Source: a virus
DNA: 64,000 nucleotides
Strand: one strand, 5' to 3'
Virus record (IMG/VR): IMGVR_UViG_3300030419_003648
Location: 35,883-99,882 of that record
In this document: positions 1 to 64,000 of the stretch, piece by piece
Layout: each line of letters opens with the position of its first letter
Position numbering within the stretch: position 1 is the first letter of the stretch
The notes under the pieces: model-generated
Database searches by the model: none
What the model was told of the DNA's origin: nothing
What the model saw: only the letters and a program-made list of their open reading frames with translations
Made by a program: the position numbers and the translations under genes

Positions 1-151
1 CAGCGACTTGTTTGGTCACAAAGAGGGCAGAGGTGTCACTGTCATGACTCAGGCCGCATCTGAAGTTGCGGATGATTCTCGAAAAGGCAGAATTAATGTC
101 TCTAAAAAACACCAACAAGCAATACACATCATAAACCCAGATAAAAAGTAA
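1..151 (+). CDS. C-terminal end of an unidentified protein (partial)
   Basis: The frame is open from the left edge (first full codon at base 2) and stops with TAA at 149-151, giving the last 49 residues of a protein that begins outside the window. The tail is basic and polar and ends in NPDKK. The stop overlaps the ATG of the next gene in a TAATG junction, so it belongs to the same operon. Too little is visible to name a family; its position upstream of a RecA-like gene suggests a DNA-metabolism role, which is only inference. Confidence 0.6.
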   Translation, partial: SDLFGHKEGRGVTVMTQAASEVADDSRKGRINVSKKHQQAIHIINPDKK

Positions 152-633
152 TGACGGTATTTGTATCAAAGGAATATGATTCGTATGTAAATATATACGC
201 TGATAACAATCCGATTTGGATTGCTACGCTTTCTAATGGTGATACAGTCTATCAAGACGATGGAAGACCAGAAGTAGAACCGGAAAGCGCTTGGGCTAGA
301 TTAAAAATTTACTGCGAAGAAAACAGTCTTCATATAACAAACATTAAAGTTAAAAATAGGTCACATTTAGAAGACGTTGGTTCAGACTATGATGGCTATT
401 TTTTCTGCAAGGGTGTAGGCGCTGTGATGTTTGGTGATTTCACCTTACACACTTTTAACATTGGAATTATTGAAAATGGAAAACTCAGGGTTAGAACTTG
501 GAGACTCCCTGAACTTATTCCAGAAAGATTTGAAGATAGAGAGCTAGAAGGTTCTCATGAATTTATTATTGCCAAAGAGGGTGTTTTAGATGGACAAAAA
601 TTACAAGCATCAGACGACGGGTCAAGAATGTAA
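151..633 (+). CDS. Hypothetical protein, 160 aa
   Basis: I do not recognise this protein. It is a soluble, acidic 160-residue product with no signal peptide, membrane segment or Cys cluster. The N-terminal half looks like alternating beta strands (YVNIYADNNPIWIATLSNG), consistent with a small globular fold. The ATG at 151 overlaps the upstream stop (TAATG), supporting this start and translational coupling. The 3' end overlaps the next gene by 44 bases. Its place at the head of the replication module suggests an accessory DNA-metabolism or regulatory role, but nothing in the sequence proves that. Confidence 0.75.
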   Translation: MTVFVSKEYDSYVNIYADNNPIWIATLSNGDTVYQDDGRPEVEPESAWARLKIYCEENSLHITNIKVKNRSHLEDVGSDYDGYFFCKGVGAVMFGDFTLHTFNIGIIENGKLRVRTWRLPELIPERFEDRELEGSHEFIIAKEGVLDGQKLQASDDGSRM

Positions 634-1015
634 TGCGGCTCAATTCATAGCCGAAATGGTTTCTATAAGAAAAGCTGAAGTCGAGAACGTAGGAAGACCA
701 GCTTACGCTTTATGGAATACCAAAAAGTGGAAAAACTATTTTAAAAGCCAAGTCACTATGGCTTATAAACTTCTGAAAAAGTATAGCGACAAAGCTATCA
801 TCAATGCGCTTAATACTTACAAATGTCGAAGGGTCTATTCTTTGCGCGTTGCATTTCTTGAACCTGTTATAAAACAGGAACAGAAGAAGTTAGATAATAT
901 CAATAGCCTAGAAATAAAAGAAAAAGAATACAAAGACTCTACCAAGTCTGCTCCAGCAAAACCTTTTGGTAAGCAAGGAAGGTTTTCAAGATTAAGGAAT
1001 TTAGAAGATGAATAA
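590..1015 (+). CDS. Hypothetical basic protein, 141 aa
   Basis: A mostly helical, strongly basic protein rich in Lys, with a Trp/Lys cluster near residues 43-51 (WNTKKWKNY) and a KCRRVYSLR segment in the middle. Such composition is common in small nucleic-acid-binding proteins, but no family is recognised. The ATG at 590 lies inside the end of the preceding gene, with a GA-rich stretch (AAAGAGGG) upstream that could serve as a ribosome-binding site. It overlaps the start of the RecA-like gene by 8 bases. A DNA-binding helper for recombination or replication is a guess from composition and position. Confidence 0.7.
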   Translation: MDKNYKHQTTGQECNAAQFIAEMVSIRKAEVENVGRPAYALWNTKKWKNYFKSQVTMAYKLLKKYSDKAIINALNTYKCRRVYSLRVAFLEPVIKQEQKKLDNINSLEIKEKEYKDSTKSAPAKPFGKQGRFSRLRNLEDE

Positions 1016-2075
1016 TGCAGTATTAAAAAACATAAGCAAGAAGTATGGAAACATTTTGGTTAATGGCGCTGAGGTTTTTGAAGAACTGCGCGACATGCAA
1101 GTCATTCCGGTAAGTCCGTCACTAGACTATGCTCTAGGAGGGGGTTTCCGTGAGGGAACTTGGGTTCAAATGATTGGCGATCCAAAGTCTGGTAAAACTA
1201 CAACAGCGCTTCAATTTGCTGCGAACTGTCAAAAAAAGGAATATGGTGAAAGACCGATATTCTATGTCAATGTTGAAGGCAGATTGAGTACAAAAAACTT
1301 TGAAGGTGTTCATGGTTTAGATGCTAGTAAAATTACGGTTGTTCAATCTGAAGGAGAGCCTCTAAGTGCTGAGCAATATTTAGGAGCTGTAGAAAAATTA
1401 GTCAAAGCTCATCCAAAATGTGTTGTAATTATTGATTCAATATCTAGCTTGATAGCTCAAAAAGATTTAGACGAAGAAGTAAGAGGCGACTATAGGCCGG
1501 GAGTTCCTAAGATACTTTCTAATTTCTGTAAGAAGATGAGCAGTGTAGTTCCTAAGCAAAGGGCTGTAGTGATAATGATCACTCACTTTATTGCTAACAC
1601 TGGAGGAATGGGCAAGAAGAAAGTTGCAGATGGAGGCGTAAAGGTTCGCTATCAAGCAGACACTATTTTAGAGATTGCTTGGATTCAAGCGTGGAAAGAA
1701 AAAACTGACGGCAGGCAGATCGGACAGGCTTTGCATTGGAAAGTTGTCACTTCTGCTTTGGGTGGCTTTGTAGGCGCTGAGGCTATTGGCTGGCTTCGTT
1801 ATGGAATTGGTATTGATTACAAGCAAGAACTTTTTGACCAAGCAAATGACTTTGATTTAATCTCTGCTGCTGGAGCTTGGTATACTTGCGACTTTTTACT
1901 GGACAATACAAAGCCCATCAAAAAACTTTTGGAGGCAGAAGGTATAGACCCAGAAGACGAAGAGAAGCTTGCAAAGTTCGTTAAGTTTCAAGGACAACAA
2001 CGACTAAAAGACTTCTTAGACCAAAACGATCTTTGGCCTGCATTACAAGAGTCTTTGAAGGAGATGTTGTTTTGA
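1008..2075 (+). CDS. RecA/UvsX-like recombinase
   Basis: An ATP-dependent strand-exchange protein of the RecA/UvsX superfamily, 355 aa, close to typical length. Walker A is GDPKSGKTT at residues 57-65, preceded by the family-typical SPSLDYALGGGF. Walker B is CVVIIDS at 138-144 (Asp143). The Lys-rich GGMGKKKVADGG stretch further on resembles the DNA-binding loop region. Such proteins coat single-stranded DNA and drive recombination-dependent replication and repair in the cytoplasm. The gene sits at the front of the replication module; its stop codon overlaps the TTG start of the next gene (TTGA). A DnaB-type ATPase is the main alternative, but the motif spacing and the leader favour RecA/UvsX. 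Confidence 0.9.
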   Translation: MNNAVLKNISKKYGNILVNGAEVFEELRDMQVIPVSPSLDYALGGGFREGTWVQMIGDPKSGKTTTALQFAANCQKKEYGERPIFYVNVEGRLSTKNFEGVHGLDASKITVVQSEGEPLSAEQYLGAVEKLVKAHPKCVVIIDSISSLIAQKDLDEEVRGDYRPGVPKILSNFCKKMSSVVPKQRAVVIMITHFIANTGGMGKKKVADGGVKVRYQADTILEIAWIQAWKEKTDGRQIGQALHWKVVTSALGGFVGAEAIGWLRYGIGIDYKQELFDQANDFDLISAAGAWYTCDFLLDNTKPIKKLLEAEGIDPEDEEKLAKFVKFQGQQRLKDFLDQNDLWPALQESLKEMLF

Positions 2076-2494
2076 AGGCGTTAGGTTTTGATGGCCGTGA
2101 AAGAAATTGGAACCTGACAAAATGTGTTGTTATGGGGGATCAAAAAAGACCTCGAAGTAAATTGCATATTTTGGCAAGAAAGTTACTCCGTGAACAGTTT
2201 CCTTATGATACAATTCTTGAGGAAGTTCCACTTCCCGGCTCTCACAAGCCATCTAGGAAATCTACTTTGTATGTGGATTTTTTTGTACCTTCCTACTCTC
2301 TAGCCGTAGAGGTTCATGGTAGGCAGCATTTTGAGTTCGTCGCTCACTTTCATGGCAACAAGCAAGGATTCAGAAAATCCAAAGCTAGAGATCGTGACAA
2401 ATCAAATTGGCTCAAAAACAATGACATAGACTTAATCGTTCTAAGTTATTCAGGAACTGAAGATGAATGGAGAGAATCAATTATCAATAGATAA
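2072..2494 (+). CDS. VSR/EDxHD-like PD-(D/E)XK nuclease
   Basis: A 140-residue protein with a restriction-endonuclease-like core. YVDFFVPSYSLAVEVHG carries Asp69, Glu80 and His82, followed by His86, then a charged RDRDK helix (Asp107, Asp109, Lys110) and a final LIVLSY strand. This arrangement resembles very-short-patch-repair nucleases and the EDxHD homing nucleases known from phages. I chose the TTG start at 2072 because AAGGAG lies eight bases upstream and TTGA overlaps the recombinase stop; an upstream TTG at 2033 is also in frame but lacks such a site. It may be a repair or resolving nuclease, or a free-standing homing enzyme beside recA. It is related in plan to the nuclease at 35857. 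Confidence 0.7.
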   Translation: MKALGFDGRERNWNLTKCVVMGDQKRPRSKLHILARKLLREQFPYDTILEEVPLPGSHKPSRKSTLYVDFFVPSYSLAVEVHGRQHFEFVAHFHGNKQGFRKSKARDRDKSNWLKNNDIDLIVLSYSGTEDEWRESIINR

Positions 2495-2942
2495 GCTGGA
2501 AGAGTTTATTCAAAACATTGATAATTACATGTCGGACGTTATTTCCGTAGAACCAAACCCAGAGGTAGAAAAGATATTAAACTTATCTTCCTTTGAATTG
2601 AAGAGTTTGACTTCGGAAGAATGTTGCGAAAAAGCATATGCGATATTCAATTACTGCAACTTCTTACAGAAGAAGCATAACAAAGAATTAGCTAGGCTTA
2701 AATGGTGTAATGAATTTATATCACATGTAGTTGCAAGCAAATCTCATCACTTTGATAAATTCACGAAATGGGAAGTCAAAGTAAACTGTGTAATAAGAGA
2801 AGATGAACTTACACAGAAGGTTTGGAGAGTAAAGCGAATAGTTGAAGGCAATGTTACAGCCTCCACAGACATCATTAGAGATGTCAGAAGACAGGCCGAT
2901 ACATTGCTTGAATTGAGTAGGAAGAAATATAGTAGAGGATAA
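2463..2942 (+). CDS. Hypothetical helical protein, 159 aa
   Basis: No family is recognised. The protein is predicted mostly helical and is highly charged, with a Cys pair (ECCEKAY) around residue 54 and a Lys/Arg-rich C-terminal half (QKVWRVKRIVEG, then RRQADTLLELSRKKYSRG). That pattern fits a small coiled-coil or nucleic-acid-associated protein. It overlaps the end of the preceding nuclease gene by 32 bases and is followed one base later by the next ATG, so it is translated in the same operon. A recombination accessory function is plausible from position only. Confidence 0.7.
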   Translation: MNGENQLSIDKLEEFIQNIDNYMSDVISVEPNPEVEKILNLSSFELKSLTSEECCEKAYAIFNYCNFLQKKHNKELARLKWCNEFISHVVASKSHHFDKFTKWEVKVNCVIREDELTQKVWRVKRIVEGNVTASTDIIRDVRRQADTLLELSRKKYSRG

Positions 2943-2943
2943 A

Positions 2944-3402
2944 ATGTCACCACTAGAACTTATAAAAAATGGAATTTTAGAAAATGATTTTCAAAAAGTT
3001 ATTCAAGGCTATGAAGCCCTCACAGGAGAAGACCTCTCTTCAATCAGAGGAGAAGATCCAACAACCTCAAGAGAAGAAAGCACCAGCGACCAATCAGAGG
3101 AAGTGCGGAGGCCACAAGTGCCGGTGCGGTCGTCGGAGTTAGACTTCACAGTCCAAAGAGATGAACTCCCGAATGGAAAGTTTGGAAGAAAAGAATCAAT
3201 ACAAGTAGGCGCAAATCAATTTGTGGATGATGGATCTGAGTCGCAGGGAAAAGAGTTTGATACTCCAAAAGTTGAACCAACCCCAAGACGAAGCCCAGTA
3301 AAAATGATAGAAGTTGTTTGCAACGCATGTGGAGCTAAGGAAGAGATAAATCCAAAATATAAAACTGGTAGCTATCATCGTTGCGGGAAGTGTGTAGGTT
3401 AA
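2944..3402 (+). CDS. Protein with disordered middle and C-terminal zinc ribbon
   Basis: A 152-residue protein in three parts: a short N-terminal helix (residues 1-35), a long low-complexity linker rich in Glu, Ser, Thr and Pro (about 36-118) that is probably disordered, and a C-terminal zinc-ribbon-like unit with CNAC and CGKC pairs (EVVCNACGAKEE ... YHRCGKCVG). Zinc ribbons of this size usually bind nucleic acid or a polymerase partner. It ends in a TAATG junction with the helicase gene, suggesting it may help helicase or primase loading; that role is inference and no known loader family is recognised. Confidence 0.7.
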   Translation: MSPLELIKNGILENDFQKVIQGYEALTGEDLSSIRGEDPTTSREESTSDQSEEVRRPQVPVRSSELDFTVQRDELPNGKFGRKESIQVGANQFVDDGSESQGKEFDTPKVEPTPRRSPVKMIEVVCNACGAKEEINPKYKTGSYHRCGKCVG

Positions 3403-4880
3403 TGGAAAATTTAAAAGATTTAGTAGCAGAAAAGTCTGTTTTGGCTGGAGTAATTCAGCACGGCGAAGAAGTATATTACGATATAAAACATGTTGTTAAG
3501 GTGTCATCTTTTACAGAAGAAGATAATATCGTATTGTGGACAACGCTGGAGAGGTTATTTGATTCATCTGAGTCAGTTGACTATCCAACCCTGTGTACAA
3601 ATGCCCCATCTCTTGAGATGTTTAGCAAGTATATACCGAAGGAAAAGTACAACAAACTACGGAATACGGAAATAAGCCTTAAGAACACAAAGCTGGCAGC
3701 GGCTAGAGTTTTTAAGTTTGAAGCCGCTAGAGAAGCATACGCTGCCACTGTTGAAATGCAAAGAAAGCTAAAATCTATTGAGGGAAAAGAATCTGTCAGT
3801 GAAATAGTTGGACTTGTTGAGCGTGAAGCTTTTTCAATTTCCGATAAGCTCGATGACAAACTAGATTCAAAGCCAGAGCTAATTGGTGATGATGTTATGG
3901 AACATATCCAGCATCTAAGAGACAATCCATCTGAAATGATTGGCATTAGTAGTGGCTTCACTAGATTTGATGATGCTATTGGCGGTGGTTTTCGCAGCGG
4001 TAATGTTGATTTAATAGCCGCAAGAACAAAAGTTGGTAAGAGTATGTTTGCTGACGCAGTAGCTCTGCATGTAGCTGGAGTGCTAAAAATACCAGTATTG
4101 TACTTAGATACTGAGATGCAGAAAAAAGACCACCAAAGAAGAATGCTTGCAAGCTTGAGTAACATTAAAACTAAGGATATTGAAACCTCCAAGTTTAATG
4201 AGTCTCAAGGTATGAATGAAAGAATTGATAAAGCAGGTCTCAAGATAAAGGACATGCCTTATCACTTTAAGAATATTGCCGGAAAAAAGTTTGAAGAAAC
4301 AGAGTCTTTGATAAGAAGATGGATCATCAAAGATGTCGGCTTTAACGAACAAGGTGAAACAAATCCTTGTTTAGTTATATACGATTACTTCAAGCTCACC
4401 ACTTCTTCAGACATGGACAACCTAAAAGAGTTTCAAGCTCTTGGCTACCAAATGCAAGACATGGTTAATCTTACGATTGAATACAATTTCCCTTGCTTGA
4501 GTTTTGTTCAAACTAATAGAGATGGCGAGACTAAAGAAACTCTAGAGACTATCAGTCAGTCAGATAGGCTCTCATGGTTTGCGAGTAGTATTACGATCTT
4601 CAAGAAAAAATCATCTGATGAAATGGCTGAAGATGCAGGTGCTAGTGGGAATAGAAAGTTAATACCAGTTGCTTCAAGGTATGGTGGTGGACTGGAAGAC
4701 TTTGATTATATCAATGTAAATCTTTTTGGAGACTACTCTAGAGTTGAAGAGGGGCTGACTAAAAATGAACTAGTCCTAGCCTCTAAAAAACAAAAAGAGG
4801 GATTTGAAAATACAGTTGGCGATGAACAACAAGAGTTCAAGCCAGAAAAAGAAATTGAAGATGAAGGAAAACCATTTTGA
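3402..4880 (+). CDS. DnaB-like replicative DNA helicase
   Basis: A RecA-fold hexameric helicase of the DnaB/gp41 type that unwinds DNA at the replication fork. The C-terminal ATPase begins with GISSGFTRFDDAIGGGF and carries Walker A ARTKVGKS at residues 207-214 and a Walker B strand CLVIYDY ending at Asp328. The N-terminal 170 residues are helical, as in the DnaB primase-binding domain. The preferred start is ATG 3402, overlapping the upstream stop (TAATG); an in-frame TTG at 3381 would add seven residues but is less likely. The length of 492 aa is normal for the family. The primase gene follows at once with a TGATG overlap, matching the usual helicase-primase partnership. Confidence 0.9.
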   Translation: MENLKDLVAEKSVLAGVIQHGEEVYYDIKHVVKVSSFTEEDNIVLWTTLERLFDSSESVDYPTLCTNAPSLEMFSKYIPKEKYNKLRNTEISLKNTKLAAARVFKFEAAREAYAATVEMQRKLKSIEGKESVSEIVGLVEREAFSISDKLDDKLDSKPELIGDDVMEHIQHLRDNPSEMIGISSGFTRFDDAIGGGFRSGNVDLIAARTKVGKSMFADAVALHVAGVLKIPVLYLDTEMQKKDHQRRMLASLSNIKTKDIETSKFNESQGMNERIDKAGLKIKDMPYHFKNIAGKKFEETESLIRRWIIKDVGFNEQGETNPCLVIYDYFKLTTSSDMDNLKEFQALGYQMQDMVNLTIEYNFPCLSFVQTNRDGETKETLETISQSDRLSWFASSITIFKKKSSDEMAEDAGASGNRKLIPVASRYGGGLEDFDYINVNLFGDYSRVEEGLTKNELVLASKKQKEGFENTVGDEQQEFKPEKEIEDEGKPF

Positions 4881-5956
4881 TGGCAAAAAAGAGAACTAAC
4901 GAACAGTTAAAAAGACTGTCTGACGAATTAGCTCTTAAACCGGAAAAGTTGCACCCTATTGGAATATTCATCTCTGAGACTGGGCATTTGCCCTGCCCAA
5001 TTCATGGAGGTGATAATCCTCAAGGTTGTTCAGTGGTTCTAGATCCAGACAGTCCTTACTTTGGCACTTACACCTGCTGGACTGGAAACAAAGAAACTGG
5101 TCGCAAGTGCCACGAAGTTTATAGAAACTCAATGATTGGCTTGGTCAGAGGGAAATTGTCATATGATGCTGGTCATGATGTTGGGTTCAACAAAGCCTTT
5201 GAAGTGTGCTTGAAACTTGTAGACTTGGACGAAGACTACCTAAGAAAAAATGCAACTAAGTTCAAAGCTCTTAGCGAACAAGAAAAGATTGACAGGATAA
5301 AAGAAAAAAAAGAAGAAAGGCTCAAACAAGCAAATCATAGAGAGCTGGTCAGAAAGAGCTTGAAGATGCCTTCAAAATATTTTGTTGACAGAGGGTACTC
5401 AGAAAAGGTCTTAGACTATTTCGACATAGGGACATCTAATCATCCTAAAAGCACCATGAAAGGACGCTCGATTGTGCCTGTGTATGACGACGATGAACCT
5501 TTGATGGTAGGTTTTTTAGGAAGATGGAATGGTGATGATTATGACGAAAGAGGAGTTCCAAAATGGAAAAACAATTATGGATTTGCTAAGAGTCAATATC
5601 TTTATGGGTTTTATCAGAACAAAGAAGATATAGTAAGAACAAAGACGGTAGTTTTAGTCGAGGGGCAAGGCGACGTATGGAGGTTATGGGAAGCTGGTAT
5701 CAGAAATGCAGTTGGGCTGTTTGGAACTAGCTTATCAGCCGCTCAGTTATTCACATTAAGAACTGCATGTATAGTTAACCTAGTCGTTATACTTGATAAT
5801 GATCCGGCAGGAATCATCGCTAGAGAAAAAATCAACACAACCTGTAGTAACATATTCAATATCATCAATATTGAAACAAGTAGTAACGATGTTGGCGATA
5901 TGACAATCCAAGAAATTAATGAACAAATAAAACCCAATCTTGAAGGACTCATTTAA
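4880..5956 (+). CDS. DnaG-like DNA primase
   Basis: A 358-residue primase that makes RNA primers for lagging-strand synthesis. The N-terminus holds a likely zinc site: C39-P-I-H42, then Cys66 and Cys77 in a strand pair ending KCHEVY. After a Lys-rich helical linker, the catalytic TOPRIM domain shows VLVEGQGD at 259-265 (Glu261) and ILDNDPAG with Asp306 and Asp308, the acidic residues that bind metal in DnaG-type primases. It is shorter than bacterial DnaG, as usual for phage primases, and lacks the DnaB-binding tail. The ATG at 4880 overlaps the helicase stop (TGATG), so the pair is translationally coupled. Confidence 0.88.
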   Translation: MAKKRTNEQLKRLSDELALKPEKLHPIGIFISETGHLPCPIHGGDNPQGCSVVLDPDSPYFGTYTCWTGNKETGRKCHEVYRNSMIGLVRGKLSYDAGHDVGFNKAFEVCLKLVDLDEDYLRKNATKFKALSEQEKIDRIKEKKEERLKQANHRELVRKSLKMPSKYFVDRGYSEKVLDYFDIGTSNHPKSTMKGRSIVPVYDDDEPLMVGFLGRWNGDDYDERGVPKWKNNYGFAKSQYLYGFYQNKEDIVRTKTVVLVEGQGDVWRLWEAGIRNAVGLFGTSLSAAQLFTLRTACIVNLVVILDNDPAGIIAREKINTTCSNIFNIINIETSSNDVGDMTIQEINEQIKPNLEGLI

Positions 5957-6714
5957 TGACTAATATACTTGGACTATCTGGTCATAAACAAAGCGGCAAA
6001 AGCACATGTGCTAAATTTTTACATGGCTACCAACTACGATTCAACGATGTAGTTGAAAAATTCTTAATGGACGAAGATGGAAATTTAATAGTCAATGCTA
6101 CCCAATTAAATGAACGAGGAGAAGAAGTAGAAGGCTTTGGATTCTTGGATGTTGAGCGTAGAGATGAAGAATTTATTGAGTATGCTAGTCGAACTGTTTG
6201 GCCTTTTGTTCGCTCTTTCAGTTTTGCTGATCCTCTGAAATCAATCTCAATACAATTATTTGGATTGTCAGATGAACAATGCTTTGGTTCTGATGAGGAC
6301 AAAAACACACCCATTAATGTTAAGTGGGAAAACATGCCGGACGCAGGAGATAAGTCTGGGTTTATGACCGCTAGAGAATTTTTACAGTATTTTGGTACTG
6401 ATATTTGCCGAAAAATAAAAGATGACATCTGGACAAGTTCTTGCATCCGTAGGATACTTTCCAGTGGGACTGATCTAGCAATAATACCTGATGTCAGATT
6501 TCCAAACGAAGTGGAAGAAATTCAAAAGGCTGGCGGCAAAGTAATCAGGTTAACACGGAAGCCACACGAAGATTGTCACCCCAGCGAGACAGCTCTGGAT
6601 GACTATGACGGTTTTGACCGTGTTATAAACAACGAAGAATTAGATATTGACCAGACTAACATAGAATTGATGAACGTGCTAAGGGAGTGGCAATGGCTAC
6701 AAACAAAATCGTAA
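5956..6714 (+). CDS. Deoxynucleoside monophosphate kinase-like P-loop kinase
   Basis: A P-loop kinase with Walker A GHKQSGKS at residues 9-16, right at the N-terminus as in phage T4 gp1-type deoxynucleotide kinases. Later motifs fit the same family: AREFLQYFGTDICR, a conserved region near the substrate site, and IIPDVRFPNEVEEIQKAGG, the strand-turn seen in phage dNMP kinases. The reaction would convert dNMPs from degraded host DNA into dNDPs for phage replication. A large acidic insert lies at about residues 35-75. The gene starts in a TAATG overlap with primase. Exact nucleotide specificity cannot be read from sequence. Confidence 0.82.
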   Translation: MTNILGLSGHKQSGKSTCAKFLHGYQLRFNDVVEKFLMDEDGNLIVNATQLNERGEEVEGFGFLDVERRDEEFIEYASRTVWPFVRSFSFADPLKSISIQLFGLSDEQCFGSDEDKNTPINVKWENMPDAGDKSGFMTAREFLQYFGTDICRKIKDDIWTSSCIRRILSSGTDLAIIPDVRFPNEVEEIQKAGGKVIRLTRKPHEDCHPSETALDDYDGFDRVINNEELDIDQTNIELMNVLREWQWLQTKS

Positions 6715-7298
6715 GAATAGACTGGGATGACAGAATGGTAACTCGCGCCCAGAATAAAGCCAAAAAACTAGGCAAAATAAAGAATTCAATCCTGAGAGGT
6801 GGTGGCAATGCCGCTGGATACTTAGGGGAAGAAGCTGTCGCGTCCTACATCGGGGCAAATATCACTAGCTGTGACAAAGGATCGGATAAATACGATTACG
6901 ATATTGTTGCTAGAGATGGCCGTAGGATAGAAATCAAAACTAAAAGAAGAACTGTTTCTTGTATTGATGGCGATGGAAATGATCGAGGCAACTACGAAGT
7001 GTCAGTTGCCAAGACTAGCGTTCATCAAAGACCAGACCTATACATTTTCGTTAATATTCATTTTGAATTAATCGAATACAACTTCGTTAATGGTCGAAAA
7101 GTGAAGCAGTACAAGAAGATTAAAAACATTGAAATACTAGGTCAGATGGAGCCGGAAGATTATTTCGCTGAGGCTTGGCTAGTACAAAAAGGCGATCATG
7201 ACCCTAGCAATGATTTTACAGCGCACGCAGATATGTACAATCTCTATATAAAAGATTTGGAACCGTTAGATGATAGTTTGTTACCACAGGAGCAGTAG
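6693..7298 (+). CDS. PD-(D/E)XK nuclease-like protein
   Basis: A 201-residue protein with the core of a PD-(D/E)XK nuclease: GYLGEEAVASYIG (Glu46/47) followed by KYDYDIVARDGRRIEIKTKR, where Asp68/Asp70 and the E80-x-K82 pair would bind metal. This resembles phage and restriction-type endonucleases that cut or trim DNA. ATG 6693 is preferred because AAGGGAG at 6681-6687 sits five bases upstream; a GTG at 6687 is also in frame. It overlaps the kinase gene by 22 bases and the next nuclease gene by 29. A role in recombination, host-DNA breakdown or Holliday-junction processing is possible; substrate is unknown. Confidence 0.7.
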   Translation: MATNKIVRIDWDDRMVTRAQNKAKKLGKIKNSILRGGGNAAGYLGEEAVASYIGANITSCDKGSDKYDYDIVARDGRRIEIKTKRRTVSCIDGDGNDRGNYEVSVAKTSVHQRPDLYIFVNIHFELIEYNFVNGRKVKQYKKIKNIEILGQMEPEDYFAEAWLVQKGDHDPSNDFTAHADMYNLYIKDLEPLDDSLLPQEQ

Positions 7299-8292
7299 TC
7301 TTGGAACATTAGAGTTCTGTCAGCAAAAATACTTTTTGCAGTATAACCTTTCGTTCAAAGATAAGACCAATCCAAAAGCCTTAATGGGTACGATTACCCA
7401 TAAGGTGATGCAGACTCTTGGAGACAAGAAAGTTGCAATGAACAAAGGTCTTGACATCGTAGAAGACGAAGAAACAGGAAGGAACCTAACGCTAGAAGAA
7501 TGTGACGATCTTGAACTTCTCAACAACATAGCGTTTGACTATTACACTAACGCCTTTCCAGAAGTAAAGATTGGTGACAAAGAAAGAAGGCAATGTCTTC
7601 GCTGGGCTGAAAAAGCGATAGCTTTTAAAGACGGAATGCTAGACCCTAGAAACCAAGATGTATTTGCTACTGAACTCTTTTTTGACATCGAGATAAAGAA
7701 GCCTTGGGCTAAATACAAATATGAGTTTGAAGATCAAACAATCGAAGGCTATTTATCTATTAAGGGAACTGTTGACCTTATATTAGATCAGGGCAATGGC
7801 TTCTTTGAAATACTTGATTATAAAACTGGAAGACGTTTGGATTGGGCTACCGGAGAAGAAAAGACTTACGAAAAGCTACAAAAAGATAAACAGCTTTTGC
7901 TTTATTATTACGCTCTGAAGAATATGTATCCTGACAAAGAATTTTCAGTAAGTATATATTATATCAACGACGGTGGATTATTTTCTATGGTCTTTGACGA
8001 AGAAGACTATGAGGATGCGGAAGAGATACTTCGTAAAAAATTTGAACAAATAAGAAGTATACAACAACCAAGACTACTATCAAATGAACATACTCACTGG
8101 AAGTGTCAAAAGCTATGCCTGTTTAGCAGTGAGTATGAGGATAGCGGAAAAAGTATATGTCAGCATATACGAGACGAAGTTAAAGAAAAGGGTGTAGTCA
8201 AAGTAGTTGAAGAATATGGCAAAATTGACAAGATCGCCACGTATGGAGATGGCGGCGGAAGATTGGCAGACGATAGCGATAGCAAAAAATGA
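7270..8292 (+). CDS. RecB/Cas4-family exonuclease with probable Fe-S cluster
   Basis: A 340-residue PD-(D/E)XK exonuclease of the RecB/Cas4/AddB group. The N-terminus has a Ser-rich start and C17 in EFCQQKYFLQY, then GTITH with His44. The catalytic core is GTVDLI (Asp169) and EILDYKTGR (Asp183-x-Lys185), followed by a Gln-containing helix (KDKQLLLYYYAL). Cys279, Cys283 and Cys297 near the C-terminus, together with Cys17, make the four-Cys pattern that holds a 4Fe-4S cluster in Cas4 and AddB; the last spacing is longer than usual. It probably processes DNA ends for RecA-type recombination. The stop overlaps the polymerase start in ATGA. There is no CRISPR array here, so this is not a CRISPR adaptation gene. 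Confidence 0.8.
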   Translation: MIVCYHRSSSLGTLEFCQQKYFLQYNLSFKDKTNPKALMGTITHKVMQTLGDKKVAMNKGLDIVEDEETGRNLTLEECDDLELLNNIAFDYYTNAFPEVKIGDKERRQCLRWAEKAIAFKDGMLDPRNQDVFATELFFDIEIKKPWAKYKYEFEDQTIEGYLSIKGTVDLILDQGNGFFEILDYKTGRRLDWATGEEKTYEKLQKDKQLLLYYYALKNMYPDKEFSVSIYYINDGGLFSMVFDEEDYEDAEEILRKKFEQIRSIQQPRLLSNEHTHWKCQKLCLFSSEYEDSGKSICQHIRDEVKEKGVVKVVEEYGKIDKIATYGDGGGRLADDSDSKK

Positions 8293-10211
8293 ATTGGACA
8301 CCTTTACACCTGCATAGCCATTACAGCCTCCTAGACGGCCTCTCAAAGCCTTCTCAGATAGCTTCTCGGTGTGCGAACCTTGGTTTTGAATCTTGCGCTC
8401 TAACGGATCACGGGACGATCTCTGGCGCTGTCGCATTTTCTAAAGCAATGAGGCAAAAGAATATCAAGCCAATACTCGGTTGTGAGTTCTACCTAAGCCA
8501 GCAAGATTGCACGGTTAAGTCCGAAGAAAATAGAAAACTGAGTCATCTCTGTGTCATTGCAAAGAATAAGAAAGGTTGGGGTCAGCTTATACAGGCGACT
8601 TCAAGAAGTAACGATGAAGAAAATTTCTATTATAAGCCTCGTCTTGATCTTGATACTCTAGGTCAATACGCAGATGGAAACTTGATAGCTTTTAGCGGAC
8701 ATCTTGGAAGTGATTTAGCAAATGTGATTTTCACTGATATTAAATCTGGTTATCAGGCTACAACTTTAGATGAGTTCAAAAGGTATACTCATGCTGACTG
8801 GCCTGAGAGAGTTTCCAAGTTAGCTCATAGGTATCGAGATATATTTGGTAAAGATAATTTCTTCCTTGAAGTGCAATCAATAGACCAAGAGAATTCCATT
8901 GCAGCTAAGATGGTCGCTGAAGGAATGAGATATGTAGCGAATAAATACGACTTCAGAACTGTAGCTACAGCTGACTCTCACTACCCTGAACAAAAAGATG
9001 CAGGAGATCAACTTCTACTTCTCTGCTCAGCGATGAGAACAACCCTTAGAGGTGTGAAAAAGAAAATCCAAGCCAATGAAGATGTGGCATTTTCTGGCTT
9101 TATGAAGTCAACAAATTTTCATATTCCAACATTAGAAGAAATACAATCAGTCAATTCGTCAAAAGAGATTGATACTTCTATGGAAATAGCGAGTATGTGC
9201 GAAGACTACGACATACTCGGCCAACCTATGCTCCCAGAATTTGAATGTCCTGAAAATAAATCAGAAGAAGCGCATCTAAGACAGTTGTGCCGTGATGGTT
9301 GGCGCGATAAGCTGTCTGGAATTTTGACAAAAGATCAAAAGAACGAATACACCGAAAGAATTAAAAAAGAACTTGATGTCATAAGCAGTGCTAAACTGTC
9401 TGGCTACTTCCTTATTGTCAGAGATATAGTTAACAGTGTCAGGTCTAGAAATCATATACCCGGTCCGGGAAGAGGTTCTGCTGCTGGATGCTTAGTTTCT
9501 TATCTGATTGGGATTACACAATTAGACCCTATCAGATACGGTTTAATCTTTGAACGCTTTTATAACGCAGGAAGAAATACAGGTGGGCATGTATCGCTTC
9601 CAGATATTGATATTGACGTTCCAGCTACTAAACGAGACGAAACTATAGACTATATCAGAAGTAAATATGGTAATGATCGTGTTGGTCAAATGGTCACGTT
9701 TGGAAGGCTTCAAGGTAGAAGCGCGTTAAAAGAAGTTCTTAGAATGAATGACGCTTGTAGTTATGACGAAATGAACGCTATCACTAAAAGCCTTCCTCAC
9801 GAACACGAAGTGTCTGATCAATTAGCTGAAATGGACGAACCGTCTGTAATTCAATGGACGTTAATGAATCAGCCGGATTCACTGAAAGATTATTGCCGAT
9901 TAAATGACGATGGTAATCTTGAAGGCGACTACGCCAAATTATTTGCGCAGGCCATGCGTATAGAAGGCACATTTAAATCACAAGGAAAACACGCCGCTGG
10001 AGTCGTGATCTCTTCCCATAAACTAGATGAAGTTTGTCCAATGGTTAGAGATAAGAAAGGCGCTGAGAAGATAGCAGGGCTTGAAATGAACGACCTAGAA
10101 GCAATGGGACATGTAAAGTTTGACATTTTAGGAATTTCCCTAATGGACAAAATCATGGGGATCAGAGATAAATTGGAGGAGGACGATGACCAAGAAAACT
10201 TGGAAAGATAA
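8289..10211 (+). CDS. DNA polymerase III alpha subunit, N-terminal half (split gene)
   Basis: The first half of a bacterial-type replicative polymerase (DnaE family), 640 aa. The PHP domain opens with HLHSHYSLLDG (His7, His9, His11). The palm has PGPGRGSAAG at 391-400 and PDIDID with Asp439 and Asp441, matching E. coli D401 and D403. The third catalytic Asp is Asp612 in HVKFDILG, matching D555. The protein then stops about 28 residues later, before the fingers. The rest of the polymerase is the separate gene at 11065-12657, after a 72-aa gene and an exonuclease gene. All three catalytic Asp are therefore on this half, but it should need the other half to bind template and nucleotide. Start ATG overlaps the upstream stop. 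Confidence 0.9.
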   Translation: MNWTPLHLHSHYSLLDGLSKPSQIASRCANLGFESCALTDHGTISGAVAFSKAMRQKNIKPILGCEFYLSQQDCTVKSEENRKLSHLCVIAKNKKGWGQLIQATSRSNDEENFYYKPRLDLDTLGQYADGNLIAFSGHLGSDLANVIFTDIKSGYQATTLDEFKRYTHADWPERVSKLAHRYRDIFGKDNFFLEVQSIDQENSIAAKMVAEGMRYVANKYDFRTVATADSHYPEQKDAGDQLLLLCSAMRTTLRGVKKKIQANEDVAFSGFMKSTNFHIPTLEEIQSVNSSKEIDTSMEIASMCEDYDILGQPMLPEFECPENKSEEAHLRQLCRDGWRDKLSGILTKDQKNEYTERIKKELDVISSAKLSGYFLIVRDIVNSVRSRNHIPGPGRGSAAGCLVSYLIGITQLDPIRYGLIFERFYNAGRNTGGHVSLPDIDIDVPATKRDETIDYIRSKYGNDRVGQMVTFGRLQGRSALKEVLRMNDACSYDEMNAITKSLPHEHEVSDQLAEMDEPSVIQWTLMNQPDSLKDYCRLNDDGNLEGDYAKLFAQAMRIEGTFKSQGKHAAGVVISSHKLDEVCPMVRDKKGAEKIAGLEMNDLEAMGHVKFDILGISLMDKIMGIRDKLEEDDDQENLER

Positions 10212-10404
10212 AATTCGGGACAAAATTCAAAACGGAAGATACGAAGAATACAAAGGTCTTTCCATTTGCAAAATAAACGATTTCTACCAACCAATGAACC
10301 GGAAGGTAAGATACCAAGTCCACTCGTATCGTTTCAGCGGACTTTTTGAAGATATTGAAGAAGCATTGGATAAATTTTTTGAGATTAAGAGGAAAATAAG
10401 ATGA
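10186..10404 (+). CDS. Small basic protein, possible AP2-like DNA-binding fold
   Basis: A 72-residue basic protein between the two halves of the polymerase. After a Lys-rich leader it shows three short strands (GLSICKI, VRYQVHSY, RFSGLFE) and one helix (DIEEALDKFFEIKRKIR). This three-strand-plus-helix plan resembles small AP2/integrase-N-terminal DNA-binding domains and the 49-aa protein at 20047; the likeness is by eye only. ATG 10186 is preceded by GGAGGAGG at 10175-10182, one of the strongest ribosome-binding sites in the window, embedded in the end of the polymerase half. It ends in an ATGA overlap with the exonuclease. Confidence 0.6.
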   Translation: MTKKTWKDKIRDKIQNGRYEEYKGLSICKINDFYQPMNRKVRYQVHSYRFSGLFEDIEEALDKFFEIKRKIR

Positions 10405-11081
10405 ATTACAAAGACATTATTGTTTTTGACTTTGAAACAGGTTCTAGGAATCCGCACAAAACACAACCAGTCCAGATCGCAGCTGTAGCGATTCACGGAA
10501 GAAAGCTGACCATTCAGCCTGACGGAGAGTTTAACAGTCTTATCAGGCCAGTGCTGGACGATGAAGAGGCCATAAAGCTAGGATTAGACCCTATTGAAGA
10601 CGAAGCCTTAGCTGTGAATGGAAAGACCAGAGAAGAGCTTGCCAAAGCTCCTCAACCAAAAGTGGTTTGGGATAAGTTTGCAAATTTTGTAAACAGGTAC
10701 AATTTCAAAAAAACACCTTATTATGCCCCAATCGCTGCTGGATACAACATAATCGGCTTCGATCTGCCGATAGTACAAAGGATGTGTGAAAAATATGGGC
10801 CAGTTGACAAGAAAACTGGTCAGCAAACACTCTTCAATAAAATTCACAAAGTTGATATGCTTGATATTGTCTGGATGTGGATGGAGAATAATGCCGATGT
10901 TAAATCTCTGAGCATGGATTCAATGCGTGATTTACTAGGTATGTCTAAAGAAAATGCGCATGACGCTTTGCAGGACGTTAAGGATACAGCTTTGATGATG
11001 ATATCCTTCATGAAATTCCACCGAAAAATTGCACCAAAAGTAAAATTTGAGAAAGCCTTTGCAGATGGCCGAGACTTTTAA
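10401..11081 (+). CDS. DnaQ-like 3'-5' exonuclease (proofreading), nested in the split polymerase
   Basis: A 226-residue DEDDh exonuclease. Exo I is IIVFDFETGS with Asp10 and Glu12; Exo II is YNIIGFDLPIV with Asp121; Exo III is AHDALQDVKDT with His187 and Asp192. This is the fold of the E. coli epsilon subunit and of T7/T4-type proofreading domains, so the product most likely removes mismatched nucleotides for the phage polymerase. The gene lies exactly between the two polymerase halves, starting in an ATGA overlap with the 72-aa gene and overlapping the second half by 17 bases. Co-translation would favour assembly of the three polypeptides. A DEDDh RNase such as RNase T is an alternative. 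Confidence 0.85.
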   Translation: MNYKDIIVFDFETGSRNPHKTQPVQIAAVAIHGRKLTIQPDGEFNSLIRPVLDDEEAIKLGLDPIEDEALAVNGKTREELAKAPQPKVVWDKFANFVNRYNFKKTPYYAPIAAGYNIIGFDLPIVQRMCEKYGPVDKKTGQQTLFNKIHKVDMLDIVWMWMENNADVKSLSMDSMRDLLGMSKENAHDALQDVKDTALMMISFMKFHRKIAPKVKFEKAFADGRDF

Positions 11082-12657
11082 TTTAATTGAAGATGATAGC
11101 TTTGCCGACGAAGCTACTTGGGACTTAATATGCTCAGGAAAGACTAAAGGTGTTTTCCAACTAGAAAGCAACTTGGGTAAGTCTTGGGCAAAAAGAGTCA
11201 AACCAAGAAACATTGAAGAACTAGCAGCCCTGCTGTCAATAATAAGACCCGGAACATTGAAGGCTATACAAGATGGCAAATCAATGACCCAAAGGTTTGT
11301 TGATAGGAAAAATGGGTCTGAAAAGATTACTTACCCACACCCATCTTTAGAGCCTATACTCAAAACAACCCAAGGGGTTCTTGTGTATCAAGAGCAGTCT
11401 ATGCAGATTGCTCAAATGCTTGCTGGTTTTGATCTTCAAGAGGCAGATAACCTTCGTAAAGCAATCGGTAAGAAAAAAGCCGATCTAATGGCGAAAGTCA
11501 AAAAGGCATTTCTAGCTGGAGCTATTAAAGAGGGGATTGTTGATAAGGACACCGCTGAGGAAATCTTCAGTTGGATTGAGAAGTCCAGTCGTTACGCATT
11601 TAATAAGTCTCATGCGGTTTCGTATGCAGTATGTGCTTATTGGAGCGCTTTTTGTAAAGCTCATCACCAACTAGAATTTTACTGCAATTATTTGATCTAC
11701 TCTTCAGGCAAGCCAGACCCTCATCAAGAAGTCAGAGAGCTTGTCAACGATGCAAAGAATAATGAAATCTATATCAGCCCTCCATCAATAAAGAGCTTAA
11801 ATGTTCAGACTGACATAATTGATGGCCGTATACATTTCGGCATGTCTAATGTTAAGTCTATTGGCGTAAAGCATATAGAAAAATTCAAATCAATAATTAA
11901 AGAAGTAGAAGAGCAGATAAACAAACCATTCATTGAATGGTCTTGGTATGATTTTTTGGTCTTGGCTTCGCAAAAGGTCAATAGGCCGGTGGTGATCGCT
12001 TTATGTTCGATTGGATTCTTTTCGCATTTGCCAGAGACCAGAACGGAAATGTTAGATAGGTTCCACACTTGGGGTCAACTTACTAAAAAGGAACAAGAGT
12101 GGGCGGTCGAAAACCATTCCAAATTTACCTGCATTGAAAAGATATTGAGCAAAATGGTTCCTGTCAAGAAAGAGGGCGGAGCTACATTCAATAAAAAGCG
12201 CTCTGACATGCTGCGCGACCTTTTGAACGAAATGCAGAATCCATCAAGTCCAATGTCTGACTCTAGACGGTGGGTTATACAAGAAGAAGAAAGGTACTTA
12301 GGGGTAGCTTTAACATACTCTAGAATTGAAGCCTGCAACACGAACCTAGCAAATACCACGATCAAAGAGTTTTTAGATGGTAAGCGAGGCGACATTAAAA
12401 TGGCTGTTACCATTTCCGATGTCAAAAAATGGGTAACTAAAAACGGTAAGATGAAAGGTTCTGAAATGGCATTTCTTTGTGTAGAAGATACCACTGGAAC
12501 TTTAGACACGGTAACAGTGTTTTCTGACCAGTGGCAAGAGAACAAAGGTATACTGTATACTGGTAACAATGTTATAATTTCTGGCACATCATCGAAAGAC
12601 AAAAGACGACAAATTGACGATGGTTTCATTGTCAACAGCGTTATAGAATTAAGTTGA
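11065..12657 (+). CDS. DNA polymerase III alpha subunit, C-terminal half (split gene)
   Basis: The second half of the DnaE-family polymerase, 530 aa from ATG 11065; an upstream in-frame TTG at 11047 would add six residues. It opens where E. coli DnaE reads PLDIAAIPLDD and soon reaches GVFQLES, YQEQSMQIAQMLAGF, RKAIGKKK and YAFNKSH, the fingers and nucleotide-binding motifs. Further on is a helix-hairpin-like region (VKSIGVKHIEKF) and a C-terminal OB-fold segment. The beta-clamp motif is not obvious. The two halves together total 1170 residues, close to intact DnaE (1160), and no conserved block seems lost at the join. No intein motifs are visible. The gene's stop lies inside the -35 box of the ssb promoter. 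Confidence 0.9.
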   Translation: MAETFNLIEDDSFADEATWDLICSGKTKGVFQLESNLGKSWAKRVKPRNIEELAALLSIIRPGTLKAIQDGKSMTQRFVDRKNGSEKITYPHPSLEPILKTTQGVLVYQEQSMQIAQMLAGFDLQEADNLRKAIGKKKADLMAKVKKAFLAGAIKEGIVDKDTAEEIFSWIEKSSRYAFNKSHAVSYAVCAYWSAFCKAHHQLEFYCNYLIYSSGKPDPHQEVRELVNDAKNNEIYISPPSIKSLNVQTDIIDGRIHFGMSNVKSIGVKHIEKFKSIIKEVEEQINKPFIEWSWYDFLVLASQKVNRPVVIALCSIGFFSHLPETRTEMLDRFHTWGQLTKKEQEWAVENHSKFTCIEKILSKMVPVKKEGGATFNKKRSDMLRDLLNEMQNPSSPMSDSRRWVIQEEERYLGVALTYSRIEACNTNLANTTIKEFLDGKRGDIKMAVTISDVKKWVTKNGKMKGSEMAFLCVEDTTGTLDTVTVFSDQWQENKGILYTGNNVIISGTSSKDKRRQIDDGFIVNSVIELS

Positions 12658-12682
12658 CGAAAATCAAAAAGAACAGTATGAT
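12654..12682 (+). promoter_or_regulatory. Sigma70-type promoter for ssb and downstream genes
   Basis: TTGACG (12654-12659) and TATGAT (12677-12682) are separated by 17 bases, an almost consensus host sigma70 promoter. The -35 box contains the stop codon of the polymerase C-terminal half, and the 57-base gap before ssb is the largest gap on the plus strand upstream of the terminator. Transcription would start near 12689 and read ssb, the sigma factor and probably the sugar locus. A GAGGGAAAG ribosome-binding site precedes the ssb ATG at 12715. Confidence 0.7.
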
Positions 12683-12714
12683 ATTTGTATCGTATTGCAA
12701 TTTAGAGGGAAAGT

Positions 12715-13071
12715 ATGAATACAATTTCTAATTATTGCCGCTTTATAGGACGGTTAGTTCAAGATCCAAAGACTGTAAAATTTGAAAATACGGAGCTTTG
12801 CACTTTTACGCTAGCTGTCACTGAGTACAGAAGAGAAAAAGATGGCAACAAAAAAAAGAATGTCAATTTTTTTGACTTTGAAGCATGGGACTCTGGCGGT
12901 TCAACTATTCAAAAACACTGTAGTAAAGGCGACATAATTGATTTGGTGGCATCTGCCAGAAACAATTCTTGGACAGATAAGGATGGTAAGAAAAGATTCT
13001 CAACAAAGTTCAGAGTCAAAGAATTCAAACTCTTTGGAAATCAGCAAAAGCAAAAAACTGAAAAAAGCTGA
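12715..13071 (+). CDS. ssb: Single-stranded DNA-binding protein
   Basis: A 118-residue OB-fold protein of the bacterial SSB family: NYCRFIGRLVQDPKTV, ELCTFTLAVTEYRREKDG, NFFDFEAWDSGG and DIIDLVASARNNSWTDKDGK appear in the family order. It coats exposed single strands at the replication fork and during recombination. It lacks the long linker and acidic DDDIPF-type tail of bacterial SSBs and ends instead in a basic QKQKTEKS, so it may not recruit partners through the classic tail. It has its own promoter and a good ribosome-binding site, fitting the high amounts needed. The sigma factor gene overlaps its end. Confidence 0.88.
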   Translation: MNTISNYCRFIGRLVQDPKTVKFENTELCTFTLAVTEYRREKDGNKKKNVNFFDFEAWDSGGSTIQKHCSKGDIIDLVASARNNSWTDKDGKKRFSTKFRVKEFKLFGNQQKQKTEKS

Positions 13072-13561
13072 AAAAGAAAAACTGAAAACACAAAAAGAGC
13101 TTGAAGAAGAACTAGTTCATGAACACTATGGGTTAGTTGTGTCTCAGGCTCTTTCTTTTTTCTATAGCTCATACTTTGATGACTATATTCAAGCCGGTCT
13201 AATAGGACTACTCAAGGCTATAAGAAACTACAATAGCGACAAATCAAAGTTCAGCACCTTTGCAACAGTTTGCATACGCAACGAAATGGTGACTTTTGAT
13301 AGAAAAATAAAGAAGAAAAGCTTCAGCAACATAGTCTTTGACACAGAGAACATTGAAATCTTTGTGAAAGATAAAAACAAAGAACCTTTACCAAAAGACT
13401 GGCTTCCTAATTCACTTACAGAAGAAGACAGGTTTATAATAGAATTAAAACTACAAAATTATACTAACAAAGAAATATGTAGTTTTTTGAGCTGCTCAAA
13501 GTATGTACTTTCTAACAAGATAAAAAATATTTCAGCAAAAGTAAAAGAGCATAACAAATGA
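13034..13561 (+). CDS. Phage RNA polymerase sigma factor (sigma70-like, regions 2 and 4)
   Basis: A 175-residue protein resembling small alternative or phage sigma factors. Region 2 is visible as VVSQALSFFYSSYFDDYIQ and AGLIGLLKAIRNYNSDKS, followed by FSTFATVCIRNEMV, the pattern that contacts core polymerase and the -10 element. A C-terminal helix-turn-helix (DRFIIELKLQNYTNKEICSFL) fits region 4. It could redirect host RNA polymerase to late phage promoters such as those for the minus-strand virion genes. The start is uncertain: I prefer TTG 13034, but ATG 12983 and TTG 12938, both inside ssb, are in frame. The stop overlaps the next ATG (ATGA). Confidence 0.72.
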   Translation: MEISKSKKLKKAEKEKLKTQKELEEELVHEHYGLVVSQALSFFYSSYFDDYIQAGLIGLLKAIRNYNSDKSKFSTFATVCIRNEMVTFDRKIKKKSFSNIVFDTENIEIFVKDKNKEPLPKDWLPNSLTEEDRFIIELKLQNYTNKEICSFLSCSKYVLSNKIKNISAKVKEHNK

Positions 13562-15192
13562 GAAAGAAGAGAATACTTTTTTGCGGAGAGGCTACATATC
13601 TAAACACTGGATATGCTACCTATGGTAGAGAAGTTCTCAAGAGGCTTCACTCTACTGGCAAGTATGAGATAGCAGAATTTGCTAGTTACGGCTCAGAAAA
13701 AGATCCTAGATGCTCTACCATTCCGTGGACTTTCTATGGCAACATGCCAGACCCTAACGACAAGGCTCAAATGCAAGAGTATGAGTCTATACCAACAAAT
13801 CAATTTGGTGAGTGGAGATTTGAAGCTGTCTTGTTAGATTTTCTTCCTGATATTGTTTTTGATATCAGGGACTTTTGGATGTTCGACTACCAAAATAGAT
13901 CTCCATTTAGAAATTATTTTAATTGGACTATTATGCCAACTGTTGATGCGGCTCCACAAAATGAGCAATGGTTGGACACTTTTATAAGTGCCGATGCTGT
14001 ATTCAATTATTCAGATTGGGGTTGGGACGTAATAAACAAAGAGTCTAATGGAAAAATAAACTGCTTAGGATCAGCACCTCCTTCTGCCGACTCTGCTTAT
14101 CAACCAGTAGAAGACAAAGCCGAACACAAAGAATCTATGGGGTTCACAAAAGATACCAAGATAATTGGTACTGTGATGAGAAACCAAAGAAGAAAGCTGT
14201 TTCCAGACTTGTTTGAAGCGTTTAGAAAATTTCTAGACAATTCTGGAAGAACAGATGTCTTGCTTTATTGTCATACAAGCTATCCTGATTTGGGATGGGA
14301 TATACCAAAACTGCTTTTGAAATATAAGCTTTCGTCAAAAGTTTTATTCACTTACGTTTGCAACAACTGTGGACATACTTTTCCGTCATTCTTTTCAGAC
14401 GCAAGAAGAAAATGCCCAAAATGTGGACAATTTGCAGCTGGCCTTTCAAGCGTACAAAAGGGAGCGTCTTACGAATATTTATCAAGCATAATGAATTTAT
14501 TTGACTTGTACGTTCAATATGCAAACAGTGAAGGGTTCGGTCTTCCTCAAGTCGAAGCTGCGGCTTGTGGAGTTCCCGTAATGAGCGTTGACTACTCAGC
14601 CATGAGCAGCGTTGTAAGAAAGTTAGATGGCTTTCCAGTAAAACCTAAAGCCCTGTACAACGAAGTTGAAACTGGTTGCAATAGAGCCGTTCCAGATAAT
14701 GACCATGCAGCTGAACAAATGCAAAAGTTCTTCGATATGACGGATGCAGAGCAGCAAACATTGTCAAAAAATACTAGATTGAACTTTGAAAAATATTACC
14801 AGTGGGACAAGACTGCTAAAAAATGGGAAGACTATTTTGATTCAGTAGAAATCAGACCTATTGAACAAACATGGAAATCTCCCCCAAGAATACACCAACC
14901 CTCAAACACAATACCTCAAAACCTTTCACCAGCACAATTTGCTAAGTGGCTTATAACAGATGTCTTAGGCGAGCCAGAAAGATTGAATACATATTTTGAG
15001 TCTAGGCTGTTAAGAGACTTAAATTATGGAATGTACATTCAGGGTACAGGAGAAATGTATTTGAATGAGGATTCTTATAAGTTCATAAAGCCCGTATATG
15101 AAAAGTTTGAAAAGCAAGAAGCTTACAACATGATGGTAGGATTATGCAACCGACGCAATCAATGGGAAGCAGCTAGGAGTAAACTTCAATGA
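13558..15192 (+). CDS. GT-B glycosyltransferase with inserted zinc ribbon
   Basis: A 544-residue family-4-like glycosyltransferase: N-terminal Rossmann domain beginning RILFCGEATYLNTGYA, and the C-terminal donor-binding motif NSEGFGLPQVEAAACGVPV with the E-x7-E pair starting at Glu325. Between strands of the C-terminal domain lies a zinc ribbon with CNNC (268, 271) and CPKC (286, 289), unusual for this enzyme class. A further 130 residues follow the GT fold and may bind a partner. It opens the sugar locus, starting in an ATGA overlap with the sigma gene and ending in another with the next glycosyltransferase. Donor and acceptor are unknown. Confidence 0.82.
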   Translation: MRKKRILFCGEATYLNTGYATYGREVLKRLHSTGKYEIAEFASYGSEKDPRCSTIPWTFYGNMPDPNDKAQMQEYESIPTNQFGEWRFEAVLLDFLPDIVFDIRDFWMFDYQNRSPFRNYFNWTIMPTVDAAPQNEQWLDTFISADAVFNYSDWGWDVINKESNGKINCLGSAPPSADSAYQPVEDKAEHKESMGFTKDTKIIGTVMRNQRRKLFPDLFEAFRKFLDNSGRTDVLLYCHTSYPDLGWDIPKLLLKYKLSSKVLFTYVCNNCGHTFPSFFSDARRKCPKCGQFAAGLSSVQKGASYEYLSSIMNLFDLYVQYANSEGFGLPQVEAAACGVPVMSVDYSAMSSVVRKLDGFPVKPKALYNEVETGCNRAVPDNDHAAEQMQKFFDMTDAEQQTLSKNTRLNFEKYYQWDKTAKKWEDYFDSVEIRPIEQTWKSPPRIHQPSNTIPQNLSPAQFAKWLITDVLGEPERLNTYFESRLLRDLNYGMYIQGTGEMYLNEDSYKFIKPVYEKFEKQEAYNMMVGLCNRRNQWEAARSKLQ

Positions 15193-16310
15193 AAGTCTTA
15201 TACATAGGCTGTTACAGAGATGGTACTGGTTGGGGTCAAGCGGCTACTGACTACATATTGTCATTAGATAGTATTGGCGTACAAGTAGTACCTCGTCCAG
15301 TAAAATTGAATTCTAATCTAATTGAACTTCACCCTAGAATAGCTCAGCTCGAAAATAGAGATTCTAGTGGTTGTGATATTTGCATTCAGCATGTTCTTCC
15401 TCATATGATGGATCATAATCCTAGATTCAAAAAGAACATAGCTTTATACGCTACAGAAACAAGCAACTTCAAAAGATCTGGCTGGTCTAGAAGAATCAAT
15501 TTCATGGATGAGGCTTGGGTTATCAACAACCAAATGGTTGAAGCCTCAAGAAACAGCGGAGTAGAAATACCCATAAAGGTTGTCCCGCACGCAACTAACT
15601 TTGGAAAATTTGATACTAATTACAACAAAATAGAATTTCTAGACAACGACACTTTCAAATTTTATTTTATTGGTGAGCTAAACGAAAGAAAAAACCTAAG
15701 AGCATTTTTGAAAGCTTTTCACTCTGAGTTTAGAAAATCTGACAATGTTTCAATAGTCATCAAAACAAGCAAGCACGGAGTATCACCAGAACAGTGCGCG
15801 TCTGAAGTTAGAGACATATGCAACGAAGTTAAGGTTGGTTTAAAACTATACCCTAATCTTAACGATTACAAAGAAGATTTAATAATCACAGACAGACTAA
15901 GCGAAGTAGACATGATGAGGCTTCATGCAAGTTGTGACTGTTTTGTGATGCCAAGTTACGGAGAGGCTTGGTCTATACCTTGTTTTGACGCTATGGGATT
16001 TGGAAAAACCCCAATATGCACAAACATTGGAGGTATGTCTGATTTTATTGGTAACGCAGGATTTCTAATAGAAGGAAGACAAGAGCCTGTTTATGGCATG
16101 TTAAATACGTTTCCATACTTATTTACGGCAGAAGAAGAATGGTGTTCTATAGACATCAGTGAATTAAAGAAAGTCATGCGGCATGTGTACGAGAATAGAG
16201 AATCTCTAGAGGAGATGCGAAACTTGGGAGCTAAAAACGCTTATGACTATTCATACCCTAAGATTGGAGCATTGATGAAGAAGTTAATAGAGGAGAGCAA
16301 TGATGATTAG
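15189..16310 (+). CDS. GT-B glycosyltransferase (family 4-like)
   Basis: A 373-residue retaining-type glycosyltransferase. The N-terminal domain begins KVLYIGCYRDGTGWG; the donor domain shows FYFIGELNERKNLRAFLKAF and PSYGEAWSIPCFDAMGFG with Glu259, then TNIGGMSDFIG. These are the hallmarks of family 4 enzymes, which move a sugar from a nucleotide donor to a growing glycan in the cytoplasm. It overlaps both neighbours by a few bases, so three glycosyltransferases in a row (13558, 15189, 16303) are translated together and may act in sequence. Confidence 0.85.
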   Translation: MKVLYIGCYRDGTGWGQAATDYILSLDSIGVQVVPRPVKLNSNLIELHPRIAQLENRDSSGCDICIQHVLPHMMDHNPRFKKNIALYATETSNFKRSGWSRRINFMDEAWVINNQMVEASRNSGVEIPIKVVPHATNFGKFDTNYNKIEFLDNDTFKFYFIGELNERKNLRAFLKAFHSEFRKSDNVSIVIKTSKHGVSPEQCASEVRDICNEVKVGLKLYPNLNDYKEDLIITDRLSEVDMMRLHASCDCFVMPSYGEAWSIPCFDAMGFGKTPICTNIGGMSDFIGNAGFLIEGRQEPVYGMLNTFPYLFTAEEEWCSIDISELKKVMRHVYENRESLEEMRNLGAKNAYDYSYPKIGALMKKLIEESNDD

Positions 16311-17319
16311 TCCTGTTACTTCCATCACAAGAGCTGCTACCAGAAGGATAAAAGAGCCTCTTAACATACTTACATTTCCCACGCACGAGAGATATGAAAG
16401 TATGCTCGCTAAATGCGGACATAACTTCTATGCGTATAGGGCGCAGGGTATAAAAGATTGGAACACTAACTACGCTGATATACCTGATAATTATTTCTTA
16501 TTAGATCCAGATTTAGGCGAAGAGCAGATACCAGAACATGTGGACTTCGACCTTGTTTTGTCTCAAAATAAATTTGGGCAATTTCAAATAGCTAAAAAAT
16601 TAGCTGGAATGTTACATCTACCCCTTGTAAGCCTTGAACACACACTTCCAATCCCGACTTGGGGCGAGGATGTGTTAGAATCCACAAGACAAATGAGAGG
16701 TCATCTAAATCTATTCATATCTAGATACAGCATAGACGCTTGGGGATGGCAAGAAGGCAAAGATACATTGGTGATAACACACGGTGTTGATACCGATTTG
16801 TTTAAACCAAATGATAAAGTAGAAAGAGAAGACCATATCCTGTCTGTGGTGAACGACTGGATTAATAGAGATTGGTGTTGTGGTTTTGGTATTTGGCAAA
16901 ACGTCATAAAGGGGCTTCCCTTTAAGGTGGTAGGCGACACTCCGGGCTTGTCAGAGCCAGCGTCTTCTACGGAAGAGCTTGTCGCCTCCTACCAAAACAG
17001 CAGAATTTTTCTCAACACTTCTACTATTTCTCCGGTTCCAACAGCGCTGCTAGAGGCCATGTCTTGTGGTTGTGCTATTGTGACTACTGCTACATGTATG
17101 ATTCCTGAAATAGTGGAAAACGGAGTAAATGGTTTTATCAGTAATGACATGGATGAACTCAAAGAGTATTTAGTCATGCTTCTAAACGATGAAGATCTTG
17201 CTGAAAAAATGGGAAAAGCAGCGAGAAAGACTATAGTAGACAGGTTTTCTGTAGAACGATTTGCTTCAAAGTGGGACTTTATACTAAACACTGCTTCTAA
17301 AAAGGTTTTTGTGGGATGA
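16303..17319 (+). CDS. GT-B glycosyltransferase
   Basis: A 338-residue GT-B enzyme. The N-terminal half carries LNILTFPTHERYES and SLEHTLPIP; the C-terminal half has THGVDTDLFKPND, typical of group-1 glycosyltransferases, and PTALLEAMSCGCAIVTTA with Glu251 in the donor pocket. ATG 16303 is preferred over ATG 16300 because AGGAGAG at 16291-16297 is then five bases away. The gene overlaps its upstream neighbour by 8 bases and ends in an ATGA junction with a methyltransferase-like gene. It should add one sugar to the glycan built by this locus. Confidence 0.82.
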   Translation: MISPVTSITRAATRRIKEPLNILTFPTHERYESMLAKCGHNFYAYRAQGIKDWNTNYADIPDNYFLLDPDLGEEQIPEHVDFDLVLSQNKFGQFQIAKKLAGMLHLPLVSLEHTLPIPTWGEDVLESTRQMRGHLNLFISRYSIDAWGWQEGKDTLVITHGVDTDLFKPNDKVEREDHILSVVNDWINRDWCCGFGIWQNVIKGLPFKVVGDTPGLSEPASSTEELVASYQNSRIFLNTSTISPVPTALLEAMSCGCAIVTTATCMIPEIVENGVNGFISNDMDELKEYLVMLLNDEDLAEKMGKAARKTIVDRFSVERFASKWDFILNTASKKVFVG

Positions 17320-17780
17320 AAGTAAGAATAACAGTAGGCGAAGAAACCAAACTAAATGGGTATCTGAATATAGACCCTATTACTAAGTTTGACGACGTTG
17401 CTGTAGATATTAGAAATATCGACGAAGTCGTAGAAAATGCTTCTTGTAAAGAGCTTATATCCGATCATATATTAGGTTTTTTAGAAAAAGAGGAAGCGAT
17501 TAGAGTGCTAAAGGGGTATATGAAAAAAATACGCCATAATGGTACTATAATAGTGTCGGAAATAGACTCTTACGAAGTGGCAAGGTCTTTCTACAGGAAA
17601 GAAATAGACTCTGACTTTTTTAACAAGGCTGTGCATGGAAACTTTTCTCATCCTTGGGATGTGAAAATGAGCAGTTACACTTTAGAAGAATTAGCTGATA
17701 TTCTTGCTTCCGGCGGATTTAAAATAATTAAAAAAAGATTAAACGGTATTAGACTAACAATAGAGGCCCAAAGACCATGA
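17316..17780 (+). CDS. Methyltransferase-like protein lacking the SAM-binding loop
   Basis: A 154-residue protein matching the later part of class I SAM-dependent methyltransferases found in sugar clusters: LNGYLNIDP, then a strand-helix with ELISDHILGFLEKEEAI, then RHNGTIIVSEID and a C-terminal SSYTLEELADILASGGFKI. The glycine-rich motif I that binds S-adenosylmethionine is absent at the N-terminus, and the protein is shorter than usual. It may be a degenerate or regulatory relative, or bind the cofactor differently. Both ends overlap neighbours in ATGA junctions, so it is not a decayed fragment left between genes. Confidence 0.6.
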   Translation: MKVRITVGEETKLNGYLNIDPITKFDDVAVDIRNIDEVVENASCKELISDHILGFLEKEEAIRVLKGYMKKIRHNGTIIVSEIDSYEVARSFYRKEIDSDFFNKAVHGNFSHPWDVKMSSYTLEELADILASGGFKIIKKRLNGIRLTIEAQRP

Positions 17781-18586
17781 CTCAAGCATCCGATATAGCT
17801 TCATTTGAGCAAGGACAAGTCGAAGAAGAAAAGCAGGTACTACACACGACCTGTAAAAACTGCGTCTTTTCAGTTGTAGAAGGCAAAACTCAAACTGGAT
17901 GCAAATTGAAAAGGATAGAAGCCTACAAAAAGCTAGGCACTACTGTAATCGAAGCAGAAGATTTAGAAGAAAATGAATTTTTTGTTATCGAGTCTTGGTG
18001 TAATGGTTACAGAGAGAAAGAATGGCTCCTCACTATTCCAGAAGATACAGACGATTTAGAGGCTGTGAGAAAAGAGATCCTTCCAAGACTTGGATTTTTT
18101 GTTTTAGTAAATGAAGAAAATTCTGATGTCAAAAAGACGATAGAGTCGGTAATAAAAGCAAAAGCAAGCTACGTAGTCGTCGTTAATAATAGCAAAAAGG
18201 ACTATGTTGACCTGATTGAAGAATGTCAAAGCTACGTAGAAAATTGTGATTTGACGCTTAAAGTCATGAATCTAATTGAAGAAGTCAATGAATACGAAGC
18301 TATAGACGAAGCCTTTGGTAATGCCCAAAGCGGTTATTACTCAGTGATTGTTTCTGGCGAAGAAGCTAGAGAAGATATTTTGGAACGACTAGATGTAGCC
18401 ATCAACGAAAATCTAACTCGTGTTGGATATGTAAAACCATACGATGGCGTGAATGGAATGACTGTTCTTTCGCTAATGCACAAACATTTAAACGGGAACG
18501 TAAATGGCTTCTTAGAAGAAAAAGTCATAGGAGCTGCAAAAATGGACAATTCGTCTAACCTTGTACAAAGCTGGGAAACCATCTAA
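17777..18586 (+). CDS. Cys-cluster protein with GT-A-like domain
   Basis: A 269-residue protein of uncertain function. Four Cys (26, 29, 42 and 75) near the N-terminus in CKNC, GCKL and WCNGY contexts suggest a zinc or iron-sulfur site. From about residue 105, LGFFVLVNEENSDVKKTIES and VVVVNNSKKD look like the start of a family-2-like glycosyltransferase or a related Rossmann fold, but the usual DxD is not evident, so it may be non-catalytic. It ends in a TAATG overlap with a clear family-2 glycosyltransferase, suggesting the two proteins work as a pair. Confidence 0.55.
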   Translation: MTQASDIASFEQGQVEEEKQVLHTTCKNCVFSVVEGKTQTGCKLKRIEAYKKLGTTVIEAEDLEENEFFVIESWCNGYREKEWLLTIPEDTDDLEAVRKEILPRLGFFVLVNEENSDVKKTIESVIKAKASYVVVVNNSKKDYVDLIEECQSYVENCDLTLKVMNLIEEVNEYEAIDEAFGNAQSGYYSVIVSGEEAREDILERLDVAINENLTRVGYVKPYDGVNGMTVLSLMHKHLNGNVNGFLEEKVIGAAKMDNSSNLVQSWETI

Positions 18587-19350
18587 TGCTGCCAAAAGTC
18601 ACTATTCTTATAGCGAACTATAACGACGAAGAATATATAGACAATGCAATAGAAAGTGCGGTTAATCAAGATTATCCGGGTTCTATGACTGTATGTATAG
18701 TGGATGATGGATCAAAAGATGATTCTTGGGAAATCATAAGCTCTTATTTTGATGACAAAGATGGTGATGTTCTTACAAAAAATAACTCTGGAAGATTTGG
18801 ACAGACAAATCTTGTAGCTATAAAAAATGTAAATTCTGGCCCAAGCGAAGCAAGAAATGTAGGGATTGAATATACTTTAGAAGACACTGATATATATGCA
18901 ATACTAGATTCTGATGATGAAATGTACGAAAACAAAATCAGCTCTTGTGTTACTGTATTTGAGCAGGGTAATGGTCTAGTAGGTGTCGTGTATGGAGATT
19001 ATGACACGTTACATGTTGAATCAGGAAAGATTATAAGAGAATTTAAAGAGCCTTACAGTAGAAAAAGGTTGGTACAAGAGTGCATTGTTCATAGCGGGTC
19101 TCTCATTTCTAAAGAAGCTTTGTTGTCAGTAAAAGAAGAAACTGGATTTTATGACAAAACAATGAGAACCTGCGAAGACTATGATCTTTGGATGAGAATA
19201 AGCGAAAAATATATAATTGCTCACGTACCTAAATCTTTAACAAAAGTAAGAGTAACTGGTGATAACTCTTCTTTTATTGTTAACCAAGACATTTGGCAAA
19301 AAAACTGGTTAAGAGTAATGGAAAAAATGCAACAAAGAATAAATGAGTAG
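18586..19350 (+). CDS. Family-2 glycosyltransferase
   Basis: A 254-residue GT-A enzyme. The family-2 signatures are all present: VTILIANYNDEEYIDNAI at the N-terminus, CIVDDGSKDDS with Asp40/Asp41, SGPSEARNVGIE, and the metal-binding AILDSDDE with Asp108 and Asp110. A later EDYDLWMRI matches the catalytic-base region. Such inverting enzymes transfer a sugar from a nucleotide donor. It has a typical length for a single-domain enzyme without membrane segments, so it is probably cytoplasmic. The neighbours are the Cys-cluster protein upstream and a nucleotidyltransferase downstream. Confidence 0.9.
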   Translation: MLPKVTILIANYNDEEYIDNAIESAVNQDYPGSMTVCIVDDGSKDDSWEIISSYFDDKDGDVLTKNNSGRFGQTNLVAIKNVNSGPSEARNVGIEYTLEDTDIYAILDSDDEMYENKISSCVTVFEQGNGLVGVVYGDYDTLHVESGKIIREFKEPYSRKRLVQECIVHSGSLISKEALLSVKEETGFYDKTMRTCEDYDLWMRISEKYIIAHVPKSLTKVRVTGDNSSFIVNQDIWQKNWLRVMEKMQQRINE

Positions 19351-20047
19351 ATTTACCTCCGCCATAAAGAAAAATGGTGCTGGTCAATACAACGGTGAAA
19401 AACTAAGTATTGTAATACCAGCGGCAGGAATGGGTCACAGGATGAAATCCTATGGCCCTAAATGCTTATTGGCGGCAAATAGTAGAGACACTATTCTTCA
19501 GAAGATAATAAAGAACGCAAAAAGAGAATATCCAAACTCAGACATAGTAGTAGTGACTGGGTTTGAATCAGAAAAAGTTATAAAGTCACTTCCACAAGAA
19601 ATAAGAATTGTAGAAAACTCAAACTACGAAACAACTAACACCGTAGAAAGCCTAAGAATAGGAATTAACGCCTGCGCGACAAGAAATGTCCTAATCATAT
19701 ACGGCGATCTTATCTTTAATACATATTCTATACGCGACTTAACAAACGATGGTTCATCCATAGTTTATGATAAAAAGCAACAATTCAAGAGCGATGAAAT
19801 TGGCGTAACAATAGTAGATAATTGTGCAACCAGATTTGCTTACGGTTTAGAAAACAAATGGTCTCAAATAGCTTTTTTTGAAGGCGAAGACTTTGACTTA
19901 TTAAAACAATTTTGTTCTGACAAAAGAAAAAGTAAACTTTATCCATTTGAAATATTTAATTACATGATCAACAAGGGTTGCAGCATAAAAGCCATAGCAC
20001 CAAAAGGGATGATCATAAGAGAAATAGATTCTTTAAAGGATTTATAA
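19343..20047 (+). CDS. Sugar nucleotidyltransferase-like protein
   Basis: A 234-residue nucleotidyltransferase of the GlmU/CTP-cytidylyltransferase type, which activates a sugar or phospho-alcohol by joining it to a nucleotide. The signature LSIVIPAAGMGHRMKSYGPK (residues 21-40) is the nucleotide-binding loop. VVVTGFESEKVI and the metal-site strand LIIYGDLIF follow. The substrate cannot be read; the relation to choline-phosphate cytidylyltransferases (TTNTVESL motif) is a possibility. It lies after the family-2 glycosyltransferase and ends in a TAATG overlap with a tiny gene. Confidence 0.8.
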   Translation: MSRFTSAIKKNGAGQYNGEKLSIVIPAAGMGHRMKSYGPKCLLAANSRDTILQKIIKNAKREYPNSDIVVVTGFESEKVIKSLPQEIRIVENSNYETTNTVESLRIGINACATRNVLIIYGDLIFNTYSIRDLTNDGSSIVYDKKQQFKSDEIGVTIVDNCATRFAYGLENKWSQIAFFEGEDFDLLKQFCSDKRKSKLYPFEIFNYMINKGCSIKAIAPKGMIIREIDSLKDL

Positions 20048-20196
20048 TGGGAAACTATTGGGGCTGGATTAAAAATAACTACAAGTGGTATGCTTGGAAG
20101 TATGTAAAAAATAAGGTCAAAGTTAAACTTGGACCATTTTATACTATAGAAGAAGCTCAAGAAGCGGCAGAAAAATATGAAGATTCTAATAAGTAG
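20047..20196 (+). CDS. 49-aa basic protein, possible AP2-like DNA-binding fold
   Basis: A very small protein starting at ATG 20047 in a TAATG overlap with the nucleotidyltransferase stop. Three aromatic-rich strands (YWGWIKN, WYAWKYV, VKVKLGPF) are followed by a helix (TIEEAQEAAEKYE), a plan like AP2-type DNA-binding domains attached to many phage endonucleases. It resembles the 72-aa product at 10186 in outline. The longer frame from 19978 starts inside the upstream gene and is not needed. It overlaps the next gene by 20 bases. A regulatory or nucleic-acid-binding role is a guess. Confidence 0.6.
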   Translation: MGNYWGWIKNNYKWYAWKYVKNKVKVKLGPFYTIEEAQEAAEKYEDSNK

Positions 20197-21223
20197 CGAT
20201 GGACCTCATGCTCATTATTATATAAGAATGGCTTGGGCTAGAGTTTTTAGTTCAATGGGTCATGACGTTGAATTATGGAGCAAGGATAGCATCCCAGCAT
20301 ATGATGTTTTTGATGAATATGAACCAGACATATTCATGGGACAGACCTACAACATCACTGAACCTTTAATTAATTGTATTAAAGAAAGACCTCATATGAA
20401 GGTTGTGATGAGAGGTTCTGACTGGGGAGACTTCCAAAAAAATATTAACACGCAAGAGTATCCTATTTTAGTCGCTTCGGAAGAAGAGAAGAAAATGATG
20501 GAACGGCTTAAGGAAGAAACGGGAAAGCCTGACTTCATACATAATCATTACACTCAAAACTGGATTGATGTAACTCATAACAAATGGAAAGATATAGGAA
20601 TACGTCCAGTATCATTAATACATGCTGGCGATATATTTGAGTACAGTCTACAGCCAAAATCTAACTTGTTTAGCTGTGACGTTGGTTTTGTTGGTGGTTA
20701 TTGGCCTTATAAAGCAAAGAGTTTAGACAAGTTTTTAATTCCTCTTTGTCACCCTGTAGGAAAATACAAGGTAAAGATTTTTGGAAATTCCGATTGGCCT
20801 GTAGTCCAATATCTAGGAACAATAAAATCTAAAAATGTTTCTTCGTTTTTTCAGTCTGCAACTGTATGCCCAAACGTCAGTGAACCTCATTCTCAGGACT
20901 TTGGTTATGATATTATCGAGCGTCCTTTCAAAATTCTCATGTCGGGAGGTTTTTGCATATCAGATTATGTAGAGTCTATGGCAAATGATGTTTTTACAAA
21001 CGAGGAAATTATCTTCGCAAAAACACCAGAAGAGTTTGAGACTCTAATTGAATATTATGTTAATAATCCTGACGAGAGAATGAAACATATAGAAGCAGGC
21101 TATAATTCTGTCATGTCTAAACACACCTACTACCATAGGATGGCAAAAATGTTTGAAGAATTAGAAATGCCAGAAGAAGCTGAGAAGTGCATGGAAACTC
21201 TCAAGAATTACGTTGGAGAATAA
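20177..21223 (+). CDS. CgeB-like GT-B glycosyltransferase
   Basis: A 348-residue protein resembling the CgeB/spore-maturation group of GT-B glycosyltransferases. The N-terminus reads KILISSDGPHAHYYIR; the C-terminal domain has VGFVGGYWPYKAKS, then IIERPFKILMSGGFCISDYVE around residue 248, the usual donor-side pattern of this group, and a terminal helical stretch with DERMKHIEAGYNSV. It is followed by an SDR epimerase whose ATG lies two bases after its stop. It likely adds a sugar made from the activated precursors produced nearby. Confidence 0.78.
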   Translation: MKILISSDGPHAHYYIRMAWARVFSSMGHDVELWSKDSIPAYDVFDEYEPDIFMGQTYNITEPLINCIKERPHMKVVMRGSDWGDFQKNINTQEYPILVASEEEKKMMERLKEETGKPDFIHNHYTQNWIDVTHNKWKDIGIRPVSLIHAGDIFEYSLQPKSNLFSCDVGFVGGYWPYKAKSLDKFLIPLCHPVGKYKVKIFGNSDWPVVQYLGTIKSKNVSSFFQSATVCPNVSEPHSQDFGYDIIERPFKILMSGGFCISDYVESMANDVFTNEEIIFAKTPEEFETLIEYYVNNPDERMKHIEAGYNSVMSKHTYYHRMAKMFEELEMPEEAEKCMETLKNYVGE

Positions 21224-21224
21224 T

Positions 21225-22157
21225 ATGACAGTTTTAGTAACTGGAGCTAGTGGGTTTGTTGGTAGAAATCTAATTCAAAAACTTAGGTCTCAGAAGTCTC
21301 TTTTTGGAGATATTATTTCTGTAACGAGGAGTAACTTTGTTTCACCTTTTGTTACTAAAAGCTACAGTATTGACTTAGGCTACTCTGACGTAACTAAGCC
21401 TACTTTCTACGATTTCAAAAAAATATTAGACAGACATAAGCCTGACGTTATCTTTCACCTAGCAAGCAAAGCTACAGTGAAGATGGAAGGCGACGAAGCT
21501 TTTCAGATACTGCAAGATAATGTATTAAGCACACAGAAGATTTGCGAATGGGCGCCTTTAGGCGCTAAAGTTGTGTTAGCATCCTCAGTGATTGTCTATG
21601 GAGACTGGATGTTTAACACAGAAAACCCTTCTGCATACACCGAATTAGATAGAACAGAACCAACTTCTATATACGGTATGACTAAGAGAGCTTCTGAAAG
21701 TATATTAAGGTACTACACCAGTACGGGACAAATAGATGGCGTTTCGGCTCGTATGTGTGCTACTGTTGGGCGTGGGTTAACACACGGTGTTGTTTATGAT
21801 TTTATTCGTAAAATTCAAAACAACCCTACGTTGCAAGCTATTGGAAGCAAGCCGGGTTCGAGAAAACCTTATTGCTATATAGATGACTTAACAAGTGCTT
21901 TGGTATTGCTAGGTCTTTCAAAGCAAACAGGCGAATTTAATGTTACTCCAGACGACACAGCTAGCATAGAAGATGTAGCCTATGCTGTTATGGAAGGTCT
22001 AGGTGTCGAAAAACCTTTAGAATGGCTAGGGGATGGAGCCAACTGGAAAGGCGACAATAAACTAATAACTGCAAGTAATCAAAAACTAAAAGATCTTGGA
22101 TGGGAGCCTAAATACAGTTCTCGACAAGCAATCGTTGAAGCTGTAAAAAACAGGTAG
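21225..22157 (+). CDS. NAD(P)-dependent sugar epimerase/dehydratase (extended SDR)
   Basis: A 310-residue extended short-chain dehydrogenase. The cofactor loop is GASGFVG at 7-13 and the catalytic pair is Tyr150-x3-Lys154 (YGMTK) preceded by ASSVIVYGD. RKPYCYIDDLTSALV matches the C-terminal substrate region of UDP-glucose 4-epimerase and dTDP-glucose 4,6-dehydratase relatives. It would interconvert or modify a nucleotide sugar for this locus; the substrate is not decided by sequence. ATG 21225 with GGAGAA at 21215-21220 is preferred over an in-frame TTG at 21213. Confidence 0.85.
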   Translation: MTVLVTGASGFVGRNLIQKLRSQKSLFGDIISVTRSNFVSPFVTKSYSIDLGYSDVTKPTFYDFKKILDRHKPDVIFHLASKATVKMEGDEAFQILQDNVLSTQKICEWAPLGAKVVLASSVIVYGDWMFNTENPSAYTELDRTEPTSIYGMTKRASESILRYYTSTGQIDGVSARMCATVGRGLTHGVVYDFIRKIQNNPTLQAIGSKPGSRKPYCYIDDLTSALVLLGLSKQTGEFNVTPDDTASIEDVAYAVMEGLGVEKPLEWLGDGANWKGDNKLITASNQKLKDLGWEPKYSSRQAIVEAVKNR

Positions 22158-22159
22158 CT

Positions 22160-23173
22160 ATGAAAATTCTTTACAACCCATTAATGCCATCGGATATTAA
22201 CCAAGCAGACATGGTGTCTGACTACCAAGCAGACATGGTCTTTCACGGTTTGGTTAAAAGGCTTGGAAAAGATGTTCACACGTTCTTTGACATGTGGTGG
22301 CATCAAAAGAAAATAAAAGAAGACAGACCCAACCTATTTAGCAAGATATGGGGTAAAGGGTTCACAATGTATGGTCTTCTAGATGAACAAGACTATACCG
22401 TACTAGACAGAAACGAGCATGTAGGCGAATACGATGCAGTCGTTGTTCCTATTCATCACACAATGACCAGACAAGACGGGCATTTGAAATCAATCATAGA
22501 CTTCTTTGTAGACCGAGGTTATGGAAGAAATAGAATAATCGTGGTTGATGGATGGGATAGAGACTACATATGTGAAGACGCAGCGAATAAGTGTACATAC
22601 TATAAAAGAGAAATGCTCGACTCACAAGAAGAAATAGCAAACCCTATATCTTTTGCATTTCCCGAAGAAAAAATAAGAGAGCTAGATGACTCAAACAGGT
22701 CAGTTCCTTTTGCCCCGTTAGTTCCGGTTAATCAGTCTATTGACCCTTCTTACATGTCTACGTATATATACGAAGAAGAAGAAAGTTATTACGACATGTA
22801 TCAAACAGCTTATTTCTCATACACATCAAAAAAGGGTGGATGGGATACTCTTAGGCATTATGAGATAATCGCAAACGGTTCAATTCCATTCTTTGTAGAT
22901 ATTGAAAATTGCCCAAAGAATACATTGTGGAATTTACCTAAAGAAAAACTAATAGAAGCTAAAAACACGCTAGGTGGAATACCAAACCTAAAAGAAGGCG
23001 AATGGACAAATGAGCCTTTACCACATTGTGGAGTGATAGAAAAAGAAAACCCCGGAAAGCTAGAAAACTTTAACCTTGAAAAATGGATCGAATATAGAAA
23101 ATTTTTCTATGACTGGTTAAAAGAAAAAAATACAACTACGGCGCTAGCAGATTACATATTAGGAAGAATATGA
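22160..23173 (+). CDS. Probable glycosyltransferase (exostosin/GT-B-like C-terminus)
   Basis: A 337-residue protein without a clear N-terminal family. The region AYFSYTSKKGGWDTLRHYE and IIANGSIPFFVDIENCP resembles the C-terminal donor-binding part of exostosin-like and other GT-B enzymes, where a 'whole-body image then change of priority' pattern (E..A.GSIP) is common. The N-terminal half has AVVVPIHHTMTR and IIVVDGWDRDY, compatible with a Rossmann half. It begins two bases after the SDR stop and overlaps the family-25 glycosyltransferase. A sugar-transfer role is inferred from motifs and context. Confidence 0.62.
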   Translation: MKILYNPLMPSDINQADMVSDYQADMVFHGLVKRLGKDVHTFFDMWWHQKKIKEDRPNLFSKIWGKGFTMYGLLDEQDYTVLDRNEHVGEYDAVVVPIHHTMTRQDGHLKSIIDFFVDRGYGRNRIIVVDGWDRDYICEDAANKCTYYKREMLDSQEEIANPISFAFPEEKIRELDDSNRSVPFAPLVPVNQSIDPSYMSTYIYEEEESYYDMYQTAYFSYTSKKGGWDTLRHYEIIANGSIPFFVDIENCPKNTLWNLPKEKLIEAKNTLGGIPNLKEGEWTNEPLPHCGVIEKENPGKLENFNLEKWIEYRKFFYDWLKEKNTTTALADYILGRI

Positions 23174-23886
23174 TGTTTGGAGTTAAGAAAGCTTATTGTT
23201 TATGTTTAGACAAACGAGAAGAACACTGGCTTGATTTGAAGAAACAAGTTGAATCAAAAGGTTTAGAATTCAACAGGTTTTTAGTCGGCTCAGGTGAAAT
23301 CTTTCCAAAAGAAGAATATTCCCATATAGATGAAGACAACCCTGTCGTTGATATGTGGGGTTATGGAGGTCATCAAACAGACGCAGATGAAACCGTAACA
23401 AAGAAAAAGCAAAATCATTACAAGGCATTTTTGTCCCATCAAGCGATGGCTAGAAAAGCTTTGGAAGATGGCGATGAAAAGGTTTTGTTTTTAGAGGATG
23501 ATGCTTATTTTACCGACAGGTTTGACGAGGTTGTATCCAAAGCCGAAGAACACATTGGTGAAATAGAATATGATATGCTCTATTTAGGCTGGTGGATTGG
23601 CGATGAGGGAGACGAATTAAATGAGCAAATAGAAGGTATTTGGCGTGACACTAAACGTATAGGAATATCGAGAGTCAAAAGGGTTGGCGGTCTACACGGA
23701 GTAATACTTAGTAGAGATATTCTTGATGTAATCACTAGACTAGATCCTGTTGATCCTATAGATGCTCAGTTTAACAAGTATTTTCATCACTATGTGAAGT
23801 CTTATTTTATAGCTCCTAAAATTATCCACGATAAGGGCATATACAGTGAGTGTGAACTAAACGTAGTAGAAAGAACCAAGCTGTAA
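23173..23886 (+). CDS. Family-25-like LPS glycosyltransferase
   Basis: A 237-residue protein of the glycosyltransferase 25 type (LPS galactosyltransferase-like). It begins GVKKAYCLCLDKREEHW and contains HYKAFLSHQAMARKALEDG followed by VLFLEDDAYF with Glu108, Asp109 and Asp110, the family's hallmark acidic motif. GVILSRDILDVI near the end also fits. These enzymes decorate lipooligosaccharide or collagen-like acceptors. ATG 23173 is preferred because AGGAAG at 23161-23166 then lies six bases away; ATG 23170 is just upstream. It ends in a TAATG overlap with the next gene. Confidence 0.83.
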   Translation: MFGVKKAYCLCLDKREEHWLDLKKQVESKGLEFNRFLVGSGEIFPKEEYSHIDEDNPVVDMWGYGGHQTDADETVTKKKQNHYKAFLSHQAMARKALEDGDEKVLFLEDDAYFTDRFDEVVSKAEEHIGEIEYDMLYLGWWIGDEGDELNEQIEGIWRDTKRIGISRVKRVGGLHGVILSRDILDVITRLDPVDPIDAQFNKYFHHYVKSYFIAPKIIHDKGIYSECELNVVERTKL

Positions 23887-25256
23887 TGATTAAATTAGTT
23901 GTTTTTGATTTAGACGGCGTTTTAGTAGAAGCAAGAGATATTCACTATGAAGCTTTGAACTTAGCTTTGGCTGAGGTAGGCGAACAGTATGTCATTGGAC
24001 GAGCAGAACATTTGTCATCTTACGATGGTCTATCAACAACTAAAAAGCTCAAAAAACTAACTGTAGAAAAAGGTCTTCCTGAGCATTTTCATAATCAAAT
24101 ATGGGAAGGCAAACAAAAACACACGCATAATGTTATATCAAACACCGTAAAACCAAACTGGTCTATAGCATCAGCTTTAAAAAGACTAAAGCATGAGGGT
24201 TATACCATTTATTGCGCTTCTAACTCTATTAGATCTAGCGTAAAGCTTATGCTCTTAAAAGCTCACTATATGGAATATATAGACGAGTATTTTTCCAATC
24301 AAGACGTTGAGAATCCAAAGCCTCATTCTGAAATTTATTTAAAATGTATGGTGAAGGCTGGGGTCAATCCTGATGAGTGTCTAATAGTTGAAGATTCTCA
24401 TATAGGACGAAAAGCTGCGGTTAAATCTGGAGCGCATGTTTTAGGCGTGGCAGGTTTACAAGACGTAAATATCAAAAACATATTATCTGCTGTAGAAAGA
24501 GCAGACGATAAAAGCAAAGACGTAAATCCAAAATGGCAAGGTGGAAAGATGAAAGTTTTAATACCAATGGCTGGTGCTGGATCGAGATTTGAAAAGGCTG
24601 GATACACATTTCCAAAGCCTTTAATTGAGGTCAATGGAAAGCCAATGATACAACTGGTAGTTGAAAATTTAAACATTGATGCTGAGCATATTTTCATCGT
24701 GCAAAAAGAACACTATGAAAGATACAATCTTCAGTATTTATTAAATTTAATATCGCCAAACTGCAAAATAGTTCAGGTTGATGGAGTTACCGAAGGTGCA
24801 GCATGTACAACTCTATTAGCAAAAGAGTATATAAATAATGATGAGCCTTTACTGACAGCAAACTCAGACCAGTTTATTGAGTGGAATAGCAATGAATTTC
24901 TTTATTCAATGCAAGCTGAAGGCGTTGATGGAGGGATATTGACTTTTGAATCAATGCACCCAAAGTGGAGCTTTGCAAAACTAGACGATAAAGGTTTTGT
25001 TTCTGAAGTAGCCGAAAAGAAACCAATCAGCAACAAAGCTACGGTTGGAGTCTACTACTGGGCAAAGGGAAGTGATTATGTCAAATATGCAGAACAGATG
25101 ATCTATCTTAACAAGAGGGTAAACAATGAGTTTTATGTTTGCCCAGTTTTCAACGAAGCTATTGAAGACAAGAAGAAAATAAAGACTTTTGACATAGAAA
25201 AAATGTGGGGTCTTGGCACTCCAGAAGACTTGGAGGTATTTTTAAATGACACTTAA
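23886..25256 (+). CDS. Fused HAD phosphatase and sugar nucleotidyltransferase
   Basis: A 456-residue two-domain protein. Residues 1-215 form a haloacid-dehalogenase phosphatase of the phosphoglycolate/beta-phosphoglucomutase group: VVFDLDGVLVEARD with Asp8 and Asp10, then YCASNSIRSSV and a late VEDSHIGRKAA motif. Residues 222-456 form a nucleotidyltransferase beginning MKVLIPMAGAGSRF and FPKPLIEVNGKPMIQ, with TANSDQF as the metal-site strand. Together they could remodel a sugar phosphate and activate it with a nucleotide. An internal ATG at 24549 with AAGGTGG just upstream might allow the second domain to be made alone. The start overlaps the family-25 gene in TAATG. Confidence 0.85.
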   Translation: MIKLVVFDLDGVLVEARDIHYEALNLALAEVGEQYVIGRAEHLSSYDGLSTTKKLKKLTVEKGLPEHFHNQIWEGKQKHTHNVISNTVKPNWSIASALKRLKHEGYTIYCASNSIRSSVKLMLLKAHYMEYIDEYFSNQDVENPKPHSEIYLKCMVKAGVNPDECLIVEDSHIGRKAAVKSGAHVLGVAGLQDVNIKNILSAVERADDKSKDVNPKWQGGKMKVLIPMAGAGSRFEKAGYTFPKPLIEVNGKPMIQLVVENLNIDAEHIFIVQKEHYERYNLQYLLNLISPNCKIVQVDGVTEGAACTTLLAKEYINNDEPLLTANSDQFIEWNSNEFLYSMQAEGVDGGILTFESMHPKWSFAKLDDKGFVSEVAEKKPISNKATVGVYYWAKGSDYVKYAEQMIYLNKRVNNEFYVCPVFNEAIEDKKKIKTFDIEKMWGLGTPEDLEVFLNDT

Positions 25257-25908
25257 AATTTTTATTGGTTGGGACAGTAGAGAAACAGACGCTTACCAAG
25301 TTTGTATTGATTCTCTACAAAAACACTCATCTCAAAAACTTGACATTACACCAATAGTCAAAGATACACTCATTGACACTGGTGAGTATTATAGACCACA
25401 GCCAGAAGCTGGATCTGTTGAGTTTACTTATACTAGATTCTTAACTCCATACTTAGCAGAGTTTAATGATTGGGCTTTGTTCATAGATTGTGACTTTTTG
25501 TTTACTAGAGATGTGGCTGAATTATTTGCTATGGCAGATGATAAATACGCATTAATGTGCGCTAAGCATGATTATATTCCTAAAAATGCAGTAAAGATGG
25601 ATGGTCAAAAACAAGTTTCCTACCCAAGAAAAAATTGGTCTAGCTGTATATTGTGGAACTGTGGACATCCTGCAAATGCAATACTAAATCCAGATGTGGT
25701 TAGTAAGGAGTCTGGAGCGTTTTTGCATAGATTTTATTGGCTACCAGATGAATTAATTGGAAGTATTCCTATTGAATGGAATTGGCTAGAAGGAGAATAC
25801 GACAAGCCTGATGTTCCTCCTGCGGCAATTCACTTTACAAATGGAGGCCCTTGGTTTGATGAGTGGCAAGACGTAGACTATGCTGATTTGTGGAGATCGT
25901 ACCTGTGA
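25246..25908 (+). CDS. GT-A glycosyltransferase (family 8-like)
   Basis: A 220-residue GT-A enzyme. It starts KIFIGWDSRETDAYQVCIDS, the typical opening of a group related to family 8 transferases, and has the metal-binding DxD in LFIDCDFLFTRDV (Asp81, Asp83). SSCILWNCGHPAN and a C-terminal AIHFTNGGPWFDEW fit acceptor and metal sites. TTGGAGG at 25230-25236 gives a strong ribosome-binding site for ATG 25246. It overlaps the end of the HAD-nucleotidyltransferase gene and is followed by a GTGA junction with the first of three related GT-B-like genes. Confidence 0.78.
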   Translation: MTLKIFIGWDSRETDAYQVCIDSLQKHSSQKLDITPIVKDTLIDTGEYYRPQPEAGSVEFTYTRFLTPYLAEFNDWALFIDCDFLFTRDVAELFAMADDKYALMCAKHDYIPKNAVKMDGQKQVSYPRKNWSSCILWNCGHPANAILNPDVVSKESGAFLHRFYWLPDELIGSIPIEWNWLEGEYDKPDVPPAAIHFTNGGPWFDEWQDVDYADLWRSYL

Positions 25909-26831
25909 GCATTAATGTTTACAACATTAAACGCAACAGAAAAATATACTCAACAATGTGCGATGCCTTTGTAAAAGGTCTTAAAAAACATAACGTCGCG
26001 TACAAATACTACGATAAATTACGCACTCCTAAAAGCTGCGACTTAGCCGTATGTTTTACAAATGCACCTTCAACAAAAAAAATAATAGAGAAGCAATATG
26101 AAGATAGAAATAAATACCTTAGATTAGACAGAGGTCGCTTTCGTCTAAATGGAATAACAAATATTAAAAACAGAAATGACCTAGAGTTTATATATTGCAA
26201 CCTATTTGACAAAGATTACATTTCAAATTACTACATAAAAAACAAGCCTAACGATAGGCTTATCAAGTTTAATAATTTTGGCATACAAATAAGGCCGTTT
26301 AAAACAAAAGGATGCGTTTTAATACCAGAACAAGTACGCCCTGAAGGTGGATACAATAAGCCAGAAAAACTAAGAGGTCACAAATTTGATAGCTGGATAG
26401 AATGGTCAAAAAACATTTGTAATTTAATAAAGTCTAAAACCGATTTACAAGTAAGAATTAGAAGACATCCCAATAGAAATTTTTGGAAAGATTTTAATGA
26501 CCATGTAGAAGAAGTTTTCAACGACATAGAATTTAGCTATGGAGAAAAAGTAGATCTTAAACAAGATCTAAAAGATGTTTCAAGGCTTATAACCATCAGC
26601 TCTAAATGTTCAATCGAAGCATTTTTTAATGGTGTAAACATTTTTGTGGAAGACAAGAGTTCAGTTGTTAAAGACGTTTCAAATAAAATGAATAATTTAG
26701 AATCCCCTATAAAATTTAATAGACAGCAATGGCTTCAAGATATGTCTTACACTCATTGGACTATTGATGAAATTTCTAATGGTGACTATTGGCAATACTA
26801 CAAAACGTTTTTAGAAAGAGATGAGGCATGA
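25905..26831 (+). CDS. GT-B-like protein, KpsC/capsule-type (paralogue 1 of 3)
   Basis: A 308-residue protein related to the products at 28500 and 29405. Shared features are an N-terminal Rossmann region with an activity-like MCDAFVKGLKKHN, the motif VRIRRHPNRNF, a later SRLITISSKCSIEAFFNGV and a Trp-rich end (QWLQDMSYTHWTIDEISNG). The HP-containing loop and the SS/TSN-x-A pattern recall capsule Kdo transferases of the KpsC group and other nucleotide-sugar GT-B enzymes. I chose the GTG at 25905 (GTGA overlap, GGAG nine bases upstream) over the GTG at 25890. Substrate unknown. Confidence 0.62.
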   Translation: MSINVYNIKRNRKIYSTMCDAFVKGLKKHNVAYKYYDKLRTPKSCDLAVCFTNAPSTKKIIEKQYEDRNKYLRLDRGRFRLNGITNIKNRNDLEFIYCNLFDKDYISNYYIKNKPNDRLIKFNNFGIQIRPFKTKGCVLIPEQVRPEGGYNKPEKLRGHKFDSWIEWSKNICNLIKSKTDLQVRIRRHPNRNFWKDFNDHVEEVFNDIEFSYGEKVDLKQDLKDVSRLITISSKCSIEAFFNGVNIFVEDKSSVVKDVSNKMNNLESPIKFNRQQWLQDMSYTHWTIDEISNGDYWQYYKTFLERDEA

Positions 26832-27766
26832 AAATTGCAATCTGTATATCAGGATCTTTGAGGCAGTTTGTTACATGCTATGCCAACCTGCAAGAAAATA
26901 TACTCAATAGCTTAGACGAAAACGGAGTTGAATATGATTTCTTTTTAAGCACTTGGAAAGATGAATATGGTTATGAAAAAATTAATTTTGAAGACGAAGA
27001 AACATTTGAATATGCCCTGAATTTGTATAAACCAAAAAAATATAACTATGAAATTTACAGTAATGAAAAGAGGAAAAAACTAGCCGAAGAATCAGGGCTA
27101 GCTAAGCATCAAAAAAAATACAAAGATCAAAAGACAAGCAGTTCCTACAAAGAAGCAGTCACGGGAGGAAAATATGCTAATAATTCGGTAGGACAGCTTT
27201 ACAATATATACAAGGCAAACGAAGTCAAAAAAGAATACGAACAAGAAAATAATTTTACATATGACTACGTAATAAGATACAGATTTGACAATATGATCAT
27301 AAATTTAGAAAAGCACCCCAAGATTGCTTTTTTTGATTTTGTAAAAACAATAGAAAAAAACCATTTATATTTTCCTAAAACTAGATGGTATTATCCGCGT
27401 ATAGATTCACGAACGGGTTACAACGATACTGATCACTATGAGGAAATAGAAAATTTGCAAGTAGTGCCTTCTTGTCCAGATGACAAATTCGCTATAGGGC
27501 ATTCTAAAGAAATGGATATACTTTCCTCTATATATCCTAACCTGCCTAGAATAATCGAAGTAGGTATGGAAAAATATAGAGTTTATCCTAGTATTCATTA
27601 CATGATGAAGTTCATGTGCGACGAAAATAAAATCCAAGCAGTTCCATCCCCTTATATCTTCAATATTTACTACAAGTGTGCAGGTCTCCGAGAAGAAGGG
27701 TCAAATAACTCACTGACGCACTTAAGAAAAGTAGAGAAAAAGAAAAAAAAGAAAGGAAAGAAATGA
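26828..27766 (+). CDS. Putative glycosyltransferase-like protein with poly-Lys tail
   Basis: A 312-residue protein beginning KIAICISGSLRQF, an opening shared by a little-studied group of putative sugar-transferring proteins in viruses and bacteria. YDYVIRYRFDNMIINL could hold a DxD-like acidic site (RFDNM), and SCPDDKFAIGHSKEMD matches a typical later motif of that group. The C-terminus ends in an unusual Lys-only stretch (VEKKKKKKGKK), likely disordered and basic. It is joined to both neighbours by ATGA overlaps. Its enzymatic activity is inferred, not shown. Confidence 0.58.
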   Translation: MKIAICISGSLRQFVTCYANLQENILNSLDENGVEYDFFLSTWKDEYGYEKINFEDEETFEYALNLYKPKKYNYEIYSNEKRKKLAEESGLAKHQKKYKDQKTSSSYKEAVTGGKYANNSVGQLYNIYKANEVKKEYEQENNFTYDYVIRYRFDNMIINLEKHPKIAFFDFVKTIEKNHLYFPKTRWYYPRIDSRTGYNDTDHYEEIENLQVVPSCPDDKFAIGHSKEMDILSSIYPNLPRIIEVGMEKYRVYPSIHYMMKFMCDENKIQAVPSPYIFNIYYKCAGLREEGSNNSLTHLRKVEKKKKKKGKK

Positions 27767-28506
27767 TTCTATACGTAACGTCTTTTAATAAAAATCTCTA
27801 CCAAGTTACTGGTAGAAGCATGATAGAGTCTTTCGTAAAATGGAAAACCGAAGGAGATCTACTTATAACATTTGAAGACGGTATAGACTCAGACATACCA
27901 AAGCATAGAAAATTTTTATTTCATGATCTAGACAAAGATGAGTTTCTAAAAAACTGGCTAAAAGAAAACGAAGACATAATCCCTATAGCTTACGGTGGTA
28001 AATTTGTTGGAACTTTTGCAAACAAGTTTAATAGAAGAGCTGCTTGTTGGTTTAGAAAAATAGTCGCTGTCAAAGCTTCGTTAGATTTGGGTTACGATAA
28101 AGTTATATTTGTAGATAGTGACAGTGTATTTAAAAAGAAAATAACCGAAGAATATGTTGATGAAGTTTTAGAAGGAAATTCCATGTTTTACCATCTAGGT
28201 GATCTTAGAATCAAAAGAAATATGGGTATAGAATCTGGTTTTATTGGATGGGATCTAAAAAACGGTGGAAGAGAATATCTTGATACTGTAATTGAATCAT
28301 TCAAAAGTGGGGACTTTAGAAAATATATAAGATGGGATGACGGATACGTATTTAGAATGATAGTCGAAGAGAACCCACAAATCAAAACTAAAGATGTAAC
28401 AGAAGGTTTAAATCTTTTAGAAGTAATTCCAAATGGCCCTTTTAGAAATTTTATTAGACATGATAAAGGAATACACGGAAGAGAGTTTGGTGAAATGATA
28501 TGGTAA
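27763..28506 (+). CDS. GT-A glycosyltransferase (family 8-like)
   Basis: A 247-residue GT-A enzyme. ILYVTSFNKNLYQVTG opens a Rossmann-like fold, CWFRKIVAVKASLDLGYDKV leads to the metal-binding DxD in IFVDSDSVFKK (Asp118, Asp120). IESGFIGWDLKNGG is a typical acceptor-side motif, and WDDGYVFRMI follows. It is a second GT-A enzyme after the one at 25246 and likely transfers a different sugar. Overlaps: ATGA at its start and seven bases with the next gene. Confidence 0.78.
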   Translation: MILYVTSFNKNLYQVTGRSMIESFVKWKTEGDLLITFEDGIDSDIPKHRKFLFHDLDKDEFLKNWLKENEDIIPIAYGGKFVGTFANKFNRRAACWFRKIVAVKASLDLGYDKVIFVDSDSVFKKKITEEYVDEVLEGNSMFYHLGDLRIKRNMGIESGFIGWDLKNGGREYLDTVIESFKSGDFRKYIRWDDGYVFRMIVEENPQIKTKDVTEGLNLLEVIPNGPFRNFIRHDKGIHGREFGEMIW

Positions 28507-29408
28507 AAGTGGCGATTTGTTACACAAAAGACAATAAGTCTGGAAATGGTATTTGCGATGCTTTTGTAAGAGGTGTAGCTGCTAACGGAGATACTCCAGT
28601 ACGAATTAAAAACTTAGTAGAGTTAGATTTAATGGAGGGGTGTGATGTATCTTTTCAGGTTTGCGAACATCCAGATTTTGCATCGCTCGAAGCAGATAAC
28701 TTCAGAGCTTTGTGTCAAAAAAAATCGAAAGAATTAGGAATACAAAGAATAGTTGCGGATGCCGGATTTATAAGACACGAAAGGACAAACTATAAAAAGC
28801 AATTTGGTATCGGAACTCATTACTCAGTAGGTCTAAACGGTGTGAAGAACCACGCTGAATTTTTTAATCAAGACTCTCCGAGTAAACGGTGGAAAAAGCT
28901 AAAAATAGAAATGATGCCTTGGCAAACGAATGACGAAGGCCATATATTAGTTTTAGGTCAAAATAACAAAGGTATAGGCACAACAAATATCAGAAAGATT
29001 AACCCAGATCCAGAAAAATGGTTTAGACACGAAGTTGAAAAATTGAAATCATTTGAAAGACGTATTGTTTTTAGACCTCACCCTACAGAAAAACGTTATA
29101 GATTTATAGACGATGAAAGCGGAATGGGTGTTGATATTAGTCAATATAGCAATCTTGAAAACGATCTCAAAGATTGTTTTGCCGTATTTTCTCCAACATC
29201 AAATGCTGCGGTGGATGCAATCATTAGAGGTATACCTGTTATTACCAATGACTCTTTATCTATTGTGAAAGAGGTAGCTAGCCCAAGCATGGAAGATATA
29301 AGAAGACCAGACAGGACTCAATGGGCATACAATTTAGCTTACGCTCAATGGAACATCAATGAAATGAGTATTGGTATTTGTTGGAAACATATAAAACAAA
29401 ACCTATGA
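28500..29408 (+). CDS. GT-B-like protein, KpsC/capsule-type (paralogue 2 of 3)
   Basis: A 302-residue relative of the products at 25905 and 29405 and the clearest of the three. It has an IVFRPHPTEKRYRF loop, SNLENDLKDCFAVFSPTSN and AAVDAIIRGIPVITND, which match the donor-binding end of capsule-type GT-B enzymes. The C-terminus (RTQWAYNLAYAQWNINEMS) is Trp-rich. The N-terminal third differs most between paralogues, as expected if acceptors differ. Enzyme activity is inferred from family resemblance; the substrate is unknown. Confidence 0.65.
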   Translation: MVKVAICYTKDNKSGNGICDAFVRGVAANGDTPVRIKNLVELDLMEGCDVSFQVCEHPDFASLEADNFRALCQKKSKELGIQRIVADAGFIRHERTNYKKQFGIGTHYSVGLNGVKNHAEFFNQDSPSKRWKKLKIEMMPWQTNDEGHILVLGQNNKGIGTTNIRKINPDPEKWFRHEVEKLKSFERRIVFRPHPTEKRYRFIDDESGMGVDISQYSNLENDLKDCFAVFSPTSNAAVDAIIRGIPVITNDSLSIVKEVASPSMEDIRRPDRTQWAYNLAYAQWNINEMSIGICWKHIKQNL

Positions 29409-30286
29409 ATATCTTATATGCATACAGAAACAAACTAACTCCTCTGATACACAAGGCGATAATTCAAGGGTTTTCTATACCGCCATCGTCAGCAGTTGAA
29501 ATAAGCCAAATAAAAAACTTGGATCTTTCAGTTTATGACTTTGTAATTATTTTTGGAGTCATATCAAGAAAAGCAAAAGTAGCAGCTGAGAATGCCGGTG
29601 TCAAAATTATTTTTATTGACAAAAGCCATATAAGACTTTCTAAATTTAGACATATAGACGAAGAAAGTTTTTTTAGAATCACAATAGATTCTTGGAACCC
29701 TTTCCGCCACTACAAAACTTTTGAAGATAGACAAGATAGAGGAAAAGCAATAAGGACTTACAATGGAAATTTTCCTGATGAGATAAAGCCTTTCAATCAA
29801 GGCTCTAAAATTCTTTTTGCTGGCAGCTCTGAGAAGTATCACAAATACCATAATCTTTCTCATCCAACTGAATATGCTAAATCAGTTATGAAAGAAGTAA
29901 AAAAATACACTGATATGGAAATTGTGTACAGGCCCAAAAGAACTTGGAGGGGAAAAGAAAAAATATGTGGCTCTGAATGGGAAGGAGACAAAAGACTTTT
30001 TTCTCAAGTTTTAAAGAAGGTACATCCTTATTGCGTAATTACACATGGAAGCAATTGCTGTATAGACTCATTGTATTCTGGATATCCTACTTTAATTTTA
30101 GGTGATGCTGCAACAAAACCAATATCGTCAACAAAAATTGAAGACATAAACAGTTTGTATCTAGCTACTAAAGAAGAAAAATATAAACTGTCAAATAGCA
30201 TCGGGTGTTTTAATTGGAAGTTAAAAGAAATGTCTAGTGGCGAAATGCTTACTACCCTAAACCCAATACTGGAAAAGGAACTATAA
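29405..30286 (+). CDS. GT-B-like protein, KpsC/capsule-type (paralogue 3 of 3)
   Basis: A 293-residue relative of the genes at 25905 and 28500. The start ATG at 29405 overlaps the upstream stop in ATGA; the longer frame from 29378 begins inside that gene. Shared landmarks are MEIVYRPKRTWRGKEK, YCVITHGSNCCIDSLYSGY and PTLILGDAA, then a final WKLKEMSSGEM. The usual HP of the R-x-HP loop is replaced by RPKR, so the catalytic site may be altered. It is followed one base later by the methyltransferase-kinase-like gene. Confidence 0.58.
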   Translation: MNILYAYRNKLTPLIHKAIIQGFSIPPSSAVEISQIKNLDLSVYDFVIIFGVISRKAKVAAENAGVKIIFIDKSHIRLSKFRHIDEESFFRITIDSWNPFRHYKTFEDRQDRGKAIRTYNGNFPDEIKPFNQGSKILFAGSSEKYHKYHNLSHPTEYAKSVMKEVKKYTDMEIVYRPKRTWRGKEKICGSEWEGDKRLFSQVLKKVHPYCVITHGSNCCIDSLYSGYPTLILGDAATKPISSTKIEDINSLYLATKEEKYKLSNSIGCFNWKLKEMSSGEMLTTLNPILEKEL

Positions 30287-30287
30287 A

Positions 30288-31409
30288 GTGTCTAAATATC
30301 AATATCAGCCACATTGGGTTAAAGGTGAAATAGTAAAAGAGGGATTAAGAGGCTCTGAGGATAGGTATAAGGAAATAAGAAAGTTTTGCAACGCTTATAA
30401 CCGTCCATTTTCAGTCCTAGACTTAGGTGCAAATTTTGGTTACTTTTCTCTTCGTCTCGCAGCAGAATTCGACTGTCATGTAACAATGATTGAGAAGGCA
30501 AAGGGCATAACGCCACAGCTTCAAAACTTGTGTGTTAAAAATGAAGCCAACAACGTGACACTTTTAAAACATAATGCATCAATAGAAACTTTAAAAGCTT
30601 TAAGTAAAGTTGAAAAATTTGACGTTATTTTAGCTATGAGTGTTATACATTACTTTGAAGATGCCAATGAAGCCATCAAGATTCTAAGGGGTATGTGTGA
30701 CCATTTATTAATTGAGCTTCCAGTATCAGAAGACGCTGCACATCCAAACGTGGTAGAAAAAATAATCGTGCCTGACGACGCAATTTTGCTATCTAAATTT
30801 CGTACTCACATAGGCTCAGTTAGACCTTTTTATTTGATGAATAGCACAAGGATGTCGAGCGTCGTAGAAGGTTGGAGCGATAAATATTTTGGAGAATTTA
30901 TGAAAAAAGAGTCTATCTTCAAGATGTATTCAAATTTTGATGAAAAATATATAATTTACACCAATAGACTAAAATCAAGAGGTCAAAAAATCCTAAAAAC
31001 AAAAGGAAAAAAACACAATAGTGTAGAAGCCAAGTTAGCTAGAGTATTAGAAAAACAAGCAGGCAGGCGTTTAAAATTTTCCTATAGAGATATCATTCCC
31101 GGAATTAACCTTATGACTTATTTCAATATGGGTGGTCAATATCCAACAAAACAATCTATACTAGATGATATATCAGGTTATGACGAACCGCATGGAGATA
31201 TAAGACCTTGGAATATTATACTCACGAATGACGGCGCAAAAATTTTTGATAAAAAGTCTCAAGAGCTTTTGAATATCACAAAGGAATTAGACGAGTATAA
31301 TTTACAAAAAACTATCGAGTGGATTGAAAACACCAAAATACAAGATGATCCAATTAGACCAATTGATATACGCATCGAAAATCACTATACAACAGCGAGA
31401 AAAAAATGA
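30288..31409 (+). CDS. SAM methyltransferase with C-terminal kinase-like remnant (WbdD-like plan)
   Basis: A 373-residue protein in two parts. Residues 1-210 are a class I methyltransferase: SVLDLGANFGYFSLRLA (motif I, about 42-56) and EKFDVILAMSVIHYFEDANE (motif II region). Residues 290-330 carry EPHGDIRPWNIILTNDGAKIFD, with His302, Asp304, Asn309 and Asp321 in the order of a kinase catalytic loop and metal-binding Asp. There is no room for a normal kinase N-lobe. In E. coli O9a, WbdD is a methyltransferase fused to a kinase that caps O-antigen chains; this may be a shortened relative or a terminator. Start is GTG 30288 with AAGGAA seven bases upstream. Confidence 0.7.
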   Translation: MSKYQYQPHWVKGEIVKEGLRGSEDRYKEIRKFCNAYNRPFSVLDLGANFGYFSLRLAAEFDCHVTMIEKAKGITPQLQNLCVKNEANNVTLLKHNASIETLKALSKVEKFDVILAMSVIHYFEDANEAIKILRGMCDHLLIELPVSEDAAHPNVVEKIIVPDDAILLSKFRTHIGSVRPFYLMNSTRMSSVVEGWSDKYFGEFMKKESIFKMYSNFDEKYIIYTNRLKSRGQKILKTKGKKHNSVEAKLARVLEKQAGRRLKFSYRDIIPGINLMTYFNMGGQYPTKQSILDDISGYDEPHGDIRPWNIILTNDGAKIFDKKSQELLNITKELDEYNLQKTIEWIENTKIQDDPIRPIDIRIENHYTTARKK

Positions 31410-31771
31410 GCCATAAGACACTTACAGGAGCAATACAGGGAAAATTTTGGGGAACCACGCAATGTTTCTTTGAAAATTCTACAAGCGAAGTCCATTATAT
31501 AGAAGCTAAAAAGGGTGGTTATTGCTCTAGACATCATCACAAAAATAAATGGAATAGATTTATTGTGTTAGAAGGTGCTTTAAAGGTTATAATATATAAG
31601 CAGGATAGTGAGGATGAGACAATACTAACTGATGGCATGTTCTCAGATGTACCTCCCGGAGTTGACCATAGGTTTGAAGCTTTAAAAAATACAAAAGCGC
31701 TAGAAGTCTACTGGATTGATGGACTAGATCCTAATGATATCGTCAGAAAAGATAGTGGCGGAACTAAATAA
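31406..31771 (+). CDS. Cupin, mannose-6-phosphate-isomerase-like
   Basis: A 121-residue single-domain cupin. The first metal motif is GGYCSRHHHKNKWNRFIVLEG with His43, His44 and His45 and a later Glu56; the second is VPPGVDHRFEA with His88. In sugar clusters such proteins are isomerases, epimerases or regulators acting on phosphorylated sugars. The exact activity cannot be fixed from sequence. It starts in an ATGA overlap with the methyltransferase gene and overlaps the next gene by 38 bases. Confidence 0.8.
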   Translation: MSHKTLTGAIQGKFWGTTQCFFENSTSEVHYIEAKKGGYCSRHHHKNKWNRFIVLEGALKVIIYKQDSEDETILTDGMFSDVPPGVDHRFEALKNTKALEVYWIDGLDPNDIVRKDSGGTK

Positions 31772-32438
31772 ACCCGCATTGATCGTAGGATCAGCTCCAT
31801 CTGTTGAAATGGAAATTGATCTAAGCGATTTCTTCGTATGCTCAACTGGCAAGGCTTTGTACGCATTAGACAAAGCCCATGTAGTGGCATCGTTAGATTT
31901 GGTAAGAATAGTTCATAACATATCAAACTTCAAAAGAAGATGGGATAAGTATCTAATACCCAGCTTTATAACTAACAACGAGTGGTGTAGTAACAAAAGC
32001 GAGCTGAATGAAATTTTTTGCAGAGGTTATCATCAATACCTTTACAAGAAAGCTCCTCTCTATTCCAGAATGTTTTTTAATGAATTTGACTTTTTGAGTT
32101 GCACTAAACCTTCTTCCGAAGAAACCGCTAACTACCCCAATGTTTCATACGAAGACGCAGACGATATCATAGACTTTAAGAAGTTTAACTGCGAAAAGTT
32201 TGACAGGTGTGATGTAAGCGACCCTTATGATTTTCTAAAGATAGAAAACAAAACCAAATTAAAGAATATATCTAGCAGTCTACACATCTTAATAAACTGG
32301 CTTAATGACAGAGGTGTCAAAAAAGTATACACTCTTGGAGTAACTGACACTCATAAAAGCTGGAAAGATACTAAAAGAATATTAGAACTCTATCAAATGG
32401 AATATGAAAGGCTAGAAGATGATACTAATATCTCATAG
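31734..32438 (+). CDS. Putative DUF115/GT-like protein
   Basis: A 234-residue protein with a Rossmann-like start, PALIVGSAPSVEMEI, and a region resembling proteins of the MptE/DUF115 or sialyltransferase-like kind (CSTGKALYALDKAHVVASLD). These families are found in glycan clusters. NDRGVKKVYTLGVTDTH near the end looks like another Rossmann strand. It overlaps the upstream cupin gene by 38 bases and the GDPD-like gene by 20; the ATG at 31734 is a reasonable start, but an in-frame GTG at 31755 is possible. Function is not settled. Confidence 0.5.
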   Translation: MISSEKIVAELNKPALIVGSAPSVEMEIDLSDFFVCSTGKALYALDKAHVVASLDLVRIVHNISNFKRRWDKYLIPSFITNNEWCSNKSELNEIFCRGYHQYLYKKAPLYSRMFFNEFDFLSCTKPSSEETANYPNVSYEDADDIIDFKKFNCEKFDRCDVSDPYDFLKIENKTKLKNISSSLHILINWLNDRGVKKVYTLGVTDTHKSWKDTKRILELYQMEYERLEDDTNIS

Positions 32439-32892
32439 AGGAAACGTCTACGGTCCAAAGCCTGAGTTAGAGAATAACCCAAGATATATTCAATCGGCTC
32501 TTGATGCAGGCTATCAAGTAGAAATAGATGTTTGGAAGTTAAAAGACTCTTGGCTTCTAGGACATGACGAGCCATACTACGAAACATACACAGACTTTTT
32601 AAAGAAAAAAGGTTTGCTCCTACACGCTAAAAACTTAGAAGCGTTAAAAGGCTTGCTTGAATTAGATGTTCATTGCTTCTGGCATCAAGAAGACCATTAT
32701 ACAATCACAAGTAGAGGCTTGATAATTAGTTATCCGGGATATGCTTCTGGCGCTGGTGTGATTTGTATGAAGCCAGAGCTACTATCAATGGATACAATTT
32801 CAGATTGTGACGCGATATGCTCAGATTATGTTGGTGTTTATAGGGACGTTACTCCTCCAGAAGAAAGAATAGACTTCAGTGCCACACGATGA
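32419..32892 (+). CDS. Glycerophosphodiester-phosphodiesterase-like protein
   Basis: A 157-residue protein with the core of the GDPD TIM-barrel: ISHRGN with His6 and Arg7, GYQVEIDVW with Glu35 and Asp37, and LLGHDEPYY with His49. These match the metal and catalytic residues of glycerophosphodiesterases. It is much shorter than the usual 240-300 residues, so only part of the barrel is present. It may hydrolyse a phosphodiester in a lipid or teichoic-acid-like glycan, or just bind it. The genes on both sides are sugar genes. Confidence 0.62.
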   Translation: MILISHRGNVYGPKPELENNPRYIQSALDAGYQVEIDVWKLKDSWLLGHDEPYYETYTDFLKKKGLLLHAKNLEALKGLLELDVHCFWHQEDHYTITSRGLIISYPGYASGAGVICMKPELLSMDTISDCDAICSDYVGVYRDVTPPEERIDFSATR

Positions 32893-33559
32893 TGTCACAT
32901 TAATAATACAAGGCCCAGTTTCACACAACGGAAAATTGGGCAAGGGGATACTTAATATTCCAACATACAAAAAGTTCGTCGGCAAGATAATAATATCGAC
33001 TTGGATATCACCAGAAGTAAAACCATCAAAAAGATTTCTAATAAACAATGATGTGACTTATTTGGAAGATAGCCCTTCAAAGTATGAATCTTTTTTTAAT
33101 TGGCATAACGTAAACTACCAAACAGTCACATCCTTAAACGGTGTAAATAAAACAAAAACTGAGTATGTTATAAAAAGCAGGTCAGATGAGTATTATACTG
33201 ATCTTTCCTCTTTTATTGAAAAAATGAAATTCTACGGCGAATGTTTGATTACTTCAGAACCTTTTTATAGAGAAGCGCGAACCCCAAGAAGCATATCAGA
33301 CCATTTAATGGGAGGAAAAACGTCAAAAATAAAATCAATGTTTACTGCGGTTTATGAAAAGTGTAAAAACAATGAAGTACAATTAACTAGTCCTACCTAC
33401 GCTCCAGAGGATTTGTATAGAGATAATTTTGATGGGGCAAACATGACAATAAAAATGAATCAACTTGGACAATTTTGGTCTAAAGTTGGAAACAACAGAA
33501 TAACTAGGAAGCAATATGACGAAAATTTTAGTGACGGGCGGAGGCGGGTACGTAGGTAA
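32879..33559 (+). CDS. WavE-like LPS synthesis protein
   Basis: A 226-residue protein resembling the WavE family of lipopolysaccharide core enzymes. The conserved N-terminal block VTLIIQGPV (residues 6-14), IIISTWISPE and TEYVIKSRSDEYY with Arg101 and Asp103 are visible. WavE is needed for LPS core synthesis in Vibrio, and relatives are probable glycosyltransferases. The start is GTG 32879, which places the conserved block at the usual distance from the N-terminus. The last 44 bases overlap the following epimerase gene. Confidence 0.72.
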   Translation: MPHDDVTLIIQGPVSHNGKLGKGILNIPTYKKFVGKIIISTWISPEVKPSKRFLINNDVTYLEDSPSKYESFFNWHNVNYQTVTSLNGVNKTKTEYVIKSRSDEYYTDLSSFIEKMKFYGECLITSEPFYREARTPRSISDHLMGGKTSKIKSMFTAVYEKCKNNEVQLTSPTYAPEDLYRDNFDGANMTIKMNQLGQFWSKVGNNRITRKQYDENFSDGRRRVRR

Positions 33560-34451
33560 TGTCCTATGCCGTCATCTGCTAGACAGCGGATATCGAGTAA
33601 AATGCATCGACAATTTCCATAAAGGACAATGTGATGCAATAATCCCATTAGCAACAAACCCTAATTTTGAGTTTGAATATGGTGATGTAACAGTATTAGA
33701 ACAAATGAAGGAGGCCGTAATTGGGTGTGACGCTATTATTCATCTTGCTGCTATTGTTGGCTTTCCGGCTTGCAAATCCCAACCTGCGTTGGCTACGGAA
33801 GTAAATGTAGAAGGCACTAGAAATATGCTCTTTGCAAGAGAATCTTACAATCCAAAAATGCCTTTCGTTTATGCGTCCACAGGAAGCGTCTACGGCAAAG
33901 TTGAAGGAACTTGCACAGAAGAGTCTCCCTTAAACGCCGTGTCTCTCTACGGCGTTAATAAGCGCGTTGCAGAGGAAATGGTAGCCACTCAAGACAATAC
34001 TGTATCTTTTCGCTTTGCTACTGGGTTTGGTGTCAGCCCATGTATGCGGGTGAACTTGCTTGTGAACGACTTTGTTTACCAAGCAATGACAAATAACATA
34101 CTCACTATTTTCCAAGCAGACTTCAGAAGAACTTTTATCCATGTCAGAGATATGGCTAAGGCATTTACTATGGGTTTTGAACACATGGGTAATTGGAAAC
34201 ATAAAGTTTACAACTGCGGAGCTAACCATCTTAATTGGACAAAAAGAGAATTAGCAGAATACGTAAAAGAACAAACTGGATGTTTTGTTCACTATGAAGA
34301 AATTGGAACTGACGCAGACCAAAGAGATTACGCTGTCAGTTATGATAAATTAGAAGATGAAGGTTTTTCATGTGATGTAGATATGAAAACCGGAATTAAA
34401 GAACTAATAAAAGTAGCTCCAATCTTACAAATAAGGCATCAATATTCATGA
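33516..34451 (+). CDS. NAD-dependent sugar epimerase (extended SDR)
   Basis: A 311-residue extended SDR. The cofactor loop is GGGGYVG at 8-14, preceded by ILVT. The catalytic pair is Tyr145-x3-Lys149 in YGVNK, with the Ser/Thr-rich YASTGSVYG before it. RRTFIHVRDMAKAF and YNCGANHLNWTKREL complete the family pattern of UDP-glucose 4-epimerase and related enzymes. It likely makes one nucleotide sugar used by the nearby transferases. It is followed by a second SDR in an ATGA junction. Confidence 0.85.
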   Translation: MTKILVTGGGGYVGNVLCRHLLDSGYRVKCIDNFHKGQCDAIIPLATNPNFEFEYGDVTVLEQMKEAVIGCDAIIHLAAIVGFPACKSQPALATEVNVEGTRNMLFARESYNPKMPFVYASTGSVYGKVEGTCTEESPLNAVSLYGVNKRVAEEMVATQDNTVSFRFATGFGVSPCMRVNLLVNDFVYQAMTNNILTIFQADFRRTFIHVRDMAKAFTMGFEHMGNWKHKVYNCGANHLNWTKRELAEYVKEQTGCFVHYEEIGTDADQRDYAVSYDKLEDEGFSCDVDMKTGIKELIKVAPILQIRHQYS

Positions 34452-35401
34452 TAGATCTTACTGATTCAAAAGTTTTAATTACAGGCGGTCAAGGGTTTTT
34501 AGGAACAGCTTTGGTAAAAGCAGTCTCTGACGCAGGTGCTACACCAATTGTATTAAGAAGTGAAGAAGTTAATATACTTAATCTTTACGATTTAATCGGG
34601 TTTCTAGATGCTAATAAGCCTGACTATGTTATTCATGCTGCTGGTTACAACGGTGGCATTGAGTTTAATAGGATGTACCCTGCGGATATCCTTTATTCTA
34701 ATTCCATAATGGCTTTAAACATACATCATGCATGTGAGTATACAGGTGTTAAAAAGTTAATTAACATTATGACATCATGTGCATATCCTGATACCGGAAT
34801 GGAAGTCTTAAAAGAAGACACGTTCTGGAATGGTCTTCCAAATAAGACTATTAGAGCGCACGGTATTGCAAAGAGGATATTGCAAGCAGCGTCTGAAGCT
34901 TATAATGAACAATATGAATTTAATTCAGTTTCAGTATGTGTTACCAACTTATATGGCCCACATGACACTTTTAACTTAGTTAGAACAAAAGTGGTAGGAG
35001 CATTAATAAGAAAATTTGTAGAAGCTGTCATAGATGAAAACGATCAAGTAGAGTGTTGGGGAACTGGCGCTCCTATGAGAGAGTTTATGTATGTTGAAGA
35101 CGCAGCAGAAGCAATTGTCTTGGCTCTACAAAATTATGAGGATAACACAACACCTCTGAACATTGGTACTGGTAAGGATATAAGCATCAAGACTTTGGTG
35201 GAATATATTGTTAGTGCTACTGGCTATGAAGGTGAAGTGTTCTGGAATACTGAAAAACCAGATGGACAAATGAAAAAACTTCTTGACACTACAAAGATGC
35301 AAGAAATTATTGAAATTGATAGCCTAGAAGTACAAGAGGGTATCAGAAGGACTGTTGAATGGTACATTGCAAACAGAGAGGCTGCAAATGCAAAAGACTA
35401 A
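34448..35401 (+). CDS. GDP-L-fucose-synthase-like SDR with altered active site
   Basis: A 317-residue protein similar to GDP-L-fucose synthase (epimerase-reductase). It has GGQGFLG at 13-19, the TSCAYPD turn with the Cys that acts in this family, and NLYGPHDTF with the conserved His. The catalytic YxxxK, however, reads HGIAK: His138 stands where Tyr is expected and Lys142 is kept. The codon is CAC. The protein may have lost, slowed or changed activity, or use His as acid/base. The neighbour at 33516 has an intact site. Confidence 0.72.
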   Translation: MIDLTDSKVLITGGQGFLGTALVKAVSDAGATPIVLRSEEVNILNLYDLIGFLDANKPDYVIHAAGYNGGIEFNRMYPADILYSNSIMALNIHHACEYTGVKKLINIMTSCAYPDTGMEVLKEDTFWNGLPNKTIRAHGIAKRILQAASEAYNEQYEFNSVSVCVTNLYGPHDTFNLVRTKVVGALIRKFVEAVIDENDQVECWGTGAPMREFMYVEDAAEAIVLALQNYEDNTTPLNIGTGKDISIKTLVEYIVSATGYEGEVFWNTEKPDGQMKKLLDTTKMQEIIEIDSLEVQEGIRRTVEWYIANREAANAKD

Positions 35402-35885
35402 CCAAATAGGAGTAGTCATTGATGAGTTAACAGCTAGTCAGCTAGCATTTGATATCATAAACAATTTCAACGAAGAACTAGATAAAACCAAAGACGACTA
35501 CGTTGTCTTTTTTGAAAATTCAACTTCTTCAATTGTTAATCCAAGATTCTCCACTATGGCTATGAATGAGCTTTGGAGTTTTCATGGTGTTTTGATAGCA
35601 ACTTCTGTTTCTAGTGCCTTGTCGATGATAAAAGCTTTTAGCCCTGCTAAGAAAATATTCTATGTATGGGATTTAGAATGGACGAGAAGGCATGGAAAAA
35701 GTTTTGAGGACAATGTAGAAGCATTTGTCAACGAAGAAGTTCTACTTGTTGCTAGAAGTAAAAGCCATGCAAAAGCAATAGAAAACTATTGCAATAAAAA
35801 GGTAGACCATGTCGTACAAAATTTTAATATAGAAAATTTCAAAAGGATAATAGAAAATGAGCAGTGCGTTCATAAACAAGCATAA
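35388..35885 (+). CDS. Hypothetical protein, 165 aa
   Basis: A soluble 165-residue protein of unknown family. The start ATG 35388 is preceded by GAGAGG in the end of the SDR gene. It has a Rossmann-like pattern (IGVVIDELTASQLAFDIIN, then YVVFFENSTSS, GVLIATSVSSALSM and KIFYVWDLEWTRR) and may be a glycosyltransferase-like half-domain. The last part is EVLLVARSKSHAKAIENYC. It closes the sugar locus and overlaps the next nuclease gene by 29 bases. No function is assigned. Confidence 0.65.
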   Translation: MQKTNQIGVVIDELTASQLAFDIINNFNEELDKTKDDYVVFFENSTSSIVNPRFSTMAMNELWSFHGVLIATSVSSALSMIKAFSPAKKIFYVWDLEWTRRHGKSFEDNVEAFVNEEVLLVARSKSHAKAIENYCNKKVDHVVQNFNIENFKRIIENEQCVHKQA

Positions 35886-36645
35886 AGAATACATCATTGA
35901 GCAGTATGTAGATGAAGAAAAGAGTACATACGAAATAGCTCAAGAGCTTAAGACCTACCCAAATAAAATCAGAAGGGCGTTAAACACTTTAGGAGTGCCT
36001 TTAAGGGATAAAAGTGCGGCTCAGACTGTAGCTATTAACAGCGGTAGGCATGAACATCCAACTAGAGGAAAGAAAAGAACTGAAGCAGAAAAAGTGGCTA
36101 TCAGTAATGGAATGGCTAGCTATTGGGATGAAATGGAAGATGACGAACGTAAAAGACGTTCAGAACTTTCAAAGAAGCAATGGGCAGAAATGTCTGATGC
36201 GGATAAGGCAAATCTCAGAAAATTAGCGGCTGAAGCCGTAAGAAAAGCCAGTAAAGAAGGGTCTAAAATTGAAAAATTCGTATATGAGGGTTTGACAGCT
36301 TTAGGTTATCAGGTTATCTTTCATAAGAGAGGATTAATCCCTAATGACAAACTTGAAGTAGATCTGTTTCTTCCAGAAATAAAAACAGCTATTGAGATTG
36401 ATGGGCCAGCTCATTTCTTGCCGATCTGGGGTCAAGAAAATTTAGAACGTCACATCAGAGCAGATGCACAAAAAGCAGGTCTTCTAATTAACAGAGGATT
36501 TGTCGTCTTACGAGTGAAAAACGTAATTCGCAATTTGTCCTCTAAAAACATGAGAGATGCGCTTGAGGCCATTGTCATTGAGCTGAAAAAAATACAGAAA
36601 AAGTTCCCTGTTCCGTCAAAAAGACTTATTGAAATAGAAACCTAA
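35857..36645 (+). CDS. HTH protein with EDxHD/VSR-like nuclease domain
   Basis: A 262-residue protein with an N-terminal helix-turn-helix (TYEIAQELKTYPNKIRRAL, residues 24-42) and a Lys/Arg-rich middle (residues 70-135) that would bind DNA. The C-terminus is a PD-(D/E)XK core of VSR type: KLEVDLFLPEIKTAIEIDG with Glu167, Asp169, Glu180 and Asp182, then His186 and Asp203/Lys206, and a final GFVVLRVKN strand. This pattern matches the EDxHD homing endonucleases of phages. It may be a free-standing homing nuclease. The gene at 2072 carries a similar core without the HTH. Confidence 0.75.
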   Translation: MSSAFINKHKEYIIEQYVDEEKSTYEIAQELKTYPNKIRRALNTLGVPLRDKSAAQTVAINSGRHEHPTRGKKRTEAEKVAISNGMASYWDEMEDDERKRRSELSKKQWAEMSDADKANLRKLAAEAVRKASKEGSKIEKFVYEGLTALGYQVIFHKRGLIPNDKLEVDLFLPEIKTAIEIDGPAHFLPIWGQENLERHIRADAQKAGLLINRGFVVLRVKNVIRNLSSKNMRDALEAIVIELKKIQKKFPVPSKRLIEIET

Positions 36646-36647
36646 AT

Positions 36648-37568
36648 ATGTACAATAATAAGACCGTAAAAGAATTGAGGCAAATTTTGGAAGAGCATAA
36701 CTGCGCTATTCCAAACGGAGCCAAGAAGAATGACCTAGTTGAATTAGTGGAGGCTGTTATGGCTAAAGACGAAGATTTTGTAACATCCCAAGTAGTTTCA
36801 GATGTTTTTGATGACGTTGAAATTTTTGACGACGAAGAGACATTAGAAGAACCAGCAGTAATCAAAGAGGGTTCAAACGAAAGCAATCGTCCTTCAATGT
36901 TCAGTGATGAATGGAATGAGTATGTAATGGCTCATTTTCATTCAAACGAATTAATTGATGGCAACCCTATTTGCGCAGGACTGAGGAGAGTCGCTGAATT
37001 ATTACTTGGCGACATCGTTGAATCTGGCCCAGAACAGGTATTTCCAGCAACTGACGGATTAGCTCCTGACAGAGCTACCGTAGTATTTAAAGTTGTCTTT
37101 GATTGGATGAACACAGGTCAAGTTAGAACATTCAAAGAAGTAGCAGATGTGTGGCATGGGAATACTGATGACCTATTCTGCGCTCATCCTGTCGCTACTG
37201 CTAGCACGAGGGCTGAAGGTAGAGCTTTGAGGAAAGCTTTGAAAATCAGATGCTTAGCTGCTGAAGAATTAGCCAAAAAAGACATAGTGAACATAGTGCA
37301 AGAGTCAGTCAAGAAAGCTCCAACTTCAGGAGACTATGAAGCTGACAGACAAATTAGTAGTCAACAAATTCAGTTCATTGACAACAAATGTAGCACTTTG
37401 GATATTGACGCTTTTGGTTTTATTAACATGGGCGAACATACGTATAGTACTATAAGCGAAGTGACAAAGGACTGTGCTAAGAAAATGGTCAAAGCCCTTA
37501 ATGCTTATCAGCAGGGTACTGAAATACCAGAAAAAATTAAAGGTTATAAAGCTAACTGGAGAGAGTAA
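36648..37568 (+). CDS. SAP-domain protein, possibly recombination-related
   Basis: A 306-residue protein. Residues 1-36 are a SAP/rho-N-type helix-extended-helix (KTVKELRQILEEHNCAIPNG). An acidic linker follows (about 50-70). The globular part holds HPVATASTRAEGRALRKAL (180-198), a pattern seen in some phage proteins that anneal single strands or act with Rad52-like factors, then AEELAKKD. The C-terminal third is mostly helical. A single-strand-annealing or recombination role is a reasonable guess, not a firm call. The next gene overlaps in TAATG. Confidence 0.5.
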   Translation: MYNNKTVKELRQILEEHNCAIPNGAKKNDLVELVEAVMAKDEDFVTSQVVSDVFDDVEIFDDEETLEEPAVIKEGSNESNRPSMFSDEWNEYVMAHFHSNELIDGNPICAGLRRVAELLLGDIVESGPEQVFPATDGLAPDRATVVFKVVFDWMNTGQVRTFKEVADVWHGNTDDLFCAHPVATASTRAEGRALRKALKIRCLAAEELAKKDIVNIVQESVKKAPTSGDYEADRQISSQQIQFIDNKCSTLDIDAFGFINMGEHTYSTISEVTKDCAKKMVKALNAYQQGTEIPEKIKGYKANWRE

Positions 37569-37897
37569 TGAAAGTAACTTATACAAGCGGCAAGATTAGC
37601 GTTGAGATTGAAGCAGACACTCAAATTGAACTGTTTCAGCAATTAGCTAACTTCCAAGAGATTTTTGCCGAAACTAAGTGTGGTAAATGCGGCAGCGAGA
37701 ACATTAGATTTCAAGTAAGAAATGTAGATGACAATCTTTATTACGAAGCTAGATGTGTAGACTGCGGAGCAAAGCTAGCATTTGGCGTGATGAAGAAGGG
37801 TGGAAGGTTGTTCCCAAAACGTAAAGACAAAGAAGGTAATTGGCTTCCTGATGGTGGATGGGTTAAATGGAACCCAGATACTCAAAAAGAAGAGTAA
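37568..37897 (+). CDS. Zinc-ribbon protein
   Basis: A 109-residue protein. Its C-x2-C pairs (Cys38/Cys41 and Cys63/Cys66) in CGKCGSENIRFQV and YEARCVDCGAKLAFG form a classic zinc ribbon. The Lys-rich KKGGRLFPKRKDKEG and WLPDGGWVKWNPD form a tail typical of a small phage family often found beside recombination or annealing genes. Zinc ribbons like this bind DNA or proteins. It is the last gene on the plus strand before the bidirectional terminator. Confidence 0.75.
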   Translation: MKVTYTSGKISVEIEADTQIELFQQLANFQEIFAETKCGKCGSENIRFQVRNVDDNLYYEARCVDCGAKLAFGVMKKGGRLFPKRKDKEGNWLPDGGWVKWNPDTQKEE

Positions 37898-37899
37898 AG

Positions 37900-37931
37900 A
37901 AAAAACCCCGTCATTGCTGGCGGGGTTTTTT
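37900..37931. terminator. Bidirectional Rho-independent terminator
   Basis: Six A, then CCCCG, a ten-base interval, CGGGG and six T. The stem can extend by a T-G and a C-G pair to seven base pairs with a six-base loop; the A and T tracts pair across to 13. Because A and T runs flank both sides, it works in both directions. It lies three bases after the last plus-strand stop and 23 bases before the end of the minus-strand gene at 37954, so it ends both operons. Confidence 0.92.
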
Positions 37932-37953
37932 AATGCTTACACAATGGTAGCCT

Positions 37954-38637
37954 TTAGAGATATTCTAACTCTACATAAAGACCGTATTGGGTCTTACTAC
38001 CTATACTGTCTGGAGAAGCCGTAATAGCAACGTACCAATCATGCTGAGTGTATTGCCCAGTATTAGATCCTCCATTTCCAGCGTACGCACCGCTTGGGCC
38101 GGGAGACTGAGCCAGAGGAACAATGACACCGCTACCACCCACAGTGTTAGTACCAGTAGGAAGTCTAGTGCTTGGGTTAGGAGTTGAGCTATCTGTTGCA
38201 CTACCATACCATGTAGTATCTCCTGATCCCTCAACTAAATAGGAATTTGAAGTATGAAGTAGTTCCGCAACCCTTGTTACAACCCCACTAGCAGGGTGAT
38301 CTTTATTTACTCGGTCAAAAATCCTCAGCTTAGCGTTCTGTGTTCTAACTGCACTGTCATTAGTGAATCGTATGTTTAAAGTAGCTTTTTCGTTTGGTAT
38401 ATACAATAAACCAGTAGCTGGTACTACACCATTTGCAAAAGACTTAGTGTCCGTTGAATATTTGCAGTTATTAGCAGTACCACCATTCGTAGTACCATTA
38501 CCGTCTGTTATAAAAGTTGTAGACTGCCAAGTATTCAACTGAACTGATTGGCCAAAAGAACCTCCAAAAAACCCCAAGCCAGAGCCTGAAAGGTTATTAA
38601 TGGATGTACCTCCAGCGTAAAAGTTAATTGATGCCAT
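37954..38637 (-). CDS. Probable virion structural protein, 227 aa
   Basis: A 227-residue Gly/Ser/Thr-rich beta protein. INFYAGGTSINNLSGSGLGF and SFGQSVQLNTWQSTTFITDG suggest a beta-rich fibre or decoration protein. TATLNIRF-like strands and a Gly-rich LAQSPGPSGAYAGNGGSN precede QHDWYVAITASPDSIG and the closing LYVELEYL strand. It is the last gene of the virion block and has its own short upstream region with an AAGGGGA ribbon-binding site seven bases before ATG, unlike the other genes. A high-copy capsid or tail surface protein is likely; the exact location is unknown. Confidence 0.65.
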   Translation of the reverse strand: MASINFYAGGTSINNLSGSGLGFFGGSFGQSVQLNTWQSTTFITDGNGTTNGGTANNCKYSTDTKSFANGVVPATGLLYIPNEKATLNIRFTNDSAVRTQNAKLRIFDRVNKDHPASGVVTRVAELLHTSNSYLVEGSGDTTWYGSATDSSTPNPSTRLPTGTNTVGGSGVIVPLAQSPGPSGAYAGNGGSNTGQYTQHDWYVAITASPDSIGSKTQYGLYVELEYL

Positions 38638-38666
38638 ATCAAAATCCCCTTAGAGAGAGTTGTTTT

Positions 38667-38680
38667 CTATAATATTATAC
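38667..38680 (-). promoter_or_regulatory. Candidate late promoter before the 227-aa virion gene
   Basis: In the 47-base gap upstream of the gene at 37954, the minus strand reads GTATAATATTATAG. It holds a perfect -10 box (TATAAT, 38679 down to 38674) inside a 12-base palindrome, and no good -35 box at the normal distance. This resembles phage late promoters that need only a -10-like element and a phage sigma factor. The gap is the only one of its kind on the minus strand. Activity and factor are not known. Confidence 0.45.
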
Positions 38681-38684
38681 ACCA

Positions 38685-39365
38685 TTACTCAAAAAAGCCT
38701 TTTGTTTTCTTTGGCTTGCCATAAGGGAAAAGCTTATTGAGCTTGCTTTGTCGTTCCTTACATCCACAATCTTTATTCATAGCACCGAATACACTGTCTA
38801 CAACCTTTTTTATACCAGTTGCTTTTGTTATCTTTGCTACAGTATCACCTAAACCTCTAGACTCTTTAGGTATTTCTGGGTCACCCATAAAGAATCCTTT
38901 AGTAGCTTCTTCTTCTTCTTTTTTATCTTTTTCTTTACCGTCTTGAGTTGCCATTATTCCGTCCATTTCTTCCTGCCACTTTTGTTCACGTTGTTTAATT
39001 TGTGTATCAGTAACAGGGTAATCATTAACAAAGTTGTACCTCATGATCGGGTCTTGATTAGGTCCTACGCCCTCTTCCCACATATTAAAATAGTCTAACC
39101 TAGTCTGGCATAACGTGTGCAAATGTTTAGTCTTTATTGCTTTGTGTCTTGGGCATTTTATAAATTCTTTTTTAAAGTCACATTGACATGGTGTCACATG
39201 TTTAGGCGGCTCTATTACTTCGTCCCATTTTTTTAATAAAGTGTCAGAATCCCTAATATCTGGCCTTCTACTTGGGATTTGGTTTAATCTATCAACTTCT
39301 CTTTGAAGATTACTCATCTGTTGATGGTACTCTTCTTCTTCTGTTTTAAAGAATCCTTTTGCCAT
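38685..39365 (-). CDS. Virion-associated protein with three KGFF motifs
   Basis: A 226-residue charged, helical protein. The peptide KGFF occurs at residues 3-6, 156-159 and 222-225, i.e. near both ends and in the middle. Two Cys pairs (PCQC at 59-62 and DCGC at 199-202), a Cys-x-x-His (71-74), a Lys/Glu-rich linker (140-155) and a C-terminal RQSKLNKLFPYGK are notable. The last block is a pattern I associate with small proteins in the tail regions of marine-type phages. The ribosome-binding site AGGAG is five bases before ATG. Role unknown; perhaps a scaffold, chaperone or cleaved virion protein. Confidence 0.6.
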   Translation of the reverse strand: MAKGFFKTEEEEYHQQMSNLQREVDRLNQIPSRRPDIRDSDTLLKKWDEVIEPPKHVTPCQCDFKKEFIKCPRHKAIKTKHLHTLCQTRLDYFNMWEEGVGPNQDPIMRYNFVNDYPVTDTQIKQREQKWQEEMDGIMATQDGKEKDKKEEEEATKGFFMGDPEIPKESRGLGDTVAKITKATGIKKVVDSVFGAMNKDCGCKERQSKLNKLFPYGKPKKTKGFFE

Positions 39366-39376
39366 TTTCGCTCCTA

Positions 39377-42300
39377 CTACTCTGTTATGTTGACCTTAAT
39401 CGGGGCATTTCCATCCATGTCTAAACCAAAGTCATATTTGATACTTGTAGCCATTGGTCCTATATAGGTGTCGTAACACTTGTCTCCACATTCATACCCT
39501 GTCATTGGACCTCTTGCATTTACACATTTTTGAGGGAAAAAGAACCAATATTCCATGTTAACAGGAGTGTTGCTATTTCCTTGTGCGCAATCATCTAATG
39601 GGGGTGGATACCCTACTATAACACTAAATTGGCCTCCATGCCTACTCCACGATGGATATAATTCTGCGTATGGATCGGTATAACTTGTTCTACTGAAATT
39701 ATATGCTTCCCATTGATTGACTGGCTTACCTTCATCATTTTTCTTCGCTAAACATTCTTCTTCCGTTTCTTTAGTTGCGTCACTACATGCGCCACAGTTC
39801 TCTTCGGCTTTATCATGTATTTTTCCTTCTCGGTCGTAGCAAAGCTCTATTTTTCCAGCGTCTTCTGCTTTAGGATCTCCAGCTGCTATAACGCCTTTAT
39901 ACATCCTTCTAGCTTCTCCAATCGCTCCAGTTCCACCTAGAGTAATTGATTCAGCAGATCTAAGCGATACAAATCTTTCAGGTGTAGTTTCTATATTTGT
40001 TTTTTCCGAAGAATCTCTTATTCCAAAAGGGTTTCCTATCCAAATTGGAGTCCCACCTAATACACGACACTCTTGTGAATGTGTTGTGGTTATTGTGCCA
40101 CCTTGATCATCTACCATACAAATAAACTGATTTTGAACTGTTCCATTTGATTCTAAACATTCATCAGCACTGTCTGCATCTACTTCTTCTGGTATGAAAG
40201 CTCCAGAACAAGCTCCATGTTTTGTTGTGGTTCTAACTCCACTTGGAGATACGCAAGTTCCAACCTTAGATCTATCCTTCGTGTAACATTTTCCGTAAAC
40301 TTCAACAAATTGACAATTACTTGATTGTTCACATAAAGATTTTTGGAGGTTTGGAGGTACAAGTTTGCCATCACCAAATTTAGGAACTCCATTGTCATGC
40401 ATGTCTTTTATTGATATTGAAGCGCCAGCTGTTACCGTTGCGCTTTTTAGATTTACGCAAGTAAATTCATCACTACTAGGATCTTTGTATAAATAACAAT
40501 CTGGCGAGTTTCCACAAGCAGTTTCGTTGCAACCTGAAAACGGGTAGACATCTGAGTCGTGGTCGTAAACATTTGATGAACGAAAATTACCAGAAGTATA
40601 TTCTTCTGCAATCTTTAAGTATGGAGTCTCATGAACATCATAGTTCAACTCTCCATGTATTGCGAACTCATTCGGCTTCAAAGGAAGTGGATACCATTGC
40701 CATCCATGTGATTCGCAATCGTCTTTTGTATTGAATAAAGCATTTTGACATTGCCTCAATCTAACAATATGCATGTCATCTATATCATGGTATGGACATC
40801 TTGTAACTTCCCTAGCAACTTCTGCACCGCTGGCGTCTTTTTCTATTATCACTACTTCGTGGCATAGCAAACACTTTCCTTGTGGGTAATCTTCAGTTGG
40901 CGGCTGACAAGCATTCTTCGTATAAAAAGCGTTTACTCTACAACCAATAGGACACCCTTCTTCGTATTGACCTGTTGGAAGTATTTTTGGCTCATTGTTA
41001 AATGGGTCTTCAAATTCACCTCGTGAATTTTTGTCTAGGTTTCTTCTTCCTATTACCCATTCGCCTCCAAATACATCTTCGCATAAGTATTCGTCTAACT
41101 CAGAATCTTCAGCTACTGTTCTCCATATGCCGTTTGGTACAAACTGATAATCAGCCGAATTTGATTGCGCGGCTTGGCTACAAGCATCTTCATATATGAT
41201 CGGGTCATTGTTTGCGTCATAAACTTCACTCCCAGACACTGGATCAATACATTTTCCTACCATGCAATCGTTAGGATTTTGTATGTTCTGTGTAACATTT
41301 GGATTGTTATAATCATAGCACTCACCAAGCGTAACGCCTTTACATGTAGCTCTATACATGATTGAGCCGCTGACTAAAACCTTTTCTCCATCATTTAAAT
41401 CATGATCTAGCACCGTCTCTATTACAGTGTGTGAGAAAGGATAAATCCACTTTGAATTGTTATTTTCACATGTTTTTTTAGTTGTATAAGCTCCATTTGT
41501 GCAATACCCTTTTGGATCAAATGGATTGATGTCATAGACATTTCTATAAGATTTTATACCGGCGGGTTCTCTTGGGTCGTGTACTGGAATAGGAGTGCTT
41601 GTAGTACCTTCAGTACCTCCTCCCATTTTTACTTCTTTGACTTCACTATACTTATTTAAGTATTCAGCTGTTGGTAAAGGTCCAACTCTTCCCGGAATCA
41701 TTACATGACCCAATTCATCTAAAGCAAGGCTTTCTACTTTTAATGGGTGTTGTGGTATTGAACTATCTGGGAGACCACTACGCAAACTACCGCGTGTGTC
41801 TTGAACGGTATCTACAGGCCAAGGGTGTAAACCGTATGGGCTAGGAAGGGTTTTAGGTTTCTTACCATCTATTCCTGAAAGCTCCCCTGACGAATTGAGA
41901 CTTCTGGAGTAGTCTCCTAAATGTCTATCGTACTTATGAGCAGCGCTTATTAGTTTTGTGACATCTGCAACCTTTATTTCCATGAATGGCTCGTCGCCAC
42001 GCCCTCTAGTCATATCTGAGTAATTTAGGTCACCGTTTGGAATTGCTTCTGTTAGTTTTGTTCCTCCAAATGGCAAGAATGGATTTCTTGATTGTCTATT
42101 TCTCACTCTGCCTTGCAATGGATGATATACTGCTCCCCCTTCTGCCTCAGTCTTATCTGCCATTCCTATACCAACAGTAGCACCTTTTTCATAACCGCAA
42201 TAACGACCTCCAAAGGTTGGTCCATAAGCGCCTACTACCAGAGTGCCTGAACCATCTTCCTGAACGTCTTTTACATAATAAACATTAAATGTTTCTGCTG

Positions 42301-45300
42301 GTTTATCTGGATACAATTTCATGCCAACTTGCTGACAGTCATTTGCTTGTTTAACGTCGCCGCCAGTAGCACACACTTCCATTCCGTACAAACCAGATGC
42401 ACCACTTCTAGCTACTGCTGTTGGCTGTGTAGGTCCAGTGTAAGTGCAACAACCAGTACATGGCCATTCTGGACCTCCACCCAAAATACAAACATTACCA
42501 GCCTTATAATATTTAAATCTTCCCTCTCCTATACCTAACTCATCTCTTTCATCGTTTACCTTTTTTCCACTCCAGCATCCATCACTATTAGCTCCGGGAT
42601 ATATTGGTGGATTACCTTGTAGGTCCACTGGCACATCAATGACTGCATCTTCTGAATTCCAGTAGGAGCAATTCATTATCTCCATCCACAGTTCCATGCC
42701 ACTACGTCTATAGCTATCAAAGTTGTCAAATCCACCCTGAATCATCGCGTCTCCGTCATGTGCAGAGGCACTTCCAATAGTAGATCCACAGCCTAACATC
42801 AACCTTGTAAAGAAGGCATCATGCTCGTCTGATGGCCCCGTAACATCATGAAAACCATTACTAATGCCGTATATAGCTTGATCACAACCATTGCATTTTG
42901 TGTTAATAGCTGGTCTACTTGTTCGGGCTTCTTCAATTCTTCCGGGGCCTTCGCCATACCAACTATTTGCTTTGCAGGTATCTTGTAAGCAAGCATCCCA
43001 CTCATCTGGATCTATTGATTTTGTTGGATTTGTTTCCCAGTCAGGATTCAGTTTCTTTAGACAGTCTCCTTTTACAGCTAAAGTAGCTCTAGCAACACTA
43101 CCAGCAACATTAACACATGCCCATCCACTTGCACAATGTTTAGGATAATCAATCATATGGCATGACTTCATTCCCACATCATTCATTTTGTGCCAACTAG
43201 AAGCCCATGTTACACCATTAAATTCCAATGGTATTGACATACTTCCAAATCCGGGAACTGCTTCACTTGAGCCAACCACTTTACAACTATTAGCTAAATC
43301 ATAACAATCAAGTTGAAAATCAGTTGTTATTTGTCTTGGTCCACAACCTTGTGGATAATAAAATTTTCCACCAGCATCTTTACAAGCTTCTTCGGTTGTA
43401 GCGTTTGCATTACCACAATCTGTTGGATCAGAAGCACCTGAACAATCACATTTTCCACCAACTCCTAAACAATTATCTTTTGGGCTTGTGCTTATCCCAT
43501 CTCTTAAACAGCTTCCTTCAAAACCTTCAGTACATAACTCTCCGGGATGACAATCATGAGATACTCTTTCGGGAAAACAAATACAAGGCTCGTAAGACCA
43601 ATCGTATCTTCCGTCTTCTTCACCCGCTTTTGCCTTTTTACACTCACCTAAAGTCCACGAATTTCCCGTAGGATCACCAGTATCCATATCAGTTTCGCAG
43701 TTATCATAATCATCACCAGTCTCGCCAGATACTATCACGCCTCCGCTTGCAGAACATGTAGCTTCATCAGTAACAAAATTACCTATTCTAGCTTTTGTAT
43801 CTTCATCTCTGCATATTTCTGCACAGTCAGGCACTCCATTATGTGTTACACAACATTTCCCGTCGTCTTCTGGCGCGTCAAAACCGTGCCATTGACAACA
43901 ATTACTTTGTGTCTCGTCTAAACAATTTGCTTCATCAAAAAACTTACCACAATTAACACTCGCACAGTTATCATCACTATCAGAATAAAATTTGCAAGTT
44001 GCTGTTGTTAGTCCAAAAGAATGCGTTTCCCCTAAGTTGTCAGAACCACAGGTAATTTTCTCGTTAATCATCCAGTCTTCTATTTCACGACATGTCCAAT
44101 AAGGATAATTCCGATCTAACAATCGTGAATCTTGATCGTTTGTCATACATTCGCAATTAGGACAACATGGATCATTTTTCAATGGTGCCTGCTGGCTATC
44201 TCTATAAACGCACCCACAATCCCTACAGTTTGTAGTTCCCATTACATTAGGACGTTTTCTGATAAACATGTCACAGTCTTCTGGGCGTTTAAGAGGTTCA
44301 AATTCACCTATTATTTTGCCATCACTGTCAACAACTTTATCACAGTCAGCTTTTCTGTACCTGACTAACCTTTCTCTGGTTTCCCCGTGAATACACTTTC
44401 CATAAGTTTCCCAGTTTCCTTTCCATGTTTCTCCGGCGGCTTCACATTCAACTTTATTGCTTTTGTCTGGGTTAGTACAGAATCCAGTTTCGCAATGTGG
44501 AATATCACTAACATTACAACCATGAAAGGTGTCTGAACAACAATAGCCTTGATGTCCTATAAATTCTGGTTTGCATATGTCTCGGCCACATCCAACACGA
44601 TTCCAACTACTATCTTGTGCAGTTAAAGTAGCAGTTAAAGTGTGAGGCAAGAAGTGGTCACAACAAACAGGGCATGTCCCTTTTTGTTCAACCTGCATAT
44701 ACCAGTCTTGCGCTCTATGTTCATACTTGTAGCCAATACCATCCCATCCCGGATGGTACAAATCGTCTAATTCATCTTTTGTAAAATGAGAAACATATCC
44801 AGCATTTACTCCTTCGTCGTCTAGCATCACTGCTAAAGCGCCAGTGTAGGGGCAGGTTTTGTAAGAAATAAAACTGTACGCATCTACATCAGTGTCAATG
44901 TCTACTTCTGACTCAGGAGGAGGAGGGCCAAATCTATTCTGCCCCCAACATCCTGAAAACGCGCCATCTCCCTCGCCGTTATTTTGAACGCAGCTATGAT
45001 AGTTGCCTTCGGACCATGCAAGCGCTCTATCTTTTCCATTATGTTTTTGAGTTCCAGTGCAACTATTTTTGTCTATTTGTGGTAATAAAGTTTTTTCTTC
45101 AATCCAAGTTCCATTTTTTTCGTTTCGGCAATTTGACTCGGTTTTGAATTCTTGCTGTATTTCAAAGTCAACTAGCTTTCCGGGAGTCCATACTGGCTCT
45201 CCACTTTCCGCTAAACAGTCTGCTTTATGTTTGTGATCTCCTTCACTACATGTTCCACAATCCCCATAGGGTTCAACCTGAATTTGATTATTAATTATGC

Positions 45301-48300
45301 AGGATTTTTTCGTTGGGTGTACGCATCTAGTATCATCTCGTTCACAAGAAGCAGTACCTTCATCAGGATACAACCTATAATGCTTGGCTAGTTCAACACA
45401 TTCCTCTTTAGTCATAGACATCTCATGAGTGGTTTCCTCACCAGTTTTTTTCATGACTTTGCAAAAGCCATAACGCTCACAAGACTGTCTTCCACCGCCT
45501 TCTTTTTCAGGTGTTTCAGGATCGTCATAAATACCTATGACATTTGTTATCTTGAAAGGTCCTTCAAGATCTTCATCTTCCTCATTTCTTTTTGTTTTGC
45601 AAAATTCTTGTTCTTTTAATTGCTCAGGAGTTAAACGAACTTCGCCTAATTTTTTGTCACGAACTTTCTTCTCTAAGAAGTTTCTCTTTGATACACAAAT
45701 ATCTGGGAAGCTTGTTATTTTTGGAAGTTCCCCATTTACTTTTTTGGGATCTGCTTCGGCAAATGGAACTATAGTACCATCTGTATATTTGAGTGTGAGT
45801 TCAGTCTTTTGTTCTTGTAGTATCGTTTGCTCAAGGTCACCCATTATGCAAACGCCGTCATCGCAACCAAGACGTTCTAGTTCTGGTAAATTAGCAAAAG
45901 CGTTTATTGTTCCATCAATAGGCTTTCCGTCACAGGCAAACAGGTCAAACGTATCTCTTGTGATATTTTTAGCTACGAACCAAGGTGCTGGATCTGGGTC
46001 TCTACCATTTATTACAGAGCCATAACAAGCCAAAAATTCATCGGGACACTCATACGTTCCGTCGTCTTTGTATTTACCCGGACATTTTGCCGCCGGAAAC
46101 ATTATGTCGTCGCATCCATCTCCAACACAAGGATTGTAAATTTTGTCTTGGTATTGCGTCTCTTGCCAATCTCTATTTGACAGTACATTAGCTGCAAAGT
46201 TACCCATGATGCCATAGGTCATAACCTTTGTACCTTCGACCAACCTGTGATTTCTTGAGGTTATGGTTATAGGAGATGTATTACTAGCATCTTGAATTGA
46301 TACTTCTCTTCCAGTTCCAATGCAATGATTGTTAACAAAGCTAATTAAACCTTCGCCTTTTGGGAATAAGCCTGTTTTTCCCCAATAGTCTAAAGAATCA
46401 TTATGAATTGCATGTACTCTATCTCCATCATTTTGGCCTGCTTGATTAGCCGTATGACCACTTATTGTTATACCTCTTTCTCCAATAATCCTTGAATCTG
46501 TCGCTGCGGCTATGACATTTGAAGGAACAGGAAACACTGGCTCGCAATGAGAGTCAGCCGTCAAAACTGCTTGAGAATAATGTCTTTCTTCTATCCATTC
46601 TCCCTGAGCGCATTTTTCACTGAGTGTACATGTACATTCGCCTTCATCGTTAGCAGGTCTGGTTAGTGCAGACGCTGTAAATACTTCTCCTCCAGTGCCT
46701 TGATCTTCTCCTATTGATCGACACAAGTCTTCATCGGTTGGGGGGATGCCATTTCCTTCATCATCAAGTATTTCCTCTCCAAACCAAATACAAGTTTTTC
46801 CTTCTTCAAGACCTTTAGACTTGCAATTTTCGGCTTCATCGTCTTCTGACTCAGGCTGTGATGGTAAGTCATCCTCTTCTACTTTGTATTCAGGAACGTC
46901 ACCTTCGCCTTCAACTTCGACTACACACCGACATGTTCCAGTGTTAACAGTTTCGTCAGGAGCTACGGGAGGAACTCTACATTTAGAACCTTCTTTTACT
47001 AGGTCTAATGTCCATGTAACCGGACGGCTACAACCTCTTTCGTCCTCGCAGCATATTTGTACTTCTCCACCACCTTGTTCACAATCGCTTTTAGTAAATT
47101 CATCGCTTAGAGTCTTGTAAGAAAACGTAGAACTGTCTTCATTTTCTGTTTTGCATCTGCTGGGTATTGGAGATTTTCCGGCCTCTCCGCTACAGTCGCA
47201 CGCGTCTAGATTAGCTTCTGATTTTTGCCAAGCATCCCAACCTAAACTTTGCCCACAAGCATGGCTAGTGAGACTACCTTCCAATCCATCTATTGCGTCT
47301 CTAACTCCCTGACTTACTGATTCACATACAGCTGGAGTAGCTTTGTCATAGAGGAAGTCATGGGTGAACCAATAATCCAACCCCATATTTATAAACCACT
47401 TCCCTCCACCACCTGCTTTTTGCGCAGCACATTTTTGCCAATATCTATGGTCGTTTACTGCTTGTTCTATTCCTTTAGCATAATTTTGTGTTTTTTCAGT
47501 GGCTTTAAATGGTTGAGGTCTATAGTTAAAAGCTTTTAGTTTTAGATGTCCTAGTGGATTATGATTTCGTGGTATTGGGTTTCCACTTTCGTAATAGGTA
47601 TATCTTTCGCAAATAGCGCCTTCGCTCTTTTCAAGAAATTGAGGGTTAGGCCAAGCACACCAATTTTTTCCATCTTCTGGGTCTTCAGGATTTCCGGGGA
47701 AAAAGCCAGCAGGATTACCAAAGTAATGGGACATATTACTGTTCCATCTTTGTTGTACTTCACTCCAGCCACTATTAAGAGTGTTTTTGTCGCTAAGTGT
47801 GAGATTAAAATCAGAACAGTTCAAGAACTGATCTATAGGGAAGTAAAGCATTAATTCTTCCCCGCATCCCATTTTATTTTTGCCATAGACACTAGTGTTT
47901 CTTTCGCCTTGATCGTCAAAACAATCAGCCCAAAAACCACACTCTCGTAATGTTACAGTCCAATAAGACTCAGTATCGGCATGTATCGTTATTCTTTCTT
48001 CTTGGTTTTGTATAGCAACGCAACCAGCCTCAGCATGTATAGGAGCATCAGTAGCAGAAATGCCATCTGGAGTAAGAACTAATTCCCTGTAAGGTGTAAA
48101 GCATACGTTATTTTTTCTAGTATTAGCATAACCACCAGAAACTTGAGGTGTATGACTTGGATGACTTTCAGATGTCATCATGCCACCGCAACAACTTTCA
48201 GGATCTCTTTCCCAGTCTACCCATTGGTGAGCTAGAAAATGATTCTTTGGTTCTTCTTCTCTACACTCTTTTTCGTTATCAATACCCTCTATAATTTCTC

Positions 48301-49585
48301 CGGTGTTTTTAGCTTTGCAAACACCTCTCAGTTGACATCCTGCTTCACTATCAAGCCAAACAGAAGCAACGCCACTTTCGTCAAATTTAGTTTGGCAATG
48401 ATTTATTATGTCATTTAGAGTTACCCATATATTGCCACCTGATTCACATGATTTTTTGTCAGTACCGACACCTGACGCAGTTGGCTCGAATTGCGAACCT
48501 TTTTTTACACAATGCGCAAAAGCGTATGTATATTGCATAGAGCCAGTGCAATAGTTGTAGCCAGAAACTTCGATGTCTTTTCCGGTTTGGACGTTTCTAC
48601 ATTTAGGCTTTTTAATAGCTGGAATTTGCCCGTCATGAAAACACTTACTTACATGTGTTATTTCACGTTTATGTGTTGGATCATCAATGACGGCAGTGCT
48701 ATGACCACAACGCCCACTGCTTGCAGTTATAACATGACCATCTTCGTTATAACAAACATAATGAGCATCTTCTATTAAAGAACTTCCAGTGTATAGGTCG
48801 TTTCTGTGTAGACTATCTTCTTCTTCTGTTACGGTTATAGTTCCATCGTCATTTATCACATGGTCTACATCGGTCTCAGAATTAGAAATAAATTGTTCGC
48901 CCCATTCATCTGGGGTTAGAGAAAGTTCTTCAAATGATCTTGGCCATGTGCCTTCTCCTACAAGAGCTTTATCATAATTTGGTCTACCTGAATACTCACC
49001 TTCCCATTCTGCTAATCCATTCCCGTCTTCGCTAGCTTTAACTTCTCCCAAATACTTGTTCTGACCACGCCAGCATTGGGATTCTTTTCCATTTGGTAAA
49101 GTTGTAACCTTGCAGGGGTCACAGTTTCTTGGAGTTCTTAAACCGAATGGATTAGAAGCAGTAGATATATCAAATTCTTTTTGATTGCCAAACTGATCAA
49201 AATTATCAACATCACCAGTGACTTCAGTATCATCATCAGTGCAGCATTTTCTACCTCTATAAACACCATTAGTGTATTTTAGGTGCCATACATCCCCTCC
49301 CGAAGCTCCAGCCCTTGCTTCTACCCTCCCAGTCTCACCTTTCACCAATGTAATGACTATTTCTGGTGGTAATGAACATGTTGCACCAGTAATACTATTA
49401 CAGCTAAGATCTACACACCCGCACCCTTCTTTACAGAATCTTCCCGCACCTCGATGTTCGTGAGCTTCTGTATAGCTATAGTCATCAGAAACATCAGGAC
49501 CCCAAGCTATCTTGCCAGAAGCTCTGTTTCTTTTTTTGGGATTAGTCGGATCATATGATGTATCCCAAGGATCTCCTACGCCCAT
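39377..49585 (-). CDS. Giant Cys-rich virion protein, 3402 aa
   Basis: One of the largest single proteins a phage of this type could carry. It is strikingly rich in Cys, in pairs and CC or CGC clusters throughout, with a recurring unit of the form T-x2-(E/D)-C-x(3-6)-G-x-W (for example DKKSCESGGNIW, TKDDCESHGWQW, VECEAAGETW). No signal peptide or membrane helix is seen. At 45895-46280 a familiar phage beta module (SPITITS...HRLVEGTKV) is interrupted by a Cys-rich segment. Position among tail genes suggests a fibre, adhesin or baseplate component. Many disulfides or metal sites are possible. Starts at ATG with AAGGTAGGA upstream; the gene upstream ends ten bases before it. Confidence 0.85.
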   Translation of the reverse strand: MGVGDPWDTSYDPTNPKKRNRASGKIAWGPDVSDDYSYTEAHEHRGAGRFCKEGCGCVDLSCNSITGATCSLPPEIVITLVKGETGRVEARAGASGGDVWHLKYTNGVYRGRKCCTDDDTEVTGDVDNFDQFGNQKEFDISTASNPFGLRTPRNCDPCKVTTLPNGKESQCWRGQNKYLGEVKASEDGNGLAEWEGEYSGRPNYDKALVGEGTWPRSFEELSLTPDEWGEQFISNSETDVDHVINDDGTITVTEEEDSLHRNDLYTGSSLIEDAHYVCYNEDGHVITASSGRCGHSTAVIDDPTHKREITHVSKCFHDGQIPAIKKPKCRNVQTGKDIEVSGYNYCTGSMQYTYAFAHCVKKGSQFEPTASGVGTDKKSCESGGNIWVTLNDIINHCQTKFDESGVASVWLDSEAGCQLRGVCKAKNTGEIIEGIDNEKECREEEPKNHFLAHQWVDWERDPESCCGGMMTSESHPSHTPQVSGGYANTRKNNVCFTPYRELVLTPDGISATDAPIHAEAGCVAIQNQEERITIHADTESYWTVTLRECGFWADCFDDQGERNTSVYGKNKMGCGEELMLYFPIDQFLNCSDFNLTLSDKNTLNSGWSEVQQRWNSNMSHYFGNPAGFFPGNPEDPEDGKNWCAWPNPQFLEKSEGAICERYTYYESGNPIPRNHNPLGHLKLKAFNYRPQPFKATEKTQNYAKGIEQAVNDHRYWQKCAAQKAGGGGKWFINMGLDYWFTHDFLYDKATPAVCESVSQGVRDAIDGLEGSLTSHACGQSLGWDAWQKSEANLDACDCSGEAGKSPIPSRCKTENEDSSTFSYKTLSDEFTKSDCEQGGGEVQICCEDERGCSRPVTWTLDLVKEGSKCRVPPVAPDETVNTGTCRCVVEVEGEGDVPEYKVEEDDLPSQPESEDDEAENCKSKGLEEGKTCIWFGEEILDDEGNGIPPTDEDLCRSIGEDQGTGGEVFTASALTRPANDEGECTCTLSEKCAQGEWIEERHYSQAVLTADSHCEPVFPVPSNVIAAATDSRIIGERGITISGHTANQAGQNDGDRVHAIHNDSLDYWGKTGLFPKGEGLISFVNNHCIGTGREVSIQDASNTSPITITSRNHRLVEGTKVMTYGIMGNFAANVLSNRDWQETQYQDKIYNPCVGDGCDDIMFPAAKCPGKYKDDGTYECPDEFLACYGSVINGRDPDPAPWFVAKNITRDTFDLFACDGKPIDGTINAFANLPELERLGCDDGVCIMGDLEQTILQEQKTELTLKYTDGTIVPFAEADPKKVNGELPKITSFPDICVSKRNFLEKKVRDKKLGEVRLTPEQLKEQEFCKTKRNEEDEDLEGPFKITNVIGIYDDPETPEKEGGGRQSCERYGFCKVMKKTGEETTHEMSMTKEECVELAKHYRLYPDEGTASCERDDTRCVHPTKKSCIINNQIQVEPYGDCGTCSEGDHKHKADCLAESGEPVWTPGKLVDFEIQQEFKTESNCRNEKNGTWIEEKTLLPQIDKNSCTGTQKHNGKDRALAWSEGNYHSCVQNNGEGDGAFSGCWGQNRFGPPPPESEVDIDTDVDAYSFISYKTCPYTGALAVMLDDEGVNAGYVSHFTKDELDDLYHPGWDGIGYKYEHRAQDWYMQVEQKGTCPVCCDHFLPHTLTATLTAQDSSWNRVGCGRDICKPEFIGHQGYCCSDTFHGCNVSDIPHCETGFCTNPDKSNKVECEAAGETWKGNWETYGKCIHGETRERLVRYRKADCDKVVDSDGKIIGEFEPLKRPEDCDMFIRKRPNVMGTTNCRDCGCVYRDSQQAPLKNDPCCPNCECMTNDQDSRLLDRNYPYWTCREIEDWMINEKITCGSDNLGETHSFGLTTATCKFYSDSDDNCASVNCGKFFDEANCLDETQSNCCQWHGFDAPEDDGKCCVTHNGVPDCAEICRDEDTKARIGNFVTDEATCSASGGVIVSGETGDDYDNCETDMDTGDPTGNSWTLGECKKAKAGEEDGRYDWSYEPCICFPERVSHDCHPGELCTEGFEGSCLRDGISTSPKDNCLGVGGKCDCSGASDPTDCGNANATTEEACKDAGGKFYYPQGCGPRQITTDFQLDCYDLANSCKVVGSSEAVPGFGSMSIPLEFNGVTWASSWHKMNDVGMKSCHMIDYPKHCASGWACVNVAGSVARATLAVKGDCLKKLNPDWETNPTKSIDPDEWDACLQDTCKANSWYGEGPGRIEEARTSRPAINTKCNGCDQAIYGISNGFHDVTGPSDEHDAFFTRLMLGCGSTIGSASAHDGDAMIQGGFDNFDSYRRSGMELWMEIMNCSYWNSEDAVIDVPVDLQGNPPIYPGANSDGCWSGKKVNDERDELGIGEGRFKYYKAGNVCILGGGPEWPCTGCCTYTGPTQPTAVARSGASGLYGMEVCATGGDVKQANDCQQVGMKLYPDKPAETFNVYYVKDVQEDGSGTLVVGAYGPTFGGRYCGYEKGATVGIGMADKTEAEGGAVYHPLQGRVRNRQSRNPFLPFGGTKLTEAIPNGDLNYSDMTRGRGDEPFMEIKVADVTKLISAAHKYDRHLGDYSRSLNSSGELSGIDGKKPKTLPSPYGLHPWPVDTVQDTRGSLRSGLPDSSIPQHPLKVESLALDELGHVMIPGRVGPLPTAEYLNKYSEVKEVKMGGGTEGTTSTPIPVHDPREPAGIKSYRNVYDINPFDPKGYCTNGAYTTKKTCENNNSKWIYPFSHTVIETVLDHDLNDGEKVLVSGSIMYRATCKGVTLGECYDYNNPNVTQNIQNPNDCMVGKCIDPVSGSEVYDANNDPIIYEDACSQAAQSNSADYQFVPNGIWRTVAEDSELDEYLCEDVFGGEWVIGRRNLDKNSRGEFEDPFNNEPKILPTGQYEEGCPIGCRVNAFYTKNACQPPTEDYPQGKCLLCHEVVIIEKDASGAEVAREVTRCPYHDIDDMHIVRLRQCQNALFNTKDDCESHGWQWYPLPLKPNEFAIHGELNYDVHETPYLKIAEEYTSGNFRSSNVYDHDSDVYPFSGCNETACGNSPDCYLYKDPSSDEFTCVNLKSATVTAGASISIKDMHDNGVPKFGDGKLVPPNLQKSLCEQSSNCQFVEVYGKCYTKDRSKVGTCVSPSGVRTTTKHGACSGAFIPEEVDADSADECLESNGTVQNQFICMVDDQGGTITTTHSQECRVLGGTPIWIGNPFGIRDSSEKTNIETTPERFVSLRSAESITLGGTGAIGEARRMYKGVIAAGDPKAEDAGKIELCYDREGKIHDKAEENCGACSDATKETEEECLAKKNDEGKPVNQWEAYNFSRTSYTDPYAELYPSWSRHGGQFSVIVGYPPPLDDCAQGNSNTPVNMEYWFFFPQKCVNARGPMTGYECGDKCYDTYIGPMATSIKYDFGLDMDGNAPIKVNITE
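45895..46280 (-). other. FCCH-like phage tail module split by a Cys-rich insert
   Basis: Inside the 3402-aa protein, the strand pattern SPITITSRNHRLVEGTKVMT, then YGIMGNFAAN, followed later by FVAKNITRDTFDLF and DGKPIDGT, matches a module common in phage tail proteins (HxLxxGxxVxVxGxxGNxAAN ... TFxL). Between the AAN and the FVAKN parts lies about 60 residues with several Cys (PCVGDGC, KCPGKY, YECPDE). A second, looser copy lies at about 41065-41430 (HDLNDGEKVLVSGSIM, then NGIWRTVAED) with a similar Cys-rich interruption. Confidence 0.6.
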
Positions 49586-49594
49586 TTTCCTACC

Positions 49595-51397
49595 TTATAA
49601 TGCTGCTGTTCTTGGATAATCATCATCTGGTCCGCAATCTTCTGCGGTAGCAAAACCCTGAGCAAAGAATTTTCTAGTGCAAGCTGTCATAGACCCTCTT
49701 TCACATCCAGCATTAGATATAATTTCCATACCGTAAAATTCACCTTGCAAAATGATATGAACAGGTATAGTTTCTTTCACAGTAATAGGCTTTCCTACTT
49801 TTTGTCCGCAACTTGCAGCGTCTGTTCTTGTATATTCATAAGTTATCTTCTTACCAGTATCATAACTAAAAAATGAATCTCCGACCATTAAACCTTGTCC
49901 AAGTGGGTTTTCTAGAAAGACTTTTTGGTAGAGCATACTTCTTGCTCTCTCTGTCATTGTTCCATCTGCTATTTTTTCTCCAATACCTTCTGGATTTCCA
50001 AAATAGCTATCTCCCCATCCATGACAAGGGTTTCCAGCTCTTCTATTGCCGGGATATCCTCCAGAACTTTTTCTAAACTTATCTGTGCAATTTGAAGGAG
50101 CATTTTTTGATCCTACTTGATGATGAACAGATCTTAATAAAATTCCATGATAAAACGGTTGACATCCATCTTTAAAGTCAGAGCAAGCTGTTATGTTTCC
50201 ATATGTTCTACATCTACCGCACCAAGCATGATCCTCTGGGTCAAATATTTCTATATCTGGATAATACATACTTTTAGGGAAGTATGATGTGTACTTACAT
50301 TCTTGTGTAGGGCATGGATTTCTATATAGTCTTCCGGGACTACTAAGACCTCCAACACCAAAATGAAAAGAGTTTGCACCATCCATACCCGTTTCAGGAA
50401 GTATACATCGAGTAGCTTTTGTGAGATATATTTGATTGAATTGACCACCAACCCAAACTTTTCTATCTCTATCCCATCTTAAGTCGATTGGGCCAGCTTT
50501 CCATTGGTCTTGCCTAGACATATAATATGGCAAAAAGTGCTTATGATCTTGTGGTGGACTTGCAGATGTTGCTTTGAATTTTTCGCTAGCATGAACACCC
50601 ACGGGCATACCATAAGTATGAGATTCGGGATCAGCATCTTTACGTTCAGCTTCAAACCTTGCATTTGGAACAGGCATACCATCAGTATCATAACCCCAAC
50701 CAGCCATGACCATCGGCCCTCTTAGACCCATAGGTCTAGCAACATTTTCAAATGTTCCCTCGGCACTTCCCTGTTGCTGAGCATCTCCAGCGTAACCACC
50801 CGCAGATATACTAGGGTTTCCAATATTTTTGTTTTTTACAACTGCTGAAATACTATGACCAGAAGCATATGGATTTAAACTAGCTGATGTTACATAAGCA
50901 AAATTACCAGCCAAAGACCCAAAAGCATTACCACCATTGTGCCACCAATTATCAATACTGTTTTTTACTACACCTTTTGGATCCAACGTTGAAAATGGAC
51001 GTTCAAAAGTTGGAAAGTATTCATGAGTTCCAACTTCAACATTCGCATCTTTGTCACTACCTTCTTCACTTATAATTTTAAAAGTAGTTGAAAATGGGAC
51101 AAACAAACCATCTAGACTAACACCAGCGCTTCTTTGCCAAGCTGGGTTACTAGGAAAGCTCTTCATAAGATTAGAAGTTGGAGTGGTAGCAATAGCAGCT
51201 TTACCAGTGCCGACTCTTTTTAATTGTCCCTGTTTACCCGCTACTGGATGATCAGTACCATAGCTAATGGGCATACCTTTAGCGTTTTTCATATTTGTTT
51301 CTTCGGTGTAATAAGCACCGACTAAAAACATATGACTAATATCGCTCTCGGCATTTTTGCCAGCGTCAACATTTCTTGGATTATTGGTATTTGCCAT
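49595..51397 (-). CDS. Virion structural protein, 600 aa
   Basis: A 600-residue protein with no close family recognised. The N-terminal half is rich in Gly, Asn and Ser; the block KAGPIDLRWDRDRKVWVGGQ near the middle is a pattern I have come to link with baseplate or tail proteins of marine phages. From there to the end, Cys becomes frequent (PCPTQECKY, CGRCRTYGN, AGCERGSMTACTRK), echoing the giant neighbour. It lies between the 3402-aa and 2025-aa genes. A tail or baseplate part is likely. Confidence 0.72.
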   Translation of the reverse strand: MANTNNPRNVDAGKNAESDISHMFLVGAYYTEETNMKNAKGMPISYGTDHPVAGKQGQLKRVGTGKAAIATTPTSNLMKSFPSNPAWQRSAGVSLDGLFVPFSTTFKIISEEGSDKDANVEVGTHEYFPTFERPFSTLDPKGVVKNSIDNWWHNGGNAFGSLAGNFAYVTSASLNPYASGHSISAVVKNKNIGNPSISAGGYAGDAQQQGSAEGTFENVARPMGLRGPMVMAGWGYDTDGMPVPNARFEAERKDADPESHTYGMPVGVHASEKFKATSASPPQDHKHFLPYYMSRQDQWKAGPIDLRWDRDRKVWVGGQFNQIYLTKATRCILPETGMDGANSFHFGVGGLSSPGRLYRNPCPTQECKYTSYFPKSMYYPDIEIFDPEDHAWCGRCRTYGNITACSDFKDGCQPFYHGILLRSVHHQVGSKNAPSNCTDKFRKSSGGYPGNRRAGNPCHGWGDSYFGNPEGIGEKIADGTMTERARSMLYQKVFLENPLGQGLMVGDSFFSYDTGKKITYEYTRTDAASCGQKVGKPITVKETIPVHIILQGEFYGMEIISNAGCERGSMTACTRKFFAQGFATAEDCGPDDDYPRTAAL

Positions 51398-54300
51398 TAG
51401 CTTTGTCCAGTTTCTGATAATAAGTCTCTGCGAATTCTCACAATAAAGTCCTCAAAAGCCTTCTCGTTTTCAAACATTCTTGCTTCCATGTTTTTAATTC
51501 TTTCTTCATTTCTTTGAGAAAGATCTCCAAACTTTCTAGCAGTAGTAAGATTATACGTAGTGGTAACACCTCCAGATCCTATTTGCACATTAACATCTGT
51601 TACATATGGGCCTTGCACCTCCTTAAAGGCGGGATTACCATTAGCGTCTGTTCCGTCAGCAATCGTAAGCTTTATCTGAGTGCCAGCAAAATAAGTTGGT
51701 AAACCAGCTAAACTCACCGTTCCAGTTTCAAGTGTATTTTGTTGCTGTATTAAAGCTCTTTTAGCCTGAGCAAGTGCAAAACGATTCAATTCCCCTTCAC
51801 TACCAAACGTAGCAGGATGCAGAGAAGTATCTTGCTTATACTCCGTTTTGCCAAATCCAGTTCCTATAGCCCAAGGACCCCAAGTGTATCTTGTGCTTTG
51901 TTGAGGAACTCCAGCATAAAAAGGCTTATAAGCAGCATCTGCAATCTGGCTCTTAGATCCATCAGGAGCTATCATTGGATGGGTTAAAGTGTCATTACCA
52001 AACGCTGCCAAGTTTTGCCACGCGGCTATTTCTGGACTAGTACCACTAGATCTAGCCCAACCTCTTTGTAAACAATTTGAATTTTTATGATGTATTAATG
52101 GTACACAAATTTCACCCTCACCCATGTCATCAGTAGCCATTGCATAATCTACATGACCATATCTAACAGCATTCGGGATAGTAATCAAAGCATAAGGTTT
52201 ATAAAATGCAAACTCAGTTAATTCATCTGCTCGCAACTTCCTTTGGTTTTTAGGAATATACTTATGAAGAGTATCTCTAGTAAGTAACTTCCTACTTTCT
52301 TTAATAAACTCAGGAGCTTGCCTTGGCTGTCTTTGTTTAGGGCTTCTAATAGGATATGTTTTAGCATGTAAAAGTTCCCACATTGGTCTAGTTTTTAACC
52401 AATAAGTTTTAGGATCAACATCAGCTCTGACAAAAACTTTACCTGAATATCCAATTGCAATATTATTTCGATGTTGATTTTGTTCTAGTTCCTCACGGGT
52501 ATATCTCCTTTCGTCTGGGTTAGACATTCTCTCTGGATCAATATCGCCAAAATTTAAACTTACCTTGTCTCCTTGCAGTCTTCTTGTTTCTTTATGAGGA
52601 AAAGCTACAAAAGCTGCTAAGTTACCACCCTCCCAGAAGTTTATGTCTTGTGGGTAACTAGTATTTTTGTATGTACTCGCTTCCCAATCTGGGTCATAAC
52701 CTTCTCCCGGCCATCCAGCACCAACAATATCCCATTTTTGTTCTGATTGTAGTGGGTCTATCCAAATTCCTTTGAGTTTTTCGCATTCTGCTCTATCTGG
52801 AACCCAAGCATGATTCTCGTCACTACCAGCCGCCTTCTTGCAAATACCTACTCCAAATTTTCTAAACCACTCACTCAACAATCCATGAGCGCCCCAATCA
52901 AAACCACCAACTTCTGAGAATACACCATTCCGTTGTCCGCATTCAGTCTCGTCTGTCACAGGTACAAATGGTACTATATAATCACCATCATCATCTTTTT
53001 GATGAATAATGTTTCCCATGTCGTCTAAACAAGTACTTCTTGTTTCTTCACATTCTGCCTGTGTTTCAATCCAAGGATTTGCACACCCAACTACTGTAGG
53101 TGGATTAAAAGGCAGTGGCATTAAATACTTTCTGCCGTAGAAATTATTTGCTAAGTCTTGAACTTTCTTGAATACATCTTGCATTGTCACGCCAGACGCT
53201 TCGTATTCATTCCACTTTATTTTCTTTCTTCCGCAAACTAAACCTGCTTCTGTTTGGCCTTCTCTTTCGTCTGTACCTCTTGAAAGACCATCTTCAATTG
53301 GGTTCATTGGTTTGTCATTACCCATAGCTGCTAGGTTTTGCCACCCTGCTGCTTGCTCAGGAGTAATTCCGTTCATTGCAATGTTGGCTTCTGTAGGGCA
53401 GTAATTGCACCATTTTCCACCTTGAGCTTGGCAATAATAACACGGCAAGAAAGGTTGGAAAACTCTCAAATAGTTGAAGTAGTTGTCAAAACCTATAGAG
53501 GCATGTCTCAATTCTGTGACTGTCGCCATGTAGTAACCACTGGCGTTGTCTATGTTTATACTAGATGGACCTCCTTTAAAACCAACAAACTGAGTATCAC
53601 CTAAATCTACAGGAATAGTCGCAGTGTTTGGTATTTTAGGGAATCCTTTTAGGTCTCTTGAGCCTTTTGTTTTCTTTTGATCCCATTCCTCTCCCATTCC
53701 AACACAGTCTTGTCTATTAGTCCATTGTGGATCTGTACATGTACCTTCTAATGACACAACTGGATTGATGTATCCCGGACCGGGATTATTCTTATTTGGA
53801 TCTACTGCGCCGGGAGTATTTGGCTCTTCTCTTGTGCATAGCGGATCCCAAACCTTTGTTATCCATTCAAAATTACCATATAATCCCGGATTCTCGCTTC
53901 TCTCTCTTTTTACACCTTTAGTAACTGAACTACCATCATCATTTACTGTAGTTTCATCTACTAATACTTGTTCACATTCTGCTCTAGTATTAAAAGTCTG
54001 ATCTTGATCTTCTCTTGTGTACTGATGAGAGCCGGTAAGACCTAAAGCTTGAGCGTTGGTATCTTTATCTTTACACCAACCTCCGTTAGGTTGTCGGAAG
54101 TTTCTCCAAGTACAATCTTCAGCGTATGGGCCATTGTCATTTCCTTGAAAACTATTTCCTTGTGTTCCATTTACTCTAGCTGTTGACTGACTAGGGCTTG
54201 GATGTCCTGTGGTAGAATCTATATACATGACAGCGCCTACCCAAGAAGGAACTCTTTGCCCTGAACTACCACCATCTAAGTAACCAGTGTAATCTTTTTC

Positions 54301-57300
54301 TTCCAAAGCAGAGCATAGGCTTGACTTATTAATTAACTTTCTACCCTCAGCACCTAAATCTGTTGGTTCATTATCCTCATCTACAGCAAGTATAGGAGCT
54401 GTTTCTAATAAATTTCCAACGGTTGCCCCTTTAACATCTATATTTGTTCTTTGTTGCCTATTTGCTGGAGTCAAAGCTTCTAGATTTTCAACTTTAAAAC
54501 AAGCTTGCGTACAAGACCATTCGTCACGACCCCAATCTGAACCGGGCAAATACAAACCAGCTCCTAACGGAGGCGCACCGGGTATGTTTCCAGTGATAGA
54601 ATCTCCAGCTGAAGTGACACAATTAGCCCAAGGAATACAATCAAATTTAAATATTCCAGCACATCCTATTGGGTGACCATTTCTAGCTGTAGTACATTCA
54701 TTTTCTGGGTCTACACCTCCATTGTCTTTAAACTCCTGCTCTGGATCACACTGACAAATTTCAGGCATGTTATCGCAAGCTGGTTGTGGCGACATGCCAC
54801 CATCCCAAGTAGATGCTTTTTCATTAGGTCCATTACAACCCGGATCTTTTACGTTGGCATACCACGTACCACCATTATTTACACAGTCACCTTGATTATT
54901 GTATTGACCTTTATCGCAATAACTTCTTGTATTATCATACCCAGCTTCACACGACTCTTTAGTATGACAAAGCTGACCATTTTCTATACCCTCTTTAGTA
55001 GCATAAGATCCATCACTATAAGTACATTTTGGTTTACTTACACATTTACCTAAACCGGGATTGAAAAATGCTATACCTCCAAAAAGACCATCGTAAGGAT
55101 GAAAGTCTCTATAAGGGTCATCATCATGGAACATGCCCATGATAGGTTCCCCTCTTGTTTGCATGTCAATTTGTTGTCCAAATTCAGCCTTTTGTACAAA
55201 CCTTTTTGAAGTAAATCCCCAAGCTGGAAACAAATCTATATAACCATCCATAGGATGTTGAGGCCATTCAAGTTCATTGCCCTCATTATCTTTTAGACTT
55301 GGGTTTTTGTCTGGTACGCCGTTATAGTCGCCGTTATTTTCTGTGAACCATTTGTCAACATCTTTATTATTAGGTATGTTGAACATAAATGGATCGGCTC
55401 TGTTTTCCTTAAAAAATGTCGTGGTATTAGTAGCTTGAGTCAATCGACCAATAGGAATTGGCCTAGCATCGAAATAATCATTGTCTACTAGATCAGCTAT
55501 TTCATCTTTTAGAATAGGTCTGCCATCAACTGCATCAAAGAAGTTTGGAATAGTTCCTTTTTTCCCGCCCCAATCGGCATTGTAGTCCAAGAAATGTGAA
55601 ATATCATGATCTGCGTTTCTTTTTTCAGGTGATCGCCTTGCTTCCCAAATCCGTTCATCGTACAAACTGGTTTCATAGGCTTGAAGTGCAGCACCATCTA
55701 ATTCTAAAAAAGGACCTGAATCTATAAGAACATCATCGCGCTCTGGATCAACATCACCATCAAAATACTTTTCAGTATCTTTATTGAAAAAGAAGTCTTC
55801 TCTACGTCTACTACCTAGTATCTTGCCCTTCCCTCTCCAATTGTCAGAAGGTTTAGATCTTTGACCTCCGGTCATTGAAACTCCAACAACTCTGGTCAAT
55901 GGAGCGCCTATGGTAAACATTCCAGTTGTAGGATCTGTATGTTCATAACCAACATCAGCACTAATTATTTTATTAGCCCAAGGACCTACCTTTAGAAAGA
56001 GAGACTGATCCAATACTGTTTTTATAATACCCGGTTGTATATCTGCATTTTTTGGTATTGGTATAACTCTTATGATTCCAGCTTTATGTTTGTGCATATC
56101 AAACAATTTTTGTTCTACTGGATTACCAGTTCCATTTCTAGGAACGTACAAGTCTACAAAAAAGTCAGCGCCAGCGGCTGTACAAATTTCTTGTATTAAT
56201 TGCAATAAATTTTTTGTACCTTTTATTCTAAAATCATCACCAACAGTACCCATCCCAATATTGTCACTATATTCAACGTCTTTTACTGTTGGATTGTAAA
56301 TGTTGTTTAAGTTATACAACGGGCTAAGGTCTATGGCGTACTTATGGACTCCTGCATTATTGGGAAATCCAGTTGGAGAATTTTCGTAAGAAGTACTTGA
56401 GCCAAAAGTAGTAGGTCTAGAATTTAAACCATAGTAGAGAGGGCCACCATAAGGCTCTTCATCTTTTATATATTCTTTCATAGTTCCAGAAAGAATCATG
56501 TCTAATGCTGGCAATATACCTTTATTATGTTTGTAACCCCAAGCATTAATATAATCAGCCGTTGCAGAAAACCAAGGTATGCCATGCTCATTTGTGTCAG
56601 ATTGACCAAAGCCTCCAGCTTCCTCATAATATCCAAATACATTGACTACGTTATAATAACCGTTGTAACCCTCTTCAAATTTTCTTTGAAACTTTGCGTC
56701 TTGCCCAAGACGTTCAAGCGTTTCTTTAGGGGTTATCGCTTTTTCGTCTGGATGATAATGTTGATCCATATACCAAGCATCAGCTGGTGCTGTATGGCCC
56801 TGAAAAGAATCTAATATTACAGTAGTGTTCTCTAATATTACTCTTGGGTCTTCTACAACTACGCTGTAAGTTTGACCACTTCCACTCCAGTCTCTTTTAT
56901 AACTTTTTAATATTCCATTAAACTCAAACGTTAAAGGGCTTGTAGATGCATCGCCAGTGTTAGCATTTGCACAAGTTCTATTTGATACACAAGTAGAGGA
57001 AAGTCTAGCGCCATCATAATATCTGAAATAAACTGGCTCTCCGGGTGTTGGCGCCCAGAATAAGTCTCCGGCTGGTAAATTTAGATTGTTTCCTTTTCTA
57101 TAAACATGAGTACCAACGCTTGATCTATCACCAGCAACAAAAGGATCCAAGCCTAATTGCCTACCATTGTCTCTAACAAGACCTATAGGAAAAGCAGTAG
57201 GATCCCAATGATGATAACCTTCTGTAATTGCATCTCTTACAGTATTAGCAGTCATCTTACTGTCTAAATTCCATTCGTCCTCTACGAGACTAACATTGAG

Positions 57301-57474
57301 GGTAGAAGAATTTCCATTAAAACCTAAATTTAATGCAAATTGACTTATAGAAGCCCCAAGAAAAGTCTGTTGAAAAATAACAAAACCATCATCTCCCGTA
57401 TCTCCTGAATAGTAAGGGAGGATGGATTCGTTTATATTTCTTTCTCGTAATGGATAAGTATAGACAGTTGACAT
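51397..57474 (-). CDS. Baseplate/tail protein with Cys-rich insertions, 2025 aa
   Basis: A 2025-residue virion protein. The N-terminus (YTYPLRERNINESILPYYSG) leads into FNGILKSYKRDWSGSGQTYS and VVVEDPRVILENT, a pattern seen in tail hub proteins. The middle has the same Cys repeat as the giant neighbour (CVNNGGTW, RQDCVGMGEEW, RAECEKLKGIW), and two copies of WQNLAA-x-GND (about residues 1371 and 1813). The C-terminus (FGDLSQRNEERIKNMEARMF) is a coiled-coil helix ending RRDLLSETGQS. A hub or tail-tip role is a reasonable inference. The start overlaps the upstream gene in TAATG. Confidence 0.78.
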   Translation of the reverse strand: MSTVYTYPLRERNINESILPYYSGDTGDDGFVIFQQTFLGASISQFALNLGFNGNSSTLNVSLVEDEWNLDSKMTANTVRDAITEGYHHWDPTAFPIGLVRDNGRQLGLDPFVAGDRSSVGTHVYRKGNNLNLPAGDLFWAPTPGEPVYFRYYDGARLSSTCVSNRTCANANTGDASTSPLTFEFNGILKSYKRDWSGSGQTYSVVVEDPRVILENTTVILDSFQGHTAPADAWYMDQHYHPDEKAITPKETLERLGQDAKFQRKFEEGYNGYYNVVNVFGYYEEAGGFGQSDTNEHGIPWFSATADYINAWGYKHNKGILPALDMILSGTMKEYIKDEEPYGGPLYYGLNSRPTTFGSSTSYENSPTGFPNNAGVHKYAIDLSPLYNLNNIYNPTVKDVEYSDNIGMGTVGDDFRIKGTKNLLQLIQEICTAAGADFFVDLYVPRNGTGNPVEQKLFDMHKHKAGIIRVIPIPKNADIQPGIIKTVLDQSLFLKVGPWANKIISADVGYEHTDPTTGMFTIGAPLTRVVGVSMTGGQRSKPSDNWRGKGKILGSRRREDFFFNKDTEKYFDGDVDPERDDVLIDSGPFLELDGAALQAYETSLYDERIWEARRSPEKRNADHDISHFLDYNADWGGKKGTIPNFFDAVDGRPILKDEIADLVDNDYFDARPIPIGRLTQATNTTTFFKENRADPFMFNIPNNKDVDKWFTENNGDYNGVPDKNPSLKDNEGNELEWPQHPMDGYIDLFPAWGFTSKRFVQKAEFGQQIDMQTRGEPIMGMFHDDDPYRDFHPYDGLFGGIAFFNPGLGKCVSKPKCTYSDGSYATKEGIENGQLCHTKESCEAGYDNTRSYCDKGQYNNQGDCVNNGGTWYANVKDPGCNGPNEKASTWDGGMSPQPACDNMPEICQCDPEQEFKDNGGVDPENECTTARNGHPIGCAGIFKFDCIPWANCVTSAGDSITGNIPGAPPLGAGLYLPGSDWGRDEWSCTQACFKVENLEALTPANRQQRTNIDVKGATVGNLLETAPILAVDEDNEPTDLGAEGRKLINKSSLCSALEEKDYTGYLDGGSSGQRVPSWVGAVMYIDSTTGHPSPSQSTARVNGTQGNSFQGNDNGPYAEDCTWRNFRQPNGGWCKDKDTNAQALGLTGSHQYTREDQDQTFNTRAECEQVLVDETTVNDDGSSVTKGVKRERSENPGLYGNFEWITKVWDPLCTREEPNTPGAVDPNKNNPGPGYINPVVSLEGTCTDPQWTNRQDCVGMGEEWDQKKTKGSRDLKGFPKIPNTATIPVDLGDTQFVGFKGGPSSINIDNASGYYMATVTELRHASIGFDNYFNYLRVFQPFLPCYYCQAQGGKWCNYCPTEANIAMNGITPEQAAGWQNLAAMGNDKPMNPIEDGLSRGTDEREGQTEAGLVCGRKKIKWNEYEASGVTMQDVFKKVQDLANNFYGRKYLMPLPFNPPTVVGCANPWIETQAECEETRSTCLDDMGNIIHQKDDDGDYIVPFVPVTDETECGQRNGVFSEVGGFDWGAHGLLSEWFRKFGVGICKKAAGSDENHAWVPDRAECEKLKGIWIDPLQSEQKWDIVGAGWPGEGYDPDWEASTYKNTSYPQDINFWEGGNLAAFVAFPHKETRRLQGDKVSLNFGDIDPERMSNPDERRYTREELEQNQHRNNIAIGYSGKVFVRADVDPKTYWLKTRPMWELLHAKTYPIRSPKQRQPRQAPEFIKESRKLLTRDTLHKYIPKNQRKLRADELTEFAFYKPYALITIPNAVRYGHVDYAMATDDMGEGEICVPLIHHKNSNCLQRGWARSSGTSPEIAAWQNLAAFGNDTLTHPMIAPDGSKSQIADAAYKPFYAGVPQQSTRYTWGPWAIGTGFGKTEYKQDTSLHPATFGSEGELNRFALAQAKRALIQQQNTLETGTVSLAGLPTYFAGTQIKLTIADGTDANGNPAFKEVQGPYVTDVNVQIGSGGVTTTYNLTTARKFGDLSQRNEERIKNMEARMFENEKAFEDFIVRIRRDLLSETGQS

Positions 57475-60044
57475 TACATTTCATCTCCCGGCCAAGGCGA
57501 AGCCGATGCGTCTGCATTTAGCCCGTTCAAGTAAGTTGCTGAAGGTTGGGTGTATGGATCATCCATTTCGTATGTCCAAGTAATACTATAACTCCATGCT
57601 CCAGTTGTAGGATCCCAACTTTCACTAGGCGCATCATGGTACGATTTTCTAACACCATGCTCTCTATAATGAGCAGTATAATTTTTGTTTGCTGAATCGT
57701 ACAAAGTTCTATAAGCAAAAGGATCAAAAGAACTTACTATTCGAGCTATTCCATTGTGTTGAGATAATTTATAAGTTTTATTTGGTTCAACAGCAGTAGT
57801 ACCCCAATAGCTATTTCTTTGAGTGCTTGGTCTAGCACTAGACATAGCTTCAGTTGCTCTTGGTCTCAATGCGTCATAATTGGCTCCAGCAGTAGCTGTG
57901 CCATGAATAGAAGCTCTAGTGTTTACATAGTTAGGATTCTTTATCCATATTAAAGATTGACCTTCTGGTCCTTTAGCAGCAGTACACGCATCTGAGTTTG
58001 AATATGGATGTACAGTATAGTACAAACTATCAATACACAAATATTTTCTTCTAACATCAACATTGCAACTTAAGCTTAAACTTCTTGTTGCTGCCGTTTG
58101 AGTTCCAAGACTTTGTAGAACTGGACCTAATGGTCTACCTATTACTTGATGTTGAGCAACTACCATTCCCGGATAATTAGTAGAAACTGATATAGTTTCG
58201 TTATTGCAAAATGGTATATTCCCAATTGGTTTAGTACTGAAAGTAAAATTATACGTTATTGTTCCAGTTCCGGGCTGTTGGGTTATACTCTTGTTTACCG
58301 GAAGAGGATTAACAATAAGACCTTTATTGGTCCATGTATCTCCATCCTCTACACCCTCGTATCCAATTTGCTCATAACCAAACAAATCATCAACCATCTT
58401 CTGGGCAGTGTTATAGAGATTAGGCTGCACTTTAGTGTTGTAATGCAACTTTGCATTTTCATGCTTAGAATAAACCATAACCCCGTGATCCGGCTCTGGG
58501 AGTTCTACGGCCTTTTCTGTACCCTTACCAGTTATATCAACGTGAGTCTCTCTTGAGTCTTGCGTTGTATCTGTGAGCATTGACTTTTCTTTATCGTCGG
58601 TCGTATTATTGTCACTCTCACTGTTATCTACAGCGTTGTTTAAAAGACCTTCTATTGTCCCATTGATGCTCACCTCAATAATTCCGCCTGCTTGGTCAGA
58701 CTCGGAAACACTAACATCAAAACTTTCTAGCGCTAAAAAATCTTCTGGAGCAAGAGTCCAAGTTTCTGTTACACTAAAAGATCCTCCTCTTTTGTCTACA
58801 TTCTGTGTTCTTTTATAATTATATGCTTTGTATATATGACTTCCATCTGCCTTTTTAGGTAGATTCATTCCAAATGTGTCATAATTATCATAATCAACTT
58901 CAGAAGTTTTTGTGCTATTTGTTTTTAAAGTAGTGCTAGCAGCATTGTCAACAAAAGCTCCATTATCACCAGCTAAAAACCTTTCTCCGTATTTAATTAC
59001 ATCGTACACAAAACCTCTTGCTTGCTGCCAAGCTCTTCCATTTGGTGCGTACATAGAACTGAATCCATCTTTTATACTTCTTGTGCTAGATGTTCCAGTT
59101 GTTACATTTTCTCCATTTTGATTTTCTATAGATCCACTCTCAATATAGTTACCAGCATCCGTTATTTTATGTCCGGGTATTCCAGCTGCATTATTCGCTG
59201 TTCTATCAAATTTAGATTTACCAGTTGAAGAAATAGTATGTGTCAAAGTATACACTTTGTGATGAGCTACAGCTTCTCCATTGTGCATATCTCTTGACAT
59301 ATCTTCATATGCATTATCATTTCTGTTAAAAGCATTTCTTGCATAAGCACTAGTACCATCTGCTCTTTCTACAACATGTTTTCCATCAATCTCTGCTATA
59401 TCCCAAGTTTCACTTGCTGAAGATACTAGCCATCTACCTAAATTTTCCCAGTCTTCTTGGTCTATCTGCCCATTTGGGCCTACCAGATAATCAGCTTTAA
59501 GATTAATAGTATATTGAGATTTAACAGGATCTCCGGGATTGTGTGCTGGTATGTCTATAGACTCAAATTTTACAAAAGCTTTAAACCCGTCAACGTCAGG
59601 ATCCATAGATTCTTCTGGAGGACTTACTTCTAACAAAGCGCCTTCATTAAGTTTACTGAACATATTCAATAAAGCTTTTTGTTTTACTTGTAATGCTCTG
59701 TAATGTTCTTCTCCCAAATTTGCAGCACCGCAATGACCGTGTATATAGTCTTTGTAGTTACAAGGCGCTGCACGGCTAACAAGGGTGGTCATAATTTGGT
59801 CGTCAATAAACCCAGTTCTTCTACCGGCCAATACGTCCGCTTTAATACCTAGAGTATCAATTCCTAAGTGATTTAAAGGAGACCCTCTATCAGCTAATAA
59901 AGTACCTGTTAGTGTTATGCTATACGTAGCACCTATAATTTCACCATCACCCTGTTTGTCAAAGTTTTTTGTTATGTTGACAAAAGGTGCGGGAATTAAA
60001 TAGTTTTTTCGGTCTGTTCTAGTATCTGTTATAGTAACTGGCAT
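57474..60044 (-). CDS. Tail or baseplate structural protein, 856 aa
   Basis: An 856-residue protein dominated by beta-strand and Thr/Asn-rich segments, with strands such as ATYSITLTGTLLADRGS, FVKFESIDIPAHNPG and SFSVTETWTLAPEDF that repeat a wave-like pattern. A Lys/Gln-rich helix (RALQVKQKALLNMFS) lies early on. The later part has PIGNIPFCNNETISVS and YSITWTYEMDDPYTQ. It sits between the 2025-aa and 865-aa virion genes and overlaps both (TAATG). No enzyme motif is seen; tail or baseplate is likely from position. Confidence 0.7.
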   Translation of the reverse strand: MPVTITDTRTDRKNYLIPAPFVNITKNFDKQGDGEIIGATYSITLTGTLLADRGSPLNHLGIDTLGIKADVLAGRRTGFIDDQIMTTLVSRAAPCNYKDYIHGHCGAANLGEEHYRALQVKQKALLNMFSKLNEGALLEVSPPEESMDPDVDGFKAFVKFESIDIPAHNPGDPVKSQYTINLKADYLVGPNGQIDQEDWENLGRWLVSSASETWDIAEIDGKHVVERADGTSAYARNAFNRNDNAYEDMSRDMHNGEAVAHHKVYTLTHTISSTGKSKFDRTANNAAGIPGHKITDAGNYIESGSIENQNGENVTTGTSSTRSIKDGFSSMYAPNGRAWQQARGFVYDVIKYGERFLAGDNGAFVDNAASTTLKTNSTKTSEVDYDNYDTFGMNLPKKADGSHIYKAYNYKRTQNVDKRGGSFSVTETWTLAPEDFLALESFDVSVSESDQAGGIIEVSINGTIEGLLNNAVDNSESDNNTTDDKEKSMLTDTTQDSRETHVDITGKGTEKAVELPEPDHGVMVYSKHENAKLHYNTKVQPNLYNTAQKMVDDLFGYEQIGYEGVEDGDTWTNKGLIVNPLPVNKSITQQPGTGTITYNFTFSTKPIGNIPFCNNETISVSTNYPGMVVAQHQVIGRPLGPVLQSLGTQTAATRSLSLSCNVDVRRKYLCIDSLYYTVHPYSNSDACTAAKGPEGQSLIWIKNPNYVNTRASIHGTATAGANYDALRPRATEAMSSARPSTQRNSYWGTTAVEPNKTYKLSQHNGIARIVSSFDPFAYRTLYDSANKNYTAHYREHGVRKSYHDAPSESWDPTTGAWSYSITWTYEMDDPYTQPSATYLNGLNADASASPWPGDEM

Positions 60045-62641
60045 TAAAATATACCTTTTGTAGTTAGTGTTGTGTTGGAAGTACCAGAACCAATAGTGTT
60101 TGGTATACTCAAATTTAATAAACCGCTTCCAAGTCCTAGACCACTGACAAACAATGGAGGAACGCCACTCATTACAATACCGGCATTAGCCTTCAATGAT
60201 GACGTAGAAAATATATTTTTATCTTTCAAAAATAGATTCATATTTGTATTTGTAGATGCAGCATTAGGAGCTAACACATACAAAGTGGAAAATCTATTAA
60301 TTCCAGAAGCTGTCTGTATCCATAAAGGTATATCAGCTACTGGTTGCCTACCTTCAATAAACAGTAAGCGTTTATCGAATATAGGAGGAGCTGTAGTTTT
60401 TGGCATAGTCAAAAACATTTCAGCTGCATGTATCCCAGTTCCAGCAGAAGAAAGAAGGAACAAAGGCATGTTTTTCTGATTGTATGGATATACAAATTCA
60501 GAGCCGGTAATATCAAAATTTAATGTACCGGGAACTGCTTTTCTAAATTCTTTTTGCTTCAAGAATAAATTAAGGTTTCCAGAAGCTGGTCCAAACTTAG
60601 TAAACAAACCAAGAGTGGTGTTCATTGTAACACCAGCATTAGCTTCTAAAGAACCAGTAGCAGTATTACCAAGGCTTGTTTGAGGATCATGATTTAATAC
60701 TAAGTTTAAGCTTTGTGCAGCAGTATCAGCATCGACAAACAAAGCTAAGTTTCCACTTGCAGCAGTAGGAGTTCCGCCTTCAGTGAAAAATGTTAAGCTT
60801 TTATCACCAGTGTCATATGATGCATAATAGCCATCTTCATCCAAAACTCCATGTCCATAGATTGTAGGACCTATAGACAATCCATCCTTACTATTATACT
60901 TAGAAAGTATGTCAAAGCCATCATACATTAATTTACTGGAGAAAATTCTAAACTCAGCATTGTACAAACTATCTAAGGCAGGATACGAAACGATAATTTT
61001 TAGCTTGTGTCTATCCAACGATAAGTTATAAGACTCTTTACCAGTCTTAGTGTATAAGTTCTGACTTAAAGGTTTATTAAAGGATATAAGCCTTTTTTGA
61101 CCAGACGGGACATTTATCCCAGATGCTGCCCAAGCTAAATTAACATTCGGTGTTTCTTGATTTTCTACCACAACAGACACATCAGCTCCGCTTGGATGCG
61201 TGGTGTTGTGTTCAACCCACATGTCAACAGAAAGAGCTTCTAACTGATGAAATCTAGGGTCTATTTGAGTCAAATCAAATGTAAGAACCGATGACACCGC
61301 ATTGTTAGTACCGCCCCACGATTTTAAATCGTAAGCTCCTCCTTTTGCGTTATAAGGATTTCCAGATTCAATATGTAATTCTGCATAAGTTTCATTGAAA
61401 GCGTCTATACCAGAATCACCAAATGCAGTACCTTCTAATGCACCTCCAGTTGGGGTTACATCAGCGTTAAATATCAAATCTGATATTGAGAATGTACTGT
61501 CATAAAAAGACTGTATTTCAGTAGAATCAAGAGATCTTGAAGATACTCCAATTTCATCTATCCACCCAGTAAAACCTCTTTGAGTCATAGCAAACTCTCG
61601 TTTGCCTAAAATCATATTGGTGTTAGCTGATTTGTTTGTGATTCTAGTGAATATGTCTGATTCGCCTTCTAGCTTTCCATTAACATACAGCTTTAATCTT
61701 GAATCTCCAGAAGCATATACACCCATTAAATGCACTGGATACTTGTATTGTTCGTATGTTTCTCTTGACTTAGCAAATTGAGCTATATTGTCTCGGCCTA
61801 ACTCGGTTGATGAACTGTCAGATCTGATGTAAAATTTGCCATCAAAGTCACAACCCAAAACAAACAAAGCTGGGTTTTCTTTATGTTGAGATACTAAGAC
61901 GGTGTTAGACATATCTCCACTAGGCACAAACTTAGCAAATGCTGTATACCCTGAAGTTTGCCCAATATCAACACCACTACCAACATTAATGAAGGATCTC
62001 TCACTAAGATAAAGAGATCTTTGGGTGATAGCTTCATCACCAAGATAGTCTTTTGTTTCTCCAGCTTTGAACCATCTAGCGTAACCAACATCATCTCCTA
62101 CGCCTTGTCCTGTTTGGGTTGTTGTTGAGCCAGTACAGTCAGTGTTAGTTATTTCTCCATACATTGACCCATTGTAAGATGGTGGACTACCACAACCACA
62201 ACCATCAGGACACATGTTTCCATACGCTATCCAGCCACCACTATATAAATCCCAAAACCAAGTACAGCCACCCTGACCCTGACCTTCGGAGCAGGTTCCA
62301 CTGCCTGAAGAGTCACCTGTTTCTACTATTACTTGAGGTGTAGAACCATATATTCCACTACCTTCTAAAGCCATATAAGCTTGATCAAATTTTTGAACTG
62401 TTTCTTTGTTTTGGCTTCCTCTCCAATATGCATACTCTCTATTTGTACCACTTGGTGCAACAAACCTTTGAGGCGCCCTTTCAACCTCTCCAAACATTAC
62501 AAGTCCAATGTCATTAGTTTCACCGGGTTTATGCAATGTACCTACAGTACCAACAGAAACAGGAAGATTTCCGCTAGCATGTACATTGCTGAGCATTTTT
62601 GCTCTTGCATTTATTATTGATGAACCTATATAAGTAGTCAT
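60044..62641 (-). CDS. LamG-domain virion protein, 865 aa
   Basis: An 865-residue protein. Residues about 230-385 form a LamG/concanavalin-like domain: GYTAFAKFVPSGDMS, VHLMGVYASGDSRLKLYVNG and GFTGWIDEIGVSSRSLDSTE are family-typical strands. The C-terminal 280 residues hold repeats of the form SGNLxLFxx, and two copies of SL(E/K)ANAG(V/I)xM near the end. A Cys-rich N-terminal part (CSEGQGQGGCTWFWD, CPDGCGCGSP) again links it to the giant neighbours. LamG domains often bind sugars, so receptor or glycan binding by the tail is plausible. Confidence 0.78.
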   Translation of the reverse strand: MTTYIGSSIINARAKMLSNVHASGNLPVSVGTVGTLHKPGETNDIGLVMFGEVERAPQRFVAPSGTNREYAYWRGSQNKETVQKFDQAYMALEGSGIYGSTPQVIVETGDSSGSGTCSEGQGQGGCTWFWDLYSGGWIAYGNMCPDGCGCGSPPSYNGSMYGEITNTDCTGSTTTQTGQGVGDDVGYARWFKAGETKDYLGDEAITQRSLYLSERSFINVGSGVDIGQTSGYTAFAKFVPSGDMSNTVLVSQHKENPALFVLGCDFDGKFYIRSDSSSTELGRDNIAQFAKSRETYEQYKYPVHLMGVYASGDSRLKLYVNGKLEGESDIFTRITNKSANTNMILGKREFAMTQRGFTGWIDEIGVSSRSLDSTEIQSFYDSTFSISDLIFNADVTPTGGALEGTAFGDSGIDAFNETYAELHIESGNPYNAKGGAYDLKSWGGTNNAVSSVLTFDLTQIDPRFHQLEALSVDMWVEHNTTHPSGADVSVVVENQETPNVNLAWAASGINVPSGQKRLISFNKPLSQNLYTKTGKESYNLSLDRHKLKIIVSYPALDSLYNAEFRIFSSKLMYDGFDILSKYNSKDGLSIGPTIYGHGVLDEDGYYASYDTGDKSLTFFTEGGTPTAASGNLALFVDADTAAQSLNLVLNHDPQTSLGNTATGSLEANAGVTMNTTLGLFTKFGPASGNLNLFLKQKEFRKAVPGTLNFDITGSEFVYPYNQKNMPLFLLSSAGTGIHAAEMFLTMPKTTAPPIFDKRLLFIEGRQPVADIPLWIQTASGINRFSTLYVLAPNAASTNTNMNLFLKDKNIFSTSSLKANAGIVMSGVPPLFVSGLGLGSGLLNLSIPNTIGSGTSNTTLTTKGIF

Positions 62642-62647
62642 CTTATC

Positions 62648-64000
62648 TTAGTCTGCCTCTCCAAAAGTCTGGCCTGAGCCAGTCCAATTTTCCTTCGGTT
62701 TAGGTCTTGCGTTATTACCGCCTTTATTCATTTCGCTAATAAAGTTATTTATTGCATCAGTAGCTTTCTTAGAAGCTAATGTTCCAAATGCTTTTTCAGC
62801 ATTCGCTAATGCTTCAGCGCCATTCATATTAACGTTTACATCTATAGTACCACCAACTTCAACTTGAAGCGCATTTTCAAATATAGAACCAAGTCTTTCT
62901 ACTTGCTCTTGTAGTGGTTCAACACCTAGAGCTGACAATACCCCTTCTGAACCCGACACTTCTGCGTCTATATTCGAGGAAAGTTGTTTTGCTTGATCAG
63001 GTGTTATCCCAGCTAATGGGCTTGCACCGTCTGTCATTTGATTCTTTAATTGTTTTGCTACCTCTTCTTGTTTCTTAGCAGCTTCTGCTTCTGCTGCTTG
63101 TCTTTCCTGTTCTCTTCTTAGTGTATTAGCGGCAGTGGATATTCCAGTGTTTAGTCCATATTTCGACAAGCTATCTACTTGTGATTGCGCGGTTGATATT
63201 GATGCTGACTTTGCCGCCTCTTGAGCTAATTGCTCTGGAGTCTTTGTCTGCTCTGCGATTGCTTGTTCTTGAGCTGCTTGTTCAGCCTCAGCTCTTTTTT
63301 GCTCTGCGCTCATAGCAGAATTTTCAATAGCTTCTACTATTGCCAAGCTACCGTCAGTAATAGCTAGAATCAAAGGTTCAAACTTTGCAGCCTCGTCTGC
63401 TGCTGCTTGTTCTTGTGCAGCTACTTCTGCTGCCATTTTTTCTTCAGCTAACAAAGATGCTTGTTCTGCTTTTAGACCTTTTAAGTGTTCTTCGCCTTTA
63501 CCCATCTCTCTTTCAACAAAATCTTGGCTCATGCCAGTTTTGTCTTGGAAGGTTCTGCCCCCAAATAATTTGCCAAATCCCGTGACTGGATTATATTTAT
63601 TCACCTCTTCAAGCATACTCGTGCTTGTTCCCTTCTCGTGAATGGCTTTAAATCTACTTTGTTGTTCTGTAGCACCTTTTATCTGTTCGCTGAGTTCAGC
63701 TAATCTTTCGCGTCTACTTGATGACTGAGCAGCCACCATAGCTTTCTTCATACTTGATGGGTCTATTTCGGAAATTAACTCACCGCCCTTTGAAAGTGCA
63801 TTAGATAAACCTTTACCCATTTTACTAATAAACGAACCCATACCTTTTCCGCTTGCAGTAGTAGGAGCAATACTCTGCTGTTTAGTCATTTCTTGAGCTA
63901 TAACTTTTGCTTCTGCTTGAGGTCCAGTTTGACCTAATGGAGGTCCTACCCACTCTCCATCTGGCATGTCTGATACTGACATAGGAGTTGGCAGATCCTG
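62648..64000 (-). CDS. Tape-measure-like protein, C-terminal part (partial)
   Basis: The frame is open to the right edge: upstream of the ATG at 63982 it continues as QDLPTP with no stop and no good ribosome-binding site, so the real start is outside the window. The visible part is Ala/Gln/Glu-rich, with long coiled-coil helices (ERLAELSEQIKGATEQQSRF, KRAEAEQAAQEQAIAEQ) and a Gly-rich hydrophobic patch (GMGSFISKMGKGLSNALSKG). The end has VGGTIDVNVNMNGAEAL, a common tail-tape-measure signature. It would measure tail length during assembly. A long tail is implied. Confidence 0.7.
   Translation of the reverse strand, partial: QDLPTPMSVSDMPDGEWVGPPLGQTGPQAEAKVIAQEMTKQQSIAPTTASGKGMGSFISKMGKGLSNALSKGGELISEIDPSSMKKAMVAAQSSSRRERLAELSEQIKGATEQQSRFKAIHEKGTSTSMLEEVNKYNPVTGFGKLFGGRTFQDKTGMSQDFVEREMGKGEEHLKGLKAEQASLLAEEKMAAEVAAQEQAAADEAAKFEPLILAITDGSLAIVEAIENSAMSAEQKRAEAEQAAQEQAIAEQTKTPEQLAQEAAKSASISTAQSQVDSLSKYGLNTGISTAANTLRREQERQAAEAEAAKKQEEVAKQLKNQMTDGASPLAGITPDQAKQLSSNIDAEVSGSEGVLSALGVEPLQEQVERLGSIFENALQVEVGGTIDVNVNMNGAEALANAEKAFGTLASKKATDAINNFISEMNKGGNNARPKPKENWTGSGQTFGEAD

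What the first reader, a model, noticed from the sequence alone, without database searches (positions are those of the whole stretch)
8289..12657. DNA polymerase III alpha split into two genes with proofreading exonuclease nested between them
Sequence: the N half has the PHP domain and all three catalytic Asp (Asp439, Asp441, Asp612), then ends about 28 residues later; the C half opens where intact DnaE enters the fingers. Between them are a 72-aa gene and a DEDDh exonuclease gene. The halves sum to 1170 residues, near intact DnaE. No conserved block seems missing at the join. Known: cyanobacterial DnaE is split, but at a different site (near FNKSH) and by an intein; none is visible here. Inference: the polymerase works as a two-part enzyme with its own exonuclease, which may be an undescribed arrangement.
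Basis: partly seen in the sequence, partly recalled or inferred. Interest (0 to 1): 0.88.

Follow-up and report, generated by a model that had tools for sequence, protein, structure and literature searches.

The report
Phage DNA polymerase III in two pieces
An uncultivated lineage of tailed phages makes its DNA-copying enzyme as two separate proteins that must fit together, with the gene for a proofreading enzyme sitting between the two halves; this is a stable arrangement shared by more than 150 distinct relatives, not an assembly error.

Summary
The window (64 kb of a 99.9-kb virus contig) encodes a bacterial-type DnaE in two genes: a PHP+palm half (640 aa, all three catalytic Asp) and a fingers+HhH+OB half (530 aa). 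A 72-aa gene and a DEDDh exonuclease gene lie between them. The cut falls in the palm-fingers linker (Taq ~636/642) and no core block is lost; only the C-terminal tau-binding region is absent.

It is not an artefact. I found 156 distinct N/C pairs in environmental phage contigs, all cut at this linker, 153 with the exonuclease between; no intact member turned up inside the clade. The halves sit in all three relative frames, with no intein, intron or frameshift at the cut. Selection is purifying (dN/dS <=0.04). A joint AlphaFold model docks palm and C half (pTM 0.71). Three deep members carry the split without this exonuclease between, so fission probably came first.

Best reading: a permanent two-subunit Pol III alpha, assembled without covalent joining. 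Phages with split polymerases are known (T4-like gp43A/B; a minimal split Pol III alpha in jumbo phages; isolate phiT1, independently split here), so this is a new variant. Biochemistry is untested.

The parts
8289..10211 (+). DnaE N half, 640 aa: PHP domain (9 metal-ligand positions intact) + palm/thumb
   Evidence: Pfam PF02811, PF07733; PHP ligands HHDHEHHDH; invariant residues in A1
9603..9611 (+). catalytic Asp439 and Asp441 (PDIDID motif)
   Evidence: invariant in 22 sequences
10122..10124 (+). catalytic Asp612 (KFDILG motif), 28 residues before the N-half stop
   Evidence: invariant in 22 sequences
10175..10182 (+). Shine-Dalgarno-like GGAGGAGG inside the end of the N half, 3 nt before the 72-aa gene's ATG (10186)
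   Evidence: sequence
10186..10404 (+). 72-aa conserved small gene, function unknown; predicted helix - 4 strands - helix; homologues in many relatives, absent from others
   Evidence: no Pfam/PHROG match; alignment A4; AlphaFold pLDDT 87; no PDB fold match; dN 0 vs L002
10401..11081 (+). DEDDh 3'-5' exonuclease, 226 aa, start overlaps the small gene's stop (ATGA)
   Evidence: Pfam RNase_T, PHROG 192 'DNA polymerase exonuclease subunit'; D10, E12, D121, H187, D192 invariant; nearest solved relative PolC exonuclease 2p1j
11065..12657 (+). DnaE C half, 530 aa: fingers + HhH + OB; own start codon inside the exonuclease's 3' end (alternative TTG 11047)
   Evidence: Pfam PF17657, PF14579; PDB mapping Taq 642-958 and OB
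11599..11613 (+). FNKSH motif (cyanobacterial DnaE intein site), uninterrupted here
   Evidence: sequence; invariant or nearly so in A2; intein-occupied in L052, L118, L288
12715..13071 (+). SSB gene next to the C half (replication module context)
   Evidence: Pfam SSB
7270..8292 (+). PD-(D/E)XK Cas4-like nuclease upstream, overlaps the N-half start; same neighbour in nearly all relatives long enough to show it
   Evidence: Pfam PDDEXK_1; synteny
3381..5956 (+). DnaB-like helicase (3381-4880) and primase (4877-5956) of the same replication module
   Evidence: PHROGs 19 and 47

Best explanation
The two genes encode the two subunits of one C-family (DnaE-type) replicative polymerase that has been permanently split between palm and fingers. 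The PHP+palm subunit brings the catalytic aspartates; the fingers+HhH+OB subunit brings the incoming-nucleotide and template contacts. They are translated separately from one overlapping gene run and assemble without a covalent join into a DnaE-like enzyme. The DEDDh exonuclease made from the gene between them most likely serves as its proofreader (epsilon-like). Shown computationally: the conserved split, integrity of both halves, absence of a recognisable splicing element, purifying selection. Inferred: physical assembly, polymerase activity, proofreading partnership, and that fission came before the exonuclease moved in.
For: 156 distinct N/C protein pairs split at one linker (N tail 12-40 aa after KFDxLG; C head about 46 aa median before TKGxFQLE), 153 with the exonuclease between; no intact viral member in the clade. 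Split clade is one side of a branch in N and C trees (SH-aLRT 99 on the N tree), separate from intact cellular and phage DnaE; N and C patristic distances correlate, r 0.88. Catalytic and DEDDh residues invariant. Both halves map end to end on Taq/E. coli DnaE. dN/dS 0.00-0.04. N and C lie in all three relative frames, 18/49/42, and the intervening cargo varies, so no frameshift or conserved intron joins them. Read-through model of palm + nonsense linker + C half (L035): pTM 0.71 with about 25% of residues uninformative, near the ceiling if palm and C half are placed together; the best PDB matches are all DnaE. No PolA or PolB found on the contig, so this is its only recognised polymerase. Precedent: split gp43A/B of Aeromonas phage 25 co-purify and polymerise; split NrdA of Aeh1 is fully active (PMC2988022).
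Against: No biochemical evidence. AlphaFold has seen intact DnaE, the halves were given as one tethered chain, and Foldseek TM-scores were only 0.42-0.53 with large rmsd, so docking is supported, not proven. The exonuclease is not required at this site: L201, L286 and L288 lack it between the halves. The contig may be incomplete, so another polymerase could be missed.
Confidence: 0.84

Rival explanations
1. The halves are joined after all: by RNA splicing of an intron that carries the small gene and the exonuclease, by protein trans-splicing, or by frameshifting.
For: Phage polymerase genes do carry introns and inteins; L052, L118 and L288 have inteins at FNK|SH and L288 also in the palm. Bacillus phage KLEB27-3 DnaE is interrupted inside FQ(I)E|S by a stretch with an HNH gene, as an intron would do.
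Against: No Rfam intron at E<=1 in 7000-13600, nor in five relatives and isolates at gathering score (that search also missed any intron in KLEB27-3, so Rfam's silence is weak evidence). No intein residues at the ends of either half. Relative frame N/C is 0/1/2 in 18/49/42 pairs. Cargo ranges from 2 nt to about 4 kb and differs between lineages, so no conserved ribozyme can be there. In L286 the halves abut, with a Shine-Dalgarno sequence before the C half.
Confidence: 0.05
2. Assembly or sequencing error, or a decaying pseudogene.
For: Single-contig observation at first; L262 shows that broken frames do occur in MAG DnaE genes.
Against: 156 distinct pairs from many independent metagenomes; strong purifying selection; all catalytic residues kept.
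Confidence: 0.01
3. The exonuclease and small gene are passengers in an insertion hotspot between two polymerase genes; proofreading is done by the PHP site or a host protein and the exonuclease serves another task (host DNA degradation, recombination). The polymerase itself is still two-part in this reading.
For: The gap also holds HNH-type ORFs, uracil-DNA glycosylase, methyltransferases, an RCC1-like gene and a SIS-domain gene in relatives. L201, L286 and L288 have no exonuclease there, while the L286 contig and the L201 genome bin carry a different DEDDh gene elsewhere. PHP metal ligands are intact in the window.
Against: The exonuclease alone is kept in 153/156 pairs, and its DEDDh residues stay invariant in relatives whose PHP site is lost (L045, L054, L097, L098, L118), as expected of the main proofreader. 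Its top PHROG is 'DNA polymerase exonuclease subunit'.
Confidence: 0.25
4. One half is used alone (for example the N half as a PHP nuclease or nucleotidyltransferase) and another polymerase copies the genome.
For: Host Pol III could in principle replicate the phage.
Against: Neither half is complete without the other in known C-family structures. Both are always found together (except where contigs end) and under similar constraint. No other polymerase was found on the contig.
Confidence: 0.05

Closest known systems
Cellular DnaE (Taq 2hpi, E. coli 5fku) with separate epsilon (DnaQ)
   Same: Domain order, catalytic triad, PHP ligands, fingers, HhH, OB; separate DEDDh proofreader
   Different: One polypeptide in cells; the phage version is two genes cut at the palm-fingers linker and lacks the tau-binding end
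Cyanobacterial split DnaE (split intein)
   Same: DnaE encoded as two ORFs
   Different: Cut at FNKSH and rejoined by trans-splicing; here cut about 180 residues earlier, no intein (but relatives L052, L118, L288 carry inteins at that FNKSH site)
Split gp43A/gp43B of T4-like Aeromonas phages and split NrdA of Aeh1 (PMC2988022)
   Same: Essential phage enzyme permanently in two polypeptides that reassemble
   Different: Family-B polymerase or RNR; interrupted by a homing endonuclease or untranslated sequence, not by a conserved exonuclease gene
Minimal split Pol III alpha of group 2.2 jumbo phages (PMC7824862)
   Same: Pol III alpha in two proteins, predicted to reconstitute
   Different: Minimal core without other Pol III domains, distant genes, alongside a family-B polymerase; here near-full length, adjacent genes, no PolB found
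Rossellomorea phage phiT1 gp20/gp19/gp18 (PV767480.1)
   Same: Two DnaE genes cut at the same palm-fingers linker with a 49-aa ORF between
   Different: Separate origin on the tree, no exonuclease between, single record found

Membership tests
C-family DNA polymerase, DnaE type | PHP domain followed by Pol-beta-like palm with three catalytic Asp | tested here: met
C-family DNA polymerase, DnaE type | fingers, HhH and OB domains | tested here: met
   (in the second gene)
C-family DNA polymerase, DnaE type | single polypeptide | tested here: not met
C-family DNA polymerase, DnaE type | C-terminal tau-binding domain (cellular replicases) | tested here: not met
   C profile ends near E. coli residue 1058
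C-family DNA polymerase, DnaE type | polymerase activity of the assembled halves | not testable with these tools
   needs protein
Epsilon/DnaQ-like proofreading exonuclease | DEDDh catalytic residues | tested here: met
   D10, E12, D121, H187, D192 invariant; RNase_T
Epsilon/DnaQ-like proofreading exonuclease | binds the polymerase PHP domain and clamp | not testable with these tools
   no complex prediction available
Split-intein DnaE (cyanobacterial) | cut at FNK|SH with intein halves on each ORF | tested here: not met
   FNKSH intact; no intein residues at the ends
Homing-endonuclease-split phage gene (Aeh1 nrdA, gp43 type) | one gene divided into two ORFs, both kept | tested here: met
Homing-endonuclease-split phage gene (Aeh1 nrdA, gp43 type) | homing endonuclease gene in the gap | tested here: not met
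   None in the window gap; HNH-type ORFs in the gap of relatives L052, L054, L057 by eye; Pfam found only HTH parts in L052 and L054
Minimal split Pol III alpha of jumbo phages | lacks PHP and other domains; distant genes; PolB present | tested here: not met
   PHP present, genes adjacent, no PolB found
Group I/II intron | ribozyme core between the exons | tested here: not met
   No Rfam match at E<=1 for an intron in 7000-13600

The most novel reading that the evidence does not exclude
The palm-fingers cut is functional rather than merely tolerated: the nested exonuclease and/or 72-aa protein act as assembly or switching factors that hold or release the fingers subunit, so that the polymerase opens between synthesis and proofreading by subunit exchange.
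Probability: 0.15. Interest if true: 0.85.

Novelty: new variant of a known kind. Interest (0 to 1): 0.62.

Why it matters
It shows that a whole phage lineage, not a single mutant, uses a replicative Pol III alpha cut through the junction between catalytic palm and fingers, and it gives natural, compatible halves to test how C-family polymerases are built and proofread. It also gives a graded series (abutting halves, other cargo, exonuclease, exonuclease + small gene) for how a gene is split and how a partner gene moves in, and naturally split polymerase parts could be useful tools.

Tried and rejected
(1) Assembly error: rejected by 156 distinct pairs. (2) Intein, intron or frameshift at the cut: no support. 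(3) The small protein as theta (HolE): its predicted fold is helix - 4 strands - helix and no PDB match was significant. (4) A search for close viral relatives of the deep member L201 found none; an alignment of deep members found L286 and L288. (5) An intact sister inside the clade: none found; the only intact viral locus fetched from IMG/VR, L121, is a distant long branch. (6) The KLEB27-3 'split' is not the same thing: it lies inside the FQ(I)ES motif with an HNH gene; an intron is likely but Rfam did not call one. (7) Literature: searches on split DnaE, split polymerases and fractured genes found no description of this clade; the library holds open-access papers only.

Full report
What is there. 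The window is bases 35883-99882 of a 99,882-base IMG/VR virus contig. Its left part is a replication module on the + strand: UvsX/RecA-like recombinase, DnaB-like helicase, primase, dNMP kinase, PD-(D/E)XK nuclease, the DnaE N half, a 72-aa gene, a DEDDh exonuclease, the DnaE C half, SSB, then a sigma-factor-like gene. The genes from the nuclease to the C half overlap by 4 to 26 bases, with Shine-Dalgarno-like sequence before the 72-aa gene, as in a translationally coupled run.

Where the cut lies. Profiles from relatives were aligned to solved structures. The N half covers Taq DnaE residues 6-636 and the C half covers 642-958 plus the OB fold (E. coli 584-903 and 947-1058). The cut therefore falls in the linker between the end of the palm and the fingers. 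No conserved core block is lost; the tau-binding end of cellular DnaE is missing.

It is real and old. Searches of IMG/VR with each half and with alignments and of GTDB genomes gave over 350 loci, many of them overlapping stretches of the same contigs. Classifying them with N, C and exonuclease profiles gave 156 distinct N/C protein pairs split at this same place, 153 with the exonuclease between the halves. The N halves of the first 109 pairs plus the window form 26 clusters at 70% and 6 at 50% identity. Cellular DnaE loci fetched with the same query were almost all intact, which shows that the method would have seen intact genes. On quick maximum-likelihood trees the split phages form one group for the N half (SH-aLRT 99) and one for the C half. 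N and C distances correlate (r 0.88). Against the nearest relative dN/dS is 0.041 (N), 0 (small), 0 (exonuclease) and 0.022 (C).

Not spliced, as far as can be seen. The N and C frames stand in all three relations (18/49/42 pairs), no intein sequence sits at the cut, and no Rfam intron is present. The gap is a site where genes come and go: HNH-type ORFs, uracil-DNA glycosylase, TylF and FkbM methyltransferases, a SIS-domain gene, an RCC1-like gene. In the deep member L286 the two genes abut with 2 bases between stop and start and their own ribosome-binding site. In L201 the gap holds a DUF4326 gene and a macro-like gene, and in L288 a gene that looks restriction-enzyme-like by eye. A different DEDDh gene lies elsewhere on the L286 contig and in the L201 genome bin. 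L201 branches at the base of the clade; L286 and L288 are its relatives but were not placed on the tree. The simplest inference is that fission came first and the exonuclease, then in part of the clade the small gene, moved in later; loss in the basal lineage is not excluded.

Can the halves fit? Only single chains can be modelled here. In L035 the N and C halves share a frame, so reading through gave palm + about 300 nonsense residues + C half in one chain. AlphaFold gave mean pLDDT 75 and pTM 0.71 with the linker mostly below 50. If the palm and C half were placed independently I estimate pTM would be near 0.45, so 0.71 suggests joint placement; this is my estimate, not a control. Foldseek's first 14 PDB matches are all DnaE chains, E 1e-25 or better, but with TM 0.4-0.5 and large rmsd, partly because the PHP domain was left out and the linker is nonsense. 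I count this as support, not proof.

Proofreading. DEDDh residues are invariant in 22 sequences. PHP metal-ligand positions are intact in the window and in 17 of the 22 aligned N halves, but lost in L045, L054, L097, L098 and L118, all of which keep the exonuclease. That fits the exonuclease being the main proofreader, but binding was not tested.

Comparison with the known. The best functional parallels are split gp43A/B and split NrdA of T4-like phages, which are active as two chains (PMC2988022). A minimal split Pol III alpha has been described in group 2.2 jumbo phages (PMC7824862): distant genes, no other Pol III domains, and a family-B polymerase present; none of these holds here. Among isolates, Rossellomorea phage phiT1 has an independent split at the same linker, annotated but, as far as I could find, not discussed. 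The best matches to the N half in the phage collection are about 34% identical, well below the identities inside the main clade, so the clade appears to have no sequenced isolate there. I file it as a new variant of a known kind: a split phage polymerase.

Limits. No experiment; contigs may be incomplete; the literature library is open-access only; the host is unknown.

Noticed in passing
L052:11018-13850: The C half is itself split again at FNK|SH by a split intein with a free-standing endonuclease-like ORF (weak DUF559 hit, 11851-12759) between the intein halves: a DnaE in three ORFs, at the cyanobacterial DnaE intein site.
   Followed up: partly
L118:6965-8950: Contiguous mini-intein at the same FN|SH site in the C half.
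   Followed up: partly
L288:5989-9237 and 9927-11906: Inteins in both halves: one in the palm GRG|SAAG motif (large insert of about 400 aa), one at FNK|SH.
   Followed up: partly
C-half N termini, e.g. L093:6896-8539, L103:6914-8536: About half of the relatives (51 of 109) carry an N-terminal CGC motif on the C half, nearly always with a further Cys just before TW: a possible zinc knuckle added exactly at the cut. Absent in the window.
   Followed up: partly
L045, L054, L097, L098, L118 N halves: PHP metal-ligand residues lost and (except L097) the PHP domain shortened, while the exonuclease is kept.
   Followed up: yes
OM634661.1 gp166/gp165/gp164 (L285): Bacillus phage KLEB27-3 DnaE interrupted inside the FQ(I)ES motif by a stretch with an HNH gene; looks like an intron but Rfam found none.
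   Followed up: partly
L279:12685-13941 and L280:4746-6005 (contig bases outside the window): DUF1501 and membrane-dipeptidase (M19) genes on the same virus contig; DUF1501 is typical of Planctomycetota (own knowledge), a host hint.
   Followed up: no
window 13558-35401: Run of about 20 glycosyltransferase, epimerase and related sugar genes between the replication module and the tail genes; two of them also follow the split polymerase in deep members L201 and L286.
   Followed up: no
window 2033-2494 and 35857-36645: Two HNH/homing endonuclease-like genes in the window, the first overlapping the end of the UvsX-like gene.
   Followed up: no
L199, L200, L201: Phage contigs with the split DnaE binned into MAGs labelled Flavobacteriales and Lokiarchaeota; probably binning errors.
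   Followed up: no

Follow-up and report, generated by a model that had tools for sequence, protein, structure and literature searches.

The window analysed here, a stretch of 64,000 nucleotides from IMG/VR virus record IMGVR_UViG_3300030419_003648, carries the tail-tip module of a bacterial virus that is uncultivated and appears to be long-tailed, with the following genes.

37954..38637 (-): H, a 227-aa protein (79-95% identity in 7 relatives, 51-59% in an eighth)
38685..39365 (-): G, a 226-aa protein with 6 Cys and a C-x-C...CPRH stretch, adjoining A (synteny in relatives)
39377..49585 (-): A, the giant tail-tip protein of 3402 aa, rich in Cys (179, or 5.26%) (ORF, Cys count, homologs)
49595..51397 (-): B, tail protein of 600 aa whose 13 Cys are all invariant (52-55% identical homologs)
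51397..57474 (-): C, a predicted central tail hub enlarged to 2025 aa (alignment to minimal hubs; PDB fold matches of a homolog)
57474..60044 (-): D, 856-aa tail protein between the LamG protein and the hub (gene order)
60044..62641 (-): E, 865-aa protein with a Laminin_G_3/ConA-like lectin domain (Pfam PF13385, E=4.5e-11) and a local Cys cluster
62648..63982 (-): C-terminal part of the tape measure protein, Cys-free (its C-terminus resembles the tape measure of a twin phage)

From the tape measure through the LamG protein, D and the hub to B and A, the gene order recurs in relatives (G001, G002, G004, G008 and others); together with the hub fold of the C core, it supports the assignment to the tail that a first-pass annotation of the sequence had proposed for the giant proteins. 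The tape measure is truncated by the end of the contig, which is also the end of the window; in the near-identical twin phage it is 2563 aa long, Cys-free and falls in PHROG 28. No sheath gene was recognised among the genes tested, and an Rfam search of the window gave no match. Whole-family searches of A, B, C and D against Pfam or PHROGs gave nothing above noise, and no cultured-phage homologs were found for B, C, H, the small hub or the small D.

By its predicted fold, C is an enlarged central tail hub with a VgrG/gp27-type core and Cys-rich insertions. It aligns to minimal hub homologs of 799-1059 aa, and hub or spike proteins of known injection systems and phages lead the PDB fold matches of the minimal homolog L051 (799 aa; best probability 1.00), a distant relative whose overall TM-scores are low and whose modelled fold is transferred to the window's C by alignment. 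VgrG, Mu gp44, the PVC and AFP spikes, the monocin tip and the HFTV1 tail share this predicted core fold (probability 1.00) and a place after the tape measure, and the gene for C likewise lies downstream of a PHROG-assigned tape measure in a tail-tip cluster. They differ from C in that no sequence match to them is seen, and C is about 2.5 times as long as the minimal homolog, with its Cys-rich insertions. No cellular homologs of the hub were found. The regions of C are as follows.

55855..57399 (-): predicted N-terminal hub region, approximately residues 26-540 (alignment; L051 counterpart mostly at pLDDT >90)
53545..55059 (-): Cys-rich insertions, residues 806-1310
51397..51963 (-): C-terminal conserved region, residues 1838-2025, kept in 22/22 hub homologs

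Across the whole of C, the insertions carry 34 Cys in 1320 residues compared with 5 in 705 residues of core (Fisher p=0.003), and 19 of the 39 Cys are invariant, against 14% of all residues. Cys enrichment is strongest in A, at 5.26% compared with 1.64% in non-tail ORFs and 0% in the twin's tape measure. Complete homologs of A span 3096-4029 aa with 3.9-6.0% Cys; 106/179 Cys are invariant in 7 sequences (against 15% of all residues), and 114/179 are conserved at ≥80% in the wider family. Cys-rich stretches had also been flagged in B and in the 865-aa protein E. The 13 Cys of B (2.2%) are all invariant in 7 sequences, against 40% of all residues; E is Cys-poor (7 Cys, 0.8%), with one local cluster. 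None of the 13 Cys of B is kept in an outgroup protein. For A we found no Pfam, PHROG or PDB-sequence match, and profiles built from the A and C alignments had no relevant match among PDB sequences. The suggestion of something undescribed thus holds for the giant A family (~3100-4000 aa, ~4-6% Cys), which is also without a cultured-phage match.

A repeat of the form T-x2-(E/D)-C-x(3-6)-G-x-W, shared between the tail genes, was what the first-pass annotation had singled out. The motif is present at all six of its example positions (near residues 380, 1718 and 2958 of A and 865, 1258 and 1566 of C). The form as proposed needs correction: T-x2-[EDNQ]-C-x(3-8)-G-x(0-2)-W has just two matches in A, where shuffles average 0.08, and none in C, and it leaves out a first Cys that lies 10-16 residues upstream of the second. 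The refined unit, here called CC-GGW, is C-x(10-16)-C-x3-GG-x-W. Among 82 units, 73 carry a first Cys at a distance of 8-18 residues upstream, where 30 would be expected; the commonest offsets are 11 and 16. At a cut-off of ≥8 bits the window contains five units in A and two in C.

48401..48466 (-): unit in A, residues 374-395, 12.8 bits (the example given near 48445)
44399..44488 (-): unit in A, residues 1700-1729, 23.6 bits; other aligned sequences lack a unit here
43352..43420 (-): unit in A, residues 2056-2078, 10.5 bits; lineage-specific site
41426..41512 (-): unit in A, residues 2692-2720, 25.2 bits; conserved site, occupied by a unit in 5 further sequences
40670..40756 (-): unit in A, residues 2944-2972, 26.6 bits; conserved site, occupied by a unit in 4 further sequences
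54832..54924 (-): unit in C, residues 851-881, 24.1 bits
53662..53745 (-): unit in C, residues 1244-1271, 24.9 bits
52759..52842 (-): degenerate unit in C, near residues 1545-1572; matches the pattern, <6 bits in the profile search

To call the proteins loaded with the repeat is an overstatement: the copy near 52775 falls below the cut-off, and only about 10 of the 179 Cys of A lie inside units, the majority being elsewhere. B has no unit. The sharing between genes is wider than proposed, as units also occur in the 856-aa-type protein D of two relatives (D_G2 752-778 and D_G3 748-775). Across the A family there are 25 unit sites, most of them seen in one sequence each.

Sequences as rich in Cys as A can throw up such patterns by composition, and a loose C..G..W/F pattern is indeed frequent in shuffles (175, compared with 269 observed). 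The unit itself behaves differently. An iterated profile finds 84 copies at ≥8 bits in the relatives' tail-tip proteins against 0.05 per shuffle set with Cys positions fixed (an in-sample figure), and none at ≥8 bits in 312 non-tail ORFs. A held-out profile, trained on relatives only with the window and its near-identical twin excluded, recovers units of the window with scores of 14.0, 13.6, 9.8 and 9.6 bits, where a shuffle yields at most 0.005 matches at ≥8 bits, and T4 gp8 and gp10 rank among the top PDB sequence matches. The test by which the repeat was to stand or fall, strength no greater than in shuffled Cys-rich sequence, did not refute it, and we reject chance, to which we give a negligible probability. 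The motif is genuine, common to several tail genes and far above chance, and rarer than the first-pass annotation implied.

The unit extends beyond this family and in this respect is not new. It is present in 62 IMG/VR loci, and its cellular occurrences are in proteins of Woesearchaeota and Nitrospirae that are rich in Cys and have secretion-like N-termini, and in a phage-like Allochromatium protein; no description of it was found in the open library of literature. Against PDB sequences, the first unit profile placed T4 gp8 (E=0.0037) and a relative first, followed by T4 gp10 (E=0.95) and IL-17RB; with a larger, more diverse profile gp8 weakens to E=0.33 and gp10 is no longer matched, and when phages were searched with the unit consensus, gp8 of many T4-like phages came up at E≥1. 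A consensus unit also led to gp8 and gp10 one after the other. Residues 139-163 of gp8 (PF09215, PHROG 977) read C-x(9-10)-C-x3-GG-x-W as in the unit, as do residues 331-352 in domain 3 of gp10 (PF22670), a weaker match. According to a T4 review, Cys555 is the only gp10 Cys conserved in all T4-like phages (PMC3004832), so the gp10 copy of the unit is not universal. The likeness is confined to the 25-residue unit, with no match outside it, and neither A nor C matches the gp8 wedge family in Pfam or PHROGs. The two T4 proteins also differ in being contractile-tail wedge proteins with one match each, whereas here several units occur in the hub, D and the giant protein.

We think it probable that the units are disulfide-clipped mini-folds that stabilise an exposed, modular, receptor-facing tail tip. 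C would sit as the central hub where the tail tube ends; B and A would come after it and probably form the exposed tip, and from its gene position A may bind the receptor. Each unit may be a mini-fold of ~25 residues, with a strand bearing the first Cys, a short Thr/Asn-capped helix bearing the second, then a GG turn and a last strand with Trp at its end. An AlphaFold model of the unit at A 2692-2720 shows a strand, a Cys-bearing helix (54-59) and a strand with the Trp (block pLDDT 65-88), within a mediocre model of A 2650-3001 (pLDDT 65, alignment of 11 sequences) for which fold searches of PDB and BFVD gave no match. Most likely a single disulfide joins the two Cys and clips the mini-fold, which would let a unit be inserted into loops of the hub, D and A with no need of a larger domain. 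The remaining conserved Cys of A and B would probably lie in further disulfides. Because phage proteins are made in the reducing cytoplasm, oxidation would be expected at or after assembly or lysis, and the oxidised tip would withstand proteolysis and shear in water. The placement of the first Cys, the conservation of Cys and the presence of the unit in secretion-like proteins favour the paired-Cys stability module that was among the roles first suggested. Against it, loss of Cys in A shows no significant pairing between neighbours: the patterns are identical in 13.6% of near and 10.8% of far cases (p=0.19).

Metal binding, another of those roles, would make the units and Cys-rich blocks small structural Zn or Fe-S sites. 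Phage proteins that are rich in Cys and made in the cytoplasm are able to hold Zn, and there are some local CxxC or CC pairs with His in A, as in the invariant CPVCCDHF near residue 1639, as well as the CPRH stretch of G. Yet in A CxxC is not enriched (90 against 99.5 expected), C at -2 is depleted (51 against 100) and His is invariant in only 6/80 positions, and the unit has two Cys and a Trp with no conserved third or fourth ligand. We consider metal very unlikely as the general role, and A does not fall among Zn-ribbon-like proteins, single local sites being possible. For covalent host attachment we found no evidence. The unit could instead be a lectin-like or trefoil-like receptor-binding module in which the disulfide is incidental; its tail-tip location and the differences in its sites among relatives would suit a diversifying surface, and a three-copy consensus weakly resembles the Trefoil (P-type) domain PF00088 (E=0.001, 19.4 bits against a cut-off of 21), sharing part of its Cys-helix-GG-aromatic pattern. 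The unit has two Cys and not the six in three disulfides of a trefoil, however, and its occurrence in T4 gp8 and gp10 and its insertion in the hub and D also speak against this reading, which we regard as quite unlikely.

The Cys might also act between subunits, as cross-links or as a redox switch that needs reduction on host contact, as proposed for Agrobacterium phage Milano. In that tailed phage a disulfide network has been seen experimentally in the sheath and baseplate, with interchain bonds, and structural proteins have 2.1% Cys compared with 0.9% overall in T4 (PMC10811340). The present phage resembles Milano in its unusually Cys-rich structural tail proteins (PMC10811340), and the 13 invariant Cys of B, an odd number in every relative, leave at least one Cys unpaired within the monomer. 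Milano differs in having a contractile sheath, demonstrated bonds and its lower Cys content; here Cys reach 5.3% in A and are located at the tip, the bonds are predicted and a sheath was not recognised. As the unit itself resembles a local intrachain pair, we consider an intersubunit role a possibility of some weight, if an unlikely one.

A further proposal goes beyond the disulfide-clipped tip, namely a new tail-tip type in which a ~3100-4000-aa family with 4-6% Cys would be bonded by many disulfides once outside the cell, would diversify as a mobile two-Cys mini-fold is gained and lost, and would be assembled with the aid of phage-encoded thiol enzymes. We hold this to be doubtful. The closest relatives do encode a tandem thioredoxin pair (active sites WCGPC and WCPHC), which occurs in six close members. 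In G010, G011 and G016, three contigs with A that are larger and more distant, no thioredoxin was found, and the window phage has ribonucleotide reductase genes nearby. For these two reasons we claim no link between thioredoxin and tail folding and reject thiol enzymes as a general partner.

If the disulfide reading is correct, disulfide-stabilised tails would not be peculiar to Milano; uncultivated phages would use them broadly, as a design concentrated at the tip. The unit links T4 baseplate proteins, environmental phage tails and Cys-rich archaeal and bacterial proteins, and its profile offers a simple finder of tail-tip proteins among unannotated giant phage genes. It also poses the question of how a protein with up to ~190 Cys can fold in a reducing cytoplasm or be released from it.

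The first-pass annotation described a cysteine unit, T-x2-(E/D)-C-x(3-6)-G-x-W, recurring in several tail genes, and the motif is present at all six example positions it named. The literal pattern is rare overall, with two matches in A (the 3402-aa Cys-rich tail-tip protein) and none in C (the 2025-aa hub). Alignment of relatives refines it to C-x(10-16)-C-x3-GG-x-W, in which the second Cys is preceded at 3–4 residues by Thr or Asn (the CC-GGW unit). Five units in A and two in C pass 8 bits in the window, and the copy near 52775 falls below this threshold. A held-out profile, built from relatives alone and excluding the window and its near-identical twin phage G001, finds window units at 14.0, 13.6, 9.8 and 9.6 bits, well clear of shuffled sequence, which gives at most 0.005 hits each at ≥8 bits with Cys positions free or fixed. 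In-sample, an iterated profile yields 84 units of at least 8 bits over all tail-tip proteins (versus 0.05 in Cys-fixed shuffles) and zero in 312 non-tail ORFs. An upstream Cys lies at 8–18 residues in 73 of the 82 units whose second Cys was placed, versus 30 expected. The proposed sharing between genes holds for A and C, and extends to D (the 856-aa tail protein) in two relatives. Given that five A units pass 8 bits, units hold a small share of its 179 Cys. The A alignment has 53 units spread over 25 sites, most filled in one sequence only and four in at least five, which indicates gain and loss of the unit.

Invariant window Cys number 106 of 179 in A (7 sequences; 15% of all residues), 13/13 in B, the 600-aa protein (7 sequences; 40%), and 19/39 in C (6 sequences; 14%), and 114 of the 179 in A are at least 80% conserved across its wider family. 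Cys averages 1.64% over the window's non-tail ORFs and is absent from the G001 tape measure. A metal role, which had been left open, is disfavoured: CxxC is not enriched in A, C-x-C is depleted and His is unconserved. In a covariation test, joint loss of Cys in A was not significantly higher for neighbours than for distant pairs. A three-unit consensus found 62 loci among 2.9 million viral contigs (73 proteins with 128 units) and four matches in cellular genomes totalling 257 billion bases. Three of the four are Cys-rich proteins whose N-termini are hydrophobic and secretion-like (two from Woesearchaeota, one from Nitrospirae), and the fourth is a phage-like Allochromatium protein. This occurrence in Cys-rich cellular proteins with secretion-like N-termini favours an extracytoplasmic, disulfide role for the unit. 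Loci L138 and L140 encode giant Woesearchaeota proteins (4.2–4.4% Cys) with hydrophobic N-termini and the CC-GGW unit. Against 177,635 PDB sequences, the first unit profile ranked the T4 baseplate protein gp8 (E=0.0037), a gp8 relative and T4 gp10 at the top; a profile from 34 more diverse units kept gp8 first but weakly (E=0.33) and lost gp10.

C aligns at both ends with 799–1059 aa proteins from other viral contigs. An AlphaFold model of its smallest homolog, L051 (33 alignment rows; mean pLDDT 64.9), is confident in the N-terminal region and poor elsewhere. Its PDB fold matches are led by VgrG, followed by contractile-injection-system spikes, monocin and diffocin tips, Mu gp44, HFTV1, 80alpha and other phage hubs; the best have a probability of about 1.00 and low TM-scores, because the alignment covers part only. 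Together, the alignment at both ends and these matches indicate that C is a hub with insertions. Its Cys concentrate in the latter (34 in 1320 insertion residues versus 5 in 705 core residues, p=0.003), and most related contigs with long hubs have Cys-rich insertions, which are absent in two (L041, L043).

In relatives that have it, A is the second gene past the hub, a position that suggests an exposed distal tip contacting the receptor. Complete frames of its family span 3096–4029 aa with 3.9–6.0% Cys, and the more distant phages L041, L043 and L048 have shorter Cys-rich genes directly after the hub. Pfam, PHROG and PDB-sequence searches gave no match to A. A predicted model of residues 2650–3001 (pLDDT 65) forms a strand, a Cys-bearing helix and a strand at the first unit, without fold relatives in PDB or BFVD.

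The source contig is linear (99,882 bases in IMG/VR, of which the window covers 35883–99882). Rightward genes include those for UvsX/RecA, DnaB helicase, primase, dNMP kinase, DNA polymerase III alpha and three glycosyltransferases; the tail module is a leftward block at 37.9–64 kb of the window. The polymerase is split into two ORFs (window 8289–10211 and 11047–12657) with an RNase_T-type exonuclease ORF between them (10401–11081), and the glycosyltransferases (group 1) lie side by side at 13558–17319. F444, at the window end, is a truncated tape measure, since its C-terminus is similar to that of the G001 tape measure (2563 aa, Cys-free) and the record ends just past the start of F444. The terminase is ~25% identical to those of Microcystis phage MaeS and Bacillus phages such as Stahl and SPbetaL7. 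From the lack of a recognised sheath among ten tested G001 structural genes, we infer a long non-contractile tail. Relatives were found only in IMG/VR, all fragments of uncultivated viruses, and the cultured phages searched had no match to B, C or H227, a 227-aa protein (37954–38637, minus strand) whose identity across seven relatives is 79–95%, a much higher conservation than that of the giant proteins beside it.

Two thioredoxin-like genes that overlap each other lie just outside the left edge of the window, at L011:6095–6382 and 6375–6674 (G000:C1 26095–26674); their active sites are WCGPC and WCPHC (DsbA-type).
The closest relatives have adjacent thioredoxins with these active sites. The tandem is retained in five relatives and was not found in more distant A-bearing phages of the group; ribonucleotide reductase genes lie ~3 kb downstream of it. 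On the same locus, 2633–2926 encodes a small protein that has a hydrophobic stretch at its N-terminus and a tail dense in Cys (PESCEDCEEACKCDIDDGDCVCDTDCACPVCA), with a similar protein in L132, a looser likeness in L135 and no Pfam match.

Disulfides can hold phage tails together, as in the Agrobacterium phage Milano (PMC10811340). The odd, invariant number of Cys in B (13) leaves room for an intermolecular bond. Building on the motif, conservation, gene order and hub fold of the C core observed here, we propose that each unit would form one local disulfide and that other conserved Cys would form additional ones. Oxidation would follow assembly or lysis, and the outcome would be a receptor-facing tip that withstands proteolysis and shear.
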